64,000 nucleotides of DNA from Actinomycetales bacterium (GTDB lineage: Bacteria > Actinomycetota > Actinomycetes > Actinomycetales > Microbacteriaceae). Below the pieces are notes generated by a model. That model worked only from the letters and a program-made list of their open reading frames with translations, was not told the origin of the DNA and did no database searches. Both the position numbers and the translations under genes were made by a program. The DNA lies in the NCBI GenBank assembly GCA_017308515.1, contig JAFKEN010000006.1, positions 416,479-480,478 of the forward strand, written 5' to 3'. This document shows positions 1 to 64,000 of this stretch, piece by piece; within the stretch, counting starts at the first letter, position 1; every line of letters starts with the position of its first letter.

Positions 1-77
1 TCAACGAGGCCGACCTGAGCTTCGTCGACTTCGACAGCTTCAGCTCGGACGACTACACCCCCGGCACCTACAACTGA
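1..77 (+). CDS. C-terminal end of an unknown protein (partial)
   Basis: Only the last 24 codons are in the window, in the frame that ends with TGA at 75-77. The tail is acidic and aromatic (DFDSFSSDDY) and ends TPGTYN. No family can be recognised from so little sequence. A strong hairpin starts 11 bases after the stop, so this gene probably ends its own transcript and is separate from the FHA/kinase operon that follows. Confidence 0.6.
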   Translation, partial: NEADLSFVDFDSFSSDDYTPGTYN

Positions 78-88
78 GTGCCGAACCC

Positions 89-122
89 GGAGGCCCCCGT
101 CGCGATCGCGGCGGGGGCCTCC
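89..122 (+). terminator. Hairpin terminator after the first partial gene
   Basis: A perfect 11 bp stem pairs 89-99 (ggaggcccccg) with 112-122 (cgggggcctcc). The 12-base loop is itself nearly self-complementary. There is no clear T-run, which is common for actinobacterial terminators. Its position just after a stop codon supports the call. Confidence 0.7.
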
Positions 123-199
123 GGCGTTTCCCCGTGCGGTCGTCGTCGGGTGCCATCCCCCGCGGGGGAGAGCCCGGATCGACCGGAACGCCCCTCGGA

Positions 200-205
200 T
201 AGACT
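200..205 (+). promoter_or_regulatory. Putative -10 element for the FHA/kinase operon
   Basis: TAGACT lies 7 bases before an ATG at 213. The same TAGnnT-plus-6/7-base arrangement occurs before several other genes in this window, which suggests that the transcript starts at or next to that ATG. I see no convincing -35 box. Confidence 0.5.
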
Positions 206-212
206 CGGGCGC

Positions 213-242
213 ATGCCCGCGATCGCCGCCGCCGCGGGGTAG
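213..242 (+). CDS. Possible 9-residue leader peptide (MPAIAAAAG)
   Basis: A short frame of ATG plus eight codons and a TAG stop begins 7 bases after the TAGACT element, where a leaderless transcript would begin. It ends 5 bases before the GTG of the FHA gene at 248. If translated, ribosomes finishing it could restart on the FHA gene, which has only a weak ribosome-binding site of its own. This rests on position alone; the ATG could also be meaningless. Confidence 0.3.
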   Translation: MPAIAAAAG

Positions 243-247
243 ACGCG

Positions 248-1171
248 GTGTTCGCCTCCCGCCCGGCCGCCCCGGGCACCCTCGCCGGGTTCGCGGTCGT
301 GACCGACCGGTTCGTGGGCCTGCTCGGCTCCGACAGCGACGCGGGCGTCGCGGTCGAGCTCTACCGGCTCCTCGAGGAGCCGACGACGCGCCTGTCCGAC
401 GTGCTCGACGTGTTCGCCTCGGTCGGGGCGATGCGGGCCTTCGCGCTCGTCGAGGTGCGCGATCCGGCACGGCGCGTGCTGCACGTCGCGGTCTGCGGCG
501 ATGTCGCGGTGGAGCTGCCCGGCGTCGACACGCCGTCCGCCGCCGAGCCGGGAGCGATCTGGTTCGACGGCGAGGTCCGCGGAGTGGAGAGCCTGCTGCT
601 GCGGGTGGGGGTGCCCGACCCGCGCTCGAGCGTCGCGCTGCCGATCCGCCGCGGCGTCGTCGCGGCCGCGGAGGTGCGCTTCGACGAGGAGCACGACGCC
701 CCGTCGACGCTGCGCGCCGAGGACGGCGTCCGCCTGAGCACGCAGTCGATCGAGCTGCCGCGCGCGGCCGAGGCGGATGCCGTGGGCACCGCGGCGCCGG
801 ACCCGGCCGCGTCCGGCGCGGGGGCGCCCTCGCCCTCGTGGCTGCTGCGGCTGCCCGACGGCGGGGAGCTCGAGCCGCGCTCCCGGCTCGTCTTCGGGCG
901 GCGGCCGTGGCGCACGGATCCGGAGGAGACCGCGACCGGCTACGTGCTCGCCCCCTCGCCGCGCCGGGAGATCTCGTCGGTGCACCTCGAGGTCGCGCCG
1001 AACGGCGCCGAGCTGCACGCGCGCGACCTCGGATCCACCAACGGCACCCTCGTCGAGAGCCCCGGCCGGGCGCCCCGCCTGTTGCGCGACGGCCGCTCCA
1101 CGATGCTGGCCGAGGGTGACGTGCTCGACCTCGGCGAGGGATTCCGGGTGCACGTCGGCCGGGGCGGGTGA
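248..1171 (+). CDS. FHA-domain protein
   Basis: A 307-residue cytoplasmic protein with a C-terminal forkhead-associated domain (about residues 195-305). The FHA core motifs are visible: the FGRR strand, SSVHLEV and DLGSTNGT. FHA domains bind phosphothreonine peptides, so this is a likely reader of the kinase encoded next. The N-terminal 180 residues are a mixed alpha/beta region that I cannot assign; they may be a remnant of a phosphatase-like or other sensor fold. The GTG start gives the longest plausible frame, with only a weak Shine-Dalgarno. The stop overlaps the kinase start by 4 bases (GTGA), so the two are translationally coupled. The protein is the first full gene of the cluster that runs to 14108. 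Confidence 0.8.
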   Translation: MFASRPAAPGTLAGFAVVTDRFVGLLGSDSDAGVAVELYRLLEEPTTRLSDVLDVFASVGAMRAFALVEVRDPARRVLHVAVCGDVAVELPGVDTPSAAEPGAIWFDGEVRGVESLLLRVGVPDPRSSVALPIRRGVVAAAEVRFDEEHDAPSTLRAEDGVRLSTQSIELPRAAEADAVGTAAPDPAASGAGAPSPSWLLRLPDGGELEPRSRLVFGRRPWRTDPEETATGYVLAPSPRREISSVHLEVAPNGAELHARDLGSTNGTLVESPGRAPRLLRDGRSTMLAEGDVLDLGEGFRVHVGRGG

Positions 1172-2307
1172 GCATGCCCTCCCGTCGCCCCGCCCGCCCG
1201 CCGGTGCTCGCCGGGTACAGCTACGTGCGCCCGCTCGGCTCGGGCGGCTTCGCCGACGTCTACCAGTACCAGCAGGACATGCCGCGCCGGGTGGTCGCGG
1301 TCAAGGTGCTCGTCGACGACGCGATCGACCCCGAGGTGATCCGGGTCTTCAACGCGGAGGCCGACGTCATGGCCCGGCTCTCCGCGCATCCCTCGATCGT
1401 GAACATCCACGAGGCGAGCATCTCGAGCGACGGCCGGCCCTACTTCGTCATGGAGTACTGCCCCGATTCGATGAGCGCGCGCTACAAGCGCGGACCGCTC
1501 CCGGTGGCCGAGGTGCTCGACGTCGGCGTGCGGATGGCGGGCGCGCTCGAGACGGCGCACCGGGCGGGGGTGCTGCACCGCGACATCAAGCCCTCGAACA
1601 TCCTCCTCACCGGGCTCGGCGCGCCCGTGCTCGCGGACTTCGGCGTCGCCACCGCGCTCGCCGGCGAGCACGACGAGGAGCAGGTCTTCGCGATGTCGGT
1701 ACCGTGGAGCGCGCCCGAGGTGCTCGAGGAGGTCGACACCGGATCGGTCGCGACCGAGGTCTGGAGCCTCGGCGCGACGCTCTACACGCTGCTCGCCGGC
1801 CGGGCCCCCTTCGAGGCCCCCGAGCGGGAGCGCAACCGGCCCGAGCAGATGACGCCGCGCGTCGTGAAGGCGCGCTACACGCCGCTCGGCCGCGACGGCC
1901 TGCCGCCCCGGGTGGAGGCGATCCTGCAGCGCACGATGGCGAAGGATCCGAGCCGCCGCCACGAGTCGATGCAGGCGCTCGGCGAGGAGCTGCGCTGGGC
2001 ACAGTACGAGGCGGGGCTGCCCCCGACGGCGCTCGAGGTCGCCGCACCGGAGTGGGTGATGGCCGAGGCACCGATCGACTTCCGCGCCGAGGAGGCGCGC
2101 GGCCCCGTGATCTCGACCGTGCAGCGCGACTCCCGCCGCGCCGCGCGCGCCGCCTCGGCCGCCCGCGTGCGCCGCCCCGACGACTCCCTGCCGCGGCCGG
2201 CACCGCGGCCCTCGCCGTGGCGACCCGCGCTTCTGGGCGCTCTCGTGGGTGCCGCCGTGCTCGGCGTCGTCGGCGCCCTCGTGCTGTGGGCGACCGGGGT
2301 GCTCTGA
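1168..2307 (+). CDS. Membrane-anchored Hanks-type serine/threonine protein kinase
   Basis: A 379-residue kinase that should phosphorylate Ser/Thr residues on partner proteins. The kinase domain fills residues 17-285: glycine loop LGSGGFADVY (23-32), ATP-anchoring Lys46 in VAVKVL, catalytic HRDIKPSN with Asp139, metal-binding DFG at 157-159 and an APE motif after a short activation segment. About 50 Arg/Pro-rich residues follow, then one C-terminal transmembrane helix (ALLGALVGAAVLGVVGALVL) that leaves almost nothing outside the cell. Unlike PknB it has no extracellular sensor, so input may come from a partner, perhaps the giant surface protein encoded next. It overlaps the FHA gene by 4 bases and the next gene by 1 base (TGATG). 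All catalytic residues are present. Confidence 0.9.
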   Translation: MSMPSRRPARPPVLAGYSYVRPLGSGGFADVYQYQQDMPRRVVAVKVLVDDAIDPEVIRVFNAEADVMARLSAHPSIVNIHEASISSDGRPYFVMEYCPDSMSARYKRGPLPVAEVLDVGVRMAGALETAHRAGVLHRDIKPSNILLTGLGAPVLADFGVATALAGEHDEEQVFAMSVPWSAPEVLEEVDTGSVATEVWSLGATLYTLLAGRAPFEAPERERNRPEQMTPRVVKARYTPLGRDGLPPRVEAILQRTMAKDPSRRHESMQALGEELRWAQYEAGLPPTALEVAAPEWVMAEAPIDFRAEEARGPVISTVQRDSRRAARAASAARVRRPDDSLPRPAPRPSPWRPALLGALVGAAVLGVVGALVLWATGVL

Positions 2308-5300
2308 TGGCGCGGGCGGGGCGAGCGGCCGGGGCGGCCGCCCGACGGCGGGGAACCTCCGCGCGCGCCAGGCGGAATCCGCTGCTGCGCCGCCGGGTGC
2401 TCGCGGCGACGGCGGCGACCGCCGCGGCCGCGACCCTCGTGACCCTGGCGGTGGTCGCCGGCGGCTACGACGCCCAGGAGGTGCCGCCGCTCGAGCCCGC
2501 CGTCTGGGTCACGCGCGACGCGGGCCAGTACGCGCGCGTCAACACCGAGGTCGGCGAGATCGACACCGTGCGCAGCGTCGACGATCCGAGCGGCGTCGTG
2601 CAGTTCGGCGCGCAGAGCGTGCTGTTCACGCATGGCTACGGGCAGGCCTGGCCGATCGACCCGGCGCGGCCGCTCGACGTGCTCGGCAGCGCCGCGGAGT
2701 CGGGCGCGCCGGGGGTCGCGGTGGGCGCCCCGACCCCGACCGGCACCCGGGCCGTGGTCTCGGCGGGGTCGTGGGTCGTCTACCTGACCGACCTCGGCAC
2801 GGTCTACGTCGCCGACCTGCGCGAGGGCGCGGCCACCGGCCCGCGGCTCGTCGATCCGTTCCGCGACGTCGAGGTGGTCGAGGGCCGCGAGCCGCCCAGC
2901 TACCGCGCGAGCGCCGTCGCGGTCGACGACGCGGGCCGGCTCGCGCTCTACTCGGCGGCCGAGGGTGCGGTGCGCCGCTACGACGCCGCGCGCGACGCGT
3001 TCACGGGCGTCGACGAGGTGACCTCGGCGCCGGAAGCCGAGGCGCGCGTCGAGCTGACGCTCGTGGGCGGCCGATGGGTGCTCTCCGACCCGGTCGCCGG
3101 GCGGCTCGTCGTCGAGGGCCGCTCCGACCCGATCGCGACCGGGCTCGGGCCGGATGCGGTGCTGCAGTCCGGCGCGGCGAGCGGCGACCGGGTGCTGCTG
3201 GCCGACTCCGGAGCCCTGCTCGCGGTCGACCTGGGCAGCGGCCGGAGCGAGCGGCTGGCCGACGGGGCCGGGGTTCCGGCGCGCCCCGTCGTCGTCGCCG
3301 GCGTGCCGACCGCCGCCTGGGTCGGGCCCGACCGCGGGGTGCTGTGGACCGCGGAGGGCGGTGCGGTGCCGCTCGAGGTCCCCGCCGGGACCCTCGACGA
3401 GGTCGACGCGATCCGGCCCGAGATCCGCAGCAACGGCGACCGGGCCGTGCTCAACGAGACGGCCTCCGGTCTGCTCTGGAGCATCCCGACCGGCGAGCTG
3501 ATCCCCGTCGACGAGTGGGCGATCGACGACACCGCGCCGCGCGAGACCGGCACGGTCGAGGTCGACGATGTCGCCGAGCAGGAGCCGCCGGTCGCCGTCG
3601 CCGACGCCTTCGGGGTGCGCGCCGGCGCGCTCGTCATGCTGCCGCTGCTGCTCAACGACCACGACCCGAACAAGAAGGACGTGCTGACGATCGACGGCGG
3701 CTCGGTCGCCGGACTCGACCCGTCCTTCGGCGAGCTGAGCCTCGCGGCCGACGACCAGCAGGCGGTCGTGCGGGTGCGGGCGGGCGCCGGCTCGGCCTCC
3801 TTCGTCTACGCCGCGACCGACGGGATCGCCGACTCGCCCCCGGTGACCGTGACCCTGACCGTCGTGCCCGACGAGCAGAACGCGCCGCCCGAGTGGTGCG
3901 GGGTCGAAGCCTGCCGTCAGGAGTGGCCCGCGCCCGCGATCGCCCCGGGCGGCGCGGTCACCGTCCCGGTGCTGCCGGGCTGGGTCGACCCCGACGGCGA
4001 CCCCTTCGTGCTGAGCGACGCGAGCCCCGTCGACCCCGATGCTCCCGTCACCGTGGTCGCGACCGGCGACGGCCGCATCGTCGTGCGCCACCAGGATCCG
4101 AACGCGGCCGACGAGCTCATCCCGATCGCCGTGACGATGACCGACGCCCGCGGCGCGAGCGCCACCAAGACCCTCGACCTGCGCGTGCAGTCCACGCCCG
4201 CGCTCGTGGCCGAGCCGGTCGCGGCGATCGTCGGCGTCGGGCAGACGGCCGCGGTCGACGTGCTCGCCCACGTGCGCGGGGGGTCCGGCTCGTTCCGCGT
4301 GGTCGACGCGGTGCTGAGCAGCGCCGGCGCCGGCATCACGGTGGCGCCCAACGCCTCCTCGGGCCGCGTCGACCTCACCGCCGACCGGCCCGGCGACTAC
4401 GCCATCAGCTACACCGTCGAAGACGGCCTCACCCAGGCGCGCCAGTCGGCGCTGCTGCGGGTGACGGCGGTGGGCCCGGGCGCTCCGCTCGCGATCGCGC
4501 CGCTCACCGCCTTCGTGCGCGCGGGCGAGGACACGACGGTCGACGTGCTCGCCGCGGTGCAGAACACGAGCGGTCGGGTGCTCCTGGTCGCGCAGGCCGC
4601 GAGCGACGATCCGGCGCTCAGCGTCGACGTCGTCGGCCAGTCGCGCGTGCGGGTGAGCGGCACGACCGCCGACGGGGCGCCGGGGCGGGTCGGCACGGCG
4701 AGCTTCACCGTGGTCGACGGCGCGGGCGCCCAGGTGGTCGGCGAGCTGACGGTGTTCCTGGTCGCCGCGACGACGGGCGTCGACCCGATCACGATCCCCG
4801 ACACGGCCCTCGTGCGCGCGGGCGAGCAGGCCGACCTGCCCGTCCTGGCCAACGACGTGAGCCCGCGCGGCGAGCGGCTCGTGCTGCACCCCACCCTCAC
4901 CGGCTCGGGGGCGCCGGGCGAGCTGGCCTTCGTCGCGGGCGATCGGATCCGCTACCTGGCGCCGCCGGATCCGGGCGTCTACACGCTGCGCTACAGCGCC
5001 TACCTCGAGAACGCCCCGGAGCGGCTGGATGCGGCGACCGTCACGGTGACCGTGCTGCCCTCCGGCGGCAACCGCCCCCCGCAGCCGCCGCTGCTGTCGG
5101 GGCGGGTGCTCTCCGGTCAGAGCGTCTCGATCGCCGTCCCGAGCTCCGGGATCGACCCGGATGGCGACCGCGTGGTGCTCGCCGATGTCGACCAGCCGCC
5201 GGCCGGCGGCGGCGTGGCCGCCATCTCGGCGGAGGGCGACGCGATCGTCTACACCGCGCCGGGCGACGGGGTCAGCGGCGGCCAGATCTCGTTCGGGTAC

Positions 5301-8300
5301 ACGGTGCGCGACTCCGAGGGCGCCACCGCGACCGGGCGGGTGCGGGTGGGCGTGCTCGACGCGCGCGCCTCCGATGTCGCGCCGGTCACCTACTCCGACT
5401 ACATCCGCGCCCAGGTCGGCTCGGCCTCGCCGGTCACCGTCATGCCGACGCTCAACGACCGCGACCCGCTGCAGGGGGCGCTGCAGCTCGTCTCGATCGA
5501 GCCGAACGCGCCGGCCGGCAGTCCCGAGTACGCGCGGCTCGCGGCGCTGCTCGACGCGGACACCGACCTCGACGCCGGCGTCGTCCGGGTGCGGCCGGGG
5601 GACGTGCTCGGCACCCAGTCCTACGTCTACACGGTGTACTCGACGGCAAGCTTCAGCACCGCCCAGGGCCTCGTGGTGGTCGCGGTCGCCGAGGATCCGG
5701 CTCCCGACGCCCCGGTCGTCAGCGACACCGTGGTCACCGCCCGCACCCGCGGGCAGCTCGCGGAGGGCATCGACGTCGTCACCGACCGCGTGCAGTGGGC
5801 GACCGGGAACGTCGACGATCTGCGCCTGTCGGTCTGGGGCCCGCAGGCCGAGAGCTACCGGGTCGACGGCCGCCGGATCGCGGGTCCGTTCCCGGCGGGC
5901 GGCGCCATCGTGCCCTTCGCCCTCACCGGCGCGGGCCCCGACGGCCCGGTGACGAGCTACGGGTTCCTGCGGATCCCCGCCCTCGACGACCTGCGCCTCC
6001 AGCTGGCCGGCGACGCGGCCCCGATCGAGGTGCCGGAGGAGCAGTCGACGCGCTTCGCGGTGCGCGCGCTGCTCGACCTCGTCCCCGAGGACGAGATCGA
6101 GATCCGCGACGACGCCGCCTTCGCCGTGCAGCGCGACGCCGCGTCATGCTCCGCGGTGTCCGCGACGCGGGTCGAGTACACGGCGGGGCGCGAGGCGCCG
6201 TGGTCCGACACCTGCACGGTGCCGGTGCGCCTCGTCGGCCAGAGCACCTGGACGCTGCTGGGCGTGCCGATCGCGATCGCGCCGAAGGATCCGCAGGCGG
6301 TGCTGAACCCGCTCAGCCGCACCGTCGCGCCGGGCGCCACCGAGACCGTCGACCTCCTCGACGAGCTCGTCTCCTGGGAGGGCGGCCGGGTCGGCGACCT
6401 CGCGCCGCTCGTGTTCCGCACGAGCCACAGCGGCTCCGCCTTCCTCGTCACCCAGAACGGCGGCACCGTGACCGTGCAGGCGCGCGCCGACGCCCGGCCG
6501 GGCACGCGCGAGATCGTGCAGGTGACGACGCCCGGCTACGGCGGGCTCGCGGCGGGCATCTCGCTCGTCGTCGGCGTCGCCGCGCCCGACGCCCCGCGCG
6601 GCGCGGTCTTCACCCAGCAGTGCGACGTGAGCGCCGGTCCCACCTGCACGGTCGCGGTGATCGGGCGCGCCGGGCAGTACGACCCCTTCGAGGGCGCGCC
6701 GGGATCCGGCCTGACCCTCGCCGGAGTGGGCGCCGCGGGCGCCGCCGGGGCCGCCGGGACGGCGGGTGTCACCTGCTCGGTCGCGACCGTGACGGCCGCG
6801 AACGACCGCGAGATCGTCGCCACCTGGCCGCCGGGCCCCCGGCCCGAGGGCGGCACCTGCGTGGTGCCGTACACGGTCGCCGACGCGCAGCAGCGCACCG
6901 GCCCCGGCCAGCTCACCCTCGACGTGCTCGGCTACCCGCAGCCGCCCGCGACCGTGACGACGGTCGCCTACACCGGCACGAGCGTGACGCTCTCGGTTCC
7001 GCTCGGTCCCGCCGCGCTCGCCCACCCGGCGACCACGGGGGTGGCGATCTACGAGAACGGTGCGCCGGTCGCCGCGAGCTGCGCGCCCGGCGGCGCGAGC
7101 GAGTACCGCTGCGTCGTCTCCGGTCTCGTCAACGGCGAGCAGCACCGGTACACGGCCCGCGCGGTCAACGCGATCGGCGAGTCGCTCGACACGAGCGCGC
7201 ACCGCACCTCGGCCTACGCGAAGCCGGTGGTGACGGGCCTGGTCGCCACCTCGATCTTCCAGCCGGGCACCACGAGCGCCACGACGGGCGTCGTGCGGCT
7301 CGCCATCACCGCGGCCGACGACGCGCAGTCGTATCGGATCCTCGACGGCGGCTCGGTCGTCACGACGGTGTCGCGCACGGGGGCCACCACGACGACGAAC
7401 GTGAGCCTGAGTCCCGGCCCGCACGTGCTCGAGGTCGTGCCGATCAGCCGGTTCTCGCCCCCGATCGCGGGCAGCTCCGAGGGCGATGCGACCTCGACCT
7501 CGGCGCTCGCGGTGGGATCCCCGGTGCCCCGCGCCGCCGGCACGGTCACCGCGACCGCCGACTCGCTCACCCTCGACGGGGTGGTGTTCGACGCGAACGC
7601 GAGCCCCGCGCCGCTGAGCGTCACGTACTACGTGTGGGACTCGGGGAGCCCGACCTGCACGGCCACGGCCTCCGGCGACCACGTCGTCACCGGCGCCTTC
7701 GCGACCTCGACCACCCCGACCGTGAGCGGGCTGCCGACCAACCGCGAGTTCCGGATGGCGGCGTGCGCCTCCGCCGGCTTCGGCGCGGCGTCCTCGACCG
7801 CGCAGGACACCTTCACCTTCCAGGCCCCGCCCGCGCCGACCGGAACGCTCAGCTACAGCGTCGGCACGTCGCCCAGCCGCAGCGGCACGACCTACCGCTA
7901 CGCCGACGTCGCCGAGCCGAGCCTCGACAACCGGCCGGCGGGCTTCACGCCGCTGTACTCGGTCGACGGCGGCCCCCTCGACACGAGCCTCACCCTCTCG
8001 GCCGCCTCCGCGCCGAGCACCGTCGACGTGCGCTACTGCACCTGGCTGCGCGGAGGCTGGCGCTGCGGTCCGGCGGCCGCGCTCGCCGCGGCGACCGCCC
8101 CGACGATCGCGCAGGCGACCTTCCCGTCGAACGTCTTCGGCTGCACGGGCACCGGCGACCCGAGCGACGTGCAGATCTCGGGCGCGGCGGCCGGGTCGGC
8201 GACCGTGACCGTGACGCCCGGCCCCGGCGGCTTCGGCGGCCCGGAGTGGATCTACGACCTCACCTGGAGCGGCCCCTTCGCCGCCCTGCAGCCCCTCACC

Positions 8301-8315
8301 GGCGTCGAATGCTGA
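2307..8315 (+). CDS. Giant Ig-like/fibronectin type III surface protein
   Basis: A 2002-residue protein with an Arg-rich cytoplasmic N-terminus, one transmembrane helix or uncleaved signal anchor (about 31-52), and a very long extracellular part. Residues 55-400 show repeated short beta motifs resembling a propeller. From about 425 there are many tandem cadherin/Ig-like modules with the recurring signatures LLNDHDP, VDPDGDPF and LNDRDPL. A fibronectin type III-like module lies near 1545-1640 (YTARAVNAIGES), and the rest is beta-rich with paired cysteines. There is no sortase signal. The likely role is adhesion, scaffolding or envelope sensing, but no ligand can be predicted. The ATG overlaps the kinase stop by one base, so the kinase and this protein are made together. 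Expect about 200 kDa. I chose this start because the frame upstream of it is a shadow of the kinase. Confidence 0.8.
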   Translation: MARAGRAAGAAARRRGTSARARRNPLLRRRVLAATAATAAAATLVTLAVVAGGYDAQEVPPLEPAVWVTRDAGQYARVNTEVGEIDTVRSVDDPSGVVQFGAQSVLFTHGYGQAWPIDPARPLDVLGSAAESGAPGVAVGAPTPTGTRAVVSAGSWVVYLTDLGTVYVADLREGAATGPRLVDPFRDVEVVEGREPPSYRASAVAVDDAGRLALYSAAEGAVRRYDAARDAFTGVDEVTSAPEAEARVELTLVGGRWVLSDPVAGRLVVEGRSDPIATGLGPDAVLQSGAASGDRVLLADSGALLAVDLGSGRSERLADGAGVPARPVVVAGVPTAAWVGPDRGVLWTAEGGAVPLEVPAGTLDEVDAIRPEIRSNGDRAVLNETASGLLWSIPTGELIPVDEWAIDDTAPRETGTVEVDDVAEQEPPVAVADAFGVRAGALVMLPLLLNDHDPNKKDVLTIDGGSVAGLDPSFGELSLAADDQQAVVRVRAGAGSASFVYAATDGIADSPPVTVTLTVVPDEQNAPPEWCGVEACRQEWPAPAIAPGGAVTVPVLPGWVDPDGDPFVLSDASPVDPDAPVTVVATGDGRIVVRHQDPNAADELIPIAVTMTDARGASATKTLDLRVQSTPALVAEPVAAIVGVGQTAAVDVLAHVRGGSGSFRVVDAVLSSAGAGITVAPNASSGRVDLTADRPGDYAISYTVEDGLTQARQSALLRVTAVGPGAPLAIAPLTAFVRAGEDTTVDVLAAVQNTSGRVLLVAQAASDDPALSVDVVGQSRVRVSGTTADGAPGRVGTASFTVVDGAGAQVVGELTVFLVAATTGVDPITIPDTALVRAGEQADLPVLANDVSPRGERLVLHPTLTGSGAPGELAFVAGDRIRYLAPPDPGVYTLRYSAYLENAPERLDAATVTVTVLPSGGNRPPQPPLLSGRVLSGQSVSIAVPSSGIDPDGDRVVLADVDQPPAGGGVAAISAEGDAIVYTAPGDGVSGGQISFGYTVRDSEGATATGRVRVGVLDARASDVAPVTYSDYIRAQVGSASPVTVMPTLNDRDPLQGALQLVSIEPNAPAGSPEYARLAALLDADTDLDAGVVRVRPGDVLGTQSYVYTVYSTASFSTAQGLVVVAVAEDPAPDAPVVSDTVVTARTRGQLAEGIDVVTDRVQWATGNVDDLRLSVWGPQAESYRVDGRRIAGPFPAGGAIVPFALTGAGPDGPVTSYGFLRIPALDDLRLQLAGDAAPIEVPEEQSTRFAVRALLDLVPEDEIEIRDDAAFAVQRDAASCSAVSATRVEYTAGREAPWSDTCTVPVRLVGQSTWTLLGVPIAIAPKDPQAVLNPLSRTVAPGATETVDLLDELVSWEGGRVGDLAPLVFRTSHSGSAFLVTQNGGTVTVQARADARPGTREIVQVTTPGYGGLAAGISLVVGVAAPDAPRGAVFTQQCDVSAGPTCTVAVIGRAGQYDPFEGAPGSGLTLAGVGAAGAAGAAGTAGVTCSVATVTAANDREIVATWPPGPRPEGGTCVVPYTVADAQQRTGPGQLTLDVLGYPQPPATVTTVAYTGTSVTLSVPLGPAALAHPATTGVAIYENGAPVAASCAPGGASEYRCVVSGLVNGEQHRYTARAVNAIGESLDTSAHRTSAYAKPVVTGLVATSIFQPGTTSATTGVVRLAITAADDAQSYRILDGGSVVTTVSRTGATTTTNVSLSPGPHVLEVVPISRFSPPIAGSSEGDATSTSALAVGSPVPRAAGTVTATADSLTLDGVVFDANASPAPLSVTYYVWDSGSPTCTATASGDHVVTGAFATSTTPTVSGLPTNREFRMAACASAGFGAASSTAQDTFTFQAPPAPTGTLSYSVGTSPSRSGTTYRYADVAEPSLDNRPAGFTPLYSVDGGPLDTSLTLSAASAPSTVDVRYCTWLRGGWRCGPAAALAAATAPTIAQATFPSNVFGCTGTGDPSDVQISGAAAGSATVTVTPGPGGFGGPEWIYDLTWSGPFAALQPLTGVEC

Positions 8316-8343
8316 CGCCTCCGCCGAGCCCCGAGAGGACCCC

Positions 8344-9309
8344 ATGACGATCGCGCCCGAGCAGGCGAGCTGGTTCGCCGACACCTTCGGTCTCATCGCC
8401 GACAACATGGAGCAGGCCCTGCTGGGCAAGCGGCACGTCATCGAGCTCGTGCTCGCCGCCGCCCTCAGCGAGGGCCACGTGCTGCTCGAGGATGTGCCGG
8501 GCACCGGCAAGACCGCGCTCGCGCGGTCGCTCGCCCAGACCATCCGCGGCACCTCCACGCGCGTGCAGTTCACGCCCGACCTGCTGCCCAGCGACATCAC
8601 CGGAATCCGGGTCTTCGACCAGAAGCGCGGCGAGTGGGAGTTCCACGCCGGGCCGATCTTCGCCAACGTCGTGCTGGCCGACGAGATCAACCGCGCGAGC
8701 CCCAAGACCCAGTCCGCCCTGCTCGAGGTGATGGAGGAGGGCAACGTGACCGTCGACGGCGTCACGCGCGAGGTGGGGGCGCCCTTCGTCGTGATCGCCA
8801 CCCAGAACCCCGTCGAAGCCGCGGGCACCTACCGTCTGCCCGAGGCGCAGCTCGACCGCTTCATGGTGCGGATCGCGATCGGCTACCCCGACGACGCGTC
8901 GACCCTGCGCATCCTGCAGGGCGTCGCCCACCCCCGGAAGACCGTCGAGGGCATCGTCGAACTGGAGCGCATGATGCAGCTCATCGAGCTCGCCCGCACG
9001 GTGCAGCTGAGCCCCCTCATCTCCGACTACGTGATGCGACTCGTGGATGCCACCCGGCGCGCGAGCGAGGTGCGGCTGGGCGTGAGCGTGCGCGGCGCGA
9101 TCTCGTTCGCCCGCATCGTCATGACCTGGGCCGCCTCCCGGGGCCGCACCTACGCCACGCCGGACGACGTACGCGCCCTCGCCGTGCCGACCCTCGCGCA
9201 CCGGCTCATCCTCGAGCCCGAGGCCGAGTTCGACGGGGTCACGGCGGTCGACGTCGTCGGCCAGGTGCTCCTCGACGTGCCGCCGCCGGTGGAGAACGGC
9301 ACGGCCTGA
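8344..9309 (+). CDS. MoxR-family AAA+ ATPase
   Basis: A 321-residue chaperone-type ATPase. Walker A is GTGKT at 53-57, Walker B is VVLADEIN near 115, sensor 1 is VIATQNPVE, and the C-terminal AAA lid follows. MoxR ATPases typically act with DUF58 or VWA proteins to mature or activate envelope complexes. A DUF58 gene and a transglutaminase-like gene directly follow, the classic MoxR-DUF58-TGase arrangement. The ATG at 8344 is preceded by GAGAGGA at good spacing. The 28-base gap from the giant protein suggests one operon. Confidence 0.92.
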   Translation: MTIAPEQASWFADTFGLIADNMEQALLGKRHVIELVLAAALSEGHVLLEDVPGTGKTALARSLAQTIRGTSTRVQFTPDLLPSDITGIRVFDQKRGEWEFHAGPIFANVVLADEINRASPKTQSALLEVMEEGNVTVDGVTREVGAPFVVIATQNPVEAAGTYRLPEAQLDRFMVRIAIGYPDDASTLRILQGVAHPRKTVEGIVELERMMQLIELARTVQLSPLISDYVMRLVDATRRASEVRLGVSVRGAISFARIVMTWAASRGRTYATPDDVRALAVPTLAHRLILEPEAEFDGVTAVDVVGQVLLDVPPPVENGTA

Positions 9310-9311
9310 GC

Positions 9312-10652
9312 ATGACGACCCCCAGCCGCACGGGAGCCGCGACCCGTACGCGCACCGCCACGCTGAGCGTGCGCGCCGGCGCGGGCGACCGGCGTGCGGG
9401 CGCGACCCGGCTGCGGCGCGCGGTGCGGCGCGCCGGGCACGCGACGCGGGAGGCCGCGCGCTGGTTCGGCGGCACGGTCACGGCCGCCGGCTGGCTGCTG
9501 CTCGCCGTCGTGGCGCTCGGCGTCGCCGGCGGGCTCGGGTTCGGATGGGTGGAGGCCTGGGTGGCCGCGGCGGGCGCCGGCACGCTGCTGCTGCTGTGCG
9601 TGCCGTTCCTGCTCGGCGCGCACGACTACGGCGTGAGCCTCGCGCTCGCGCGCGACCGGGTCGTCGCGGGCACCGAGGTCGAGGGCGAGGTGCAGGTCGT
9701 CAACCGCTCGGTGCGGCCCGCGCTGCCGGGGGTCGTCGACATCCCGGTCGGTGAGGGACTGCTCGACGTGCAGGTGCCGCTGCTGCGCGGGCGGGCCGAG
9801 CACCGGGCGGCCGTGACGATCGAGGCGCGGCGGCGTGGGGTGATCCGGGTCGGGCCGATGACGATCGCGCGCGGCGACCCCCTCGGGGTGCTGCGGCGCG
9901 AGCTGGCGTGGCCCGAGGTGCGCGAGATCTACGTGCATCCGGTGACGGTGCCGATCCCGAGCGCCAGCGCAGGGCTCGTGCGCGACCTCGAGGGCGCCCC
10001 GACGAGCGATCTCGTCGACGCCGACCTGTCGTTCCACGCCATCCGCGAGTACGTGCCCGGCGACGCCTACCGCCACGTGCACTGGGGATCGACCGCGAAG
10101 ACCGGGCGGCTCATGGTGCGCCAGTTCGAGGAGACGCGCCACTCCCGCGTCGCCGTGCTGCTCGACCTCGTCGCGGAGGAGTTCGCGGGAGACGACGAGT
10201 TCGAGATGGCGGTCAGCGCGGCCGCGTCGCTCGCGCTGCAGGGCATCCGCGACGGGCGCGAGGTGCTGGTCGCCTCGAGCGCCGCCGCGCGCGAGGGGGA
10301 GGGTCGGGTGCGCGAGCTGCGCCGGCACGCCGACCGCGACGTCCGGTCGCTGCTCGACGATCTCGCCACGGTCGAGCGCCACCCGCTCGCGATGCCGCTC
10401 GACGCGCTCACCCGGCTGACCCGGCAGGGGTTCCCCGAGCTCTCGATCGCCTTCCTCGTGGTCGGCTCGCGAACGCCTCTCGTGCGTCTGCGCGCGGCCG
10501 CGCTGGCCTTCGGCTCGGGCGTCGCGGTGATCGCCGTCCGCTGCGAACCGGGCGCGCCGCCCAGCCTGCGTTCCGCGCGCGAGGCGCAGGTGCTCACCCT
10601 CGGCGCGCTGCACGACCTCACCCCGATGATGGCGCGGGGGGTCCTCGGATGA
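9312..10652 (+). CDS. DUF58-domain membrane protein
   Basis: A 446-residue protein with a basic N-terminus, two transmembrane helices (about 55-100) and a cytoplasmic DUF58 domain. The family hallmark is visible: REYVPGDAYRHVHWGSTAK, then a VWA-like fold containing VAVLLDLV. DUF58 proteins are partners of MoxR ATPases; their molecular task is poorly defined. The ATG at 9312 lies 2 bases after the MoxR stop, so I prefer it to the long upstream shadow frame. It overlaps the next gene by ATGA. Confidence 0.88.
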   Translation: MTTPSRTGAATRTRTATLSVRAGAGDRRAGATRLRRAVRRAGHATREAARWFGGTVTAAGWLLLAVVALGVAGGLGFGWVEAWVAAAGAGTLLLLCVPFLLGAHDYGVSLALARDRVVAGTEVEGEVQVVNRSVRPALPGVVDIPVGEGLLDVQVPLLRGRAEHRAAVTIEARRRGVIRVGPMTIARGDPLGVLRRELAWPEVREIYVHPVTVPIPSASAGLVRDLEGAPTSDLVDADLSFHAIREYVPGDAYRHVHWGSTAKTGRLMVRQFEETRHSRVAVLLDLVAEEFAGDDEFEMAVSAAASLALQGIRDGREVLVASSAAAREGEGRVRELRRHADRDVRSLLDDLATVERHPLAMPLDALTRLTRQGFPELSIAFLVVGSRTPLVRLRAAALAFGSGVAVIAVRCEPGAPPSLRSAREAQVLTLGALHDLTPMMARGVLG

Positions 10653-13150
10653 CCGACGAGCGCACCGCCGGACCCGCCCTGACCCTGTGGGGTCTCGGCT
10701 ATCTCGTGCTCGTGCTCGGGGTCGGGATCGCGACCGCCGTCGCGTGGCCGATCTACGCCGGCCCGCGCCTCGTGCTGGTCGCGGCCGTCGGCACCGCGAT
10801 CGGCATCGGCTCCGCCCTCCTGCCCGCCCTGACCGGCCGCCCCGGATGGCTCACCCCGCTGCTCGCGGCGGTCGGCTACCTCGCCGCGGTCGTCCCGGTC
10901 GCGGTGCCCTCGGCGCTCGGCGCGCCGCCCGCGGTGCTCGGCGGGCTGCGCGACGGCGTGCTCGGGCTCGTCGTGGGCTGGAAGCAGCTGCTGACCCTCG
11001 CGCTGCCGCTCGGGGAGTACCAGGCGGTGCTGGTGCCGTTCTTCGGGCTCGTGACGGGGGGATCCCTGCTGGCCGCGTGGCTCATCGTGCGCGAGCGCCG
11101 CGCGACGCCGCTCGCCGCGGGGGTCGTGCTCGTGCTCGTCGCGTTCGGGCTCGTGTTCGGCTCGAGCGAGACCTCGGCGTCGTGGACGCTCGCCGGGTGG
11201 CGCCTGCCGGCGGTGCGGGAGATCGCGCTGGTCGGCGCGGTCGTCGTGCTCTCGGTCGGCTGGCTCGTCGGCCGCGCGCGTCTGCGGCGGCGCCGCGCGA
11301 TGCGGGCCGTGCAGGCGAGCGCGGGTGTGCGGCCGGGCTCGGCGACCCGGGTGCTGCGCGCCCGGCGACGCCTCGTCGCCGCCGTGCTCGTGCTCGTCGC
11401 GGTGGCGACGGGTCTCGCCCTCGCGCCGCTCGCCGAGGCCGCCACGGCGCGGCAGGCGTTGCGCGACCGGGTCGACCCCTACCTCGTGCTCCAGCGGCAG
11501 CCCAGCCCGCTCTCCGCCTACCGCGCCGCGTTCCAGGGCGCGGCGTACGGCGAGACGCTCTTCACGGTCGCGCCGGCGCCCGGCGCCTCGACCGGCGCCT
11601 CCGGGGGCGTCGATCGACTGCGCATCGCGACGCTGGGCTCCTACGACGGCGAGGAGTTCCGCGTCGCCGGCGGCGAGGATGCGGCCCGCTTCACCCGACT
11701 GCCCGGCGGCGCGGCGGGCGGCGAGCTCACGATCACGCTGGGCGCGGCCTCCGACGGCATCTGGGTGCCCATCCCCGCGGGACTCGCCGCCGCGCCCCGC
11801 TTCGAGGGCGACCGGGCCGGTGCGCTCGCGGACGGCTTCTACCTCGACGCGGCGGGCGGCGCCGCGATCGACGTCGCTCCGCGCGACGACGGGACCCGCG
11901 GCTTGGCGCCGGGCGACCGGTACGCGGTCGCGCCCGGCCCGACGCCCGACGCGGGCGGCTTCGCCGCCGCCGCGGGAGGCGACCCGCTCCTCGACCCCGA
12001 GGAGCACCCCGAGCTCGCGGCCTGGGTCGCCCGGCAGGCGGTGCCCCGCACCGGCGCCGGACTCGCCGACCTCGTCGAGCGGCTGCGGGCCCGCGGGTAT
12101 CTGAGCCATGCGCTCGCCGAGGGACCCGACTCCGCCGGATGGATCGCCGACCTTCAGGAGCGCGGCGCCTACTCCTTCGCGGCGAGCTACTCCGGCCACT
12201 CGACGGCGCGGATCGAGGCGCTCTTCCGGGCGCTCAACGAGCAGGAGCGGCGCGCCGGATCCGACGCCGACCCCGCCCTCCTCGTGGCCGCCCCCGGCGA
12301 CGACGAGCAGTTCGCCGTCGCGGCCGCGCTCCTCGCGCGCGCCCTCGGATTCGACTCCCGCGTCGTGCTGGGGGTGCGCCTCGGCGCGACCCCCGGCGAT
12401 CTCGGGGTGCCGGCCTGCACGGGAACCTGCACGGGCGGGGAGCTCACGGCGTGGGTCGAGGTGCGCTCGCCGACCGGGGGGTGGGCCGTGCTCGATGCGA
12501 CCCCGCAGTTCGAGCTCGCCCCGATCGCGCTCGACGAGGGCGAGAAGCTGCCGGAGAACCCCACGATCCCGGAGGTCCCGCGCAGCGACCTCCTCGAGCC
12601 GCCCTCGGCGCAGCAGAGCGACGACGACGCGGCCCCGCTCGAGTCGCCCGCCCCGCCCTGGTGGGAGCCGCTGCTCCCGGCGCTGCGCACGGTCGGGGTC
12701 GTCGGGCTCGCCGCGCTGCTCGTGGCGCTGCCGGCGCTCGCGGTGCTGATCGTCAAGCGACTGCGTCGCCGCGACCGGCGGCGCCAGGCCGTGCCCGAGG
12801 TCGCGCTCGTCGGCGCCTGGAGCGAGCTGATGAGCCGCTATGCGGATGCCGGGCTCGCCCCGCCCGATCGGGCGACCCGCACCGAGATCGCGCGCGCCCT
12901 CGGCCGTCCGCGCGCCGCCGACCTCGCCGAGCGGGTCGACGCGGCGGTGTTCGGCGAGCATCCTCCCGACGCCGCGCAGGCCGCCGCCGCCTGGCGACTC
13001 GTCGACGAGGAGCTCGACGAGCTCCGGGCCGTCGCGGGCCTGCCGCCGCGGATGCGCGCCGCCCTCAGCCTGCGATCCTTCCTGCGCGATCTCGCTCCCG
13101 TGCGGCACGCCGTGCTCCGCGCGGCGCCGCGACTCGTGCGCCTGCGCTGA
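10649..13150 (+). CDS. Transglutaminase-like membrane protein with a degenerate active site
   Basis: An 833-residue protein. The N-terminal third has five or six transmembrane helices, followed by a large extracytoplasmic domain, a further helix near 680-705 and a cytoplasmic tail of about 125 residues. The extracytoplasmic part includes a transglutaminase-core region (about 500-620). The family triad is Cys-His-Asp. Here the Cys position of the usual GxCEQFA motif is Asp552 (GDDEQFA), the usual HAWVEV reads LTAWVEV (Thr600), and only the Asp (Asp616 in VLDATP) remains. It is therefore probably not a protease or cross-linking enzyme but a binding or scaffold version. It is coupled to the DUF58 gene by an ATGA overlap and completes a MoxR-DUF58-TGase set. 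Confidence 0.85.
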   Translation: MTDERTAGPALTLWGLGYLVLVLGVGIATAVAWPIYAGPRLVLVAAVGTAIGIGSALLPALTGRPGWLTPLLAAVGYLAAVVPVAVPSALGAPPAVLGGLRDGVLGLVVGWKQLLTLALPLGEYQAVLVPFFGLVTGGSLLAAWLIVRERRATPLAAGVVLVLVAFGLVFGSSETSASWTLAGWRLPAVREIALVGAVVVLSVGWLVGRARLRRRRAMRAVQASAGVRPGSATRVLRARRRLVAAVLVLVAVATGLALAPLAEAATARQALRDRVDPYLVLQRQPSPLSAYRAAFQGAAYGETLFTVAPAPGASTGASGGVDRLRIATLGSYDGEEFRVAGGEDAARFTRLPGGAAGGELTITLGAASDGIWVPIPAGLAAAPRFEGDRAGALADGFYLDAAGGAAIDVAPRDDGTRGLAPGDRYAVAPGPTPDAGGFAAAAGGDPLLDPEEHPELAAWVARQAVPRTGAGLADLVERLRARGYLSHALAEGPDSAGWIADLQERGAYSFAASYSGHSTARIEALFRALNEQERRAGSDADPALLVAAPGDDEQFAVAAALLARALGFDSRVVLGVRLGATPGDLGVPACTGTCTGGELTAWVEVRSPTGGWAVLDATPQFELAPIALDEGEKLPENPTIPEVPRSDLLEPPSAQQSDDDAAPLESPAPPWWEPLLPALRTVGVVGLAALLVALPALAVLIVKRLRRRDRRRQAVPEVALVGAWSELMSRYADAGLAPPDRATRTEIARALGRPRAADLAERVDAAVFGEHPPDAAQAAAAWRLVDEELDELRAVAGLPPRMRAALSLRSFLRDLAPVRHAVLRAAPRLVRLR

Positions 13151-13161
13151 CGACCGCCGGA

Positions 13162-13167
13162 TAGCCT
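13162..13167 (+). promoter_or_regulatory. Putative -10 element of a leaderless promoter
   Basis: TAGCCT ends 6 bases before the GTG of the small FHA gene at 13174, the same arrangement as before topoisomerase IB, truA, coaA and glmS. It suggests that the last two genes of the cluster can be transcribed separately from the operon upstream. Confidence 0.5.
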
Positions 13168-13173
13168 GGGCCG

Positions 13174-13545
13174 GTGAGCGCCGCCGAACCCGCCCCGGCT
13201 CCGGGGTCGTCGACCGCCGACTGGATCCTGCACGTCGAGGGCGGGCCGAGCCTGCCGCTGACCGCCACCCGCGTGCTGCTGGGCCGCGATCCCTCCGGCT
13301 CCGACCCGACCGCGCTCGAACTCGCGCTCGCCGACCCGTCGCGCACGCTCTCGAAGCTGCACGCCCTGCTCGAGTTCGAGGGCGGGCGCTGGATCGTCAC
13401 CGACCTCGACTCGACCAACGGCGTCGTCATCATCGAGGCGGACGGCGCCCAGCGCCTGCTGCCGCCCGGCGGGAGCTCCCCGGTCGCCGAGGGGTTCGTG
13501 CTCGGCCGCGTCGCCCTCCGTCTCGGCGCGCCCGGCATGCCATGA
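13174..13545 (+). CDS. Small FHA-domain protein
   Basis: A 123-residue protein that is almost entirely one FHA domain: LLGRDPSGSD, then LSKLHALLEF, then TDLDSTNGVV. It should bind phosphothreonine peptides made by the kinase at 1168. It has no other domain, so it is either a soluble adaptor or a clamp on a phosphorylated partner. The GTG start sits 6 bases after a TAGCCT element and has no Shine-Dalgarno, consistent with leaderless translation. It overlaps the next gene by ATGA, pointing to coupled synthesis with the repeat protein, its most likely ligand. Confidence 0.88.
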   Translation: MSAAEPAPAPGSSTADWILHVEGGPSLPLTATRVLLGRDPSGSDPTALELALADPSRTLSKLHALLEFEGGRWIVTDLDSTNGVVIIEADGAQRLLPPGGSSPVAEGFVLGRVALRLGAPGMP

Positions 13546-14108
13546 CCGGCTCCCGCGGGGACGACGACGAGGGCGAGGGCACGGTCCCCGTCGACCGCGC
13601 GGTGGTGCGCGACGATGGCACCGTGGTCGTCGACCGCGTTCCCGCGGAGGAGGGCACGGTGGTCGTCGACCGCGCGCCGCGCGCGGAGGATCGCACGGTC
13701 GTGATCGAGCGCGGAGGCCCCGCGGGCGAGCACGACACGGTGCCCGTCGACCGGGATCCGGGGCTCGCCGCGCCCGCCGACGCCGACGGGTCCGCCCGCC
13801 CGCCCGCCGTGCGCCGCCGTCGCCGCATCGTGCGCCCGCCCGCGACCGTCGCCGATCCGAGCGCGACCCGGGCCGGCAGCGGTCCGGACGCCGTGAGCGG
13901 CTATCCCCGACGCGAGCCGCCGGATGCCGCGCCGCCGGCGGAGGTCGCGTCGTGGAACACGGCCACCCGCGGCCCGGCGCCGTCGATGCCGAGCGTCGAG
14001 CGGCGCTCCCGGCGGTTCGGTGCGCTGGGGCTCGCGGCCCTCGTCGTCGCGGTCGTCGTCGCGGCCGTCGGCCTCGTCGCTCTCGCGGTCGTCGTCCTCT
14101 CCGGCTGA
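13542..14108 (+). CDS. Tail-anchored protein with five Thr-containing repeats
   Basis: A 188-residue protein that I do not recognise. The first 75 residues contain five copies of a TV[VP][VI][DE]R motif, with threonines at 14, 27, 39, 52 and 66, spaced 12-14 apart in an acidic context (for example EEGTVVVDR). A disordered Pro/Arg/Ala stretch follows, then one C-terminal transmembrane helix (about 163-187) with almost no residues after it. The repeats look like a tandem phosphoacceptor array for the cluster's kinase and FHA proteins; this is inference. The ATGA overlap with the small FHA gene supports a physical partnership. It ends 25 bases before the convergent two-component operon. Confidence 0.7.
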   Translation: MTGSRGDDDEGEGTVPVDRAVVRDDGTVVVDRVPAEEGTVVVDRAPRAEDRTVVIERGGPAGEHDTVPVDRDPGLAAPADADGSARPPAVRRRRRIVRPPATVADPSATRAGSGPDAVSGYPRREPPDAAPPAEVASWNTATRGPAPSMPSVERRSRRFGALGLAALVVAVVVAAVGLVALAVVVLSG

Positions 14109-14133
14109 CGGGCGAACGGAGTCGCGCGGGAGG

Positions 14134-15120
14134 TCAGGGCCCGAGGAAGGCCGCGGTGTCGACCTCGTGGTCCGGGTCCTCGACGATCGTCAGCAGCTCG
14201 CCGCGCCCAGCCGGCAGCAGGCGCACGACGATGCGCCCGCGCTGCACCGCCTCGAGCCGCTCCGCCACCTCGAGCCGCAGCGGAGCGAGGGTCTCCTCGG
14301 GCAACGGGTCGGCGCGATCGTCGAGCAGCACCACCTCCACGCCGCGGGCGCGCGCCTCGCGCGCCGCCGCGGGAACCGGGTGGCGCGCGAGCGCGTAGGC
14401 GCGCAGGCCGTCGCGCAGCTCGGCCTCGGCGAGGGCGGCCTCGAGCCGCAGCGCCGGGGTCAGCGGCTCGCCCGAGGCGATCCGGCGCAGCAGCCGCGTG
14501 GCCACCAGGTAGGCCCAGCCCAGTCGCTCCGCGCGCTCCGCCTCGGCCGCGCCGATCGCCGCGGTGAGCCGCGCGTCGCGCACCTCGGCGCGACGGATCC
14601 GGTCGAGCCGGCGCACCCCCGCGCGGATCCCCACCGCGAACAGCGTCACGATCACGAGCAGCGCGAGCTGGCGGATCAGCAGCGCGACGGTGTCGGCGAT
14701 CGGCGCGTCGGCCACGGGGCGCACCACGAGCACGGCCGCCGATTGCCCTGCCGCCGCGAGCCACGCCGCGACGATCCGCCCCCGCAGCGCGAGGAGCATC
14801 AGCACGACGATGCCGGCCCCGAGGTACCACGCGTCGAAGGGGTTCGTGCCGGCGGACGGCGCCGCGATCGCGACCAGGGTCACCGGGGTCAGCGCGCCGA
14901 CGATCGTCCAGGGCAGCGGCATGCGGTCCTCGCGCACGCGCAGCAGCAGCGTGGCGACCGTCACGAAGACGGCGGCCGCGATCAACCCCGGCACCGGCGC
15001 GGTCGAGGTGCGGGCCGAGAGCAGCGCGAGCGTCGTGAACGCCAGAGCGGTCAGCGCGCCGAGCAGCCGCACCGGCCGCACCGGCAGCACGAGGCCGCGG
15101 GGGCGGGGAACGGGGCTCAC
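14134..15120 (-). CDS. Membrane protein resembling a degenerate sensor histidine kinase
   Basis: A 328-residue third gene of the two-component operon. The N-terminal half has about five transmembrane helices. The C-terminal half (about 160-328) has the layout of a dimerisation helix pair followed by an ATPase-like beta region (GRIVVRLLPAGRGELLTIVED region), but I see no phospho-acceptor His, no N-box and no glycine-rich ATP lid. It may be an inactive kinase-like partner or regulator of the true sensor kinase. The GTG start overlaps the kinase stop by 4 bases (GTGA). The name is a structural guess; it could equally be an unrelated membrane protein. Confidence 0.6.
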   Translation of the reverse strand: MSPVPRPRGLVLPVRPVRLLGALTALAFTTLALLSARTSTAPVPGLIAAAVFVTVATLLLRVREDRMPLPWTIVGALTPVTLVAIAAPSAGTNPFDAWYLGAGIVVLMLLALRGRIVAAWLAAAGQSAAVLVVRPVADAPIADTVALLIRQLALLVIVTLFAVGIRAGVRRLDRIRRAEVRDARLTAAIGAAEAERAERLGWAYLVATRLLRRIASGEPLTPALRLEAALAEAELRDGLRAYALARHPVPAAAREARARGVEVVLLDDRADPLPEETLAPLRLEVAERLEAVQRGRIVVRLLPAGRGELLTIVEDPDHEVDTAAFLGP

Positions 15121-16340
15121 GAGGCGCTCCAGTCCAGGATCACGCGCGTGCCCGCTCCGGGCGCCGTCACGATCTCGGCGCGGCCCCCCGGCAGTGCGCG
15201 CACCCGCCCGAGGATGCTGCGGCGCACGCCCAGCCGCGCGGGATCCACCGTCTCGGGATCGAACCCGCGGCCGTCGTCCCGGATCTCGATGCGCACGCCG
15301 TCGCCGTGCGCCGCGACCTCGACCGACTGGTGCGCGCGCGGGCCGGCGTGCCGCCCCGCGTTGCGCACCGCCTCGAGCACCGCGGCGATGAGTGCCTCGG
15401 CGATCGCGGCGGGGATGCGCGTCTCGCCGGGGGCGGGGCGCGCGCCGACACCCGCGCCGTCCGCCGGGTGGGACGCGCCCGACACCGACGCCGCGCCCTC
15501 GACCTCGCGCACCGGCACCCGGCCGGCCACGCGGACGAGCCGCGCGCGCAGCACCTCGGCGAGCTCCGTCGTCGCGACGGCCCCGGGCTCCTGGGCGGGG
15601 TCGACCGCGGCATCGAGCGCGCCGAGCGCCTCGCCGGCCTGCCGGCGCACCTCCTGCTCGACCGCGGGCGTGCCGCGTGCGGCGAGCAGCAGCGCCGACA
15701 GGACGGTGTCGTGCAGGAGGGCGTCGACCCGATCCCGCTCGGTCAGCCGCGCCTCGGCGGCCGCGCGGTCTCCGCTGCGCCGTTCCGCGGCCGCGGCCTG
15801 CGCGTCGAGCTGCTCGGCCTGCCGCCCGACGACGACGGCGAGCGCCACGAAGATCGAGCAGATCGCGATCGAGAAGATGGCGTCCTCGATCGCGGGCGAG
15901 AGGGCGGCCCGGCCGCCGGCGGCGAGGCGCACGACCACGAGCTCGGCGACGGCGATCGGCACCGAGACCCCGATCCAGCCGCGGGGCACCGCCGCGGCGA
16001 GCGCCGCCGGCCCGATCGCGAGGAAGGTCACGATCCACGGCGGGCTCTCGGGCGGCAGGCCGCGGACGAGCACGGCCGCGGAGGCGATGAGCGCGAGCGA
16101 GAGGATCCCGGAGCCCGCCAGCCCGACCCGCAGCGCCGGCAGCGGCAGCACCCAGCCGAGGGCGCCGACGAGCACCGGCACACCGAACGCGCCGAGGGCG
16201 GCCACGACCGTCCACGCGGGCGGAGCGGCGCCGGCCTGCTCCTGCAGCGCACCCCACGACAGCACCGCGTAGAGCAGTCCGGCGGCCCCGATGACCGCCG
16301 CGAGGATCCGGGCGGTGCGCAGCTGGGCGGCGTGCGTCAT
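15117..16340 (-). CDS. Sensor histidine kinase (NarL-type two-component system)
   Basis: A 407-residue membrane kinase with six to seven predicted helices in the first 170 residues and almost no extracellular loop, so it probably senses something within the membrane. The phospho-acceptor is His210 in DALLHDTVLSALL. The C-terminal ATPase domain shows the N-box (AVRNAGRHAG), the G1 box DDGRGFDP and a GAGTRVIL end. It should phosphorylate the LuxR-type regulator encoded just before it; the genes overlap by ATGA (16337-16340). The downstream membrane partner is also coupled. The signal is unknown. Confidence 0.9.
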   Translation of the reverse strand: MTHAAQLRTARILAAVIGAAGLLYAVLSWGALQEQAGAAPPAWTVVAALGAFGVPVLVGALGWVLPLPALRVGLAGSGILSLALIASAAVLVRGLPPESPPWIVTFLAIGPAALAAAVPRGWIGVSVPIAVAELVVVRLAAGGRAALSPAIEDAIFSIAICSIFVALAVVVGRQAEQLDAQAAAAERRSGDRAAAEARLTERDRVDALLHDTVLSALLLAARGTPAVEQEVRRQAGEALGALDAAVDPAQEPGAVATTELAEVLRARLVRVAGRVPVREVEGAASVSGASHPADGAGVGARPAPGETRIPAAIAEALIAAVLEAVRNAGRHAGPRAHQSVEVAAHGDGVRIEIRDDGRGFDPETVDPARLGVRRSILGRVRALPGGRAEIVTAPGAGTRVILDWSAS

Positions 16341-17017
16341 CCGCTCTCGCCCTCCTCGCCCCCGCCTCCCGGCAACCCGTCGACGACGCCGTCCTCCACG
16401 GCTCGCTTGTACAGGTCGATCCGGCTGGGGGCGGGGCGCCCGACGCGCGCGTACTTGATGCGGATCCGCCGCACGTACTCGGCCACCGTCTTCTCCGAGA
16501 GCCCGGTGCGTGCCGCGACCGTCACCGACTTCTCGCCCGAGGCGTAGAGCTCGAGGATGCGGGTCTCCTTCGGGCTGAGACCGACATCGGCCAGGCGTGG
16601 GTCGCCGTCGAGCGCGGCCGCCCAGTCGACGGTCGCGATCGGCTCCCCGCGGGCCGCCGCGCGCAGGGACTCCAGGAGCACGTCGACCGGCTCCGTCTTG
16701 CGCACGATGCCCAGCGCCCCCGCGATCGAGGCCTGCCGCACCGAGACCGGATCCTCGGCGGCCGAGAAGCCGAGCACCCGCGCGCCGGCCTCGATGAGGC
16801 GCCGCACATTGGCCTCGGGGGTCGAGCCGTCGCCGAGACGCAGGTCGAGCACCACGAGGTCGACCTCCGGGGCCACCGGGAGCACCTCGTCCACCGCGGA
16901 TCCGGAGGCCACGAGCTCGAGGTCGGGCTCGCGGGCCACGATCGCACCGAAGCCCACGCGCATGGCCTCGTGGTCGTCCACGTGCGCGAGTCGGATCGTG
17001 CTCGGCTGAGCGGTCAT
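16337..17017 (-). CDS. LuxR/NarL-family response regulator
   Basis: A 226-residue regulator. The receiver domain has the acidic pair Asp14-Asp15, phospho-acceptor Asp58 (VVLDLRLGD) and a Lys in the KTEP loop. The C-terminal LuxR helix-turn-helix is clear (LSPKETRILELYASGEK, then GLSEKTVAEYVRRI). I chose the ATG at 17017 because GAGG lies about 9 bases upstream and receiver domains begin close to this point; a TTG at 17041 would add eight residues. It is transcribed first, ahead of the kinase. Targets cannot be read from the sequence. Confidence 0.92.
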   Translation of the reverse strand: MTAQPSTIRLAHVDDHEAMRVGFGAIVAREPDLELVASGSAVDEVLPVAPEVDLVVLDLRLGDGSTPEANVRRLIEAGARVLGFSAAEDPVSVRQASIAGALGIVRKTEPVDVLLESLRAAARGEPIATVDWAAALDGDPRLADVGLSPKETRILELYASGEKSVTVAARTGLSEKTVAEYVRRIRIKYARVGRPAPSRIDLYKRAVEDGVVDGLPGGGGEEGESG

Positions 17018-17043
17018 CGGCGCCTCATCCTCTGGGCGCAACG

Positions 17044-17049
17044 AGCCTA
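17044..17049 (-). promoter_or_regulatory. Putative -10 element of the two-component operon
   Basis: On the reverse strand the sequence reads TAGGCT, about 27 bases before the chosen ATG of the response regulator. A start about 7 bases downstream would leave a short leader that contains the GAGG ribosome-binding site. No clear -35 is seen. Confidence 0.4.
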
Positions 17050-17186
17050 GCGGGGCGTGCGGGCGGCGCGACCTCCGCGGAAGACCCCGGTTCGCGTGTC
17101 ACCCCGCACGGCACGCATGCCCCCCAAACGGGTGTCAGGAAAGTGTCGACTGCTGTGCTCCGAGAGCGCTGGCGACAATGAGCCTC

Positions 17187-17191
17187 GGAGG
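17187..17191 (+). promoter_or_regulatory. Ribosome-binding site that fixes the start at 17199
   Basis: GGAGG lies 7 bases before the ATG at 17199. The in-frame ATG at 17178 has no such site and overlaps a possible -10 element (GACAAT, 17174-17179), so the downstream ATG is the better start. Confidence 0.6.
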
Positions 17192-17198
17192 TTCTGCC

Positions 17199-17525
17199 AT
17201 GGGTTCGAGCGCGCTGATCACCGCGATCACGCGGGACTGGCGTCTCGACGACGCCCCGGTGTCCTGCGACGGATGCGGCGCCTGCCCCTCGTCCGACCTC
17301 CTGGCCGAGGCGGTCACGCCGCACGACCCCCGGATGCACGGGCTGGTGCGTGCGGTCGAGGAGGTCCTCGACGGCGCGATCGAGAGCTACCTGCGCGGCG
17401 GCGAGCCCGAATCCTCGGCACTGGATCGGGAGTCCCGGCTCGCGTCGGTCGACCAGTTCCGCGCCCGGCTGCGCGCCCAGGCGCGCCGCACGGTCGCCGA
17501 AGCGCTCGCGCGCTCGGCCGGCTGA
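17199..17525 (+). CDS. Small protein with a CxxCxxC motif, unknown function
   Basis: A 108-residue soluble protein that I do not recognise. Near the N-terminus it has CDGCGAC, three cysteines that could bind a metal or act in redox chemistry. The rest is predicted helical, with many Arg and Ala residues. It is transcribed away from the two-component operon, so the operon's regulator may control it. No signal peptide or membrane segment is visible. Whether the cysteines hold zinc or iron cannot be told from the sequence. Confidence 0.7.
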   Translation: MGSSALITAITRDWRLDDAPVSCDGCGACPSSDLLAEAVTPHDPRMHGLVRAVEEVLDGAIESYLRGGEPESSALDRESRLASVDQFRARLRAQARRTVAEALARSAG

Positions 17526-17620
17526 CGCGCCCCGGACTCGCCGGCGGGCGCAGGTGACGGCGGGGCGACATCCGCCTGAACGCACGCTGAGCAGCCGCTG
17601 GGCGCGGTCGGCCGCCTTGC

Positions 17621-17626
17621 TAGAGT
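17621..17626 (+). promoter_or_regulatory. Putative -10 element
   Basis: TAGAGT lies 30 bases before the ATG at 17657. A transcript starting about 7 bases further on would include GGAAGGAG before the ATG. No good -35 is seen. Confidence 0.4.
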
Positions 17627-17656
17627 GGCGGCGATTCTGGGCGGAAGGAGCTCCCC

Positions 17657-18475
17657 ATGGCCAAGGTCACCCGCGACGAGCCCGCAGACGAGACCAGCGC
17701 TGCCGAGACGAGCGCTGCCGAGACGAGCGCCGCCGAGGCGACGACTCCCGCTCCCGTCGAGGCGACGCCGGCCGAGACCGGCGCGGTCGAGGAGGGCACG
17801 CCGGCGGCGTCCGACGACAGCGCGAGCGACGCCTCGACGACCGAGGCGGCCGCGACGCCCGCCGAGGCCGCCGCGGCATCGGCGCCGGTCGCTCCCAACG
17901 TGGTCTACGTGCAGACCCCGGCGCCGCCGCGCAAGCGCGGCAACCGCCTGGTCGGCGTCCTGCTCGCGGTCGTCGGTGCAGTCGTCTTCGCGCTGCTCTA
18001 CGCCGCCGTCGCCGCCCTGCTCATCTCGTTCCAGGTCACGGGCTCGGCCTTCGGCACCGCGTTCGGGCAGTTCCTCGGCTCGGCGTTCTTCTGGGTGCCG
18101 ACCTTCGTGTTCCTCATCGGCTTCGTGCTGCTCGTGCTGCTCGTCAACCGCAGCGGCTGGTGGTCGCACGTGCTCGGCAGCCTCGTCGTCGCGGTCTTCG
18201 TGTACTTCGGCGCGATCGGGCTCATCCTCGTCGTCGACCTGCTCCAGTTCGCCTCGCCCGACGCGCTCGGCGAGAAGTTCCGCGCCCTCGTCACCAATCC
18301 GCTCGTGATCGCCTCCGCGATCGTCGCGCGCGAGGTGTCGATCTGGGTCGGGCTCGCGATCGCCGCCCGCGGGCGGCGGGTGAAGGCGCGCAACCTCGAG
18401 GCCCGTGCGGCCTTCGACCGGGAGCTCGCCGAGAAGCGCGCCGAGCATGAGCGCGCGGCGGCCGCGGCGAGCTGA
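17657..18475 (+). CDS. Membrane protein with an Ala/Thr/Glu-rich N-terminal arm
   Basis: A 272-residue protein. The first 90 residues are low-complexity (Ala, Thr, Glu, Pro) and include three back-to-back ETSAA units. Four transmembrane helices follow (roughly 98-120, 135-160, 165-190 and 215-240), then a charged helical C-terminus (about 242-272) likely to be cytoplasmic. I do not recognise a family. A strong GGAAGGAG precedes the ATG. It overlaps the next membrane-protein gene by 29 bases, so the two are probably made together. Confidence 0.8.
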   Translation: MAKVTRDEPADETSAAETSAAETSAAEATTPAPVEATPAETGAVEEGTPAASDDSASDASTTEAAATPAEAAAASAPVAPNVVYVQTPAPPRKRGNRLVGVLLAVVGAVVFALLYAAVAALLISFQVTGSAFGTAFGQFLGSAFFWVPTFVFLIGFVLLVLLVNRSGWWSHVLGSLVVAVFVYFGAIGLILVVDLLQFASPDALGEKFRALVTNPLVIASAIVAREVSIWVGLAIAARGRRVKARNLEARAAFDRELAEKRAEHERAAAAAS

Positions 18476-18881
18476 GCCGCTCGCCGCGCTCTTCGCGACG
18501 GTCTCCTGGGCGGCGGTCGCCTTCGCCGTCGAGGGGCTGCTCGCGCTGGTGCTCGACCGCGACCCGATCCGGTCCCCGGTGGGCTCGTTCGCCGGGATCG
18601 GCGCCCTCGTCGTCACCGGGATCGCGGTCTGGCTGGTTCTGACCCTCACCGCCGCGCGCCCCGCCCCGTGGTGGGGCGTGGTGCTCGCCGCGGTGGCGGC
18701 CTACCTGGGGCCCGCCGTCGCCGCGCTGCCCGGCGGACTCGGGTTCGTGGCGGAGCAGGCGCTCAGCCCCTTCGTGCTCGCCGAGGCCCTGCTCGCCGCC
18801 GCGACGGCGCTCACGCTGTGGGTGGTGCTCCGTCGCGCCGCGATCCGCGGTGAGGCCGACCCCCGAACGCGGGAATGGTGA
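18447..18881 (+). CDS. Small four-helix membrane protein, unknown function
   Basis: A 144-residue protein with about four transmembrane helices that nearly fill it, a short Arg-rich N-terminus and a charged C-terminus. The ATG at 18447 lies inside the end of the preceding gene (29 base overlap in another frame). An in-frame ATG further upstream at 18405 would add 14 residues but would overlap more. The family is unknown. The overlap suggests translational coupling with the other membrane protein. Confidence 0.7.
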   Translation: MSARRPRRAEPLAALFATVSWAAVAFAVEGLLALVLDRDPIRSPVGSFAGIGALVVTGIAVWLVLTLTAARPAPWWGVVLAAVAAYLGPAVAALPGGLGFVAEQALSPFVLAEALLAAATALTLWVVLRRAAIRGEADPRTREW

Positions 18882-18898
18882 CGCCCCCGGCCCCCGCC

Positions 18899-18904
18899 TA
18901 GCGT
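18899..18904 (+). promoter_or_regulatory. Putative -10 element of the pilus assembly operon
   Basis: The element CTAGCGTGA contains TAGCGT; the same nine bases occur before the major pilin gene (24229-24237). The transcript would have a leader of about 105 bases before pilB, with a small hairpin (GCGTGC/GCACGC) just upstream of the GGGGGG-type ribosome-binding site. Confidence 0.45.
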
Positions 18905-19015
18905 GAGGACACACAGGGGAGCAGTCCCGGACCCGCCGGAACCCGACGCGTTCCCCGCACACGCAACGACCGGGGGGACGCTGCGTGCGCCGAGTGCACG
19001 CCGGGGGGTGGTGCC

Positions 19016-20683
19016 ATGGCCTCCCTCTCCGAGATCCTCATCATCCGCGGCCTCATGCCGATCGAGACGATCGACCAGGTCAGCGGCGAGCCCGGCGCCG
19101 ACGAGGCGCAGGTGCGCGAGCTCGTCGAGCGCGGCATCCTGACCGAGAGCCAGGTCGCCTCCGCACGCGCCGCCGAGCTCGGTCTCGCCTTCGTCGACCT
19201 CACCGAGTTCCCGGTCGACCGCTCCGCCATCGCCCTCGTGCCCGCGGGGCTCGTGCGCCGTCACGACGTGCTGCCGATCGGGCGCGACGGCGCGTCGCTG
19301 CTGCTGGCGATGTCCGATCCCCACGACGTGCTCGCCCTCGACGACGTGCGTGCGAGCGTGCCGATGCCGGTGCGCCCCGTGCTCGCCGAGCGCAGCGATC
19401 TGCTCGCCGCGATCAATCGCTTCGTGCGCAGCGACGGCGAGCTCTCCGAACTGACCACCGCGATCGTCGAGGACTCCGACGCGAGCTCCACCGACGTCGC
19501 CCTGGCCGACAGCGTCGAGGACGACGCGCCCATCGTGCGCTTCGTCAACCTGCTCATCAGTCAGGCGATCCAGGATCACGCCTCCGACATCCACATCGAG
19601 CCCGCCGAGCGCGAGGTCATGGTGCGCTACCGCATCGACGGCGTGCTGCACGAGATGAACCGGGCGCCCAAGAACATCCAGAACGGCGTCATCAGCCGGC
19701 TCAAGATCATGAGCGACATCGACATCGCCGAGCGGCGCAAGCCCCAGGACGGCCGCATGTCGGTCATGCACGCCGGTCGCAAGATCGATCTCCGCGTCGC
19801 GACCCTGCCGACCGTGTACGGCGAGAAGGTCGTCATGCGGATCCTCGACAACTCGTCGACCGGCATGGGCATGGAGCAGCTGCGCCTGCTCGAGCGCAAC
19901 GCCGCCGTCTACCGCGAGTCGTACACGAAGCCGTACGGGATGATCCTCGTCACCGGCCCGACCGGCTCCGGCAAGTCGACGACGCTCTACACGACGCTCA
20001 ACGAGGTCAGCAAGCCGGAGATCAACGTCATCACCGTCGAGGACCCGGTGGAGTACCGCCTCGCCGGCATCAACCAGGTGCAGGTCAACCCGAAGGCGGG
20101 GCTGACCTTCGCGAGCGCGCTGCGCAGCATCCTGCGATCCGACCCCGACGTCGTGCTGATCGGTGAGATCCGCGACCACGAGACGGCGCAGATCGCGATC
20201 GAGGCGGCCCTCACCGGCCACCTCGTGCTCTCGACCCTGCATACCAACGACGCCCCGAGCGCCGTCACGCGCCTCATCGAGATGGACATCGAGCCCTTCC
20301 TCGTCGGCTCGGCGCTCGACTGCGTCGTCGCGCAGCGCCTCGCGCGCAAGCTCTGCGACCGCTGCAAGGAGCCCTACCAGCATTCGCCCGAGGAGCTCGC
20401 GCACCTGCGGTTCGCCTTCGACCCGCTGCACGGCATCCCGGTGCTCCACCGCCCGGTCGGCTGCTCCTCCTGCTCGAACACCGGCTACCGCGGCCGGATC
20501 GCGCTGCACGAGGTCATGCCCGTCACCGAGGAGATCGAGCGGCTCGCGGTCGAGCGGGCCTCCGCCGCCGAGATCGGGCGGGTCGCACAGGCCCAGGGGA
20601 TGCTCACCCTGCGGCAGGACGGCTGGATGAAGGCGCAACTGGGCATGACCTCGGTCGAGGAGATCCTGAGGGTCGTCGCATGA
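19016..20683 (+). CDS. pilB: Type IV pilus extension ATPase PilB
   Basis: A 555-residue GspE/PilB-type hexameric ATPase that drives pilin polymerisation from the cytoplasmic side of the membrane. The N-terminal MshEN-like region spans about 1-150. Walker A (GPTGSGKSTT) lies near 313, the Walker B/Asp box (DPDVVLIGEIRD) near 376-387, and the His box contains STLHTND. The zinc-binding cysteine set CDRCKEPY (near 447) and CSSCSNTGYRGR (near 484) is typical of PilB and absent from PilT. It is the first gene of the pilus cluster and overlaps pilT by ATGA. Confidence 0.95.
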   Translation: MASLSEILIIRGLMPIETIDQVSGEPGADEAQVRELVERGILTESQVASARAAELGLAFVDLTEFPVDRSAIALVPAGLVRRHDVLPIGRDGASLLLAMSDPHDVLALDDVRASVPMPVRPVLAERSDLLAAINRFVRSDGELSELTTAIVEDSDASSTDVALADSVEDDAPIVRFVNLLISQAIQDHASDIHIEPAEREVMVRYRIDGVLHEMNRAPKNIQNGVISRLKIMSDIDIAERRKPQDGRMSVMHAGRKIDLRVATLPTVYGEKVVMRILDNSSTGMGMEQLRLLERNAAVYRESYTKPYGMILVTGPTGSGKSTTLYTTLNEVSKPEINVITVEDPVEYRLAGINQVQVNPKAGLTFASALRSILRSDPDVVLIGEIRDHETAQIAIEAALTGHLVLSTLHTNDAPSAVTRLIEMDIEPFLVGSALDCVVAQRLARKLCDRCKEPYQHSPEELAHLRFAFDPLHGIPVLHRPVGCSSCSNTGYRGRIALHEVMPVTEEIERLAVERASAAEIGRVAQAQGMLTLRQDGWMKAQLGMTSVEEILRVVA

Positions 20684-22896
20684 GCATCCCGGCCTACGAC
20701 CGCAACGAGCACGCGAATCAGCCGGGAGGCGACGCCGTGAAGAAGCCGATCTACGAGATCCCCGTCACCGACATGGACGCGCCGCCCTTCGGCATCCCCG
20801 GTGCCGCCGGGGCCCTCCCGCCGCACCGCGGCGAGGCCCCGCCCCCGATGTCGGGGCCGGCCCCCGTCGACTACTCGCAACTGCCGCCCCCCGCGGTCGC
20901 GGGTGGCGGCGGCGCGGCGCCGGCCCCGGCGACCCCGTCGCCGCTGCCGGCCGCCGACCACGCCGGGCGCTCGCGGTTCGCGCCGCCGAGCATGCCGGCC
21001 CCCGCTCAGGCCCCCGCTCCCGCGTCGAGCGCCGCCCCGCCGGCGGCCGGTGTCACGCCGCTGAACCCGGTGCCGCCGAGCGCACCGGCGCCGGGGATGC
21101 CGGCGCCGGGCATGTCCGCGCCGACCACGCCGCCGCCGTCCGCCGCCCCGTCGCCCGCCGGTGCGGCCTCCGGCGCGCGGCCCGACCTCGCCGACTCCGA
21201 CGAGCCGCGGATCCCGGGCTACACCCCGCCTCCGAAGATCGACCCGCTCGCGATGTTCTCGCGCGGCTCGGGCCCGGCCGGGTTCACGCCCGCGCCGGAG
21301 TTCCAGGCCGCGCCCGAGCCGCCGGCCGCGGCCGCGCCGACGCCCGAGCGGGCCCCGGCGCCGCTCGCCTTCATCCCGCGGATCGTCCCCGACGCGCCCG
21401 TCGGCCCCTCGGCGGGATCGGTTCCGCGCACCGCGCCGACCCCGGCCCTGCCGGCGCCCTCGGCTCCCGCGGCCGCGAGCGCGCCGCCGATGCTGGGACT
21501 GCCGCCGACCGGCCTGCCGGCGACCGGGATCCCGGCTCCCACCGGCGCCCAGCCCGCACCCCCCTTCGAGGCGCCCGCCTTCCCGGGCGCGGGTCTGCCC
21601 GCGCCGACGCCCGACTTCGCCGCCCTCCCGGCGCCCCCGAGCCACGCGACGATGCCGAGTCCGGGTTCGCTCGGCTCCAACCTGCCGCCCGCACCGGGAG
21701 CAGTCGTGGAGGCGCCCGAGGTCACCCCGCCGTCCTACTTCGAAGACGACGAGGATTCCCGTGCCGCACGCGAGAACGCCGACCCCGACCTCATCCAGGC
21801 CCTGCACCAGGTGCTGCTGGCCGGCGCCTCCGACCTGCACGTCTCGAGCGGGGCCGCGCCGCTGATCCGCATCGACGGCGGCCTGCGTCCCGTCGACGGC
21901 GCCCCGGTGTGGAACCGCGAGAAGGCCGAGTCGGCGCTGCGCAGCATCCTCAACGAGGCCCAGTCCGAGCGCTTCGACGAGGAGCACGAGCTCGACTTCG
22001 CCTTCACCCTCTCGGGCAACGCCCGGTTCCGCGTCAACTTCTACCAGCAGCGCGGCGCGCTCGGGGCGGCGTTCCGTCTGATCCCGACCGACATCAAGCA
22101 GCTCGCGCAGCTCGGGGTGCCCGACGTGGTCGGGGAGTTCTCGAAGCTGCCGCGCGGGCTCGTGCTCGTGACCGGTCCGACCGGTTCCGGCAAGTCGACG
22201 ACCCTCGCCGCGCTCATCGACCTCGTCAACCGCACCCGCAGCGACCACATCGTGACGGTCGAGGACCCGATCGAGTTCCTGCACAGCAACAAGCGCTCGC
22301 TCGTCAACCAGCGCGAGGTCGGCGCCGACACCCAGAGCTTCGCGAACGCGCTCAAGCACGTGCTGCGGCAGGACCCCGACGTGATCCTCATCGGCGAGCT
22401 GCGCGACCTCGAGACCATCTCGACCGCGCTCACGGCCGCCGAGACCGGTCACCTCGTGTTCGCGACGCTGCACACGCAGAGCGCCGCGACGACGATCGAC
22501 CGCGTCATCGACGTGTATCCGCCGCACCAGCAGGAGCAGGTGCGCACCCAGCTCGCGGGAACGCTGCAGGGGGTCGTGTGCCAGACCCTCGTCAAGCGCG
22601 CGAGCGGCACCGGCCGCACGGTCGCGACCGAGGTGATGTTCACGACCCCCGCGATCGCGAACCTGATCCGCGAGGGCAAGACCTATCAGGTCGCCTCGAT
22701 GCTCCAGGCCGGTGCGGCGCAGGGCATGCACACGATGGACCAGTCGCTCGCCGCGCTCGTCAACGAGGGACGCATCACGCGGGCCGCCGCGTTCGAGAAG
22801 TCCCAGGATCCGGAGACGCTCTCGCGCCTCATCACCCGGGTCGACATGGAGGGCCGCACCGACGGTGCCGCCCCGATGCGCCGAGGAGCACGCTGA
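20680..22896 (+). CDS. pilT: Type IV pilus retraction ATPase PilT with long disordered N-terminus
   Basis: A 738-residue protein whose last 370 residues are a normal PilT: DLHVSSG near 388, Walker A GPTGSGKSTT near 498, DPDVILIGELRD, and the PilT-specific LIREGKTYQ and GMHTMDQSL motifs. It lacks the PilB cysteine motifs. PilT pulls pilins back into the membrane and powers twitching and DNA uptake. Unusually, residues 20-365 are a Pro/Ala/Gly-rich low-complexity arm; ordinary PilT is about 350-400 residues long. There is no in-frame start with a good ribosome-binding site just before the core, and the ATGA overlap with pilB supports the long form. The arm may tether or regulate the motor. Confidence 0.92.
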   Translation: MSIPAYDRNEHANQPGGDAVKKPIYEIPVTDMDAPPFGIPGAAGALPPHRGEAPPPMSGPAPVDYSQLPPPAVAGGGGAAPAPATPSPLPAADHAGRSRFAPPSMPAPAQAPAPASSAAPPAAGVTPLNPVPPSAPAPGMPAPGMSAPTTPPPSAAPSPAGAASGARPDLADSDEPRIPGYTPPPKIDPLAMFSRGSGPAGFTPAPEFQAAPEPPAAAAPTPERAPAPLAFIPRIVPDAPVGPSAGSVPRTAPTPALPAPSAPAAASAPPMLGLPPTGLPATGIPAPTGAQPAPPFEAPAFPGAGLPAPTPDFAALPAPPSHATMPSPGSLGSNLPPAPGAVVEAPEVTPPSYFEDDEDSRAARENADPDLIQALHQVLLAGASDLHVSSGAAPLIRIDGGLRPVDGAPVWNREKAESALRSILNEAQSERFDEEHELDFAFTLSGNARFRVNFYQQRGALGAAFRLIPTDIKQLAQLGVPDVVGEFSKLPRGLVLVTGPTGSGKSTTLAALIDLVNRTRSDHIVTVEDPIEFLHSNKRSLVNQREVGADTQSFANALKHVLRQDPDVILIGELRDLETISTALTAAETGHLVFATLHTQSAATTIDRVIDVYPPHQQEQVRTQLAGTLQGVVCQTLVKRASGTGRTVATEVMFTTPAIANLIREGKTYQVASMLQAGAAQGMHTMDQSLAALVNEGRITRAAAFEKSQDPETLSRLITRVDMEGRTDGAAPMRRGAR

Positions 22897-24137
22897 TGGC
22901 CACCATGACCGCGAGCCGTTCGTTCGCCTACAAGAGCCGCGACGCGGCGGGCAAGTTCGTCAAGGGCAAGATGGAGGCGCCGAGCGAGGGCGCCGTCGCC
23001 GAGCGGCTCAAGGGGATGGGGCTCTCTCCCGTCGACATCCGCGAGTCCGCGGCGGGCACCGGCCTCAATCGCGAGATCGACCTCGGCGCCTTCGGCGGCG
23101 GCGTCGGCCTCAAGGACCTCGCCGTCATGTCGCGCCAGATGGCGACCATGATCAGCTCGGGCCTGTCGTTGCTGAAGACGCTGGGCATCCTCGCCGACCA
23201 GACCCAGAACAAGAAGCTCGCGAAGATCCTCGGCGAGGTCACGCACCAGGTCGAGGTCGGGCACTCGCTCTCCGACGCGCTCGCGCAGCATCCCACCGAG
23301 TTCCCGCCGCTCATGATCAACATGATCCGCGCCGGCGAGACGGGCGGGTTCCTCGAGGGGGCGATGGATTCGATCGCGGTCAACTTCGAGAAGGAGCACA
23401 AGCTCCGCTCGACCATCAAGTCGGCGATGACCTACCCGGTGATGGTCTTCATCCTCGCGATGGTCGCGGTCGTCGCGATGCTGCTGTTCATCGTGCCGAT
23501 CTTCAAGAACATGTACGAGGGGATGGGCGGCGAGCTGCCGCTGCCCACCCAGATGCTCGTGGGGATCTCGAACTCGATGGTCGTCGTGCTGCCCGTGCTC
23601 GCGGTCGCCGGCGTCGCGTTCTTCCTCTGGTGGCGCGTCAACAAGCACACCGAGCGGGTGCGCAAGGTGGTGGACCCGCTCAAGCTCCGGCTGCCGATCT
23701 TCGGCCTGCTGGGCAAGAAGATCGCGATCGCGCGCTTCAGCCGCAATCTCTCCGACATGATCCACTCGGGCGTGCCGATCCTGCAGGCGCTCGCGATCGT
23801 CGGCGAGACGAGCGGCAACTGGGTGATCGAGAACGCGACCCGGCGCGTCGCCGACTCGGTGCGCACCGGGCGCTCGATCGCGGCCCCGCTCGCCGAGGAG
23901 ACGGTGTTCCCGCCGATGGTCACGCAGATGATCGCGGTCGGCGAGGACTCCGGCGCCCTCGAGATCATGCTGAAGAAGATCGCCGAGTTCTACGACGACG
24001 AGGTGCAGGCCACCACGGAGTCGCTCACCAGCCTCATCGAGCCGCTCATGATCGCCTTCCTGGGCGTCATCGTCGGCGGGATGATCGTCGCTCTGTACCT
24101 GCCGATCTTCAACATCATCAACCTGGTGCAGCAGTGA
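22896..24137 (+). CDS. pilC: Type IV pilus platform protein PilC
   Basis: A 413-residue inner-membrane platform protein (GspF/PilC family) on which the PilB and PilT motors act. It has two T2SSF domains: the first (about 75-195) contains MISSGLSLLKTL and MIRAGETGGFLE; the second repeats the pattern with MIHSGVPILQAL and MIAVGEDSGALE. Membrane helices lie near 178-200, 222-245 and at the C-terminus (IAFLGVIVGGMIVALYLPIF). The ATG overlaps the pilT stop by one base (TGATG). Confidence 0.95.
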   Translation: MATMTASRSFAYKSRDAAGKFVKGKMEAPSEGAVAERLKGMGLSPVDIRESAAGTGLNREIDLGAFGGGVGLKDLAVMSRQMATMISSGLSLLKTLGILADQTQNKKLAKILGEVTHQVEVGHSLSDALAQHPTEFPPLMINMIRAGETGGFLEGAMDSIAVNFEKEHKLRSTIKSAMTYPVMVFILAMVAVVAMLLFIVPIFKNMYEGMGGELPLPTQMLVGISNSMVVVLPVLAVAGVAFFLWWRVNKHTERVRKVVDPLKLRLPIFGLLGKKIAIARFSRNLSDMIHSGVPILQALAIVGETSGNWVIENATRRVADSVRTGRSIAAPLAEETVFPPMVTQMIAVGEDSGALEIMLKKIAEFYDDEVQATTESLTSLIEPLMIAFLGVIVGGMIVALYLPIFNIINLVQQ

Positions 24138-24229
24138 TCTCACGCGAGGGATTCCTCCCCCCGGTTTGGGGACGCGGCGCGGGGCCTAACCCCCCCGGAC
24201 GCGGTATTACCGGGGCCGGGCGGCGTCTC

Positions 24230-24235
24230 TAGCGT
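24230..24235 (+). promoter_or_regulatory. Putative -10 element of the major pilin gene
   Basis: TAGCGT sits in the same CTAGCGTGA string as the pilB promoter and about 75 bases before the pilin ATG. A separate promoter fits the need for far more pilin than motor protein. Confidence 0.5.
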
Positions 24236-24293
24236 GAACCCGTGAGTCCAAACCGGTTGGGGGGACGGCTCGCAATCCAATCCGCAAACAAGC

Positions 24294-24300
24294 AAAAGGA
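24294..24300 (+). promoter_or_regulatory. Ribosome-binding site that fixes the pilin start at 24310
   Basis: AAAAGGA ends 9 bases before the ATG at 24310. The alternative ATG at 24301 directly abuts this site and could not be used with it. Confidence 0.65.
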
Positions 24301-24309
24301 ATGCAACTC

Positions 24310-24756
24310 ATGACTCGCATCGCTTCGGCGCTCCGCGCCCGTCTCGAGGACGTGAAGAAGAACGAGCAGGGCTTCACCCTGATCGAGCTCCTCGTCGTCG
24401 TCATCATCATCGGCATCCTGGCCGCGATCGCGATCCCGGTCTTCATCGGGGTCCAGAACAACGCGAAGGACGCCTCGGTCAAGTCCGACCTCGGCAACGC
24501 GAAGACCGCCGTCGTGGCGTACTTCACCGCGAACCCGACCGGTACGGTCGCCGCCGACGGCACGACCAAGACCGGCACGTCGGCCCTCTCCGACTACGGC
24601 TTCACCGCCACCTCCGGCAACCAGTTCAACTTCGGCTCGTCGGTGACGTCGACCTCGTTCTGCATCACGGGCAAGGGCGAGACCGGCAACTACTTCAACG
24701 TCACCGCGAACGGCGCGGTCGGCGACGGTGCCTGCACCGGCGTCACCATCCCGTAA
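24310..24756 (+). CDS. pilA: Major type IV pilin
   Basis: A 148-residue prepilin. A basic leader ends at Gly21, then mature Phe22 and the class-defining Glu26 (GFTLIELLVVVIIIGILAA), the hydrophobic helix that forms the pilus core. Cleavage and N-methylation by the peptidase encoded at 28857 would give a 127-residue pilin. The C-terminal part is short, Thr/Gly-rich, and has two cysteines (TSFCITG and DGACTG) that could form the usual disulphide loop. It has its own promoter and is followed by a hairpin that should reduce read-through into the minor pilins. Confidence 0.95.
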   Translation: MTRIASALRARLEDVKKNEQGFTLIELLVVVIIIGILAAIAIPVFIGVQNNAKDASVKSDLGNAKTAVVAYFTANPTGTVAADGTTKTGTSALSDYGFTATSGNQFNFGSSVTSTSFCITGKGETGNYFNVTANGAVGDGACTGVTIP

Positions 24757-24913
24757 GTCTCACGTCGGTGAGCGCGTGAGCGCTCGCCGCAGCGGGGGTC
24801 CCGGTCTCGCGATCGGGATCCCCGCCCACCGCCCCGACGGGGGCACGGCCGACCCCGGGGTCGGCCCTCCCGCATTCTCCGCGGACCCACCCGAAGGGCC
24901 CGTGACACACGGC

Positions 24914-24931
24914 CCCCGACGACCGTCGGGG
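24914..24931 (+). terminator. Hairpin between the major pilin and the minor pilin operon
   Basis: Bases 24914-24921 (ccccgacg) pair with 24924-24931 (cgtcgggg), with a tight loop. It lies in the 236-base gap after the pilin gene, about 60 bases before the next start. It probably acts as a partial terminator that sets the ratio of major to minor pilins. No T-run follows. Confidence 0.45.
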
Positions 24932-24992
24932 CGCAGCACCCGCCGCTCGACCCGCGACCGGCGGCTCGCACGATGAACTTGGGGGTGAGTTC

Positions 24993-26399
24993 GTGCGCAC
25001 GCTCCGCGACCGCCTGATGCGCTTGGCTCAGCCCGAGGCCGGGCTCAGCATCGTCGAGGTGCTGGTGGCCGTCATGGTGTTCATGATCGTGTCGGTCGGC
25101 ATCGCCTACGGCACCATCGCCTCTCTGCGACTCAGCCGCGACGCCCAGTCGCGCGAGGTCGCCACCAACCTCGCCGCGACCGAGATCGACGTCGTCCGTC
25201 AGATCGGCGACCCGCTGGCGGTCGTCGACGCGTCGAGTACGGCGAGCGTCGACGGCATCAGCTACACCGTCGCGCGCACCGCGAAGTGGGTCGATTCGGC
25301 CGGCAACGCCTCGAGCTGCGGGGTCGGCGGGGCCCCCCTCAAGTACAAGGCGGTCAACGTCACCGTCAGCTGGTCCGGTCAGCTCGCCGGCAACCTCTCG
25401 ATCAGCTCCGACACCATCCTCGCCCCCGAGAGCCGTCTCAACGACCCCGACGCCGGCACCCTGCTGGTGCGCGTCGTCGGCGCCGACGGTCTCCCGCGCA
25501 GCGGCGTGGCCGTCTCGGCCTCGCCCACCTCGGGCGGCGCCGCGGTGAGTCTCCCGGCCACCGACGCGCAGGGCTGCAGCTTCGCCTTCCAGGTCGTCCC
25601 CGGCACCTACACCGTCGGCGTCAGCCGCGGCGGCTACATCAGCGACAAGCAGCAGTCGGCCCCCACCGTCAGCTCGGTCGTCACCGCGGGCACGTCGACG
25701 AGCCAGAGCTTCCAGTACGACCAGGCGGGCACCTTCGCCCTCAGCTATCAGGTCGCCGGATCCACGGGCAGCCTGCGCCTGCCGAGCGACCTCGATCTCT
25801 CGTTCCTCAACTCCTACGGCGTGTACGTGCGTTCCGGCGGCTCCCCCTCGTCGGTGAGCCTGCACCCGTACCCCTCCGGTTACTCGGTCGTGGCGGGCGC
25901 CTACGCCGCGCCGACGGATTCCAGCGCCGGCTGCGTCGCGCCCGACCCCGGCTCGTGGCCTGCCGGCACCGTCGGGGGCACCGCGTATGCCGCCGGTGAG
26001 CGCCAGCCCGCGCAGGCCGCGGCTCCGGGCGGTTCCGCGAGCGTGACGGTGCCGATGGGCGGCCTCGTGGTCGGCAGCGCGAACGGCTACCAGTTCCGTG
26101 CGACCGTCGTCGCGCCGCCGAGCGGGACCGGAGACCCGGGCTGCGCGACCACCAAGACCTACACCTTCGACATGCTCACCGACGACGGCACCGCGACCCT
26201 CGCCCTGCCCTACGGCAGCTGGAAGATCGAGGCCCGCAAGTTCTCGCCCTACTGGTGGGGCGGCGGCAGCTGGAGCAGCTGGGGCAAGCCGAGCGGCGGC
26301 CTCGTCAGCGGCACCCTCTCCAGTCTCGGCCAGCTCCTGGGCACGTCGGGAGGCTCCGATCTCATCGTGACCCTCGACCCGCGGAAGCCGAGCTCATGA
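24993..26399 (+). CDS. Large minor pilin (PilV-like) with an inserted beta domain
   Basis: A 468-residue prepilin-like protein. The leader ends at Gly17, followed by LSIVEVLVAVMVFMIV with Glu22 at mature position 5. After the pilin helix, residues 150-225 contain a carboxypeptidase-regulatory/Ig-like module (LLVRVVGADGLPRSGVAV, later VPGTYTVGVSRGGY). A long Ser/Gly-rich region with paired cysteines follows. At over three times the length of the major pilin, it is suited to the pilus tip, as an adhesin or priming subunit. The GTG start follows GGGGGTGAG. It overlaps the next minor pilin gene by ATGA. Confidence 0.88.
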   Translation: MRTLRDRLMRLAQPEAGLSIVEVLVAVMVFMIVSVGIAYGTIASLRLSRDAQSREVATNLAATEIDVVRQIGDPLAVVDASSTASVDGISYTVARTAKWVDSAGNASSCGVGGAPLKYKAVNVTVSWSGQLAGNLSISSDTILAPESRLNDPDAGTLLVRVVGADGLPRSGVAVSASPTSGGAAVSLPATDAQGCSFAFQVVPGTYTVGVSRGGYISDKQQSAPTVSSVVTAGTSTSQSFQYDQAGTFALSYQVAGSTGSLRLPSDLDLSFLNSYGVYVRSGGSPSSVSLHPYPSGYSVVAGAYAAPTDSSAGCVAPDPGSWPAGTVGGTAYAAGERQPAQAAAPGGSASVTVPMGGLVVGSANGYQFRATVVAPPSGTGDPGCATTKTYTFDMLTDDGTATLALPYGSWKIEARKFSPYWWGGGSWSSWGKPSGGLVSGTLSSLGQLLGTSGGSDLIVTLDPRKPSS

Positions 26400-27076
26400 A
26401 CACCCTCCGCCGCCGTCTCGCGCTCCTGCGCGACCCGCGACGCCGCGACGCCGGCGTCACCATGGTCGAGGTGCTCGTCGTGATGGGCCTGTCGCTGCTC
26501 GTGCTCACCATGACCACGACGTTCTTCACGCAGGTGACGCGCACGACCACGACGGCCCAGGATCGCCGGGACAACACGGCCCAGGCCGCGAACGCGATGA
26601 ACGCGATCGGCGCGTACGTGCGCGCCGCGACCCGGCTCAATCCCGACACCACCCCGGTCGAGGCGATCGTCTCGGCGCAGCCGGAGTACCTGGAGTTCTA
26701 CTCCTTCACCTCGAGCAACGGCCTGTCGCCGGCGCCGATCCGGGTGCGCATCTGGATCGATTCGAGTCGCAACCTCAACATCCGCAGCTGGGCCACGACC
26801 TCCGCGACCTCGGCGTCGACCACCCAGCGGTACGAGGGCTATCTCGCGCCGTCCCCGAACCTCGGCGCGGGCGAAGCGTATCTGTTCACCTACTTCGACG
26901 CCAACGGGGTGCAGCTCGGCGGATCCGGCACGCTGTCGGCCTCCGACGCGGCCAAGGTGCGCGGCATCCAGGTCTCGGTGCGGCTGCGCGAACAGGGCGT
27001 CACCACGGTCGACCCGGTCACGATCCAGACCCGCATCGTCATGCCCAACCTCGGGATCTCGCAGGGGACCACATGA
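26396..27076 (+). CDS. Minor pilin (PilW-like)
   Basis: A 226-residue prepilin with a basic leader cut after Gly20 and mature start VTMVEVLVVMGLSLLVL, with Glu25 at position 5. The remainder is a beta-rich domain with no cysteines. Proteins of this shape, encoded between PilV-like and PilX-like proteins, form the priming complex at the pilus tip. The start and end overlap the neighbouring genes by ATGA on both sides, so the three minor pilins are co-translated. Confidence 0.85.
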   Translation: MNTLRRRLALLRDPRRRDAGVTMVEVLVVMGLSLLVLTMTTTFFTQVTRTTTTAQDRRDNTAQAANAMNAIGAYVRAATRLNPDTTPVEAIVSAQPEYLEFYSFTSSNGLSPAPIRVRIWIDSSRNLNIRSWATTSATSASTTQRYEGYLAPSPNLGAGEAYLFTYFDANGVQLGGSGTLSASDAAKVRGIQVSVRLREQGVTTVDPVTIQTRIVMPNLGISQGTT

Positions 27077-28860
27077 GAACGCCCTCGCTCCTCCGCCGCC
27101 TCGCGCGCACCCGCGACGAGGGTTTCGCGCTGCCCACCGTGGTGGGGATCGCCGCCGTGCTGCTGCTCGTCGTGGCGACATCGCTCGCCGTCACCACGAG
27201 CGGTCTCAAGAAGTCGGTGACCGACGAGGACTGGAACGGCGCCCTCGCCGCCGCGTACGCGGGCATCGAGGAGTATCAGAGCCGCCTCTCCGACGACAGC
27301 ACCTACGTGCGCTACGGCAACCCCTCGGCCGCGTTCAGCGTGTCGAGCAGCTCCCTGACGCTGCCGACCGGGGCGAACGTCAACCCGGCGTTCGGCATCA
27401 CCGCTGGCGGCACCTGGGCCTCGGTTCCCGGCTCGACCACGGGCGCGAGCTTCCGCTACGAGATCGACAACTCCCGCTATGCGACCACCGGCACGCTGCG
27501 CATCCGCTCGACGGGGCGGGTCGGCGACGCCACGCGCACGATCGTGGCGGACCTGCGCCAGAGCGGCTTCCTCGACTTCCTCTACTACACGCAGTACGAG
27601 GTGATCGACCCGTCGATCAGCGGCAACAGCTCGTGCAACAAGCACTGGTACGACCCGGGATCGACCCGGCCGTCGAGCTGCGACATCCAGTTCGGCACCT
27701 TCGACGTGCTCAACGGCGCGGTCCACTCGAACGACCGGCTCGTGGTCTGCGGCGCGACGTTCCGCGGCAAGGTGACCAGCGCCAACCCGAAGACGCCGAT
27801 CGCCTACGTGCCCTCCGGCTGCTCCGCCGCGACCTACGAGGTCGGCACCGGGGTGAGCTATTCGAAGCCGATCGACCCGCCGCCCACCAACAGCGAGATG
27901 AAGAAGGAGACCCGCTCCGACCTGCCGGCCGACGTGCCCCGGCCCGGGTGCATGTACACCGGGCCGACGCAGATCACCTTCCTCTCCAACGGCAAGATGA
28001 ACGTGATCTCGCCGTTCACGAAGGTGACCCAGCCCAACGGCAGCGGTGGGGGTCTCACGCCGGCGATGTGCGGCTCGATCAGCGACCTCAAGAGCAGCTC
28101 CGGCGCGACGATCGACACGATCCCGCAGAACCTCGTCTACGTGCAGAACGTGCCGACCTCGAGCTCCGACCCGAACTACTGGCCGACGAGCGGTTCGTCG
28201 TCCAAGCAGTGGCCGTCGGGCTTCAGCTGCAGCAACAAGGGCTCGTCGAGCGAAGGATGGTCCTTCGGTTCGGCCCGTTACCCGATGTCCGGAGAGAGCA
28301 CGCCCAACACCTCGAGCTCGTCCACCCCGGCGTACGGCTGTCGCAACGGCGACGCTTACGTGAGCGGATCGCTCAAGGGTCAGATCACCGTGGCCACCGA
28401 GAACTACATCTACGCCGTGGACGACATCGTCTACGCCGACGACTCGGCCGTGCTCGGCCTGGTCGGCAACAACGCGGTGTGGATCTGGAACCCGGTCGGC
28501 CAGTCCTGCAGCTGGTACAGCTGCTCGACCGTGAACCTGCTCAGCGAGGACGGCGGCGGACGCGAGATCGACGCCGCGATCATGTCGGTCGCGCACACCG
28601 TGATGGTGCAGAACTACAACGTCGGGTCCGCGCGGGGCACCCTCAAGATCGTCGGCGCGCTCGCCCAGAACTACCGTGGAACGGTCGCCACCTCGAGCGG
28701 CGGCGGCGTCGCGACCGGGTTCTCGAAGGACTACAACTACGACCCGCGGTTCAAGTACACCGCGCCGCCCAAGTTCCTGACCCCGGTGTCGACGAGCTAC
28801 GGCATCACGCAGTTCGCGAACGTGCCCGCCGCCTTCGCCGCCGACGGGAGCCCGTCGTGA
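27073..28860 (+). CDS. Large minor pilin-like protein (PilX-like)
   Basis: A 595-residue protein. A short basic leader ends at Gly17 and is followed by FALPTVVGIAAVLLLVVA. Mature position 5 is Thr, not Glu, a difference seen in PilX/GspK-type minor pilins that sit at the very tip. The long C-terminal domain is Ser/Asn/Tyr-rich with about ten cysteines and resembles secreted surface proteins. Position directly after two minor pilin genes and before the prepilin peptidase supports the role. Coupling is by ATGA before and GTGA after. Confidence 0.8.
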   Translation: MRTPSLLRRLARTRDEGFALPTVVGIAAVLLLVVATSLAVTTSGLKKSVTDEDWNGALAAAYAGIEEYQSRLSDDSTYVRYGNPSAAFSVSSSSLTLPTGANVNPAFGITAGGTWASVPGSTTGASFRYEIDNSRYATTGTLRIRSTGRVGDATRTIVADLRQSGFLDFLYYTQYEVIDPSISGNSSCNKHWYDPGSTRPSSCDIQFGTFDVLNGAVHSNDRLVVCGATFRGKVTSANPKTPIAYVPSGCSAATYEVGTGVSYSKPIDPPPTNSEMKKETRSDLPADVPRPGCMYTGPTQITFLSNGKMNVISPFTKVTQPNGSGGGLTPAMCGSISDLKSSSGATIDTIPQNLVYVQNVPTSSSDPNYWPTSGSSSKQWPSGFSCSNKGSSSEGWSFGSARYPMSGESTPNTSSSSTPAYGCRNGDAYVSGSLKGQITVATENYIYAVDDIVYADDSAVLGLVGNNAVWIWNPVGQSCSWYSCSTVNLLSEDGGGREIDAAIMSVAHTVMVQNYNVGSARGTLKIVGALAQNYRGTVATSSGGGVATGFSKDYNYDPRFKYTAPPKFLTPVSTSYGITQFANVPAAFAADGSPS

Positions 28861-29681
28861 CCGCCGTCGCGGTGGGCCTGGTGGGCGCGCTCGGCCTCGC
28901 GATCGGCTCGTTCCTCAACGTCGTCGTCTACCGGGTGCCGGCCGGACTCTCGGTCGTGCGCCCCGCCTCGGCCTGCCCGCAGTGCGGCGCCGCGATCCGC
29001 TCGCGCGACAACGTGCCGGTGCTGTCGTGGCTGCTGCTGCGCGGGCGCTGCCGCGACTGCCGCACCGCGATCTCGGCGCGGTATCCCGCGGTCGAGGCGC
29101 TCACCGGGCTCGCCTTCGTGCTCGTCGGGCTCTGGGCCGTGCCCGGGATCCTCGCCGCCGGCTCGCCGCTCGCGGTCGCGTCGGGCGCGGTCGCGCTGCT
29201 CGGCTGGCTCTACCTCGCGGCGATCAGCGTCGCGCTCGCCGCGATCGACCTCGACACCCGGCGCCTGCCCGATGCGATCGTGCTGCCGTCGTATCTCGTC
29301 GCCGGGGTGCTCTTCACCGCCGCGGCGCTGCTGGGCGGGGAGACCGAGCGTCTGCTGCCGATGGGTGTCGGGGCGCTCGCGAGCGTCGCGTTCTACCTCG
29401 TGCTCGCGCTGATCTATCCGGGCGGCATGGGCATGGGCGACGTCAAGCTCGCCGGCGTGCTGGGCCTCGCGCTCGGCTACGCGGGATGGTCCGCGCTCAT
29501 CGTGGGCGTCGCGTCGGCGTTCGTGCTCGGCGGTCTCGTCGGACTCGTCGTGCTCGCCGTGCGGCGCGCGCGCGAGCGGGCGATCCCGTTCGGGCCGTGG
29601 ATGTTCGCGGGCGCGTGGATCGGAATCGTCGCCGGGGCGGCCGTCGCCGCCGGCTATCTGGAGCTCGCCGGGCTCGCCTGA
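28857..29681 (+). CDS. pilD: Prepilin peptidase/N-methyltransferase
   Basis: A 274-residue membrane aspartic peptidase (family A24) that cuts prepilin leaders and methylates the new N-terminus. The N-terminal cytoplasmic domain has both zinc CxxC pairs (CPQCGA and CRDC). Catalytic Asp131 lies in AAIDLDTRRLPD and Asp195 in the GxGD motif (GMGMGDVKLAG). Seven to eight helices are predicted. The GTG start overlaps the preceding gene by GTGA. It is the expected processing enzyme for all four pilins here. Confidence 0.95.
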   Translation: MTAVAVGLVGALGLAIGSFLNVVVYRVPAGLSVVRPASACPQCGAAIRSRDNVPVLSWLLLRGRCRDCRTAISARYPAVEALTGLAFVLVGLWAVPGILAAGSPLAVASGAVALLGWLYLAAISVALAAIDLDTRRLPDAIVLPSYLVAGVLFTAAALLGGETERLLPMGVGALASVAFYLVLALIYPGGMGMGDVKLAGVLGLALGYAGWSALIVGVASAFVLGGLVGLVVLAVRRARERAIPFGPWMFAGAWIGIVAGAAVAAGYLELAGLA

Positions 29682-29736
29682 GCCGGGCAGGAAGACCGCG
29701 ACTCCGCCGAGTCGAGGACAACAGGGGGGAAGAGAG

Positions 29737-30786
29737 ATGTCAGGGACCATCGTGGGCCTCGACTTCGGGCACGGGGTCATCCGCGCCGCCGAGATCCAGG
29801 ACGCCGGCAAGGCACGCCCGACGCTCGTGCGCTACGCGTCGCTGCGCGTGCCGGCGACCGCCGTGCAGCGCGGCGAGGTGATCGAGCCGGGCACCGTCTC
29901 CGCCGCGCTCAAGCAGCTGTGGAGCCGGGGCCGGTTCAAGACCAAGCGCGTCGTGCTCGGCATGGGCAACCAGCGGGTGCTCGTGCGCGATCTCACGGTG
30001 CCCAACCAGCCGCTGAACCGCATCCGCGAGTCGCTGCCCTTCCAGGTGCAGGACCTGCTGCCGGTGCCGGTGGCCGACGCGATCCTCGACTACTACCCCG
30101 TCTCGGTCGTCAAGGCCGACGGCGGCGAGATGGTCAACGGCCTGCTCGTCGCCGCGATGAAGGAGGCGGTGCTGGCCAACGTCGACGCCGTCTCGGCGGC
30201 CGGGCTCTCGCCCGTCGAGGTCGACCTCATCCCCTTCGCCCTGTCCCGCGCGTTCCTCGCCAGCGCCGACGCCCGCGGCGTCGTCGCGCTCGTGCACATC
30301 GGCGCGGTCACCACGAGCGTCGTGGTCGCGAACGACGGGGTGCCGCAGTTCGTGCGCATCATGCAGAACGGCGGCGGCGACGTGGATCTCGCGCTCCAGT
30401 CGCGCCTGTCGATCGACGCCGAGCAGGCCGACCGCATCAAGCGCGGCATCGGTCTCGCGCGCGAGCAGGTTCCCGCCGAGTGGGCGGTCGCCGTCGAGGC
30501 GATCCACGCCTCCACCGGCGATCTGCTGGGCGCGGTGCGCAACACGCTGAGCTACTTCCTCAACTCGCGGCCGGGCCTGCGCATCGAGCGGGTGCTGGTC
30601 TCGGGAGGCGGCGCCCAGCTCGGCGGCCTGCCGAACGCCCTCGCCGACGCGTTGCGCCTCCCGGTCGGGGTGCCCAAGAGCATCGAGGGGCTCGCGATCG
30701 CGCGCACCGTCGACACCGAGCAGCTGAACGACGACCCCGCGGGCCTCCCGGTCGCCGCGGGCCTGGCCCTGGGGAGCCGAGCATGA
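29737..30786 (+). CDS. pilM: Type IV pilus actin-like protein PilM
   Basis: A 349-residue cytoplasmic protein with an actin/FtsA-like fold. The phosphate-binding start VGLDFGHGVIRAAEI and the central LPFQVQDLLPVP are typical of PilM; VSGGGAQLGGL is the second nucleotide loop. PilM binds the N-terminal peptide of PilN and links the motor to the alignment complex. AAGAGAG precedes the ATG. A 55-base gap separates it from pilD; the end overlaps pilN by ATGA. Confidence 0.92.
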   Translation: MSGTIVGLDFGHGVIRAAEIQDAGKARPTLVRYASLRVPATAVQRGEVIEPGTVSAALKQLWSRGRFKTKRVVLGMGNQRVLVRDLTVPNQPLNRIRESLPFQVQDLLPVPVADAILDYYPVSVVKADGGEMVNGLLVAAMKEAVLANVDAVSAAGLSPVEVDLIPFALSRAFLASADARGVVALVHIGAVTTSVVVANDGVPQFVRIMQNGGGDVDLALQSRLSIDAEQADRIKRGIGLAREQVPAEWAVAVEAIHASTGDLLGAVRNTLSYFLNSRPGLRIERVLVSGGGAQLGGLPNALADALRLPVGVPKSIEGLAIARTVDTEQLNDDPAGLPVAAGLALGSRA

Positions 30787-31610
30787 GCGCCGCCGTCCGC
30801 CACGACACCGCCAAGGAGCCGGGCCCCAAGCGCGGGTTGACGCTCGCGCCGGCCGGACCGCGCGCGGGCGGGGTGAGCTTCACCTCCGTGCCGCGTGCCG
30901 ATCTGCTCCCGCCCGAACTCGGCCAGCGCGAGAAGGCGCGGGGCGTGCGCCGCGGTCTGCGCGGTGTCGTGTTCCTCGTCGCGATCCTGGTCGCGGCGGC
31001 CGTCGGCGGGGCGTGGTTCCTCGCCTTCTCGGCGCAGACCTCGCTCGACGCCGCCCGCCAGCAGACCCAGGCGCTCGCCCTGCAGAAGAGCCAGTTCGCC
31101 GAGGTGCAACTGACGCAGCAGGCGATCGCACTGGGTGAGGCGGCGGTCGTCGTCGGAGGCTCGACCGACATCGACTGGAAGGCGTACTTCGCCACCCTCG
31201 AGGCGCAACTGCCGGCGGGGGTGCGCATCGAGAACCTCTCGGTCGAGTCCGCGACCCCGGTCAGCGCCTACCCGCAGTCGGAGACGCCGCTCGAGGGGCC
31301 GCGCATCGCGACCCTCAGCTTCGTCGCCTCGAGCGACGCGCTGCCGGCCATCCCGGACTGGCTCGACCGGCTGAGCACGCTGCCCGGCTTCGTCGACGCG
31401 ACCCCGACGAGCGTGTCGCTCGAGGGCTCCGGCTACAGCGTGAGCATCACGATGCACATCGACGCGGCCGCCTACTCGGGTCGGTTCGACCCGACCTACG
31501 CTCCGGACGCCGACGGCGCCGGCACGGGCACGGACGCGAACCTCGACGGTGTGGCCGACGGCGCCGCGAACGACCCCGCGGCCGGCGATTCGACGGAGGC
31601 GGGACAGTGA
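30783..31610 (+). CDS. pilN: Type IV pilus alignment protein PilN
   Basis: A 275-residue bitopic membrane protein. The cytoplasmic N-terminus contains [10 protein letters not shown] near 40-50, which resembles the INLLP peptide by which PilN docks on PilM. One transmembrane helix follows (about 60-82), then a coiled-coil stretch (about 85-120) and a ferredoxin-like PilN domain. The Asp/Gly-rich C-terminal tail is extra. It is coupled to pilM (ATGA) and to pilO (GTGA). Confidence 0.85.
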
Positions 31611-32485
31611 AGCTCGACAACAGGATCTGGGTGCTCGTGACGGTCATCGTCTCGGCCGCCCTCGTCGCCGGCGGGTTCTTCCTGGGAGTGCAGCCCCAGC
31701 TCACCGCGCTCGCCGAGGCGCAGTCGCAGCAGGCCGAGGTCGACGCCCAGAACGCGGCGATCACGGCGGAGATCGCCGCCCTGCAGACCGCCTCGGCGAA
31801 TCTCGACGAGCTGCGCGCCCGCGCGAACGAACTGCAGCTCGCCGTGCCCGACGAGATGAACAGCCCCGAGTTCATCAGCTCGCTCAACGCGCTCGCGGCG
31901 TCGACCGGGGTCACCGTGACCTCGATCTCGATCAGCCCGGCCCAGGCGTACGCGCCGCCGGTGGCGGATGCGGCGCCCGCCGACGCCGCGGCCACCGGCG
32001 ACTCGCCGGACGCCGCGGCCACCGCGTCGCCCGCGGCACCGGCCCCGAGTCCGAGTGCGGACCCGGGCGCACCCGTCACCGGAGCGCCGCTGCCGACGAC
32101 GAACCCGCTCATCGACGCCTCCGACTTCGTGGTGATCCCGGTGAGCATCGCCATCCGGGGCGGCTATGCGCCGTCGCTCGACTTCGTCGAGGGCCTGCGG
32201 ACGGGCGAGCGGCTCATCCTCGTGACGAAGCTCGCCGTCACCCGCTCGGGCGACGACGGGGGCGCGACGGTCGAGACCGCGATCGAGGCGCTCGTCTACG
32301 CGCTGCCCGGCTCGGCCCTGCCGGCGTTCGACGACGCCGACGCGGCCGGCGGCTCGGGCGCCGACGCGACCCCGGCGCCGACCGACTCGGCGACTCCGGC
32401 CCCGGGCGACTCCGCGACGCCGGACCCGAGCGGCACGCCGACCGCGAACCCCCTGCGCAAGCCGGTGATCACCGGCGCGCGCTGA
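31607..32485 (+). CDS. pilO: Type IV pilus alignment protein PilO
   Basis: A 292-residue protein with one N-terminal membrane helix ([20 protein letters not shown]), a coiled coil (about 35-75) and a PilO-type domain. That domain is interrupted by an Ala/Pro/Ser-rich insert (about 112-160) and followed by a similar low-complexity tail (about 243-285). PilO pairs with PilN to form the alignment subcomplex. The GTG start overlaps the pilN stop. It is the last pilus gene; PilP and PilQ, which serve the outer membrane, are absent. Confidence 0.85.
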
Positions 32486-32503
32486 CGACGCGCCGGCGCG
32501 AAC

Positions 32504-32562
32504 GCCGGGATGAGGTCTCCGCCCGCTGCATCGGGTGTGGCGGGCGGAGGCCCCATCCCGGC
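32504..32562 (+). terminator. Long hairpin terminator of the pilus cluster
   Basis: Bases 32504-32526 pair almost fully with 32540-32562 (gccggga...cgcccgc with gcgggcg...tcccggc) with one or two mismatches and a loop of about 13 bases. It lies between pilO and the str operon promoter and should insulate them from each other. Confidence 0.7.
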
Positions 32563-32573
32563 GCTCGGTCGTG

Positions 32574-32579
32574 TATCAT
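32574..32579 (+). promoter_or_regulatory. Putative -10 element of the str operon
   Basis: TATCAT directly follows the pilus terminator. A start about 7 bases further on gives a leader of about 165 bases before rpsL, beginning with a hairpin (32587-32594 with 32598-32605). A -35 box cannot be picked out because that region is the terminator stem. Confidence 0.55.
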
Positions 32580-32665
32580 CGACGCCGTGTGTGCCCTGCG
32601 CACACCGATGTCCGTGCCCGCGAAGCGGGCGTCCGGACCCACGGCATATCCGCCGCACGACCCGA

Positions 32666-32679
32666 CACCGGATCCGGTG
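32666..32679 (+). repeat. 14-base perfect palindrome in the rpsL leader
   Basis: caccggatccggtg is its own reverse complement and lies 70 bases before the rpsL start. It could be an operator or a small RNA hairpin in the leader; the sequence alone does not decide. Confidence 0.4.
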
Positions 32680-32738
32680 CCGGGGGCGGATCCCGATGGA
32701 ACCGAATCCCATCAGAGCTGTCACCGTGCAGCACGAAC

Positions 32739-32744
32739 GAGGAG
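32739..32744 (+). promoter_or_regulatory. Ribosome-binding site that supports the TTG start of rpsL
   Basis: GAGGAG ends 5 bases before TTG at 32750. No ATG or GTG in the S12 frame lies at a suitable distance. Confidence 0.65.
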
Positions 32745-32749
32745 CACGT

Positions 32750-33124
32750 TTGCCCACCATCCAGCAGCTGGTCCGCAAGGGCCGGAAGCCGAAGGTCGTC
32801 AAGACCAAGGCCCCGGCGCTCAAGGCCAACCCCCAGCAGCGCGGCGTCTGCACGCGCGTCTACACGACGACCCCGAAGAAGCCGAACTCGGCGCTGCGCA
32901 AGGTCGCCCGTGTGAAGCTCTCCAACGGCACCGAGGTCACCGCCTACATCCCCGGCGAGGGCCACAACCTGCAGGAGCACTCGATGGTGCTCGTGCGCGG
33001 CGGCCGTGTGAAGGACCTCCCCGGCGTGCGCTACAAGATCGTGCGCGGCGCGCTCGACACCCAGGCCGTCAAGAACCGTCAGCAGGCGCGCAGCCGCTAC
33101 GGCGCGAAGAAGGACAAGAAGTAA
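32750..33124 (+). CDS. rpsL: 30S ribosomal protein S12
   Basis: A 124-residue protein, exactly the family length when started at TTG 32750 (mature sequence [11 protein letters not shown]). It sits at the decoding centre and helps control accuracy. The conserved streptomycin-response segments [11 protein letters not shown] and [12 protein letters not shown] are intact and carry the usual Lys residues. It is the first gene of the str operon, preceded here by a pilus cluster instead of rpoB-rpoC. The stop overlaps rpsG (TAATG). Confidence 0.97.
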
Positions 33125-33594
33125 TGCCGCGCAAGGGACCGGCGCCTAAGCGCCCCGTCGTCGCCGACCCGGTGTACTCCGCCCAGGTCGTCAGCCAGCT
33201 CGTCAACAAGATCCTCCTCGACGGCAAGAAGGACCTCGCCCAGCGCATCGTCTACGGCGCGCTCGACGGCGTGGCCACCAAGTCCGGCCAGGACGCCGTG
33301 CAGGTGCTCAAGAAGGCGCTCGACAACGTGCGCCCGACCCTCGAGGTCAAGAGCCGCCGCGTCGGTGGATCCACCTACCAGGTGCCGGTCGAGGTCAAGC
33401 CGCACCGTGCGAACACCCTCGCGCTGCGCTGGCTCGTCTCCTACGCCAAGTCGCGTCGCGAGAAGACCATGACCGAGCGCCTCACCAACGAGATCCTCGA
33501 CGCCAGCAACGGCCTCGGGGCCGCCGTGAAGCGCCGCGAGGACACCCACAAGATGGCGGAGAGCAACAAGGCCTTCGCCCACTACCGCTGGTAG
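33124..33594 (+). CDS. rpsG: 30S ribosomal protein S7
   Basis: A 156-residue protein of standard length ([10 protein letters not shown] start, ending FAHYRW). It nucleates assembly of the 30S head and binds 16S rRNA near the E site. The ATG overlaps the rpsL stop by one base. It is followed by a perfect 14 bp hairpin that separates it from fusA. Confidence 0.97.
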
Positions 33595-33603
33595 CAGCTC
33601 TCC

Positions 33604-33636
33604 ACTGACGGGGGCCGCGAACCGGCCCCCGTCAGT
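33604..33636 (+). terminator. Perfect 14 bp hairpin between rpsG and fusA
   Basis: Bases 33604-33617 pair perfectly with 33623-33636 (actgacggggg... with ...cccccgtcagt) around the 5-base loop cgaac. It stands inside the str operon, 10 bases after the rpsG stop. It could attenuate transcription into fusA, protect the rpsG mRNA end, or fully terminate if fusA has its own promoter in the 36 bases that follow. Confidence 0.6.
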
Positions 33637-33672
33637 ACTGCCCCTCACCACCCCAGAACGTAAGGAACCCCC

Positions 33673-35787
33673 GTGGCACAGGACGTGCTCACCGACCTCA
33701 CGAAGGTCCGCAACTTCGGCATCATGGCGCACATCGACGCCGGCAAGACGACGACGACCGAGCGCATCCTCTTCTACACCGGGGTCAACCACAAGATCGG
33801 CGAGGTGCACGACGGCGCCGCGACGATGGACTGGATGGCGCAGGAGCAGGAGCGCGGCATCACCATCACGTCGGCCGCGACGACCTGCTTCTGGGAGGGC
33901 TACCAGCTCAACATCATCGACACGCCCGGCCACGTCGACTTCACCGTCGAGGTGGAGCGCAACCTGCGCGTGCTCGACGGCGCGGTCGCGGTGTTCGACG
34001 GCAAGGAGGGCGTGGAGCCCCAGTCGGAGACCGTCTGGCGCCAGGCCGACAAGTACAACGTGCCGCGCATCTGCTTCGTCAACAAGATGGACAAGCTCGG
34101 CGCCGACTTCTACTTCACGGTCGACACCATCATCAAGCGCCTCGGCGCCAAGCCGCTCGTGATGCAGCTGCCGATCGGGGCGGAGTCGACCTTCGAGGGC
34201 GTCGTCGACCTGGTCTACATGCGCGCGCTCACCTGGCGCGGCGACGCCAAGGGTGACGTGAAGATGGGCGCCGAGTACGCCATCGAGGAGATCCCGGCCG
34301 ACCTGCAGGCGAAGGCCGAGGAGTACCGCAACGTGCTGCTCGAGACCGTCGCCGAGACCGACGAGGAGCTGCTCGAGAAGTACCTCGGCGGCGAGGAGCT
34401 CACCCCCGAGGAGATCAAGGGCGCCATCCGCAAGATGGTCGTCAAGGGCGAGATCTACCCCGTCTTCTGCGGGTCGGCGTTCAAGAACCGCGGCGTGCAG
34501 CCGATGCTCGACGCGGTCGTGGACTACCTCCCCAGCCCGCTCGACATGCCGGCGATCGAGGGCCACGACATCCGTGACGAGGAGAAGGTCGTCGAGCGCC
34601 ACGCGGACTCGAAGGAGCCCTTCTCGGCGCTCGCGTTCAAGATCATGACCCACCCGTTCTTCGGGCGGCTCACCTACATCCGCGTCTACTCGGGCCGTCT
34701 CGACTCCGGCGCCCAGGTCGTCAACTCGACCAAGGGCAAGAAGGAGCGCGTCGGCAAGATCTTCCAGATGCACGCCAACAAGGAGAACCCGGTCGACTTC
34801 GTCACCGCGGGGCACATCTACGCGGTCATCGGCCTCAAGGACACCACCACCGGTGACACCCTGAGCGACCCGAACGACCAGGTGATCCTCGAGTCGATGA
34901 CCTTCCCGGAGCCCGTCATCGAGGTGGCGATCGAGCCCAAGACCAAGGGCGACCAGGAGAAGCTCGGCGTCGCGATCCAGAAGCTCGCCGAGGAGGACCC
35001 CACCTTCCGCACCGAGCAGAACCCCGAGACCGGTCAGACCATCATCAAGGGGATGGGCGAGCTGCACCTCGACATCCTGGTCGACCGCATGAAGCGGGAG
35101 TTCAACGTCGAGGCGAACGTCGGCAAGCCGCAGGTCGCCTACCGCGAGACGATCCGCAAGACGATCGAGAAGTACGACTACACCCACAAGAAGCAGACCG
35201 GTGGATCCGGTCAGTTCGCGAAGGTGCAGATCACCCTCGAGCCGCTCGAGGTGACCCCGGAGACCTCGTACGAGTTCGTGAACGCCGTCACCGGCGGTCG
35301 CGTGCCGCGCGAGTACATCCCCTCGGTCGACGCGGGCATCCAGGACGCGATGCAGGTCGGCGTGCTCGCCGGCTACCCGACGGTGGGCGTCAAGGCGACC
35401 CTCGTCGACGGCGCTTCGCACGACGTCGACTCCTCGGAGATGGCGTTCAAGATCGCCGGTTCGATGGCGTACAAGGAGGCCGCGCGCAAGGCCAACCCGG
35501 TGCTGCTCGAGCCGCTCATGGCGGTCGAGGTGCGCACGCCCGAGGAGTACATGGGCGACGTCATCGGCGACCTGAACTCCCGTCGTGGCCAGATCCAGTC
35601 CATGGAGGACGCCACCGGCATCAAGGTCGTCACCGCCAAGGTGCCGCTCTCTGAGATGTTCGGGTACGTCGGCGACCTGCGGTCGAAGACCTCGGGCCGC
35701 GCCGTGTACTCGATGACGTTCGACTCGTACGCCGAGGTCCCCAAGGCCGTGGCGGACGAGATCGTCCAGAAGGGTAAGGGCGACTAG
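33673..35787 (+). CDS. fusA: Translation elongation factor G
   Basis: A 704-residue translocase GTPase that moves tRNAs and mRNA through the ribosome. GTPase motifs: [10 protein letters not shown] near residue 19, the switch-I region [16 protein letters not shown] and NKMDKLG. Domains II-V follow, with the conserved GMGELHLDI and the C-terminal RRGQIQSM loop. The GTG start follows AAGGAA. The length is standard and all motifs are present. Confidence 0.97.
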
Positions 35788-35800
35788 TCGCCCCACCCGC

Positions 35801-35826
35801 GAGCCGGATGCCTCCGGCGCCGGCTC
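35801..35826 (+). terminator. Small hairpin after fusA
   Basis: gagccgg (35801-35807) pairs with ccggctc (35820-35826) across a 12-base loop. It is weak, lies 13 bases after the fusA stop and precedes the tuf promoter, so it may only partly terminate. Confidence 0.35.
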
Positions 35827-35862
35827 GGGACGCCTGAGCCGAACAACTCCAACAAAATCCAG

Positions 35863-35868
35863 TACCCT
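35863..35868 (+). promoter_or_regulatory. Putative -10 element of tuf
   Basis: TACCCT lies in an unusually A-rich stretch for this genome (caacaaaatccag) about 55 bases before the tuf GTG. Separate tuf transcription matches the great abundance of EF-Tu. Confidence 0.5.
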
Positions 35869-35922
35869 CTCGCGGAGCCGGACACCATCCGGACCGCACC
35901 GACGTCCTGAGGAGGACACACA

Positions 35923-37116
<1,194 letters not shown>

Positions 37117-37131
37117 CCCTTCGGATCCTCG

Positions 37132-37165
37132 CGACGGGGTCGGGCCGACAGGCCCGGCCCCGTCG
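37132..37165 (+). terminator. Terminator of tuf
   Basis: Bases 37132-37146 pair with 37151-37165 (cgacggggtcgggcc with ggcccggccccgtcg, one G-U pair) around a 4-base loop, 15 bases after the tuf stop. Confidence 0.8.
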
Positions 37166-37268
37166 TCGTCTCCGGGCGCGGTCGCGGCGGTGCCGCCCGC
37201 TCGACCGAGCCGCGGTGCCACGTCGGGGTCCGCCCGTCAAGGTCTCCCGTGCGTCTCGAGGCCGTGCC

Positions 37269-37274
37269 TAGCGT
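37269..37274 (+). promoter_or_regulatory. Putative -10 element of topoisomerase IB (leaderless)
   Basis: TAGCGT lies 6 bases before the GTG start at 37281. No ribosome-binding site is present between them, so the transcript probably starts on the start codon. Confidence 0.5.
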
Positions 37275-37280
37275 GGCCGG

Positions 37281-38252
37281 GTGCGACTGCGGCGATCCGA
37301 CCTGCGGGGGCCGGGTATCCGGCGGGTGCGCGCGGGGCGCGGATTCCGCTACCTCGACGCGAGTGGAGCCACGGTGCGCGACGCCGAGCTCCTCGAGCGC
37401 ATCCGCCGTCTCGGCATCCCGCCCGCGTGGGCCGAGGTCTGGATCGCCCCCCAGCCCCACGGCCACATCCAGGCCGTCGGCATCGACGCCGCCGGCCGTC
37501 GCCAGTACCTCTACCACCCGACCTGGCGGGCGCAGAAGGACCGGGCGAAGTTCGACCGCATGCTCGCGCTCGCCGAGACGCTGCCCGCCGCCCGGCGCGC
37601 CGTCACCCGCAGCCTGCGCACCCAGGGGGCGACACGGGAGCGCGCACTCGCGGCCGCGTTCCGCATGCTCGACACCGCCGGGCTGCGCGTCGGCTCCGAG
37701 CGCTACGCGCAGGAGCACGGCAGCTACGGCCTCTCGACGCTGCTGTGCGCGCACGCGCGCGTGCGGGAGGGGCGGCGGGTCGAGCTGCGGTTCCCGGGCA
37801 AGAGCGGTCACGCCTGGGAGGTCGACGTCGTCGACGCGGATCTCGCGGCCTGGGTCGCGCTCGTCCGTCGCCGGGGCGGGCGGGCCCGGCTCCTCTCCTG
37901 GCGCGACGAGGCGGGGCGATGGCACGCGATCCGCGCGGAGGAGATCAACGCCGAAGTGCGGGAGCGCACGGGGGGCGAGTTCACCGCGAAGGACTTCCGA
38001 ACCCTCCACGGCACCATCGCGGCGGCGGTGAGCCTCGCCCGCACCGGCCCCCAGGCGACGGACCGTGCTCGGCGCCGCGCCGTCGCGCAGGCCATGCGCG
38101 ACGCGGCCGAGGATCTCGGCAACACCCCCGCGATCGCGCGCTCGAGTTACGTCGACCCGCGCGTCGTCGATCGCTACGCCCACGGCGAGACGATCGACCC
38201 GGCCCGGATCGCCTCGGCGGAGAGCGAGCTGCGGGCGCTGCTGTTCGAGTGA
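37281..38252 (+). CDS. Type IB DNA topoisomerase (poxvirus-like)
   Basis: A 323-residue enzyme that relaxes supercoils by transient single-strand cleavage through a 3'-phosphotyrosyl link, without ATP. The catalytic tyrosine is Tyr290 in ARSSYVDPRVV. The catalytic-core arginines and Lys are in LRVGSERYA and the GKSGH segment, and the core motif FTAKDFRTLHGT is present. The N-terminal domain matches the short bacterial/viral type, not the large eukaryotic enzyme. It is a stand-alone gene between tuf and a sugar kinase. Such enzymes are accessory to the essential topoisomerases in bacteria. Confidence 0.92.
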   Translation: MRLRRSDLRGPGIRRVRAGRGFRYLDASGATVRDAELLERIRRLGIPPAWAEVWIAPQPHGHIQAVGIDAAGRRQYLYHPTWRAQKDRAKFDRMLALAETLPAARRAVTRSLRTQGATRERALAAAFRMLDTAGLRVGSERYAQEHGSYGLSTLLCAHARVREGRRVELRFPGKSGHAWEVDVVDADLAAWVALVRRRGGRARLLSWRDEAGRWHAIRAEEINAEVRERTGGEFTAKDFRTLHGTIAAAVSLARTGPQATDRARRRAVAQAMRDAAEDLGNTPAIARSSYVDPRVVDRYAHGETIDPARIASAESELRALLFE

Positions 38253-38306
38253 CGCCGCGGGACGAAAGCACCTGGCCCGCGCCGCGCGGCACCGGACACT
38301 GGGCGC

Positions 38307-39242
38307 ATGGCCAGCTCGCCCCGGATCGTCACCGCCACGCCGAACCCCGCCCTCGACCTCGCGACCGCGACGGAGCGGATCATGCCCGACCACAAGATGC
38401 GGTGCCGCGGCGGACGGGTCGACCCCGGCGGCGGCGGGGTGAACGTGTCGCGCGTCCTGCACCGCTGGGGCGCGTCGACCCTCGCGGTGCACACCCTCGG
38501 GGGAGTCACCGGGGAGGCGTACGCGCGAGCCCTCGCCCAGGAGGCCGTGCCGGCCCGCGCGGTGCCGATCCGCGGCGACACCCGGCAGAACGTCACCGTG
38601 CGCGAGACCGCGACGGGCGAGCACTACCGCTTCGTGCTCGAAGGCCCCGCGCTCTCGGCCGACGAGTGGGAGGCCTTCGTCGCGGCGACGCTCGCCGAGC
38701 TGCGGCCCGGCGACTGGCTCGTGGCCAGCGGCAGCCTCCCGCCGGGGGTGCCCGACACCGGCTATGCCGAGCTCCTCGCCGCCGCGCGGGACCTCGGCGC
38801 CCGGTGCGCCGTCGACGCCGCGGGCCCCGTGCTCGCCGCGGCGGTCGCGCGCGGGGTCGACCTCGCCAAGCCCAGTCGCCGCGAGCTGTGCGAACTGGTC
38901 GGCCTCCCCGACTCGAGCGACGACGACCGGCTCGCCGACGCGGCGCAGGAGCTGATCCGGCGGCGGCCCGTCGGGGTGCTCGTCGTGAGCCTCGGCGCGC
39001 GCGGGGCGATGCTCGTCGACCGCACCGGGGTGCGGCGCGCTCCCGCGATCCCGGTCACCGCCGACTCGCCGGTCGGCGCGGGCGACAGCCTCCTCGCCGG
39101 CGTCGTGCTGCGGCTCGCGCAGGGGCGGGGCGCCGACGAGGCGCTGCGCGCCGGGCTCGCCGCCGCGGCGGCGACGGTCGCGAGCGCGGGCACCCGCCTC
39201 GGAACGCGCGAGGAGATCGAGCGGTTCGAGGCGGCGGGCTGA
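38307..39242 (+). CDS. PfkB-family hexose kinase (phosphofructokinase-like)
   Basis: A 311-residue ribokinase-superfamily enzyme. The N-terminal TPNPALDLAT, the glycine-rich sugar-binding segment GGGGVNVSRVL and the C-terminal ATP/anion-hole motif SPVGAGDSLLAG with catalytic base Asp260 are all present. The layout best matches 1-phosphofructokinase or the PfkB type of 6-phosphofructokinase; tagatose-6-phosphate is also possible. There is no transporter gene beside it to show the substrate. The ATG is poorly preceded by a ribosome-binding site but gives the standard N-terminus. Confidence 0.88.
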   Translation: MASSPRIVTATPNPALDLATATERIMPDHKMRCRGGRVDPGGGGVNVSRVLHRWGASTLAVHTLGGVTGEAYARALAQEAVPARAVPIRGDTRQNVTVRETATGEHYRFVLEGPALSADEWEAFVAATLAELRPGDWLVASGSLPPGVPDTGYAELLAAARDLGARCAVDAAGPVLAAAVARGVDLAKPSRRELCELVGLPDSSDDDRLADAAQELIRRRPVGVLVVSLGARGAMLVDRTGVRRAPAIPVTADSPVGAGDSLLAGVVLRLAQGRGADEALRAGLAAAAATVASAGTRLGTREEIERFEAAG

Positions 39243-39252
39243 GCGATCCGGC

Positions 39253-39318
39253 GGCTCGGGGAGGGACTCGCGCCCGCGCGCCGGCGGGCTCGGGGAGGGA
39301 CTCGCGCCCGCGCGCCGG
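39253..39318 (+). repeat. Two identical 32-base direct repeats
   Basis: The 32 bases at 39253-39284 (start ggctcggggagggactcgcg) are repeated exactly at 39287-39318, with a two-base spacer (34-base period). They lie between the sugar kinase and the LEA-like gene, just upstream of a possible -10 element (CAGAAT, about 39325). They may be a tandem duplication or paired binding sites. Confidence 0.8.
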
Positions 39319-39398
39319 TCACGCCAGAATCGGAGCGACCGGCGGATCCCGCCCGGCCCCGCACCCCGCCCCGTGGCGGCCGCGCTCGAGGAGAGACC

Positions 39399-39671
39399 AT
39401 GGCATTCGACGACATCGTGGAGAAGGCGAAGGACGTCGCGGGCGGCGTCGCCGAGCACGCCAAGGAGGTCGCCGGGGGCGCGGCCGAGCTGGCCAAGGAC
39501 GTCGCCGGCGACGTCGCCGACGGCGCGAAGGACCTCGCGGGTGACGTCGCCGACGGGGCCAAGGGCATCGCCGGCACCGTGACGAGCGCCGCCGCCGAGG
39601 CCCGCGACGCGGTGCGCGAGCGCTTCGACGACGACGAGGCCGCCGAGGCGAGCCCGAACGGCGGAGTCTGA
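39399..39671 (+). CDS. LEA-like protein with five 11-residue repeats
   Basis: A 90-residue hydrophilic protein that is mostly five consecutive 11-residue units at 10-20, 21-31, 32-42, 43-53 and 54-64. Each follows AK[DEG][VIL]AG[GDT][VA]: AKDVAGGVAEH is the first unit. Eleven-residue Ala/Lys/Asp/Gly repeats that form amphipathic helices are the mark of group 3 LEA proteins, which protect against drying and freezing; a stress role is inferred. No signal peptide or membrane segment. GAGGAGAG precedes the ATG. It could also be described as a CsbD-like small stress protein, but the strict 11-residue period favours LEA. Confidence 0.82.
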   Translation: MAFDDIVEKAKDVAGGVAEHAKEVAGGAAELAKDVAGDVADGAKDLAGDVADGAKGIAGTVTSAAAEARDAVRERFDDDEAAEASPNGGV

Positions 39672-39745
39672 GCGCCGCCCGGCGTGGGGCTCCGGAGCGG
39701 CCGGCGCACGCCGTCGCCCGCCCGGTCCACCCCCGGCTCGCCCTC

Positions 39746-40390
39746 GTGGCGCTGCTGCTGCTGACCGCCTCCACCGGGACCGTGGATGCGGTGAGCTACC
39801 TCGCGCTCGACCGCGTCTTCACGGGCAACATGACCGGCAATCTGCTGTTCGTCGGCTTCGGACTCGTCGGCCTCGCCGAGATCCCGCTGCTCAACAACCT
39901 CCTCGCGCTCGCCGCCTTCGTCACGGGCGCCGTCATCGCCGGCCGCGTCGTCGGCCGGGGGCACCCCGAGCGCAGCCTCCCGCGGCGCAGCGTCGCGCTG
40001 CTCGCGGTGCTGCTCGGAACGCTCGCCGCGATCGCGGTCGGATGGTCGCTCGCCGGCGCGCTGCGCGGGCCCGCGCTGCTGATCGTCACCGGGGTCCTCG
40101 CCGCCGTCATGGGCATGCAGGCGGTGGCGGTCAAGCCCGTCGGCAACACCGACGTCACCACGATCGTCGTCACCAGCACGCTCGTGAACCTCGCCCGCGA
40201 CAGCCGCCTCGCCGGCGGCGCGGGGGAGAAGTGGATCCCGCGACTGCTTGCCGTGCTCGCCATGCTCGGCGGGGCCGTGCTCGGTGCCGCGATCGTGGCG
40301 CTCGCCGGAGGCGCCGCCGCCCTGGGTGCGGCGGCGGTGCTCGTGGCGACGGCGGTGGGGGTGCTGGTGGGGGGTTCTCGGGGGCGCTGA
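39746..40390 (+). CDS. DUF1275 (YoaK-like) membrane protein
   Basis: A 214-residue protein with about six transmembrane helices and the DUF1275 start motif TGTVDAVSYLALDRVFTGNMTGN. Function unknown in the family. The GTG at 39746 falls at the very beginning of helix 1. The reading frame stays open back to 39668, where a CTG overlaps the stop of the LEA-like gene (CTGA); a CTG start would add 26 basic residues and couple the two genes. No ATG or GTG exists in that stretch. I keep the GTG but the true start is uncertain. Confidence 0.8.
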   Translation: MALLLLTASTGTVDAVSYLALDRVFTGNMTGNLLFVGFGLVGLAEIPLLNNLLALAAFVTGAVIAGRVVGRGHPERSLPRRSVALLAVLLGTLAAIAVGWSLAGALRGPALLIVTGVLAAVMGMQAVAVKPVGNTDVTTIVVTSTLVNLARDSRLAGGAGEKWIPRLLAVLAMLGGAVLGAAIVALAGGAAALGAAAVLVATAVGVLVGGSRGR

Positions 40391-40423
40391 AAACGGGGGC
40401 CGGCGCGGGGCCCTGTCGCCGCG

Positions 40424-40441
40424 GGGCCCAGAAATGGGCCC
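40424..40441 (+). repeat. Hairpin with AGAAAT loop (first copy)
   Basis: gggccc (40424-40429) pairs with gggccc (40436-40441) around AGAAAT. The same loop recurs in the larger hairpin at 40489-40512. Confidence 0.6.
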
Positions 40442-40455
40442 GTCGCACGGATCTT

Positions 40456-40478
40456 CCGACGCCCGAGACGGGCGTCGG
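40456..40478 (+). repeat. Perfect 10 bp hairpin with AGA loop
   Basis: ccgacgcccg (40456-40465) pairs with cgggcgtcgg (40469-40478). Its last two bases are shared with the outer stem of the next structure (40477-40528), so the two may be alternatives. Confidence 0.65.
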
Positions 40479-40528
40479 CGTGTCGCCGGTCGAGGCCAGA
40501 AATGGCCTCGACTCATCGGCGACACGCC
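40477..40528 (+). repeat. Nested hairpin: 12 bp outer stem enclosing a 9 bp AGAAAT hairpin
   Basis: The outer stem pairs 40477-40488 with 40517-40528. The inner stem pairs 40489-40497 (gtcgaggcc) with 40504-40512 (ggcctcgac) around AGAAAT; tcat fills the remaining side. It lies immediately before the first S10 promoter, 90 bases after the DUF1275 stop. It may terminate DUF1275 transcription, or be a structured RNA or protein-binding site. Confidence 0.65.
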
Positions 40529-40532
40529 CGGG

Positions 40533-40561
40533 TTGCAGACCCTGGGATCGTGTGGCAGACT
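40533..40561 (+). promoter_or_regulatory. Promoter P1 of the S10 operon
   Basis: TTGCAG (40533-40538) and CAGACT (40556-40561) are separated by exactly 17 bases, a good housekeeping-sigma layout. Confidence 0.6.
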
Positions 40562-40692
40562 TTCCGGGTTCGACATGCTGCGCCGTGCGCGCGGCTCACC
40601 GACAGGCAGTGCACAACCGCCGGGCGAGATCCCGTCGCAGGTTGGGCCGCGGTCGGCAGGACAGGCTTCATTCGAATCCCCGAAATCGATCG

Positions 40693-40714
40693 GATTCCGC
40701 GCGTGCGCGGAATC
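40693..40714 (+). repeat. Perfect 10 bp inverted repeat in the S10 leader
   Basis: gattccgcgc (40693-40702) and gcgcggaatc (40705-40714) are reverse complements with GT between. It lies 35 bases upstream of the second promoter-like sequence and inside the P1 transcript, so it could be an operator for P2 or a leader hairpin. Confidence 0.6.
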
Positions 40715-40748
40715 GGGCCGAACCATCGCGCGTCCGCGTGCGACGGGG

Positions 40749-40776
40749 TTGACAGAAGAACAGCGGTGCGCAGACC
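40749..40776 (+). promoter_or_regulatory. Possible promoter P2 of the S10 operon
   Basis: A consensus TTGACA (40749-40754) lies 16 bases before CAGACC (40771-40776), a -10 box almost the same as that of P1. Confidence 0.5.
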
Positions 40777-40833
40777 GACGGTCCGCGCGGGGGTGCTCGT
40801 GAGCGGGTGCCCGGAGACAGAGAAGGAATCACC

Positions 40834-41142
40834 ATGGCGGGACAGAAGATCCGCATCCGGCTGAAGTCGTACGACCACGCCGGCCTCGACGCCTCGGCGC
40901 GCAAGATCGTCGACACGGTCACCCGTGCGGGTGCGACCGTGGTCGGTCCCGTGCCGCTCCCGACGGAGAAGAACGTGGTCGTCGTGATCCGCTCTCCGCA
41001 CAAGTACAAGGACAGCCGCGAGCACTTCGAGAAGCGCACCCACAAGCGCCTGATCGACATCGTCGACCCGACCCCCAAGGCGGTCGACTCGCTCATGCGG
41101 CTCGACCTGCCCGCCGACGTCAACATCGAGATCAAGCTCTGA
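40834..41142 (+). CDS. rpsJ: 30S ribosomal protein S10
   Basis: A 102-residue protein ([15 protein letters not shown] start) of standard length. It is part of the 30S head and, as NusE, of transcription antitermination complexes. The ATG follows AGAAGGA at 6-base spacing; an in-frame ATG at 40807 lacks this. First gene of the merged S10-spc-alpha cluster. Confidence 0.97.
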
Positions 41143-41176
41143 GCCGCGCGCTCGAGCTGACCGTACGAGGAACACC

Positions 41177-41827
41177 ATGACTGCCACCGCTACGACCAAG
41201 GGACTGCTGGGCACCAAGCTCGGCATGACCCAGGTCTGGGACGAGAACAACAAGCTCATCCCCGTGACCGTGGTCCGCATCACCCCGAACGTCGTCACGC
41301 AGATCCGTTCGGCGGAGGTCGACGGGTACACCGCGATCCAGATCGCCTACGGCGAGATCGACCCGCGCAAGGTCAACAAGCCCAGTGCCGGCCACTTCGA
41401 GAAGGCCGGGGTCACCCCGCGCCGCCACCTCGTCGAGGTGCGCACCGCCGACGCCGCCGAGTACAGCCTCGGCCAGGAGCTCGCGGTCGACATCTTCGAG
41501 GCCGGCCAGAAGGTCGACGTCGTCGGCACCAGCAAGGGCAAGGGCTTCGCGGGCGTCATGAAGCGCCACAACTTCCAGGGCGTGAGCGCGAGCCACGGTG
41601 CCCACCGCAACCACCGCAAGCCCGGCTCGATCGGCGCCAGCTCGACCCCGAGCCGCGTCTTCAAGGGCATGCGGATGGCCGGTCGCATGGGCGCCGAGCG
41701 CGTCACCGTCCAGGGCCTCACCGTCCACTCGGTCGACCTCGAGAACGGCCTGATCCTGGTCAAGGGCGCCGTGCCCGGGGCCAAGGGCCGTCTCGTCTTC
41801 GTCCGCAACGCCGTGAAGGGTGCGTGA
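41177..41827 (+). CDS. rplC: 50S ribosomal protein L3
   Basis: A 216-residue protein of normal length. It binds near the 3' end of 23S rRNA and helps start 50S assembly. The L3 start [13 protein letters not shown] and the central [13 protein letters not shown] are clear. The stop overlaps a possible GTG start of rplD. Confidence 0.97.
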
Positions 41828-41832
41828 TCGGC

Positions 41833-42495
41833 ATGGCTGAGAACACCACCGTCTCCTCGGTCGACGTCGTCGACGCCAAGGGCAAGAAGGCCGGCTCGGT
41901 CGACCTGCCCGCGTCGCTGTTCGACGTGCAGACCAACGTCCCGCTCATCCACCAGGTCGTGACCGCGCAGCTCGCGGCCGCGCGCCAGGGCACCCACAAG
42001 ACCAAGGGTCGCGGCGAGGTGTCGGGATCGGGTCGCAAGCCGTTCAAGCAGAAGGGCACCGGTCGCAGCCGTCAGGGCTCGATCCGCGCGCCCGAGCACA
42101 CCGGCGGCGGCGTCGTGCACGGGCCGGTGCCGCGCGACTACGCGCAGCGCACCCCGAAGAAGATGGTCGCCGCCGCCCTGCTGGGCGTGCTGAGCGACCG
42201 CGCCCGCGGCGAGCGCCTGCACGTCATCTCCGGCTTCGGCATCGACGGCGCCCCGAGCACCAAGGCCGCCGCCGCCGTGCTCGAGGCCGTCGCCACCAGC
42301 CGCAACGTGCTCGTCGTGCTCGACCGCGACGACCTCGTCGGCGTCAAGAGCGTGCGCAACCTGCCGAACGTGCACGTGCTGTTCGCCGACCAGCTCAACG
42401 CCTACGACGTGGTCACGAGCGACGACGTGGTCTTCACCAAGTCCGCGTTCGAGTCGTTCGTGAACGCGAAGACCAAGAAGGAGTCCGCGGAATGA
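41833..42495 (+). CDS. rplD: 50S ribosomal protein L4
   Basis: A 220-residue protein that lines the peptide exit tunnel; in enterobacteria it also represses its own operon, which I cannot infer here. The extended loop ([13 protein letters not shown], then [11 protein letters not shown]) is intact. I prefer the ATG at 41833; a GTG at 41824 overlapping the L3 stop (GTGA) would add three residues. Overlaps rplW by ATGA. Confidence 0.95.
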
Positions 42496-42791
42496 GCGGC
42501 TACGGCAAGGACCCGCGCGACGTCATCCTCGCGCCGGTGGTCAGCGAGAAGAGCTACGGGCTCATCGACGAGGGCAAGTACACCTTCCTCGTCGACCCCC
42601 GCTCGAACAAGACCGAGATCAAGCTCGCGATCGAGAAGATCTTCGGCGTCCAGGTCGCCTCGGTGAACACCCTCAACCGCGAGGGCAAGACCCGCCGCAC
42701 CCGCTTCGGCACCGGCAAGCGCAAGAACACCAAGCGCGCCATCGTCACGCTCAAGTCCGGCTCCATCGACATCTTCACGGCTGTCGGCTGA
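42492..42791 (+). CDS. rplW: 50S ribosomal protein L23
   Basis: A 99-residue protein at the tunnel exit, the docking site for trigger factor and the signal recognition particle. Start [15 protein letters not shown] and C-terminal [10 protein letters not shown] match the family. Coupled to rplD by ATGA. Confidence 0.96.
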
Positions 42792-42810
42792 GGCACGGGA
42801 GGACAGAACA

Positions 42811-43650
42811 ATGGGTATTCGCAACCACAAGCCCACGACCCCGGGCCGTCGCGGCTCGAGCGTCGCGGACTTCGTCGAGATCACCCGGTCGACGCCGGAG
42901 AAGTCCCTGCTGAAGCCGCTGCCGAAGTCGGGCGGCCGCAACAACACGGGGCGCATCACCACCCGCCACATCGGCGGCGGGCACAAGCGTCAGTACCGCG
43001 TCATCGACTTCCGTCGCAACGACAAGGACGGCGTCGACGCCAAGGTCGCGCACATCGAGTACGACCCGAACCGCACGGCGCGGATCGCGCTGCTGCACTT
43101 CGTGGACGGCACCAAGCGCTACATCCTGGCCCCCGAGAAGCTCAAGCAGGGCGACGTCGTGGAGTCGGGCCCCTCGGCCGACATCAAGCCTGGCAACAAC
43201 CTGCCGCTGAAGAACATCCCGGTCGGAACGGTGATCCACGCGATCGAGCTCCGTCCCGGCGGCGGTGCCAAGATGGCCCGTTCGGCCGGCGCCTCGGTGC
43301 GCCTGGTCGCGAAGGACGGCCCCTACGCCCAGCTGCGCCTGCCCTCGGGCGAGGTGCGCAACGTCGACGTGCGCTGCCGCGCGACGATCGGCGAGGTCGG
43401 CAACGCCGAGCAGTCGAACATCAACTGGGGCAAGGCCGGCCGCATGCGCTGGAAGGGCGTGCGCCCGACCGTCCGCGGTGTCGCGATGAACCCGATCGAC
43501 CACCCCCACGGCGGTGGCGAGGGCAAGACCTCGGGTGGTCGCCACCCGGTCAGCCCCTGGGGTCAGCAGGAGGGCCGCACCCGCCGCCCGAACAAGGAGA
43601 GCGACAAGCTCATCGTCCGTCGCCGCAACGCCGGCAAGAAGCGCAAGTAG
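42811..43650 (+). CDS. rplB: 50S ribosomal protein L2
   Basis: A 279-residue protein of standard length that supports the peptidyl transferase centre and subunit joining. The C-terminal histidine motif [15 protein letters not shown] is intact. GGGAGGA precedes the ATG. Confidence 0.97.
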
Positions 43651-43661
43651 GAGCCACGCCG

Positions 43662-43943
43662 ATGCCGCGCAGTCTCAAGAAGGGCCCCTTCGTCGACGAG
43701 CACCTGTTCCGCAAGGTCCAGGCGCAGAACGAGGCCAATTCCAAGAACGTGATCAAGACCTGGTCGCGCCGCTCGATGATCGTCCCGGCCATGCTCGGCC
43801 ACACGATCGCGGTGCACGACGGTCGCAAGCACATCCCCGTCTTCGTCACCGAGACGATGGTGGGCCACAAGCTCGGCGAGTTCGCGCCGACCCGCACCTT
43901 CCGCGGCCACGAGAAGGACGACAAGAAGGGCCGTCGCCGGTAA
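43662..43943 (+). CDS. rpsS: 30S ribosomal protein S19
   Basis: A 93-residue protein of the 30S head that contacts S13. The start [14 protein letters not shown] and the [13 protein letters not shown] end are canonical. TAGGAG lies upstream of the ATG. Confidence 0.97.
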
Positions 43944-43971
43944 CCCCGGCGACCGAGAGGAGGAGAAGGAG

Positions 43972-44385
43972 ATGGTGCAGTCCATCGCCCGCGTGCGGCA
44001 CATCCGCGTCACGCCTCAGAAGGCCCGTCGCGTCGTGGACCTCATCCGCGGCAAGCAGGCCCAGGAGGCCCTCGCGATCCTGAAGTTCTCGCCGCAGTCG
44101 GCGAGCGAGCCGGTGTACAAGCTCGTCGCCTCGGGGATCGCCAACGCCCGCGTGAAGGCCGACAACGAGAACGCGTACCTCGACGAGTCCGACCTCGTCG
44201 TCGCGCGCGCGTTCGTCGACGAGGGCACGACCCTCAAGCGGTTCCGCCCCCGCGCTCAGGGGCGCGCGTTCCGCATCAAGAAGCGCACGAGCCACATCAC
44301 GGTCGTCCTCGCGACGCCCGACGAGCCGGTCGCCGGCGCCAAGGCCCCCGAGGCCGCCCCGAAGACCGCGAAGGCAGGGAAGTAA
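43972..44385 (+). CDS. rplV: 50S ribosomal protein L22
   Basis: A 137-residue protein; the core (about 115 residues, [16 protein letters not shown] to SHITVVL) is followed by an Ala/Lys/Pro-rich tail. Its beta hairpin narrows the exit tunnel. The purine-rich GAGGAGGAGAAGGAG lies directly before the ATG. Confidence 0.96.
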
Positions 44386-44388
44386 GCC

Positions 44389-45138
44389 ATGGGCCAGAAG
44401 GTCAACCCGTACGGCTTCCGACTCGGGATCACCACCGACCACGTGTCGCGCTGGTTCTCCGACTCGACGAAGCCCGGTCAGCGCTACGCCGACTACGTGG
44501 CCGAGGACGTCAAGATCCGCAAGATGCTGACGAAGACCCTCGACCGCGCCGGCATCGCCAAGATCGAGATCGAGCGCACCCGTGACCGCGTGCGCGTCGA
44601 CATCCACACCGCCCGCCCGGGCATCGTGATCGGCCGCCGCGGCGCCGAGGCCGAGCGCATCCGCGCCGACCTCGAGAAGCTGACCGGCAAGCAGATCCAG
44701 CTCAACATCCTCGAGGTGCGCAACCCCGAGGCCGAGGCGCAGCTGGTCGCGCAGGGCATCGCCGAGCAGCTCTCCGCCCGCGTGGCGTTCCGCCGCGCGA
44801 TGCGCAAGGGCCTCCAGGGCGCCCAGCGCGCCGGCGCCAAGGGCGTGCGCGTGCAGGTCTCCGGTCGCCTCGGCGGCGCGGAGATGAGCCGCTCGGAGTT
44901 CTACCGCGAGGGGCGCGTGCCGCTGCACACCCTGCGCGCGAACATCGACTACGGCTTCTACGAGGCCCGGACCACCTTCGGCCGCATCGGCGTGAAGGTC
45001 TGGATCTACAAGGGCGACATCACCAACAAGGAGCTCGCGCGCGAGCAGGCGTCGCAGAAGTCGCAGCGCCCCGAGCGCCGCGACGGCGACCGTCGCCGCG
45101 GCCCCCGCGCCGAGCAGCCGGTCGGAGCGGAGGCGTAA
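44389..45138 (+). CDS. rpsC: 30S ribosomal protein S3
   Basis: A 249-residue protein at the mRNA entry channel. The KH domain shows [10 protein letters not shown] and the C-terminal domain [20 protein letters not shown]. The last 35 residues are an Arg/Glu/Pro-rich tail. Three bases separate it from rplV. Confidence 0.97.
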
Positions 45139-45140
45139 TC

Positions 45141-45560
45141 ATGCTCATCCCCCGTAAGGTCAAGCACCGCAAGCAGCACCACCCGGGTCGCGACGGCCAG
45201 GCGACGGGCGGCACCACGGTGTCGTTCGGCGAGTACGGCATCCAGGCGCTCACGCCGGCCTACGTGACCAACCGCCAGATCGAGTCGGCGCGTATCGCGA
45301 TGACCCGTCACATCAAGCGTGGCGGCAAGGTGTGGATCAACATCTACCCCGACCGCCCGCTCACCAAGAAGCCCGCCGAGACCCGCATGGGTTCCGGCAA
45401 GGGCTCGCCGGAGTGGTGGGTCGCGAACGTCAAGCCGGGCCGGGTGCTGTTCGAGGTCGCGGGCGTGAGCGAGGAGCTCGCGCGCGGCGCCCTCACCCGG
45501 GCCATCCACAAGCTGCCGCTCAAGGCACGCATCATCAAGCGCGAGGAGGGCGACGCGTAA
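45141..45560 (+). CDS. rplP: 50S ribosomal protein L16
   Basis: A 139-residue protein at the A-site side of 23S rRNA, of standard length. [14 protein letters not shown] start and the conserved [19 protein letters not shown] segment are present. Its stop overlaps rpmC (TAATG). Confidence 0.97.
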
Positions 45561-45874
45561 TGGCCGTCGGATCCAAGGAGCTCGCCCCCGCCGAGCTCGA
45601 CACGCTCGAGGACGACCGCCTGGTCGACGAGCTGAAGAAGGCCAAGGAGGAGCTGTTCAACCTGCGCTTCCAGTCGGCCACCGGCCAGCTCGAGAGCCAC
45701 GGACGCCTCCGCGCCGTGAAGCGCGACATCGCGCGGATCTACACCGTGATCCGCGAGCGCGAGCTCGGCATCCGCGCCGCTCCGGCGCCCGCGGCCCCCA
45801 AGGCCGCCGCCAAGAAGTCCACCACCACCAAGGCCGAGAAGGCCGCCGAGCAGCCCGAGGAGGCGAGCGAGTAA
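45560..45874 (+). CDS. rpmC: 50S ribosomal protein L29 with C-terminal extension
   Basis: A 104-residue protein. The L29 core ends near residue 70 ([14 protein letters not shown], then [16 protein letters not shown]). About 34 extra Ala/Lys/Glu-rich residues follow; most L29 proteins are 60-75 long. The ATG overlaps the rplP stop and its own stop overlaps rpsQ. Confidence 0.94.
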
Positions 45875-46293
45875 TGGCCGAGGCATCGGAGAAGTCCACC
45901 CCGGAGAAGAAGGCGTCCGCCCCGAAGGCGAGCGCCGCGGCGACCGCCGAGAAGAAGGCGCCCGCCAAGGCGGCGCCGAAGGCGCAGCCCGCCGAGCGCG
46001 CCGGCCACGAGTCGGCCGCGCACGACGTGCGCGACGCGAGCGCGCGCGGCTACCGCAAGGTGCGTCGCGGCTACGTGACCAGCGACAAGATGGACAAGAC
46101 CATCACGGTCGAGGTCGAGGACCGCGTGAAGCATCCGCTGTACGGCAAGGTCATCCGCCGCACGTCGAAGGTCAAGGCGCACGACGAGAACAACACCGCC
46201 GGCATCGGCGACCTCGTCGTGATCACCGAGACCCGACCGCTGTCGGCCTCGAAGCGCTGGCGTCTCGTCGAGATCGCCGAGAAGGCGAAGTAA
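45874..46293 (+). CDS. rpsQ: 30S ribosomal protein S17 with N-terminal extension
   Basis: A 139-residue protein; the S17 core begins near residue 59 ([19 protein letters not shown]) and is of normal length. The first 58 residues are Lys/Ala/Pro-rich and probably disordered. The ATG overlaps the rpmC stop, so the long form is the coupled one. A shorter start inside the extension is not evident. Confidence 0.93.
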
Positions 46294-46296
46294 GCC

Positions 46297-46665
46297 ATGA
46301 TCCAGCAGGAATCCCGCCTCAAGGTGGCGGACAACACGGGCGCCAAGGAGCTGCTCACCATCCGCGTGCTCGGCGGCTCCGGCCGTCGCTACGCGGGTCT
46401 CGGTGACACCATCGTCGCGACCGTGAAGGACGCGATCCCGGGCGGCAACGTGAAGAAGGGCGACGTCGTCAAGGCGGTCGTCGTCCGCACCGTGAAGGAG
46501 ACCCGTCGTCCCGACGGCTCCTACATCAAGTTCGACGAGAACGCCGCCGTGATCCTGAAGAACGACGGGGACCCCCGCGGGACCCGCATCTTCGGCCCGG
46601 TCGGCCGCGAGCTGCGCGACAAGAAGTTCATGAAGATCATCTCGCTCGCGCCGGAGGTGATCTGA
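46297..46665 (+). CDS. rplN: 50S ribosomal protein L14
   Basis: A 122-residue protein of exact family length ([18 protein letters not shown] start). It forms an intersubunit bridge and is the docking point of RsfS. Three bases separate it from rpsQ. Confidence 0.97.
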
Positions 46666-46667
46666 GC

Positions 46668-47027
46668 ATGGCCAACATCAAGAAGGGCGACCTCGTCCAG
46701 GTGATCAGCGGCCCCTCGCAGGAGCGCGGCGGCGACCGCGGCAAGCAGGGGCGTGTCATCGAGGTGCTGAGCGGTGAGGACCGCGTCGTCGTGGAGGGCG
46801 TGAACTACGTCACCAAGCACGTGCGCGTCGGCCAGACCCAGCGCGGCACCAAGACCGGCGGCATCGAGACCCACGAGGCCCCGATCCACGTGTCGAACGT
46901 GGCGCTCGTCGACCCCAAGACCAAGACGCCCACGCGCGTCGGTTTCCGCGAGGAGATCGTCGACAAGGGCGGCGTCAAGAAGACGGTTCGCGTGCGCTAC
47001 GCGAAGAAGTCCGGAGAGAAGATCTGA
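46668..47027 (+). CDS. rplX: 50S ribosomal protein L24
   Basis: A 119-residue assembly-initiating protein with the KOW motif [11 protein letters not shown] near the start and [10 protein letters not shown] in the core. Its stop overlaps rplE by one base (TGATG). Confidence 0.96.
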
Positions 47028-47632
47028 TGTCCCCCACGACTGCCGCGCCGGCTGGTTCGCCTGCCAAGGTCCAGCCGCGCCTCAAGCAGAAGTACCGCGA
47101 GGAGATCCGCGCCGCTCTCACCGAGCAGTTCGGCTACGCCAACCCGCACCAGGTGCCGGGTCTGGTCAAGATCGTCGTGAACACCGGTGTCGGCGAGGCC
47201 GCCCGCGACTCGAAGGTCATCGAGGGGGCCATCAAGGACCTCACCCTCATCACCGGCCAGAAGCCGCAGGTCACGGCCGCCCGCAAGTCCATCGCGCAGT
47301 TCAAGCTGCGCGAGGGCATGCCGATCGGCGCCCACGTGACGCTGCGCGGCGACCGGGCGTGGGAGTTCCTCGACCGTCTGCTGTCGCTCGCGCTGCCGCG
47401 CATCCGCGACTTCCGGGGCCTGTCCGACAAGCAGTTCGACGGCCACGGCAACTACACCTTCGGGGTCACCGAGCAGTCGATCTTCCACGAGATCAACCAG
47501 GACCAGATCGACCGCGTGCGCGGCTTCGACATCACGGTCGTGACCACGGCCACGACGGATGACGAGGGTCGCGCCCTGCTGCGCGCGCTCGGCTTCCCGT
47601 TCACCTCCAACCAGCAGGCCGCCGAGGCCTGA
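47027..47632 (+). CDS. rplE: 50S ribosomal protein L5
   Basis: A 201-residue protein that binds 5S rRNA and contacts tRNA in the P site. Core motifs [24 protein letters not shown] and [13 protein letters not shown] are intact; the first 15 residues are a short extension. In many bacteria rpsN follows here; in this window only 60 bases separate it from rpsH. Confidence 0.96.
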
Positions 47633-47692
47633 TCCCACCCAGGTCGGCCCGGGTGCACCCGGCGTCGAAACCAGTGAGAAAGAAGTACTGAC

Positions 47693-48091
47693 ATGACCAT
47701 GACGGATCCCGTCGCCGACATGCTGACGCGGCTGCGCAACGCCAACCGCGCCTACCACGAGTCGGTGTCGCTCCCGAGCAGCAAGCTCAAGACCCACATC
47801 GCCGAGATCCTCCAGAAGGAGGGCTACATCACCGGCTGGAAGGTCGAGGACGCGCGCGTCGGCCAGACGCTCACGATCGACCTCAAGTACGGCCCGAACC
47901 GCGAGCGGTCGATCGCCGGCATCAAGCGCGTCTCGAAGCCGGGTCTGCGCGTGTACGCCAAGTCGACCGAGATCCCGCACGTGCTCGGCGGGCTCGGCGT
48001 CGCCATCCTGTCCACCTCCTCGGGGCTCCTCACGGACCGCGAGGCCACGCAGAAGGGCGTCGGCGGGGAAGTCCTCGCCTACGTGTGGTGA
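47693..48091 (+). CDS. rpsH: 30S ribosomal protein S8
   Basis: A 132-residue protein ([17 protein letters not shown] start) that organises the central domain of 16S rRNA. The C-terminal [12 protein letters not shown] is canonical. An ATG two codons downstream is possible but the longer form matches the family start. Confidence 0.96.
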
Positions 48092-48097
48092 TCTGAC

Positions 48098-48634
48098 ATG
48101 TCGCGTATCGGACGTCTCCCCATCACCGTGCCCGCGGGCGTGACCGTCACCATCGACGGCAACCTCGTGACGGTCAAGGGCCCCAAGGGCGAGCTCAGCC
48201 ACAAGGTGGCCGCGCCCATCCAGGCCAGCATCGAGGACGGGCAGGTGCTCGTCACCCGCCCCGACGACGAGCGCGAGTCGCGCTCGCTCCACGGGCTGAC
48301 CCGCACCCTCATCAACAACCAGATCATCGGCGTGACCGAGGGCTACTCCAAGAGCCTCGAGGTCGTCGGCACCGGGTACCGCGTGCAGTCGAAGGGCAGC
48401 TCGATCGAGTTCGCGCTCGGCTACTCGCACCCGATCACCGTCGAGCCGCCCGCCGGCATCACGTTCGAGGTCGAGGGCAACAACAAGCTCCACGTCCGCG
48501 GCATCGACAAGCAGGCCGTGGGCGAGGTCGCCGCCAACATCCGCAAGCTGCGCAAGCCCGAGCCCTACAAGGGCAAGGGCGTGCGCTACGAGGGCGAGCA
48601 GGTGCGGCGCAAGGCCGGAAAGGCTGGGAAGTAA
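48098..48634 (+). CDS. rplF: 50S ribosomal protein L6
   Basis: A 178-residue protein near the factor-binding site. [15 protein letters not shown] start and C-terminal [13 protein letters not shown] are typical. The stop overlaps rplR (TAATG). Confidence 0.97.
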
Positions 48635-48993
48635 TGGCTGTCATCAGCAAGTCGGCGCAGCGCGCGCGTCGCCACGCGCGCCTGCGCAAGCGCATCGTCG
48701 GGTCGAGCGAGCGTCCGCGCCTCGTCGTCACCCGTTCGGCCCGTCACGTCTTCGTGCAGATCGTCGACGACACCAAGGGCCACACCGTCGCGTCCGCGTC
48801 GACCCTCGAGGCCGACCTGCGTACGTTCGACGGGGACAAGACCGCCAAGGCGCGCAAGGTCGGCGAGCTGCTCGCCGAGCGCGCGAAGAAGGCCGGCGTC
48901 GCGAGCGTCGTGTTCGACCGGGGCGGCAACCGCTTCGCCGGACGCGTCGCGGCGATCGCCGAAGGAGCTCGCGAGGGAGGGCTGAGCCTGTGA
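48634..48993 (+). CDS. rplR: 50S ribosomal protein L18
   Basis: A 119-residue 5S rRNA-binding protein. [18 protein letters not shown] and the C-terminal [14 protein letters not shown] are canonical. It overlaps rpsE by GTGA. Confidence 0.97.
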
Positions 48994-49733
48994 GCGACGA
49001 GAACGCGACCCAGGACGAGAACCAGACGCCGACGACGGCGACGCCGGCGGGCACGGACGACACCGTGACCGAGGGCCAGATCGTCGAGACCGCGGCCGGC
49101 ACGCAGTCGGTCGAGGCCGAGCAGCGCGGCGGTCGGGGCGGACGGCGCGAGCGCGCCCCGCGCACCGACCGCGGCGGCCGCGGCGGCCGCGAGGACAGCC
49201 AGTTCCTCGAGCGCGTCGTGACCATCAACCGCGTCTCCAAGGTCGTCAAGGGCGGTCGTCGGTTCAGCTTCACCGCGCTCGTGGTCGTCGGCGACGGCAA
49301 CGGCATGGTGGGCGTGGGCTACGGCAAGGCCCGCGAGGTGCCGCTCGCGATCAGCAAGGGCGTCGAGGAGGCGAAGAAGAACTTCTTCCGCGTCCCGCGC
49401 TCGCAGAAGACGATCCCGCACCCGGTGCAGGGCGAGGCCGCGGCCGGCGTCGTGCTGCTGCGTCCCGCGGCCGCCGGTACCGGCGTCATCGCGGGCGGTC
49501 CGGTGCGTGCCGTGCTCGAGTGCGCCGGCATCCACGACGTGCTCAGCAAGTCGCTCGGCTCGTCGAACACGATCAACATCGTGCACGCGACGGTCGCGGC
49601 CCTGAAGCAGCTCGAGGAGCCCCGCGCGGTCGCCGCGCGTCGCGGCCTCGAGTTCGACGACGTGGCCCCCGAGCGTCTCATCCGTGCGGAGGCCGAAGAC
49701 CGTGCCGCCGCCACCTCGAAGGCGGGTGCGTGA
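48990..49733 (+). CDS. rpsE: 30S ribosomal protein S5 with N-terminal extension
   Basis: A 247-residue protein. The S5 core starts near residue 69 ([20 protein letters not shown]), preceded by an acidic Thr/Glu stretch and a Gly/Arg-rich stretch. S5 contributes to fidelity and mRNA helicase action. The GTG overlaps the rplR stop. C-terminal Ala-rich tail. Confidence 0.95.
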
Positions 49734-49918
49734 TGGCCGCGCGTCTGAAGGTGACCCAGATCAAGTCGGTGATCAGCGAGAAGCAGCCGCAGCGCGACAC
49801 CCTGCGCAGCCTCGGCCTCAAGCGGATCGGCGACGTCGTCGTGCGCGAGGACAGCCCGGCGAACCGCGGCTACGTGCGCGCGGTCGCCCACCTCGTGAAG
49901 GTTGAGGAGATCGACTGA
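49733..49918 (+). CDS. rpmD: 50S ribosomal protein L30
   Basis: A 61-residue protein ([18 protein letters not shown]) of family length. Starts on the rpsE stop (TGATG) and ends on the rplO start (TGATG). Confidence 0.96.
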
Positions 49919-50745
49919 TGGCTGAAGAGAACAAGGACGAGAAGGCGACCGCCGCGAAGGCGCCGGCCGCCAAGAAGCCGGCCTCGTCGACCGCGAAGAG
50001 CGGTGCGGCGTCGGGCGCGAAGTCCCCCGCGGCGAAGAGCTCCGGCTCGAGCGCGACGAAGTCGACGACGGCGAAGTCCGGCGCGGCCGCGTCGGGCGCG
50101 GCCGCGAAGTCCTCCGCGTCGAAGCCCGCGGCCGCGAAGTCGGCCGGCGGGTCGAGCGCGAAGGCGCCGGCCGCGAAGGCGCCGGCCGCCAAGGCGTCCG
50201 GAAGCACGTCCTCGACGTCGGCCTCGTCGGCCGCCGCGAAGGACGACACCGCGGCGAAGGCCCCCGCCAAGAAGCCCGCGGCGAAGAAGGACGTCGCCGC
50301 ATCGCGTCCGCAGGTGCTCAAGGCCCACCACCTCCGCCCGGCTCCCGGTGCGAAGACCGCCAAGACCCGCGTGGGTCGCGGTGAGGGCTCCAAGGGCAAG
50401 ACCGCCGGTCGCGGCACCAAGGGCACCAAGGCGCGCTACCAGGTGCGCGCGGGCCTCGAGGGCGGCAACCTGAACTCGATCATGCGCGCCCCGAAGCTGC
50501 GCGGGTTCACGAACCCGTTCCGCGTGGAGTACCAGGTCGTGAACCTCGACAAGCTGGCCGAGCTCTACCCGAAGGGCGGCGACGTGACCGTCGGCGACCT
50601 CGTGGCCAAGGGCGCGGTGCGCAAGAACGAGAAGGTCAAGGTTCTCGGGAACGGCGACATCTCGGTTAAGCTGAACGTCGCGGTCGACAAGGTCTCCAGC
50701 TCCGCCGAGCAGAAGATCGTCGCCGCCGGCGGCACCGTCAAGTAG
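49918..50745 (+). CDS. rplO: 50S ribosomal protein L15 with very long N-terminal extension
   Basis: A 275-residue protein, almost twice the usual 145-150. The L15 core begins near residue 127 ([14 protein letters not shown], then [17 protein letters not shown]). The first 125 residues are nearly pure Ala, Lys, Ser, Pro and Gly with repeated AAKAPAAK-type units. The ATG overlaps the L30 stop, which argues that the long form is made. The highly basic arm could interact with rRNA or DNA. A processed or internally started form cannot be excluded. Confidence 0.93.
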
Positions 50746-50755
50746 TCGGTGCGGT

Positions 50756-50790
50756 GGCCCCTCCGGGGGCCGCCGACCCGGCTTCGGGTC
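50756..50790 (+). promoter_or_regulatory. Two small hairpins between rplO and secY
   Basis: ggcccc (50756-50761) pairs with ggggcc (50766-50771), and gacccg (50775-50780) pairs with cgggtc (50785-50790) around gctt. They fill most of the 78-base gap and could modulate secY expression or act as a weak terminator. Confidence 0.4.
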
Positions 50791-50823
50791 CCAGCTTCCC
50801 CCACGCCACCCGAGGAGGCGTAC

Positions 50824-52160
<1,337 letters not shown>

Positions 52161-52164
<4 letters not shown>

Positions 52165-52769
52165 GCACCGGGCGGACCGGCCCCCGGCTGCTCATCGTCG
52201 GCCCGCCCGGGGCCGGGAAGGGCACCCAGGCCGCGCGGATCGCCGACCGCTACGGCATCCCGACGATCTCGACCGGCGACATCTTCCGCAGCAACATCGC
52301 GAACGGCACGGAGCTCGGCAAGCAGGTCAAGGCCATCGTGGACGGCGGCGACTACGTGCCTGACTCGCTCACCAACGCGCTCGTCACCGATCGACTCTCC
52401 GAGGCCGATGCCGCCGGCGGCTTCCTGCTCGACGGCTACCCGCGCACGCCGGATCAGGTGCGCTACCTCGACGAGCTGCTCTCCGGTCACGGCCACGCGC
52501 TCGACGCCGTCGTGCGCCTGCTCGCCGACGAGGACGAGGTCGTGCGCCGCCTGCGGCAGCGCGCCCTCGAGCAGGGACGCGTCGACGACAGCGAGGAGGC
52601 GATCCGCCACCGCCAGGAGGTCTACCAGCGCGAGACCGCTCCGCTGCTGGAGATGTTCGGCGAGCGCGGCCTGCTGCTGGAGGTCGACGGGCTCGGTGCG
52701 GTCGACGACGTGACGGGGCGCATCTTCGCGGCGCTCGACGGTCGCGGCATCGCGGTCTCCGCCGCCTGA
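52161..52769 (+). CDS. adk: Adenylate kinase
   Basis: A 202-residue enzyme that interconverts ATP+AMP and 2 ADP. P-loop [14 protein letters not shown]-site STGDIFRSN and [10 protein letters not shown] are intact. The lid is the short type without the four-residue zinc site. The GTG overlaps the secY stop. In many actinobacteria map follows adk; here the next gene is infA. Confidence 0.96.
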
Positions 52770-52812
52770 GACGCGCCGCGGGCGCTCCGCGCGGGCTGGC
52801 GCCGCGGCGCGA

Positions 52813-52833
52813 AAGGGTCTAAGGTAGACCCTT
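52813..52833 (+). promoter_or_regulatory. infA promoter region with an inverted repeat over the -10
   Basis: aagggtct (52813-52820) and agaccctt (52826-52833) are perfect inverted repeats around aaggt. The -10 candidates TAAGGT (52820-52825) and TAGACC (52825-52830) both lie inside the repeat, so a protein bound there would cover the promoter. Confidence 0.5.
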
Positions 52834-52919
52834 GGTGCTCTGCGCCGCTTTCGCGCGTGCGCGGCGGCACCCCATCCCATCCATCCCGCAGACCGGCTCG
52901 GTCTGCACGAAAGCGAGTC

Positions 52920-53141
52920 ATGGCCAAGAAGGACGGCGTCATCGAGATCGAGGGCTCGGTGCTCGAGGCTCTGCCGAACGCGATGTTCCGCGTCGAGCTG
53001 ACCAACGGGCACAAGGTCCTCGCCCACATCTCCGGCAAGATGCGGCAGCACTACATCCGCATCCTCCCCGAAGACCGTGTGGTCGTCGAGCTGTCCCCCT
53101 ATGACCTGACCCGCGGCCGGATCGTCTACCGCTACCGGTAG
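52920..53141 (+). CDS. infA: Translation initiation factor IF-1
   Basis: A 73-residue OB-fold protein ([14 protein letters not shown] start) of exact family length. It binds the 30S A site during initiation. An in-frame ATG at 52857 is discounted because it precedes the family start. The gene has its own promoter region. Confidence 0.97.
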
Positions 53142-53216
53142 GCCCCGCGACCGAGCCGAGAAGTAACGGCCGCCGCCTCGCGCGGCGCGCACGATGACAG
53201 CGAGAGAAGCAGAAAC

Positions 53217-53333
53217 ATGAAGGTCAACCCCAGCGTCAAGCCCATCTGCGACCACTGCAAGGTGATCCGTCGCAACGGGCGCGTCATGGTGATCTGCAAG
53301 TCCAACCCCCGGCACAAGCAGCGCCAGGGCTGA
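53217..53333 (+). CDS. rpmJ: 50S ribosomal protein L36
   Basis: A 38-residue zinc-ribbon protein ([16 protein letters not shown] start). The zinc ligands Cys11, Cys14, Cys27 and His33 are all present. GAGAAGCAGAAAC precedes the ATG. Confidence 0.95.
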
Positions 53334-53451
53334 GACAACCCCCCACTGCGCGAGCAGGATCCCGGCGTGCGCGCCGGGGGACACCTGAGGCCGGAGGCCT
53401 CGGCACCGCTCGCGCTCCACACCTCCGAACGACTCCCGAAGGAGCTGCCGC

Positions 53452-53832
53452 ATGGCACGTCTCGCCGGTGTCGACATCCCGCGTGAGAAGCGCGTGGAAG
53501 TCGCCCTGACGTACATCTACGGCGTGGGTCGCACCCGCGCCACCACCACGCTGAAGGAGACCGGGATCAGCCCGGACATCCGCGTGAAGGACCTCACCGA
53601 CGACCAGCTCGTCGCCCTCCGCGACTACATCGAGGGCAACTACAAGGTCGAGGGCGACCTGCGCCGCGAGGTGCAGGCCGACATCCGCCGCAAGGTCGAG
53701 ATCGGCTCCTACGAGGGTCTGCGCCACCGCCGCGGTCTGCCCGTGCGCGGTCAGCGCACCAAGACCAACGCGCGCACCCGCAAGGGCCCGAAGCGCACCG
53801 TCGCCGGCAAGAAGAAGGCGGGGAAGAAGTAA
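53452..53832 (+). CDS. rpsM: 30S ribosomal protein S13
   Basis: A 126-residue protein ([17 protein letters not shown] start) that contacts the P-site tRNA and bridges to the 50[22 protein letters not shown] is the canonical C-terminal region, so the length and end are normal. The stop overlaps rpsK (TAATG). Confidence 0.97.
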
Positions 53833-54233
53833 TGGCCGCTCCCAAGGCCTCCTCGGCGCGCAAGCCGCGTCGCAAGGAGAAGAAGAACATCGCGGTGGGC
53901 CAGGCCCACATCAAGTCGACGTTCAACAACACCATCGTCACGATCACCGACCCCTCGGGTGCGGTCATCGCCTGGGCCTCCGGCGGCGACGTCGGCTTCA
54001 AGGGCTCGCGCAAGTCCACCCCCTACGCCGCCGGCATGGCGGCGGAGGCGGCCGCGCGCAAGGCCCAGGAGAACGGCATGAAGAAGGTCGACGTCTTCGT
54101 CAAGGGCCCCGGCTCGGGGCGCGAGACCGCGATCCGCTCGCTGCAGTCGGCCGGCCTCGAGGTCGGGTCGATCCAGGACGTCACGCCCCAGGCGCACAAC
54201 GGCGTCCGGCCGCCCAAGCGTCGTCGCGTCTGA
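53832..54233 (+). CDS. rpsK: 30S ribosomal protein S11
   Basis: A 133-residue platform protein. Core [18 protein letters not shown] and [14 protein letters not shown] are intact. rpsD, which often follows here in bacteria, is absent; a strong hairpin and the rpoA leader follow instead. Confidence 0.97.
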
Positions 54234-54240
54234 GGTCTGA

Positions 54241-54266
54241 GCGCGAGGCCCTTTCGGGCCTCGCGC
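54241..54266 (+). terminator. Perfect 11 bp hairpin between rpsK and rpoA
   Basis: gcgcgaggccc (54241-54251) pairs with gggcctcgcgc (54256-54266) around tttc, 7 bases after the rpsK stop. It may terminate or attenuate the ribosomal transcript before rpoA. Confidence 0.65.
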
Positions 54267-54436
54267 CGCCCCAGACCGCGCCCGTCTCGGCCGCGGCGCC
54301 GGAGGGCGACCACTCGAGATCCGGCAGCCGCGTGCCCCGTGCGCGCGGCTGGAAAGACCACAACTCCACAACTTCCCCGACGGACCAGCCACCCGCCGGA
54401 TCCTCCCGTGAGCGTCATATGGCGGACGCTCTCGCC

Positions 54437-54442
54437 GAAAGG
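54437..54442 (+). promoter_or_regulatory. Ribosome-binding site that fixes the rpoA start
   Basis: AAAGGA ends 7 bases before the GTG at 54450, where the family N-terminus begins. Confidence 0.6.
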
Positions 54443-54449
54443 AACCCAC

Positions 54450-55439
54450 GTGCTCATCGCACAGCGCCCCACCCTCTCCGAGGAGTCCATCTCCGAATTC
54501 CGCTCCCGCTTCGTGATCGAGCCCCTCGAGCCGGGCTTCGGTTACACGCTGGGCAACTCGCTGCGTCGCACGCTGCTGTCGTCCATCCCGGGCGCGGCCG
54601 TCACGAGCATCCGCCTCGACGGCATCCAGCACGAGTTCGACACGATCCCCGGGGTCAAGGAGGACGTCGTCGAGATCGTCCTCAACATCAAGGGCCTCGT
54701 CGTCTCGAGCGAGCACGACGAGCCGATCACGGCCTACCTGCGCAAGCAGGGCGCCGGCCAGGTGACCGCGGCCGACATCTCCGCGCCCGCGGGCGTCGAG
54801 GTGCACAACCCGGAGCTCGTCATCGCGACGCTCAACGACAAGGCGAAGTTCGATCTCGAACTCACCATCGAGCGCGGTCGCGGCTACGTCTCGGCGACCC
54901 AGAACCGCAGCGAGTTCAGCGAGGCGGGCCAGATCCCGATCGACTCGATCTACTCGCCCGTGCTCAAGGTCACCTACCGCGTCGAGGCCACCCGCGCCGG
55001 CGAGCGCACCGACTTCGACCGTCTCGTGGTCGACGTCGAGACCAAGCCGGCGATCAGCCCGCGCGACGCGATCGCGTCGGCCGGTCGCACCCTCGTCGAG
55101 CTGTTCGGCCTCGCGCGCGAGCTGAACTCCTCCGCCGAGGGCATCGAGATCGGCCCGGCGCCCGCCGAGGCCGTGCTCTCGAGCGAGCTGTCGATGCCGA
55201 TCGAGGATCTCGATCTCTCGGTGCGCTCGTACAACTGCCTGAAGCGCGAGGGCATCAACACCGTGAGCGAGCTCGTCGCGCTCTCGGAGACCCAGCTGAT
55301 GAACATCCGCAACTTCGGCCAGAAGTCCGTCGACGAGGTCAAGGACAAGCTGGTCGAGATGGGACTGTCGCTCAAGGACAGCGTGCCCGGCTTCGACGGC
55401 GCGCACTTCTACGGCGGCTACGACGACGACAACGCCTGA
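54450..55439 (+). CDS. rpoA: RNA polymerase alpha subunit
   Basis: A 329-residue subunit that dimerises to seed RNA polymerase assembly. The N-terminal domain shows [20 protein letters not shown]. The C-terminal domain, which contacts promoter UP elements and activators, shows [18 protein letters not shown]. The start [13 protein letters not shown] is typical of actinobacteria. An in-frame ATG at 54339 would add 37 residues without support. Confidence 0.97.
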
Positions 55440-55479
55440 GCCCCGGCCCGTCTGACCAGGTAATCGAGGAACCACGATC

Positions 55480-56073
55480 ATGCCCAAGCCCACCAAGGGT
55501 CCCCGCCTCGGCGGCGGTCCGGCGCACGAGCGCCTGCTGCTGGCGAACCTCGCCGCGGCCCTGTTCACCCACAAGTCGATCCAGACGACGGAGACGAAGG
55601 CCAAGCGCCTGCGTCCCTTCGCCGAGCGGCTCATCACCTTCGCCAAGCGCGGTGACCTGCACTCGCGTCGCCGCGTGCTCGCGGTGATCCCCGACAAGGA
55701 CGTGGTGTACGAGCTCTTCTCGGAGATCGCGCCGCTGGTCGCCGAGCGCGAGGGCGGCTACACCCGGATCACGAAGACCGGCTTCCGCAAGGGCGACAAC
55801 GCCCCGATGGCGGTCATCGAGCTCGTCCTCGAGCCGGTGTCGAAGAAGCCGGCGTCGAGCAAGAAGAGCGCCGCCCGCGCGGACGTGAAGCCCGCCACGG
55901 CCGACGCACCCGCCGCCGAGGAGGCGCCGGCCGCCGAGGCTCCCGCCGCCGACGAGCAGCCCGAGACCACCGAGGTCGAGGTGCCGGTCGAGGCCGAGGA
56001 GTCGGCGCCCGCCGAGGACGCGGAGTCGGGCGCCGAGGCGCCCGCGGAGTCCGACGAGGACGCCGCGAAGTAG
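55480..56073 (+). CDS. rplQ: 50S ribosomal protein L17 with long acidic C-terminal extension
   Basis: A 197-residue protein. The L17 core ([20 protein letters not shown] to MAVIELV) ends near 118; about 75 Ala/Glu/Pro-rich, strongly acidic residues follow. The charge is opposite to the basic tails on L15 and S17. Last gene of the merged ribosomal cluster, followed by a strong terminator. Confidence 0.95.
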
Positions 56074-56082
56074 TCGCACCCC

Positions 56083-56116
56083 ACGAGAGGCCCCGCCGCG
56101 AGGCGGGGCCTCTCGT
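56083..56116 (+). terminator. Terminator of the ribosomal cluster
   Basis: Bases 56083-56097 (acgagaggccccgcc) pair perfectly with 56102-56116 around gcga. The 15 bp stem starts 9 bases after the rplQ stop. Confidence 0.85.
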
Positions 56117-56180
56117 CGTTCCGGCACGGCGTCGTTCCGGCGCGGTGTCGGTCCGGTCCGGCGCTGCTGAATGACCCGCC

Positions 56181-56186
56181 TAGGAT
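56181..56186 (+). promoter_or_regulatory. Putative -10 element of truA (leaderless)
   Basis: TAGGAT lies 7 bases before the truA ATG, with no ribosome-binding site between them. Confidence 0.5.
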
Positions 56187-56193
56187 CGGGGCG

Positions 56194-57144
56194 ATGGACG
56201 CGGCCTCGCACGACGACGCACCCACCCGCGTCCGCCTCGACCTCGGCTACGACGGCGGCGGATTCCACGGCTGGGCCCGGCAGCGGGACCTGCGCACGGT
56301 GCAGGGCGCTCTCGAGCAGGCCCTCGCCCGGCTCTTCGCGAGCGTGGCGGAACCGCCCACCCTGACCGTCGCCGGGCGCACCGACGTCGGCGTGCACGCC
56401 ACCGGCCAGGTCGCCCACCTCGACCTCCGCGCGCCGCAGCTGCGCCTCCTCGCGCGCGGTGGTCGGCAGGCCGGGAGCGCGGGCGTGGAGTCGCTCCCGC
56501 GCCGGCTCGCGGGGGTTCTGCAGCCGCAGGACGACGTGCGCGTGCACCGTGCGAGCCTCGCTCCGGGCGGCTTCGACGCCCGCTTCTCGGCGCTCTGGCG
56601 GCGCTACGAGTACCGCATCGCCGACGCGGAGTCCGCGAAGGATCCGCGCACACGGGGGTTCACGACGTGGCACCCCACGCCTCTGCGGCTCGACGCGATG
56701 CGCTCGGCGGCGGCCTCCCTCCTCGGCCTGCACGACTTCGCGGCCTACTGCAAGCCGCGCGAGGGCGCGACGACGATCCGCACCCTGCAGGAGTTCGACT
56801 GGCGCCGTGACGCTGACGGCGTGCTCGTCGCCACGGTGCGGGCCGACGCCTTCTGCCACAGCATGGTGCGCGCGCTCGTGGGCGCGTGCCTGGCTGCGGG
56901 GGAGGAGCGGATCGCAGCCGGGGAGGCGGCGCGACTGCGGGATGCCGGCGTGCGCACCTCGGCCATCCCGGTGCTGCCGGCACGCGGTCTCACCCTCGTC
57001 GAGGTGGGCTATCCGCCCGACGACGAGCTCGCCGCGCGGGCGGAGCGCACGCGCGCCCGGCGCGAGCGCCCGACCCCCGCGGGTCCGGCCGACCCGGCTC
57101 CCCCCCCCCGGTTTGACCGACCCGGCGGCGACCGACTAATCTAG
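56194..57144 (+). CDS. truA: tRNA pseudouridine(38-40) synthase TruA
   Basis: A 316-residue enzyme that makes pseudouridine in the tRNA anticodon arm. Catalytic Asp64 lies in [27 protein letters not shown] and the C-terminal [11 protein letters not shown] are typical. The last 30 residues are an Arg/Pro tail encoded across a run of ten C (57100-57109) and across the rplM promoter, so the end of the protein is constrained by regulatory DNA. Confidence 0.95.
57113..57142 (+). promoter_or_regulatory. Promoter of rplM-rpsI
   Basis: TTGACC (57113-57118) and TAATCT (57137-57142) are 18 bases apart and lie inside the 3' end of truA. The leader of about 110 bases contains two hairpins: gtccgc/gcggac (57152-57166) and gttccg/cggaac (57191-57213). 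Confidence 0.65.
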
Positions 57145-57261
57145 GCAAGTTGTCCGCACCGCGGACCGCGTCGAAGCCCTCCACCGCGGGGTTCCGGTCG
57201 ATCCGATCGGAACACGCACCGGAGCGGGATTCACGATCACCTCGACAGAAAGCGTTCCTCC

Positions 57262-57708
57262 ATGACGCGTACGTTCAGCCCCAAGCCGGCGGACATCCAG
57301 CGCGAGTGGCTCGTCATCGACGCCACCGACGTCGTGCTCGGCCGTCTCGCCAGCCACGCCGCCGCCCTGCTGCGCGGCAAGCACAAGCCGACCTTCGCCC
57401 CCCACATGGACATGGGCGACTACGTCATCGTCATCAACGCCGAGAAGGTCGCGCTGACCGGCCAGAAGCTCGAGAAGAAGATGGCCTACCGCCACTCCGG
57501 CTACCCGGGTGGCCTGAGCGCTCAGAGCTACGTCGAGATGCTCGAGAAGCACCCCACCCGCGCGGTCGAGAAGGCCATCCGCGGCATGCTGCCGAAAAAC
57601 TCGCTCGGCCGCGACCAGTTCCGCAAGCTCAAGGTGTACGCGGGCTCCGAGCACCCGCACGCGGCTCAGCAGCCGACCGTCTACACCCTCGACCAGGTCG
57701 CGCAGTAA
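57262..57708 (+). CDS. rplM: 50S ribosomal protein L13
   Basis: A 148-residue early assembly protein. [18 protein letters not shown] and [18 protein letters not shown] are canonical. First gene of the rplM-rpsI operon with a structured leader that could serve autoregulation. Confidence 0.97.
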
Positions 57709-57734
57709 GCGCCCGAACCGCACAAGGATCCCCC

Positions 57735-58223
57735 ATGGCGAAGATCGACGAGACCACCGAGTCCGTGCCCCAGAGCTACACCACCGAGTCCGCGCCCGCC
57801 GCGGCCGCCGAGGCGCCGGTGCGCGCCCCGCTCACCGTCCCCGGTGCCGCGGTCGGCCGCCGCAAGGAGGCCATCGCGCGGGTGCGCCTCGTGCCCGGCG
57901 GCGGCGGCTTCACCGTCAACGGCCGCGCGCTCGAGGACTACTTCCCCAACAAGCTGCACCAGCAGCTCATCACCGCGCCCTTCACGGTGCTCGAGCTCGG
58001 CGGCGCCTACGACGTGACGGCGAAGATCACCGGCGGCGGCCCCTCGGGCCAGGCCGGTGCGCTGCGCCTCGCGATCGCCCGCGCGCTCAACGAGATCGAC
58101 CGCGACAACAACCGCCCGGCGCTCAAGAAGGCGGGCTTCCTGACCCGCGACGCGCGCGTCATCGAGCGCAAGAAGGCCGGTCTCAAGAAGGCCCGCAAGG
58201 CGTCGCAGTTCTCGAAGCGCTGA
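57735..58223 (+). CDS. rpsI: 30S ribosomal protein S9
   Basis: A 162-residue protein; the core starts near residue 38 ([19 protein letters not shown]) after an Ala/Glu-rich extension. The C-terminal SQFSKR tail, which touches P-site tRNA, is intact. AAGGATC lies before the ATG. Confidence 0.96.
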
Positions 58224-58240
58224 CCGTCGGGCCTCGAGTC

Positions 58241-59605
58241 GTGGCGCGTCTGTTCGGCACCGACGGGGTGCGGGGCCTGGCGAACGGCGAGGTCATCACG
58301 GCCTCGCTGGCGCTCGACCTCGCCCAGTCGGCGGCCGTCGTGCTCACCCAGGGGCGGCACGCGGAGGAGAACCGCGCTGCCGGTCGGCGGCCGCGCGCGG
58401 TGCTCGCGCGGGATCCGCGGATCTCGGGCGAGTTCATCGGCGCCGCCGTCGCGGCCGGCCTCGCGAGCTCCGGCATCGACGTGCTCGATGCCGGGGTGAT
58501 CCCCACCCCGGCCTGCGCGTTCCTGGTCGGGTCGATCGAGGCCGACTTCGGCGTCATGGTCTCCGCGTCGCACAACCCGGCGCCCGACAACGGGATCAAG
58601 TTCTTCGCCCTCGGCGGAACCAAGCTGCCCGACGAGGTCGAGGACCGCATCGAGGCGGCGATGACGCAGCCGAAGCTGACGCCGACCGGCGGCGACGTGG
58701 GCCGCATCCACCGCTTCGCCGACGCCGAGGACCGTTACGTCGTGCACCTCCTGGGCACGATCGACGTCTCCCTCGAGGGGCTCCACGTCGTCATCGACTG
58801 CGCGCACGGCGCGGCGGCGGGCATCTCGCCCCGCGTCTTCGCCGACGCCGGCGCGCGCGTGACGGTGATCGGCTCCGACCCCGACGGTCTCAACATCAAC
58901 GACGGGGTCGGCTCGACCCACCTGGAGGTGCTGCAGCACGCCGTCGTGGCCGAGGGCGCCGATCTCGGCATCGCCCACGACGGCGACGCCGACCGGTGCC
59001 TGGCCGTCGACCATCTCGGGCGGGTGGTCGACGGCGACCGCATCATGGCGGTGCTCGCGCTGTCGCTGCAGCGCCGCGGCATGCTGCGTCACGACGCGCT
59101 CGCCGCGACCGTGATGTCGAACCTCGGCTTCCGCCTGGCGATGGAGCACGCGGGCATCCGCGTCGAGGAGACCGGGGTCGGCGACCGCTACGTGCTCGAG
59201 GCGATCGAGGCCCACGACCTCGTGCTGGGCGGGGAGCAGTCGGGGCACGTGATCCTGCGCGACTGGGCGACGACCGGCGACGGCATCCTCACCGCGCTGC
59301 AGCTGGCCGCCGAGGTCGCGCGCAGCGGTCAGCCGCTCGCGGCGCTCGCCGACGTCATGGACGTGCTGCCGCAGGTGCTCGTGAACGTCGCCGGAGTCGA
59401 CCGGTCCCGGCTCGACGCGCCGGCGGTCGTGGCCGCGGTGGAGCAGGCGGAGGGGCAACTGGGCGACGAGGGGCGCGTGCTCCTGCGGCCCTCGGGCACC
59501 GAGCCGGTGGTCCGCGTGATGGTGGAGGCTCCGACGGAGGCCTCGGCGCACGAGGTCGCCGAACGGATCGCCCAGGCTCTCCGCGACGCGATCCCCGTGG
59601 GCTGA
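58241..59605 (+). CDS. glmM: Phosphoglucosamine mutase
   Basis: A 454-residue enzyme that converts glucosamine-6-phosphate to glucosamine-1-phosphate for UDP-GlcNAc and peptidoglycan. The phosphoserine is Ser110 in [12 protein letters not shown]; the metal loop is DGDADRCL; the C-terminal phosphate loop is [15 protein letters not shown] start 17 bases after rpsI. It works with GlmS encoded at 60637. Convergent with coaA, with 4 bases between the two stops. Confidence 0.97.
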
Positions 59606-59609
59606 GCGG

Positions 59610-60554
59610 TCAGATCTTCCGCAGCAGGACGCTCGACACCGTGTGATCGGAGTCCTTGCGCAGCACGGCGGAGGCCCGCGCGCGCGTCGGCAGGATGTTC
59701 TGCTCGAGGTTGGGGCCGTTGATACTCCCCCAGATCTCGCGCGCCCGCGCGATCGCGGCTTCCTCGTCGAGCTGCGCGTAGCGGTGGAAGTAGGAGTCCG
59801 GGTCGGCGAAGGCTCCGCGCTGGAGGCGCAGGAAGCGCTCGACGTACCAGCGCTCGATGTCGGCGGTGCGCGCATCCACGTAGATCGAGAAGTCGAAGAG
59901 GTTGCTCACCGCGATCGGTCGACCGGCGCTCGGGGGTTGCAGGACATTGAGGCCCTCGACGATGAGCACGTCGGGGCGGCGCACGACGATCTCGGCACCG
60001 GGCACGATGTCGTAGACGAGGTGCGAGTACTGCGGCGCGCGCACCTCGGCGGCGCCGCTCTTCACGCGGCTCACGAAGCGCAGCAGCGCGCGACGGTCGT
60101 AGCTCTCCGGGAACCCCTTGCGCTGCATGAGGCCCCGCCGCTCGAGCTCGGCGTTCGGATAGAGGAACCCGTCGGTCGTGACGAGCTCCACACGCGGCGT
60201 GTCCTCCCAGCGGCGCAGCAGCTCGGCGAGCACGCGCGCGGTCGTCGACTTGCCGACGGCGACCGAGCCGGCGATGCCGATGACGTAAGGGGTCGGCTCG
60301 GGGGCACGCCGCAGGAAGGTCGCCGTCATCTCGCGGGTCTGACGCGCCCCCTCGACGTACAGCGTCAGCAGCTTGCTGAGCGGGAGGTAGACCTCCGAGA
60401 CCTCGCGCACGTCGAGGGCGTCGCCGAGACCGCGGATGCGCGCGAGCTCCGCCTCGCCGAGCGGGTCGGGGACGCTCGGGGCGAGCGCCGACCACGCGCG
60501 GCGGTCGATCTCGAGGAACGGGGTCTCACCGCTCCCCGTCCCCGGGTCGGACAC
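59610..60554 (-). CDS. coaA: Pantothenate kinase (type I)
   Basis: A 314-residue enzyme for the first step of coenzyme A synthesis. P-loop GSVAVGKST, the family motif [10 protein letters not shown] and the feedback-site region [11 protein letters not shown] are present. The GTG start lies 6 bases after a reverse-strand TAGCCT element with no ribosome-binding site, so it is probably leaderless. Divergent from glmS. Confidence 0.96.
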
Positions 60555-60560
60555 CGGTCC

Positions 60561-60566
60561 AGGCTA
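60561..60566 (-). promoter_or_regulatory. Putative -10 element of coaA (leaderless)
   Basis: On the reverse strand TAGCCT ends 6 bases before the coaA GTG. The coaA and glmS starts are only 82 bases apart, so their promoters share one short region. Confidence 0.5.
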
Positions 60567-60623
60567 GCGGGCTGGCGGAGCGCACCCGTCTGCGGCCCGC
60601 CCGGTGCGCCGGTGCGAGCCGCT

Positions 60624-60629
60624 TAGACT
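60624..60629 (+). promoter_or_regulatory. Putative -10 element of glmS (leaderless)
   Basis: TAGACT lies 7 bases before the glmS ATG. No ribosome-binding site fits between them, and no glmS ribozyme could fit in this space. Confidence 0.55.
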
Positions 60630-60636
60630 CGACCCC

Positions 60637-62481
60637 ATGTGCGGAATCGTGGGATACGTCGGTCCCGGCAGCAGCCTCGAGGTGCTCATGGGCGGGCTGC
60701 GGCGGCTGGAGTACCGGGGCTACGACTCCGCCGGCGTGGCCGTGCTCGACGACGACGGCGAGCTCGGGGTGCGCAAGCGCGCCGGCAAGCTCGCGGTGCT
60801 CGCCGGGGAGCTCGAGAGCGACGGCATCCGCGACGGGCACACCGGGATCGGCCACACCCGCTGGGCGACGCACGGCGGCCCGACCGACGGCAACGCGCAC
60901 CCGCACCTCGGCGACGACGGGCGGCTCGCGCTCATCCACAACGGCATCATCGAGAACTTCGCGGAGCTCAAGGCCGAGCTCGCCGACGAGACCTTCACGA
61001 GCGAGACCGACACCGAGATCGCGGCGCTCCTGGTCGGCCGGCTCTACCGCGAGACCGGCGACCTGACGGAGGCGCTGCGGCGCGCCGTCGCCCGCCTCGA
61101 GGGCGCCTTCACGATCCTCGCGATGCACCGCGACGATCCCGGGGTCGTCGTCGGCGCCCGGCGCAACTCGCCGCTCGTGATCGGGCTGGGGGAGGGCGAG
61201 AACTTCCTCGGCTCCGACGTCGCCGCCTTCGTCGCCTACACCAAGCGCGCGATGGAGATCGGGCAGGACCAGATCGTGACGATCCGGCCGGATTCGGTGG
61301 AGGTGACCGACTTCGCCGGCAATCCCGTCACCCCGACGCAGTTCGAGATCGCCTGGGACGCGAGCGCGGCCGAGAAGGGGGGCTGGCCGTCCTTCATGAA
61401 GAAGGAGGTCAGCGAGGAGCCCGCCGCGGTCGCCAACACGCTCCGCGGGCGCATCCACGACGGCCGCGTCACCCTGCCCGAGCTCGACGCGATCGCGGAG
61501 ATCCTCGACGGCGTCACGCGCATCATCGTGATCGCCTGCGGCACCGCGGCGTACGCGGGGATGCTGGGGCGCTACGCGATCGAGGCGTGGTCGCGCATCC
61601 CGATCGACGTCGAGCTCTCGCACGAGTTCCGCTACCGCGACCCGGTGCTCGACGAGCACACGCTCGTCGTCTCGGTGAGCCAGTCGGGCGAGACCATGGA
61701 CACCCTTCGCGCCGTGCAGTACGCGCGCGAGAAGGGCGCCCGCACGCTCGCGATCTGCAACACCCAGGGCGCGACGATCCCGCGCGAGTCGGACGCCGTG
61801 CTCTACATCCACGCCGGCCCGGAGGTGGCGGTCGCCTCCACCAAGGCCTTCGTCGCGCAGGTGACGGCGCTCTACCTGCTCGGCCTCGACCTCGCGGCAC
61901 GTCGGGGCACACTGAGCCCGGAGCGCATCGCGGAACTCATCGTCGAGCTGCAGAACGTGCCCGACAAGCTCGACGACGTGCTCGACGCGGCCTCGAGTCG
62001 TATTGCGGAGTTCACCCGCTGGCTCGCCGAGACCCAGTCGGTCATCTTCCTTGGGCGCCACGTCGGCTATCCCGTCGCGCTCGAGGGGGCGCTCAAGCTC
62101 AAGGAGATCGCCTACATCCACGCGGAGGGCTTCGCGGCCGGCGAGCTCAAGCACGGGCCGATCGCGCTCATCGAGCCGGGACAGCTCGTCATCGTGCTCG
62201 TGCCCAGCCCGCGCAACGACGACTCGCTGCACCCCAAGGTGGTCTCCAACATCCAGGAGATCCGGGCGCGCGGCGCGCGGGTCATCGCGATCGCGGAGGT
62301 CGGGGACGTCGCGGTCGTGCCCTTCGCCGACGAGGTGATCCGCATCCCGTTCGCCGGTCCGTTCTTCGAGCCGATCCTCGGCGTGGTGCCGCTGCACATC
62401 TTCGCCATGGAGATGGCCTCGGCCAAGGGGCTCGACGTCGACCAGCCGCGCAACCTGGCGAAGTCCGTCACGGTGGAGTGA
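60637..62481 (+). CDS. glmS: Glutamine-fructose-6-phosphate aminotransferase
   Basis: A 614-residue enzyme that makes glucosamine-6-phosphate, the entry to amino-sugar synthesis. The start is fixed by chemistry: Met is removed to expose catalytic Cys2 (CGIVGYVG). The glutaminase domain covers 1-235; two SIS sugar-isomerase domains follow (VSVSQSGETMDT in the first) and the end is AKSVTVE, as usual. The upstream in-frame start at 60604 is wrong because it would bury the Cys. Confidence 0.98.
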   Translation: MCGIVGYVGPGSSLEVLMGGLRRLEYRGYDSAGVAVLDDDGELGVRKRAGKLAVLAGELESDGIRDGHTGIGHTRWATHGGPTDGNAHPHLGDDGRLALIHNGIIENFAELKAELADETFTSETDTEIAALLVGRLYRETGDLTEALRRAVARLEGAFTILAMHRDDPGVVVGARRNSPLVIGLGEGENFLGSDVAAFVAYTKRAMEIGQDQIVTIRPDSVEVTDFAGNPVTPTQFEIAWDASAAEKGGWPSFMKKEVSEEPAAVANTLRGRIHDGRVTLPELDAIAEILDGVTRIIVIACGTAAYAGMLGRYAIEAWSRIPIDVELSHEFRYRDPVLDEHTLVVSVSQSGETMDTLRAVQYAREKGARTLAICNTQGATIPRESDAVLYIHAGPEVAVASTKAFVAQVTALYLLGLDLAARRGTLSPERIAELIVELQNVPDKLDDVLDAASSRIAEFTRWLAETQSVIFLGRHVGYPVALEGALKLKEIAYIHAEGFAAGELKHGPIALIEPGQLVIVLVPSPRNDDSLHPKVVSNIQEIRARGARVIAIAEVGDVAVVPFADEVIRIPFAGPFFEPILGVVPLHIFAMEMASAKGLDVDQPRNLAKSVTVE

Positions 62482-62509
62482 GCCCGCGGCCGCCTCGTCG
62501 CGGCCGGGC
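62482..62509 (+). terminator. Hairpin after glmS
   Basis: gcccgcggccgc (62482-62493) pairs with gcggccgggc (62500-62509) with one bulge, directly after the glmS stop and before acpS. Confidence 0.6.
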
Positions 62510-62524
62510 TGCGAGGATGTCGGC

Positions 62525-62896
62525 ATGAGCATCGCGGGCATCGGCGTCGACGTGGTCGACCTCGCCCGCTTCGAGCGAGCCTTGGCGCGGACGCCCGGCC
62601 TGCGCGAGCGCCTGTTCGCCGAGAGCGAACTGGTCGCGCGCGGGCGGGAGCTGCCGCTGCGCTCGCTCGCGGGGCGCTTCGCCGCGAAGGAGGCGCTCAT
62701 GAAAGCGCTGGGCGACACCGAGGGCATCCGCTGGCACGACATGCGGATCGTGAGCGACGCGGAGGGCGACCCCGCGTTCGAGCTCGCCGGAGCCGCGGCC
62801 GCGATCGCCGCGCGCCGCGGCATCACCGCCGTGCACGTGTCGATGTCGCACGACGCGGGCGTCGCGGTCGCGCAGGTCATCGCGGAGGCCACGTGA
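62525..62896 (+). CDS. acpS: Holo-acyl-carrier-protein synthase
   Basis: A 123-residue phosphopantetheinyl transferase that loads CoA's arm onto acyl carrier protein. The magnesium site Asp9 (GIGVDVVD) and the second motif GRFAAKEALMKALG are present, with SMSHDAGVAVAQVI at the end. A GAGGAT element 6 bases before the ATG suggests another leaderless start. Overlaps alr by GTGA. Confidence 0.95.
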   Translation: MSIAGIGVDVVDLARFERALARTPGLRERLFAESELVARGRELPLRSLAGRFAAKEALMKALGDTEGIRWHDMRIVSDAEGDPAFELAGAAAAIAARRGITAVHVSMSHDAGVAVAQVIAEAT

Positions 62897-64000
62897 GCGA
62901 GGCGAGCGAGACGGACTCGCCCGCCGCGACGGCGAGGCCCGATCCACGGGCACGCGAGGCGCGCATCGACCTCGGGGCGATCCGCGCCAACACCGCCGCG
63001 CTGCGGGAACTCGTGGCGCCCGCCCGCGTCATGGTCGTCGTCAAGGCGGGCGCCTACGGTCACGGTGCGGTGCCGGTCGCCCGCGCCGCGCTCGAGGGCG
63101 GCGCCGACGAGCTGGGCGTCGCCGACATCGCCGAGGCGCTCGAGCTGCGCTCGGCGGGGATCACCGCCCCCGTGCTCGCGTGGCTGCATGCGGGAGGGCT
63201 CGACGCCGCCTTCGCCTCCGCCGTGGCGGCGGGCGTCGAGCTCGGCGTGAGCTCGCTCGCGCAGCTCGAGGCGGTGGCGCGGGCCGCAGAGGCCGGTGCC
63301 GGCGGCCCCGCGGTCGTGCACCTCAAGATCGACACCGGGTTGAGCCGCAACGGCCTGTCGCCGGCGCAGGCGCCGAGCGTCGTCGCCCGCGCACGGGAAC
63401 TCGAGAGCGCCGGGCTCGTGCGGGTGCGCGGCATCTTCTCCCACCTCTCGAACACCTCGCACGACGACGACGACGCGCAGCTCGCGGTGCTGCTCGAGCA
63501 GATCGCCGCCGCCGGGGCCGCGGGCCTGTGCCCCGAGGTGCGCCACCTCGCCGCGAGCGAGGCGGCGATCACCCGGCCCGACCTGCGCCTCGACATGGTG
63601 CGGCTCGGGATCGCGGTCTACGGGCTCCCCCCGAGTCCCGCGATCGACGTCGCGAGACTCGGGCTGCGCCCCGCGATGGAGCTGCGCGGTGCGATCGCGG
63701 CGATCCGGCGGGTGCCGGTCGGGGCCGGTGTCTCCTACGGGTTCACGCACCGCACCGCCCGCGCGACGCACCTCGCTCTGGTGCCCCTCGGCTACGCCGA
63801 CGGCCTGCCGAGGGCGGCCTCCGGCCGCGCCGAGGTCGCGATCGGCGGAGAGCGGTTCCCGATCGTCGGCCGGATCGCCATGGATCAGTGCGTCGTCGAG
63901 ATCGGCGACGCGCCCGTCGCGGTCGGCGATTCCGTGGTGCTGTGGGGCGACCCCGCGACGGGGGCGCCGAGCGCCGAGCAGTGGGCGCTCGACGCCGGCA
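62893..64000 (+). CDS. alr: Alanine racemase (3' end beyond the window)
   Basis: The first 369 codons of a PLP enzyme that makes D-alanine for peptidoglycan. PLP-binding Lys51 lies in VVVKAGAYGHG; the second catalytic residue is the Tyr of GVSYGFTHR; IDTGLSRNG and IAMDQCVVE match the family. The first 20 residues (EASETDSPAATARPD) are an extra acidic/Pro-rich lead. The GTG overlaps the acpS stop. The gene continues past base 64000. Confidence 0.94.
   Translation, partial: MSEASETDSPAATARPDPRAREARIDLGAIRANTAALRELVAPARVMVVVKAGAYGHGAVPVARAALEGGADELGVADIAEALELRSAGITAPVLAWLHAGGLDAAFASAVAAGVELGVSSLAQLEAVARAAEAGAGGPAVVHLKIDTGLSRNGLSPAQAPSVVARARELESAGLVRVRGIFSHLSNTSHDDDDAQLAVLLEQIAAAGAAGLCPEVRHLAASEAAITRPDLRLDMVRLGIAVYGLPPSPAIDVARLGLRPAMELRGAIAAIRRVPVGAGVSYGFTHRTARATHLALVPLGYADGLPRAASGRAEVAIGGERFPIVGRIAMDQCVVEIGDAPVAVGDSVVLWGDPATGAPSAEQWALDAG

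Follow-up and report, generated by a model that had tools for sequence, protein, structure and literature searches.

What might be the function of a small protein that carries five copies of a single threonine motif, ends in a predicted membrane anchor, and is encoded directly behind an FHA domain gene in a kinase cluster? The question arises from the 64,000-nucleotide stretch of a Microbacteriaceae contig analyzed here, which we refer to as the window, and it touches on two broader matters: the targets of bacterial FHA proteins, and the role of the kinase clusters that also encode MoxR, DUF58, and transglutaminase proteins. Our preferred explanation, which we consider likely on the strength of comparative sequence analysis, is that the protein serves as a membrane-tethered phosphothreonine array for the FHA proteins of its cluster.

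The genes of the cluster all lie on the forward strand, in the order FHA protein, kinase, very large Ig-domain protein, MoxR, DUF58, transglutaminase, FHA, and the Thr-repeat protein, which we call the tail protein. The first FHA protein (248..1171; Pfam FHA, E 1e-5) is an alternative candidate reader. It is followed by a Ser/Thr protein kinase, the likely writer (1168..2307; Pfam Pkinase, E 1.6e-43), in which HRD and DFG motifs and a C-terminal hydrophobic helix were recognized by eye. Next come the very large Ig-domain protein, whose start is approximate (2310..8315, frame from 2310; Big_9, E 2.7e-26), a MoxR-type AAA ATPase (8344..9309; AAA_3, E 1.9e-61), a DUF58 protein (9306..10652, approximate start; DUF58, E 1.4e-13), and a transglutaminase-type membrane protein (10649..13150, approximate start; Transglut_core, E 5.1e-10, and DUF4129, E 2e-5). 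The likely reader is a small FHA protein of 123 residues (13174..13545; Pfam FHA, E 1.9e-7) that retains GR, SKxH, and TNG. Its gene ends in ATGA, producing the 4-bp overlap with the tail gene that a first-pass annotation of this DNA had described; the kinase cluster named there is also borne out, with the kinase gene about 11 kb upstream of the tail gene in the same gene run.

The tail gene (13542..14108, forward strand) encodes 188 residues, and its translation contains the five TV[VP][VI][DE]R copies that had been called: GEGTVPVDR (T14; 13572..13598), DDGTVVVDR (T27; 13611..13637), EEGTVVVDR (T39; 13647..13673), EDRTVVIER (T52; 13686..13712), and EHDTVPVDR (T66; 13728..13754), spaced at intervals of 12 to 14 residues. 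The acidic setting and the hydrophobic +3 position attributed to these sites can be read directly from the sequence, as each Thr has two acidic residues among the preceding four, and Val occupies +3 in all but the T52 copy, which has Ile there. A tail anchor, likewise proposed at the outset, is predicted by hydropathy: a 19-residue window locates a single strongly hydrophobic stretch at residues 157-175, after RRSRR, in a segment that reaches the C terminus (residues 157-188; 14010..14105). Net charge is -11 across residues 1-80 and +8 across residues 81-158, and the layout is probably that of an acidic cytosolic tail, then a basic stretch, then the tail anchor.

Chance does not account for the repeats, because residues 1-80, when shuffled 200,000 times, yielded a single copy at best (no copy in 199,624 shuffles and one in 376), against the five observed. 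Nor are the copies the product of fresh DNA duplication, since they differ from one another by synonymous codons (ACG/ACC, GTC/GTG, and CGC/CGG). A motif scan of the window found that, within the cluster's coding strand, the motif occurs in the tail only. A scan of the organism's whole genome with a strict DNA pattern for [DE]xT[VI]x[VI][DE]R gave three matches, two in the tail gene and one in the EF-G gene; this pattern skips three of the five window copies, because their codons fall outside it.

Single-sequence searches with the window's tail yielded few matches because the tail diverges: at least 8 of 59 genomes at E 0.01, with values below 1e-10 in its own genome and G026 only. Synteny was therefore used to collect relatives, which were sampled as 80 MoxR-anchored loci. 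A downstream FHA gene is present in 53 of these, and adding the window and G026 gives 55 loci; an FHA match was present in 57, from which we dropped L003, a repeat of L010, and L044, where the FHA gene is upstream. The FHA gene is followed by a Thr-repeat protein in 43 of the 55 loci, window included, and the taxa involved are Microbacteriaceae (such as Microbacterium, Agromyces, Leifsonia, and Leucobacter), Demequina, and Cellulomonas. The start of the tail gene lies 4 bases inside the preceding gene in 35 of the 43, and a PP2C gene sits between FHA and tail in 41, the exceptions being the window and L056. Among the 12 tail-less loci, the PP2C gene is missing in ten and present in two, although three of the 12 (L058, L065, and L069) end 333 to 636 bases past the FHA gene, such that absence of the tail is not fully certain there. 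Six of the 12 have an unrelated next frame (L058, L065, L066, L077, L082, and L087) and six have no next frame (L069, L076, L080, L081, L088, and L089).

Where several reading frames competed for the same stretch, the tail was taken to be the frame richest in acidic-T motifs, which introduces a mild bias toward the motif; the choice is supported by a shared C-terminal region and C-terminal helix. By hydropathy, 40 of the 43 tails have a predicted helix at the C-terminal end only; of the others, L025 and L033 run off their contigs, and L064 has a second hydrophobic stretch. An alignment of 40 of the 43 tails (A1, excluding L025, L033, and L051) has a mean column identity of 21%; even so, Thr and Arg hardly vary in two repeat columns, and one Tyr and one Arg between the repeats and the membrane are invariant. 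A profile built from A1 matched at least 33 of 297 genomes of the order at E 1e-3, own genome included, with several of the weak matches covering the membrane end only; it matched at least 2 of 35 family genomes and at least 7 of 296 class genomes at 1e-6, own included. The order and class scans scored the best nine candidates per genome, and the taxonomic spread is accordingly a lower bound. Tested members of the family have no model in the catalogs searched: no match exceeded the cut-off in Pfam for four of the 43 tails (P0001, which is that of the window, L015, L013, and L090) or in NCBIfam for six of the 43. Below cut-off, DUF4690 reached 19.7 of 30.7 bits for the window's tail, and DUF3040 appeared for the same protein and for L013.

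The organism carries a second cluster of the same kind (L138; G000:C16:369000-388900), which comprises FHA, PP2C, kinase, very large protein, MoxR, and downstream genes; scanning it for the motif turned up no Thr-repeat tail. In a genome of the same genus, G001, the A1 profile found no tail match; the best MoxR of G001 sits in a cluster of this second, C16-like type.

The FHA proteins themselves usually bear the motif of the tail, acidic-T-V-V-V-x-R. Immediately ahead of the FHA domain, an acidic-T-[VIRLM]-[VILA] site is present in 50 of the 55 orthologues by pattern, and in 52 once L012 and L082 are added, where the motif lies upstream of the chosen start and was thus missed by the pattern count; DDLEATVVVDRRPRVRW in L015 is an example. 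Within these 55, the motif was not found in the window's protein or in L087 and L089, which are loci of Leucobacter chromiireducens in which loss of the FHA motif coincides with loss of both the PP2C gene and the tail. Leucobacter loci such as L065, L076, and L081 keep the FHA motif without a tail. An alignment of the FHA proteins (A2) displays a near-invariant Thr, but this partly reflects selection because the alignment omits L012, L082, L087, L088, and L089, most of them without a found motif, and 52 of 55 is the fair count. In an AlphaFold2 model of the L015 protein, which is phosphate-free, the motif is disordered beside the FHA domain (pLDDT about 60) and GarA-like docking was not seen; disorder is to be expected where there is no phosphate, and the model thus lends no support to docking. 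Doubled sites occur on an FHA protein too: in the second cluster type of G001, the protein of L167 (reverse strand, 467-1042) starts with two DDTVAV motifs.

The FHA domains appear equipped to read such sites. Arg in GR, Ser and His in SxxH, and Asn in NG are the phosphothreonine-binding positions of the FHA fold, and GR, S[KR]xH, and NG are kept in all 55 orthologues, window included. A fold search returned ordinary FHA domains, the nearest being CEP170, then ArnA, MDC1, FhaA, GarA/OdhI, and others. In 48 of the 55 loci the FHA protein is itself a predicted membrane protein (by hydropathy, from the most upstream start), and of the seven without a helix, L010 is cut by the locus end while L012 and L082 are interrupted upstream; the predicted membrane FHA proteins of L015 and L013 contain DUF5684. 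The window's locus is an atypical, stripped member of this group. It is without the PP2C gene that normally sits between FHA and tail, and its 123-residue FHA protein is a bare domain that lacks the membrane part, the linker, and the Thr motif found in most orthologues. Reading the frame upstream (junction at 13150) reveals a stop codon just ahead of this FHA gene.

A lack of Thr conservation among the repeats would have counted against the first-pass annotation, but the threonines are conserved. In the strict frame X[VI][VILP][VI][DE]R, the residue at X is Thr at 60 of 60 sites and never Ser, with the sites drawn from 25 of the 43 proteins and five of the 60 being the window's own. A looser frame, X[VIRLA][VILP][VIAML][DES]R, returns Thr at 100 of 107 sites, Pro at two, Gly, Glu, Asp, Leu, and Arg at one each, and Ser at none. 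In the loosest frame, [DE].X[VIL][VIL], Thr occupies 138 of 173 sites and Ser two, the remainder being others, mostly Val (11). Overall, the 43 tails contain 6.7% Thr and 6.5% Ser, and 15 Ser sites in the family match [TS][VIRL][VILA][VIRAMLS], of which six fall within a juxtamembrane LPSVARR stretch. Among the 186 T sites of the tails, -2 is Asp or Glu in 172, +3 is Val in 130, and +5 is Arg in 152, bearing in mind that residues +1 to +3 were constrained by the search pattern; some lineages (L049 and L090) have Arg at +3 instead of Val. Two or more sites are present in 41 of the 43 tails, and copy number ranges from 1 to 7 by the same rule, which undercounts, detecting only three of the window's five copies. 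We attach no p-value to the Thr counts because related loci and duplicated copies are not independent. Sampling of the loci is also uneven. In essence, Thr rather than Ser is the rule that a phosphothreonine-specific FHA reader would impose.

The FHA and tail motifs also vary in concert. Across 41 loci, their variants are correlated (Mantel r 0.47, p 0.0002), including when FHA-domain distance is removed (partial Mantel r 0.30, p 0.0006, n=41); an earlier permutation, uncorrected for relatedness, gave p 0.0025. The set leaves out the window, which has no FHA motif, and L053 and L073, which have no site pair, and adds G018; its site rule overlooked copies in L047. The own tail is nearer to the FHA motif than are the tails of distant loci in just 29 of the 41. 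By eye, L047 has DGTVVVSR in both the FHA protein and the tail, and L049 has TVVR in both. G018 (L168, reverse strand) provides the clearest illustration; its tail was detected by profile A1 at E 1.8e-9 and stood outside the motif-defining set, yet is among the 41. This tail spans 802 residues and has a hydrophobic stretch at its C terminus. Its 16 TVF[VIL] copies lie for the most part at intervals of about 30 residues, and the X of X[VI]F[VIL].R is Thr in 15 of 15 cases, against 42 Thr and 68 Ser in the protein. The FHA protein of G018 bears DDATVFVDR; Phe at +2 occurs in no other FHA motif of the covariation set and in one other tail site, while outside that set the FHA protein of L153 carries GHTQFR. 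Such covarying variants point to a writer, a reader, or both being shared between the tail and the FHA protein.

Other functions for the tail are conceivable, and the same observations bear on them. It is unlikely, in our estimation, that a kinase-written tail is read electrostatically or acts as a kinase or phosphatase sink, with multisite phosphorylation placing negative charge near the membrane. The net charge of residues 1-80 and the co-occurrence of a PP2C gene with the tail are in keeping with this proposal, and the sites partly resemble actinobacterial kinase sites: PknA-dependent Thr sites of M. tuberculosis are described as having acidic residues at -1 and -3 to -6, with +3 occupied by Leu or Val and +4 by Lys or Arg (PMC7164672), of which the tail sites share the upstream acidic residues and Val at +3, but differ in that acidic residues fall mostly at -2/-3 and Arg falls at +5. 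An electrostatic or sink function would, however, tolerate Ser, which is absent from the core in the stricter frames, and the motif is kept beside FHA domains too. We find it rather improbable that the repeats bind a partner independently of phosphorylation, as short TVVV beta strands in an acidic/Arg frame that could, for example, add to the edge of a beta-sandwich. A hydrophobic core of the TVVV type has high beta propensity, phosphorylation is deduced here from sequence, and a precedent may exist in GarA, whose phospho-independent FHA interactions are reportedly the subject of a 2009 study by Nott, to judge by its title; beta propensity alone would nonetheless permit Ser, Val, or Ile where the strict frame has Thr throughout. 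Drift of an acidic, disordered, low-complexity tail whose repeats grow and shrink without function is very improbable: tail length and copy number do vary, and some tails look recently expanded (L013 and G018), but the core remains TVVVDR-like as linkers diverge, copies differ by synonymous changes, and synteny is maintained.

We therefore return to the phosphothreonine array and how it may operate. A membrane Ser/Thr kinase, most likely the cluster's own, would phosphorylate the presumptive cytosolic tail at the Thr of each acidic-x-T-V-x-V-[DE]-R copy, and the FHA domains of the cluster would dock onto the phosphorylated copies. The repeat unit would represent a multiplied form of the site that precedes the FHA domain in most orthologous FHA proteins, such that the array could compete with, or cross-link through, that site, while copy number (1 to 7, and 16 in G018) would set valency. 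The output, we infer, would fall on the MoxR/DUF58/transglutaminase module. The organism's genome encodes five kinase matches over cut-off and six FHA matches, and so writer and reader could be others. With the local PP2C gene missing, phosphorylation could be reversed by a PP2C encoded elsewhere in the genome, at C5:101001 or at C16:371725, the latter being part of the second cluster on C16.

The idea of a phospho-switch read by FHA domains, as first put forward, gains support from the conserved Thr, the intact FHA binding residues, and the motif beside the FHA domain in 52 of 55 loci; the phosphorylation and binding steps within it are predictions. The accompanying idea, that the array gathers FHA proteins at the membrane, holds up in part. 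It fits the window, where the 123-residue FHA protein has no predicted membrane part and no site of its own and the motif is confined to the tail, and there recruitment of the FHA protein to the membrane is likely. As a general role it is unlikely, because 48 of 55 FHA proteins are themselves predicted membrane proteins; these loci are better explained by clustering, or by the array competing with the site on the FHA protein. Neither that site nor the phosphatase gene usually found between the FHA and tail genes was visible to the first-pass annotation. A bolder version, which we offer tentatively as a possibility, is that of an evolvable array that multiplies the FHA site up to 16 times, with kinase input switching FHA proteins between self-binding and membrane clustering, copy number serving as gain, and FHA proteins that bear both reader and motif polymerizing along the array into clusters at the membrane under kinase control.

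Several known systems offer points of comparison. In GarA/OdhI (Rv1827), a conserved N-terminal Thr motif (ETTS) is reported to precede the FHA domain on one chain and to be phosphorylated by protein kinases (PMC12321487). The motif-then-FHA layout recurs in the 52 orthologues, though not in the window's protein, and a profile of the FHA orthologues retrieves GarA and OdhI structures with E values of 2e-6 to 4e-5. The motif here is, however, TVVVDR-like rather than ETTS, the FHA proteins are mostly predicted to lie in the membrane, and many further copies of the motif are found on a second, tail-anchored protein. Orthology to GarA/OdhI was not found for the L015 FHA protein, which scored 16.7 bits against an NCBIfam OdhI cut-off of 200.

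Multivalent FHA scaffolds are already known in Rv1747 and MDC1. A review describes the FHA domains and linker of Rv1747 from M. tuberculosis as condensing on phosphorylation by PknF, with reversal by PstP (PMC9312465). Both systems combine FHA domains with a disordered region at the membrane, but in Rv1747 the FHA domains and linker belong to one ABC transporter chain, whereas here the array is a small protein with no detected enzyme or reader domain. MDC1 is described as a scaffold with several SDT phospho-repeats, which a single kinase writes and the FHA-BRCT region of NBS1 reads (PMC8079451). The likeness lies in a scaffold of repeated, here putative, phospho-sites for an FHA reader; MDC1 differs in being eukaryotic, CK2-written, based on pSer-Asp-pThr, and located on chromatin, and no homology is claimed. 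In the literature searched, we found no paper on the Thr-repeat tail protein or on a dedicated tail-anchored array protein, and nothing that combined Microbacteriaceae, FHA domain, and protein kinase. If our reading is correct, the tail would be a bacterial counterpart of the multi-copy phospho-scaffolds of eukaryotic DNA repair. The repeated site, which the FHA protein has as well, also offers a short ligand that can be tested directly, with the candidate writer and reader encoded in one cluster and a natural valency series at hand.

The surrounding genes recall the PFNA operon of Bifidobacterium, given as pkb2, fn3, aaa-atp, duf58, tgm, prpC, a seventh gene, and fha; its MoxR protein is a substrate of Pkb2, and the function of its seventh gene is stated to be not known (PMC8430577). 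In the window, too, a kinase gene is followed by those for a large surface protein, MoxR, DUF58, and transglutaminase (Pkinase, Big_9, AAA_3, DUF58, and Transglut_core). PP2C and FHA genes lie at the end of such clusters (as compared with loci L139 and L140), although in the order FHA-PP2C-tail in the tail-bearing relatives versus PP2C-seventh gene-FHA in Bifidobacterium. The window's large Ig-domain protein takes the place of fn3; fibronectin type III was not found in it, Pfam at E 1e-3 giving Big_9 and Cadherin_5 only. We considered whether the bifidobacterial seventh gene encodes the Thr-repeat tail and rejected this, as the proteins at L139, L140, L144, and L145, loci presumed from their gene order to be Bifidobacterium, are unrelated and have no membrane tail or repeats. 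In these seventh-gene products, PENPEFGANVAVNPRCYPGLKRW-like N-terminal and APELRVCIARNPNTYPALLDWL-like C-terminal segments flank a Gln/Pro/Ala-rich linker. The FHA proteins of L139 and L140 carry DIEDWDSTVL before the FHA domain, and the FHA-adjacent site may therefore predate the array.

Two further features of the window lie downstream of the cluster. Probable type IV pilus genes occupy 19016-32485, among them what we take, by eye, to be a secretion-type ATPase (19016-20683) and a prepilin-like protein with FTLIELLVV (24301-24756). Farther on, at 39399-39671, is encoded a small protein that starts with repeated KDVAGGVAEHAKEVAGG-like units.
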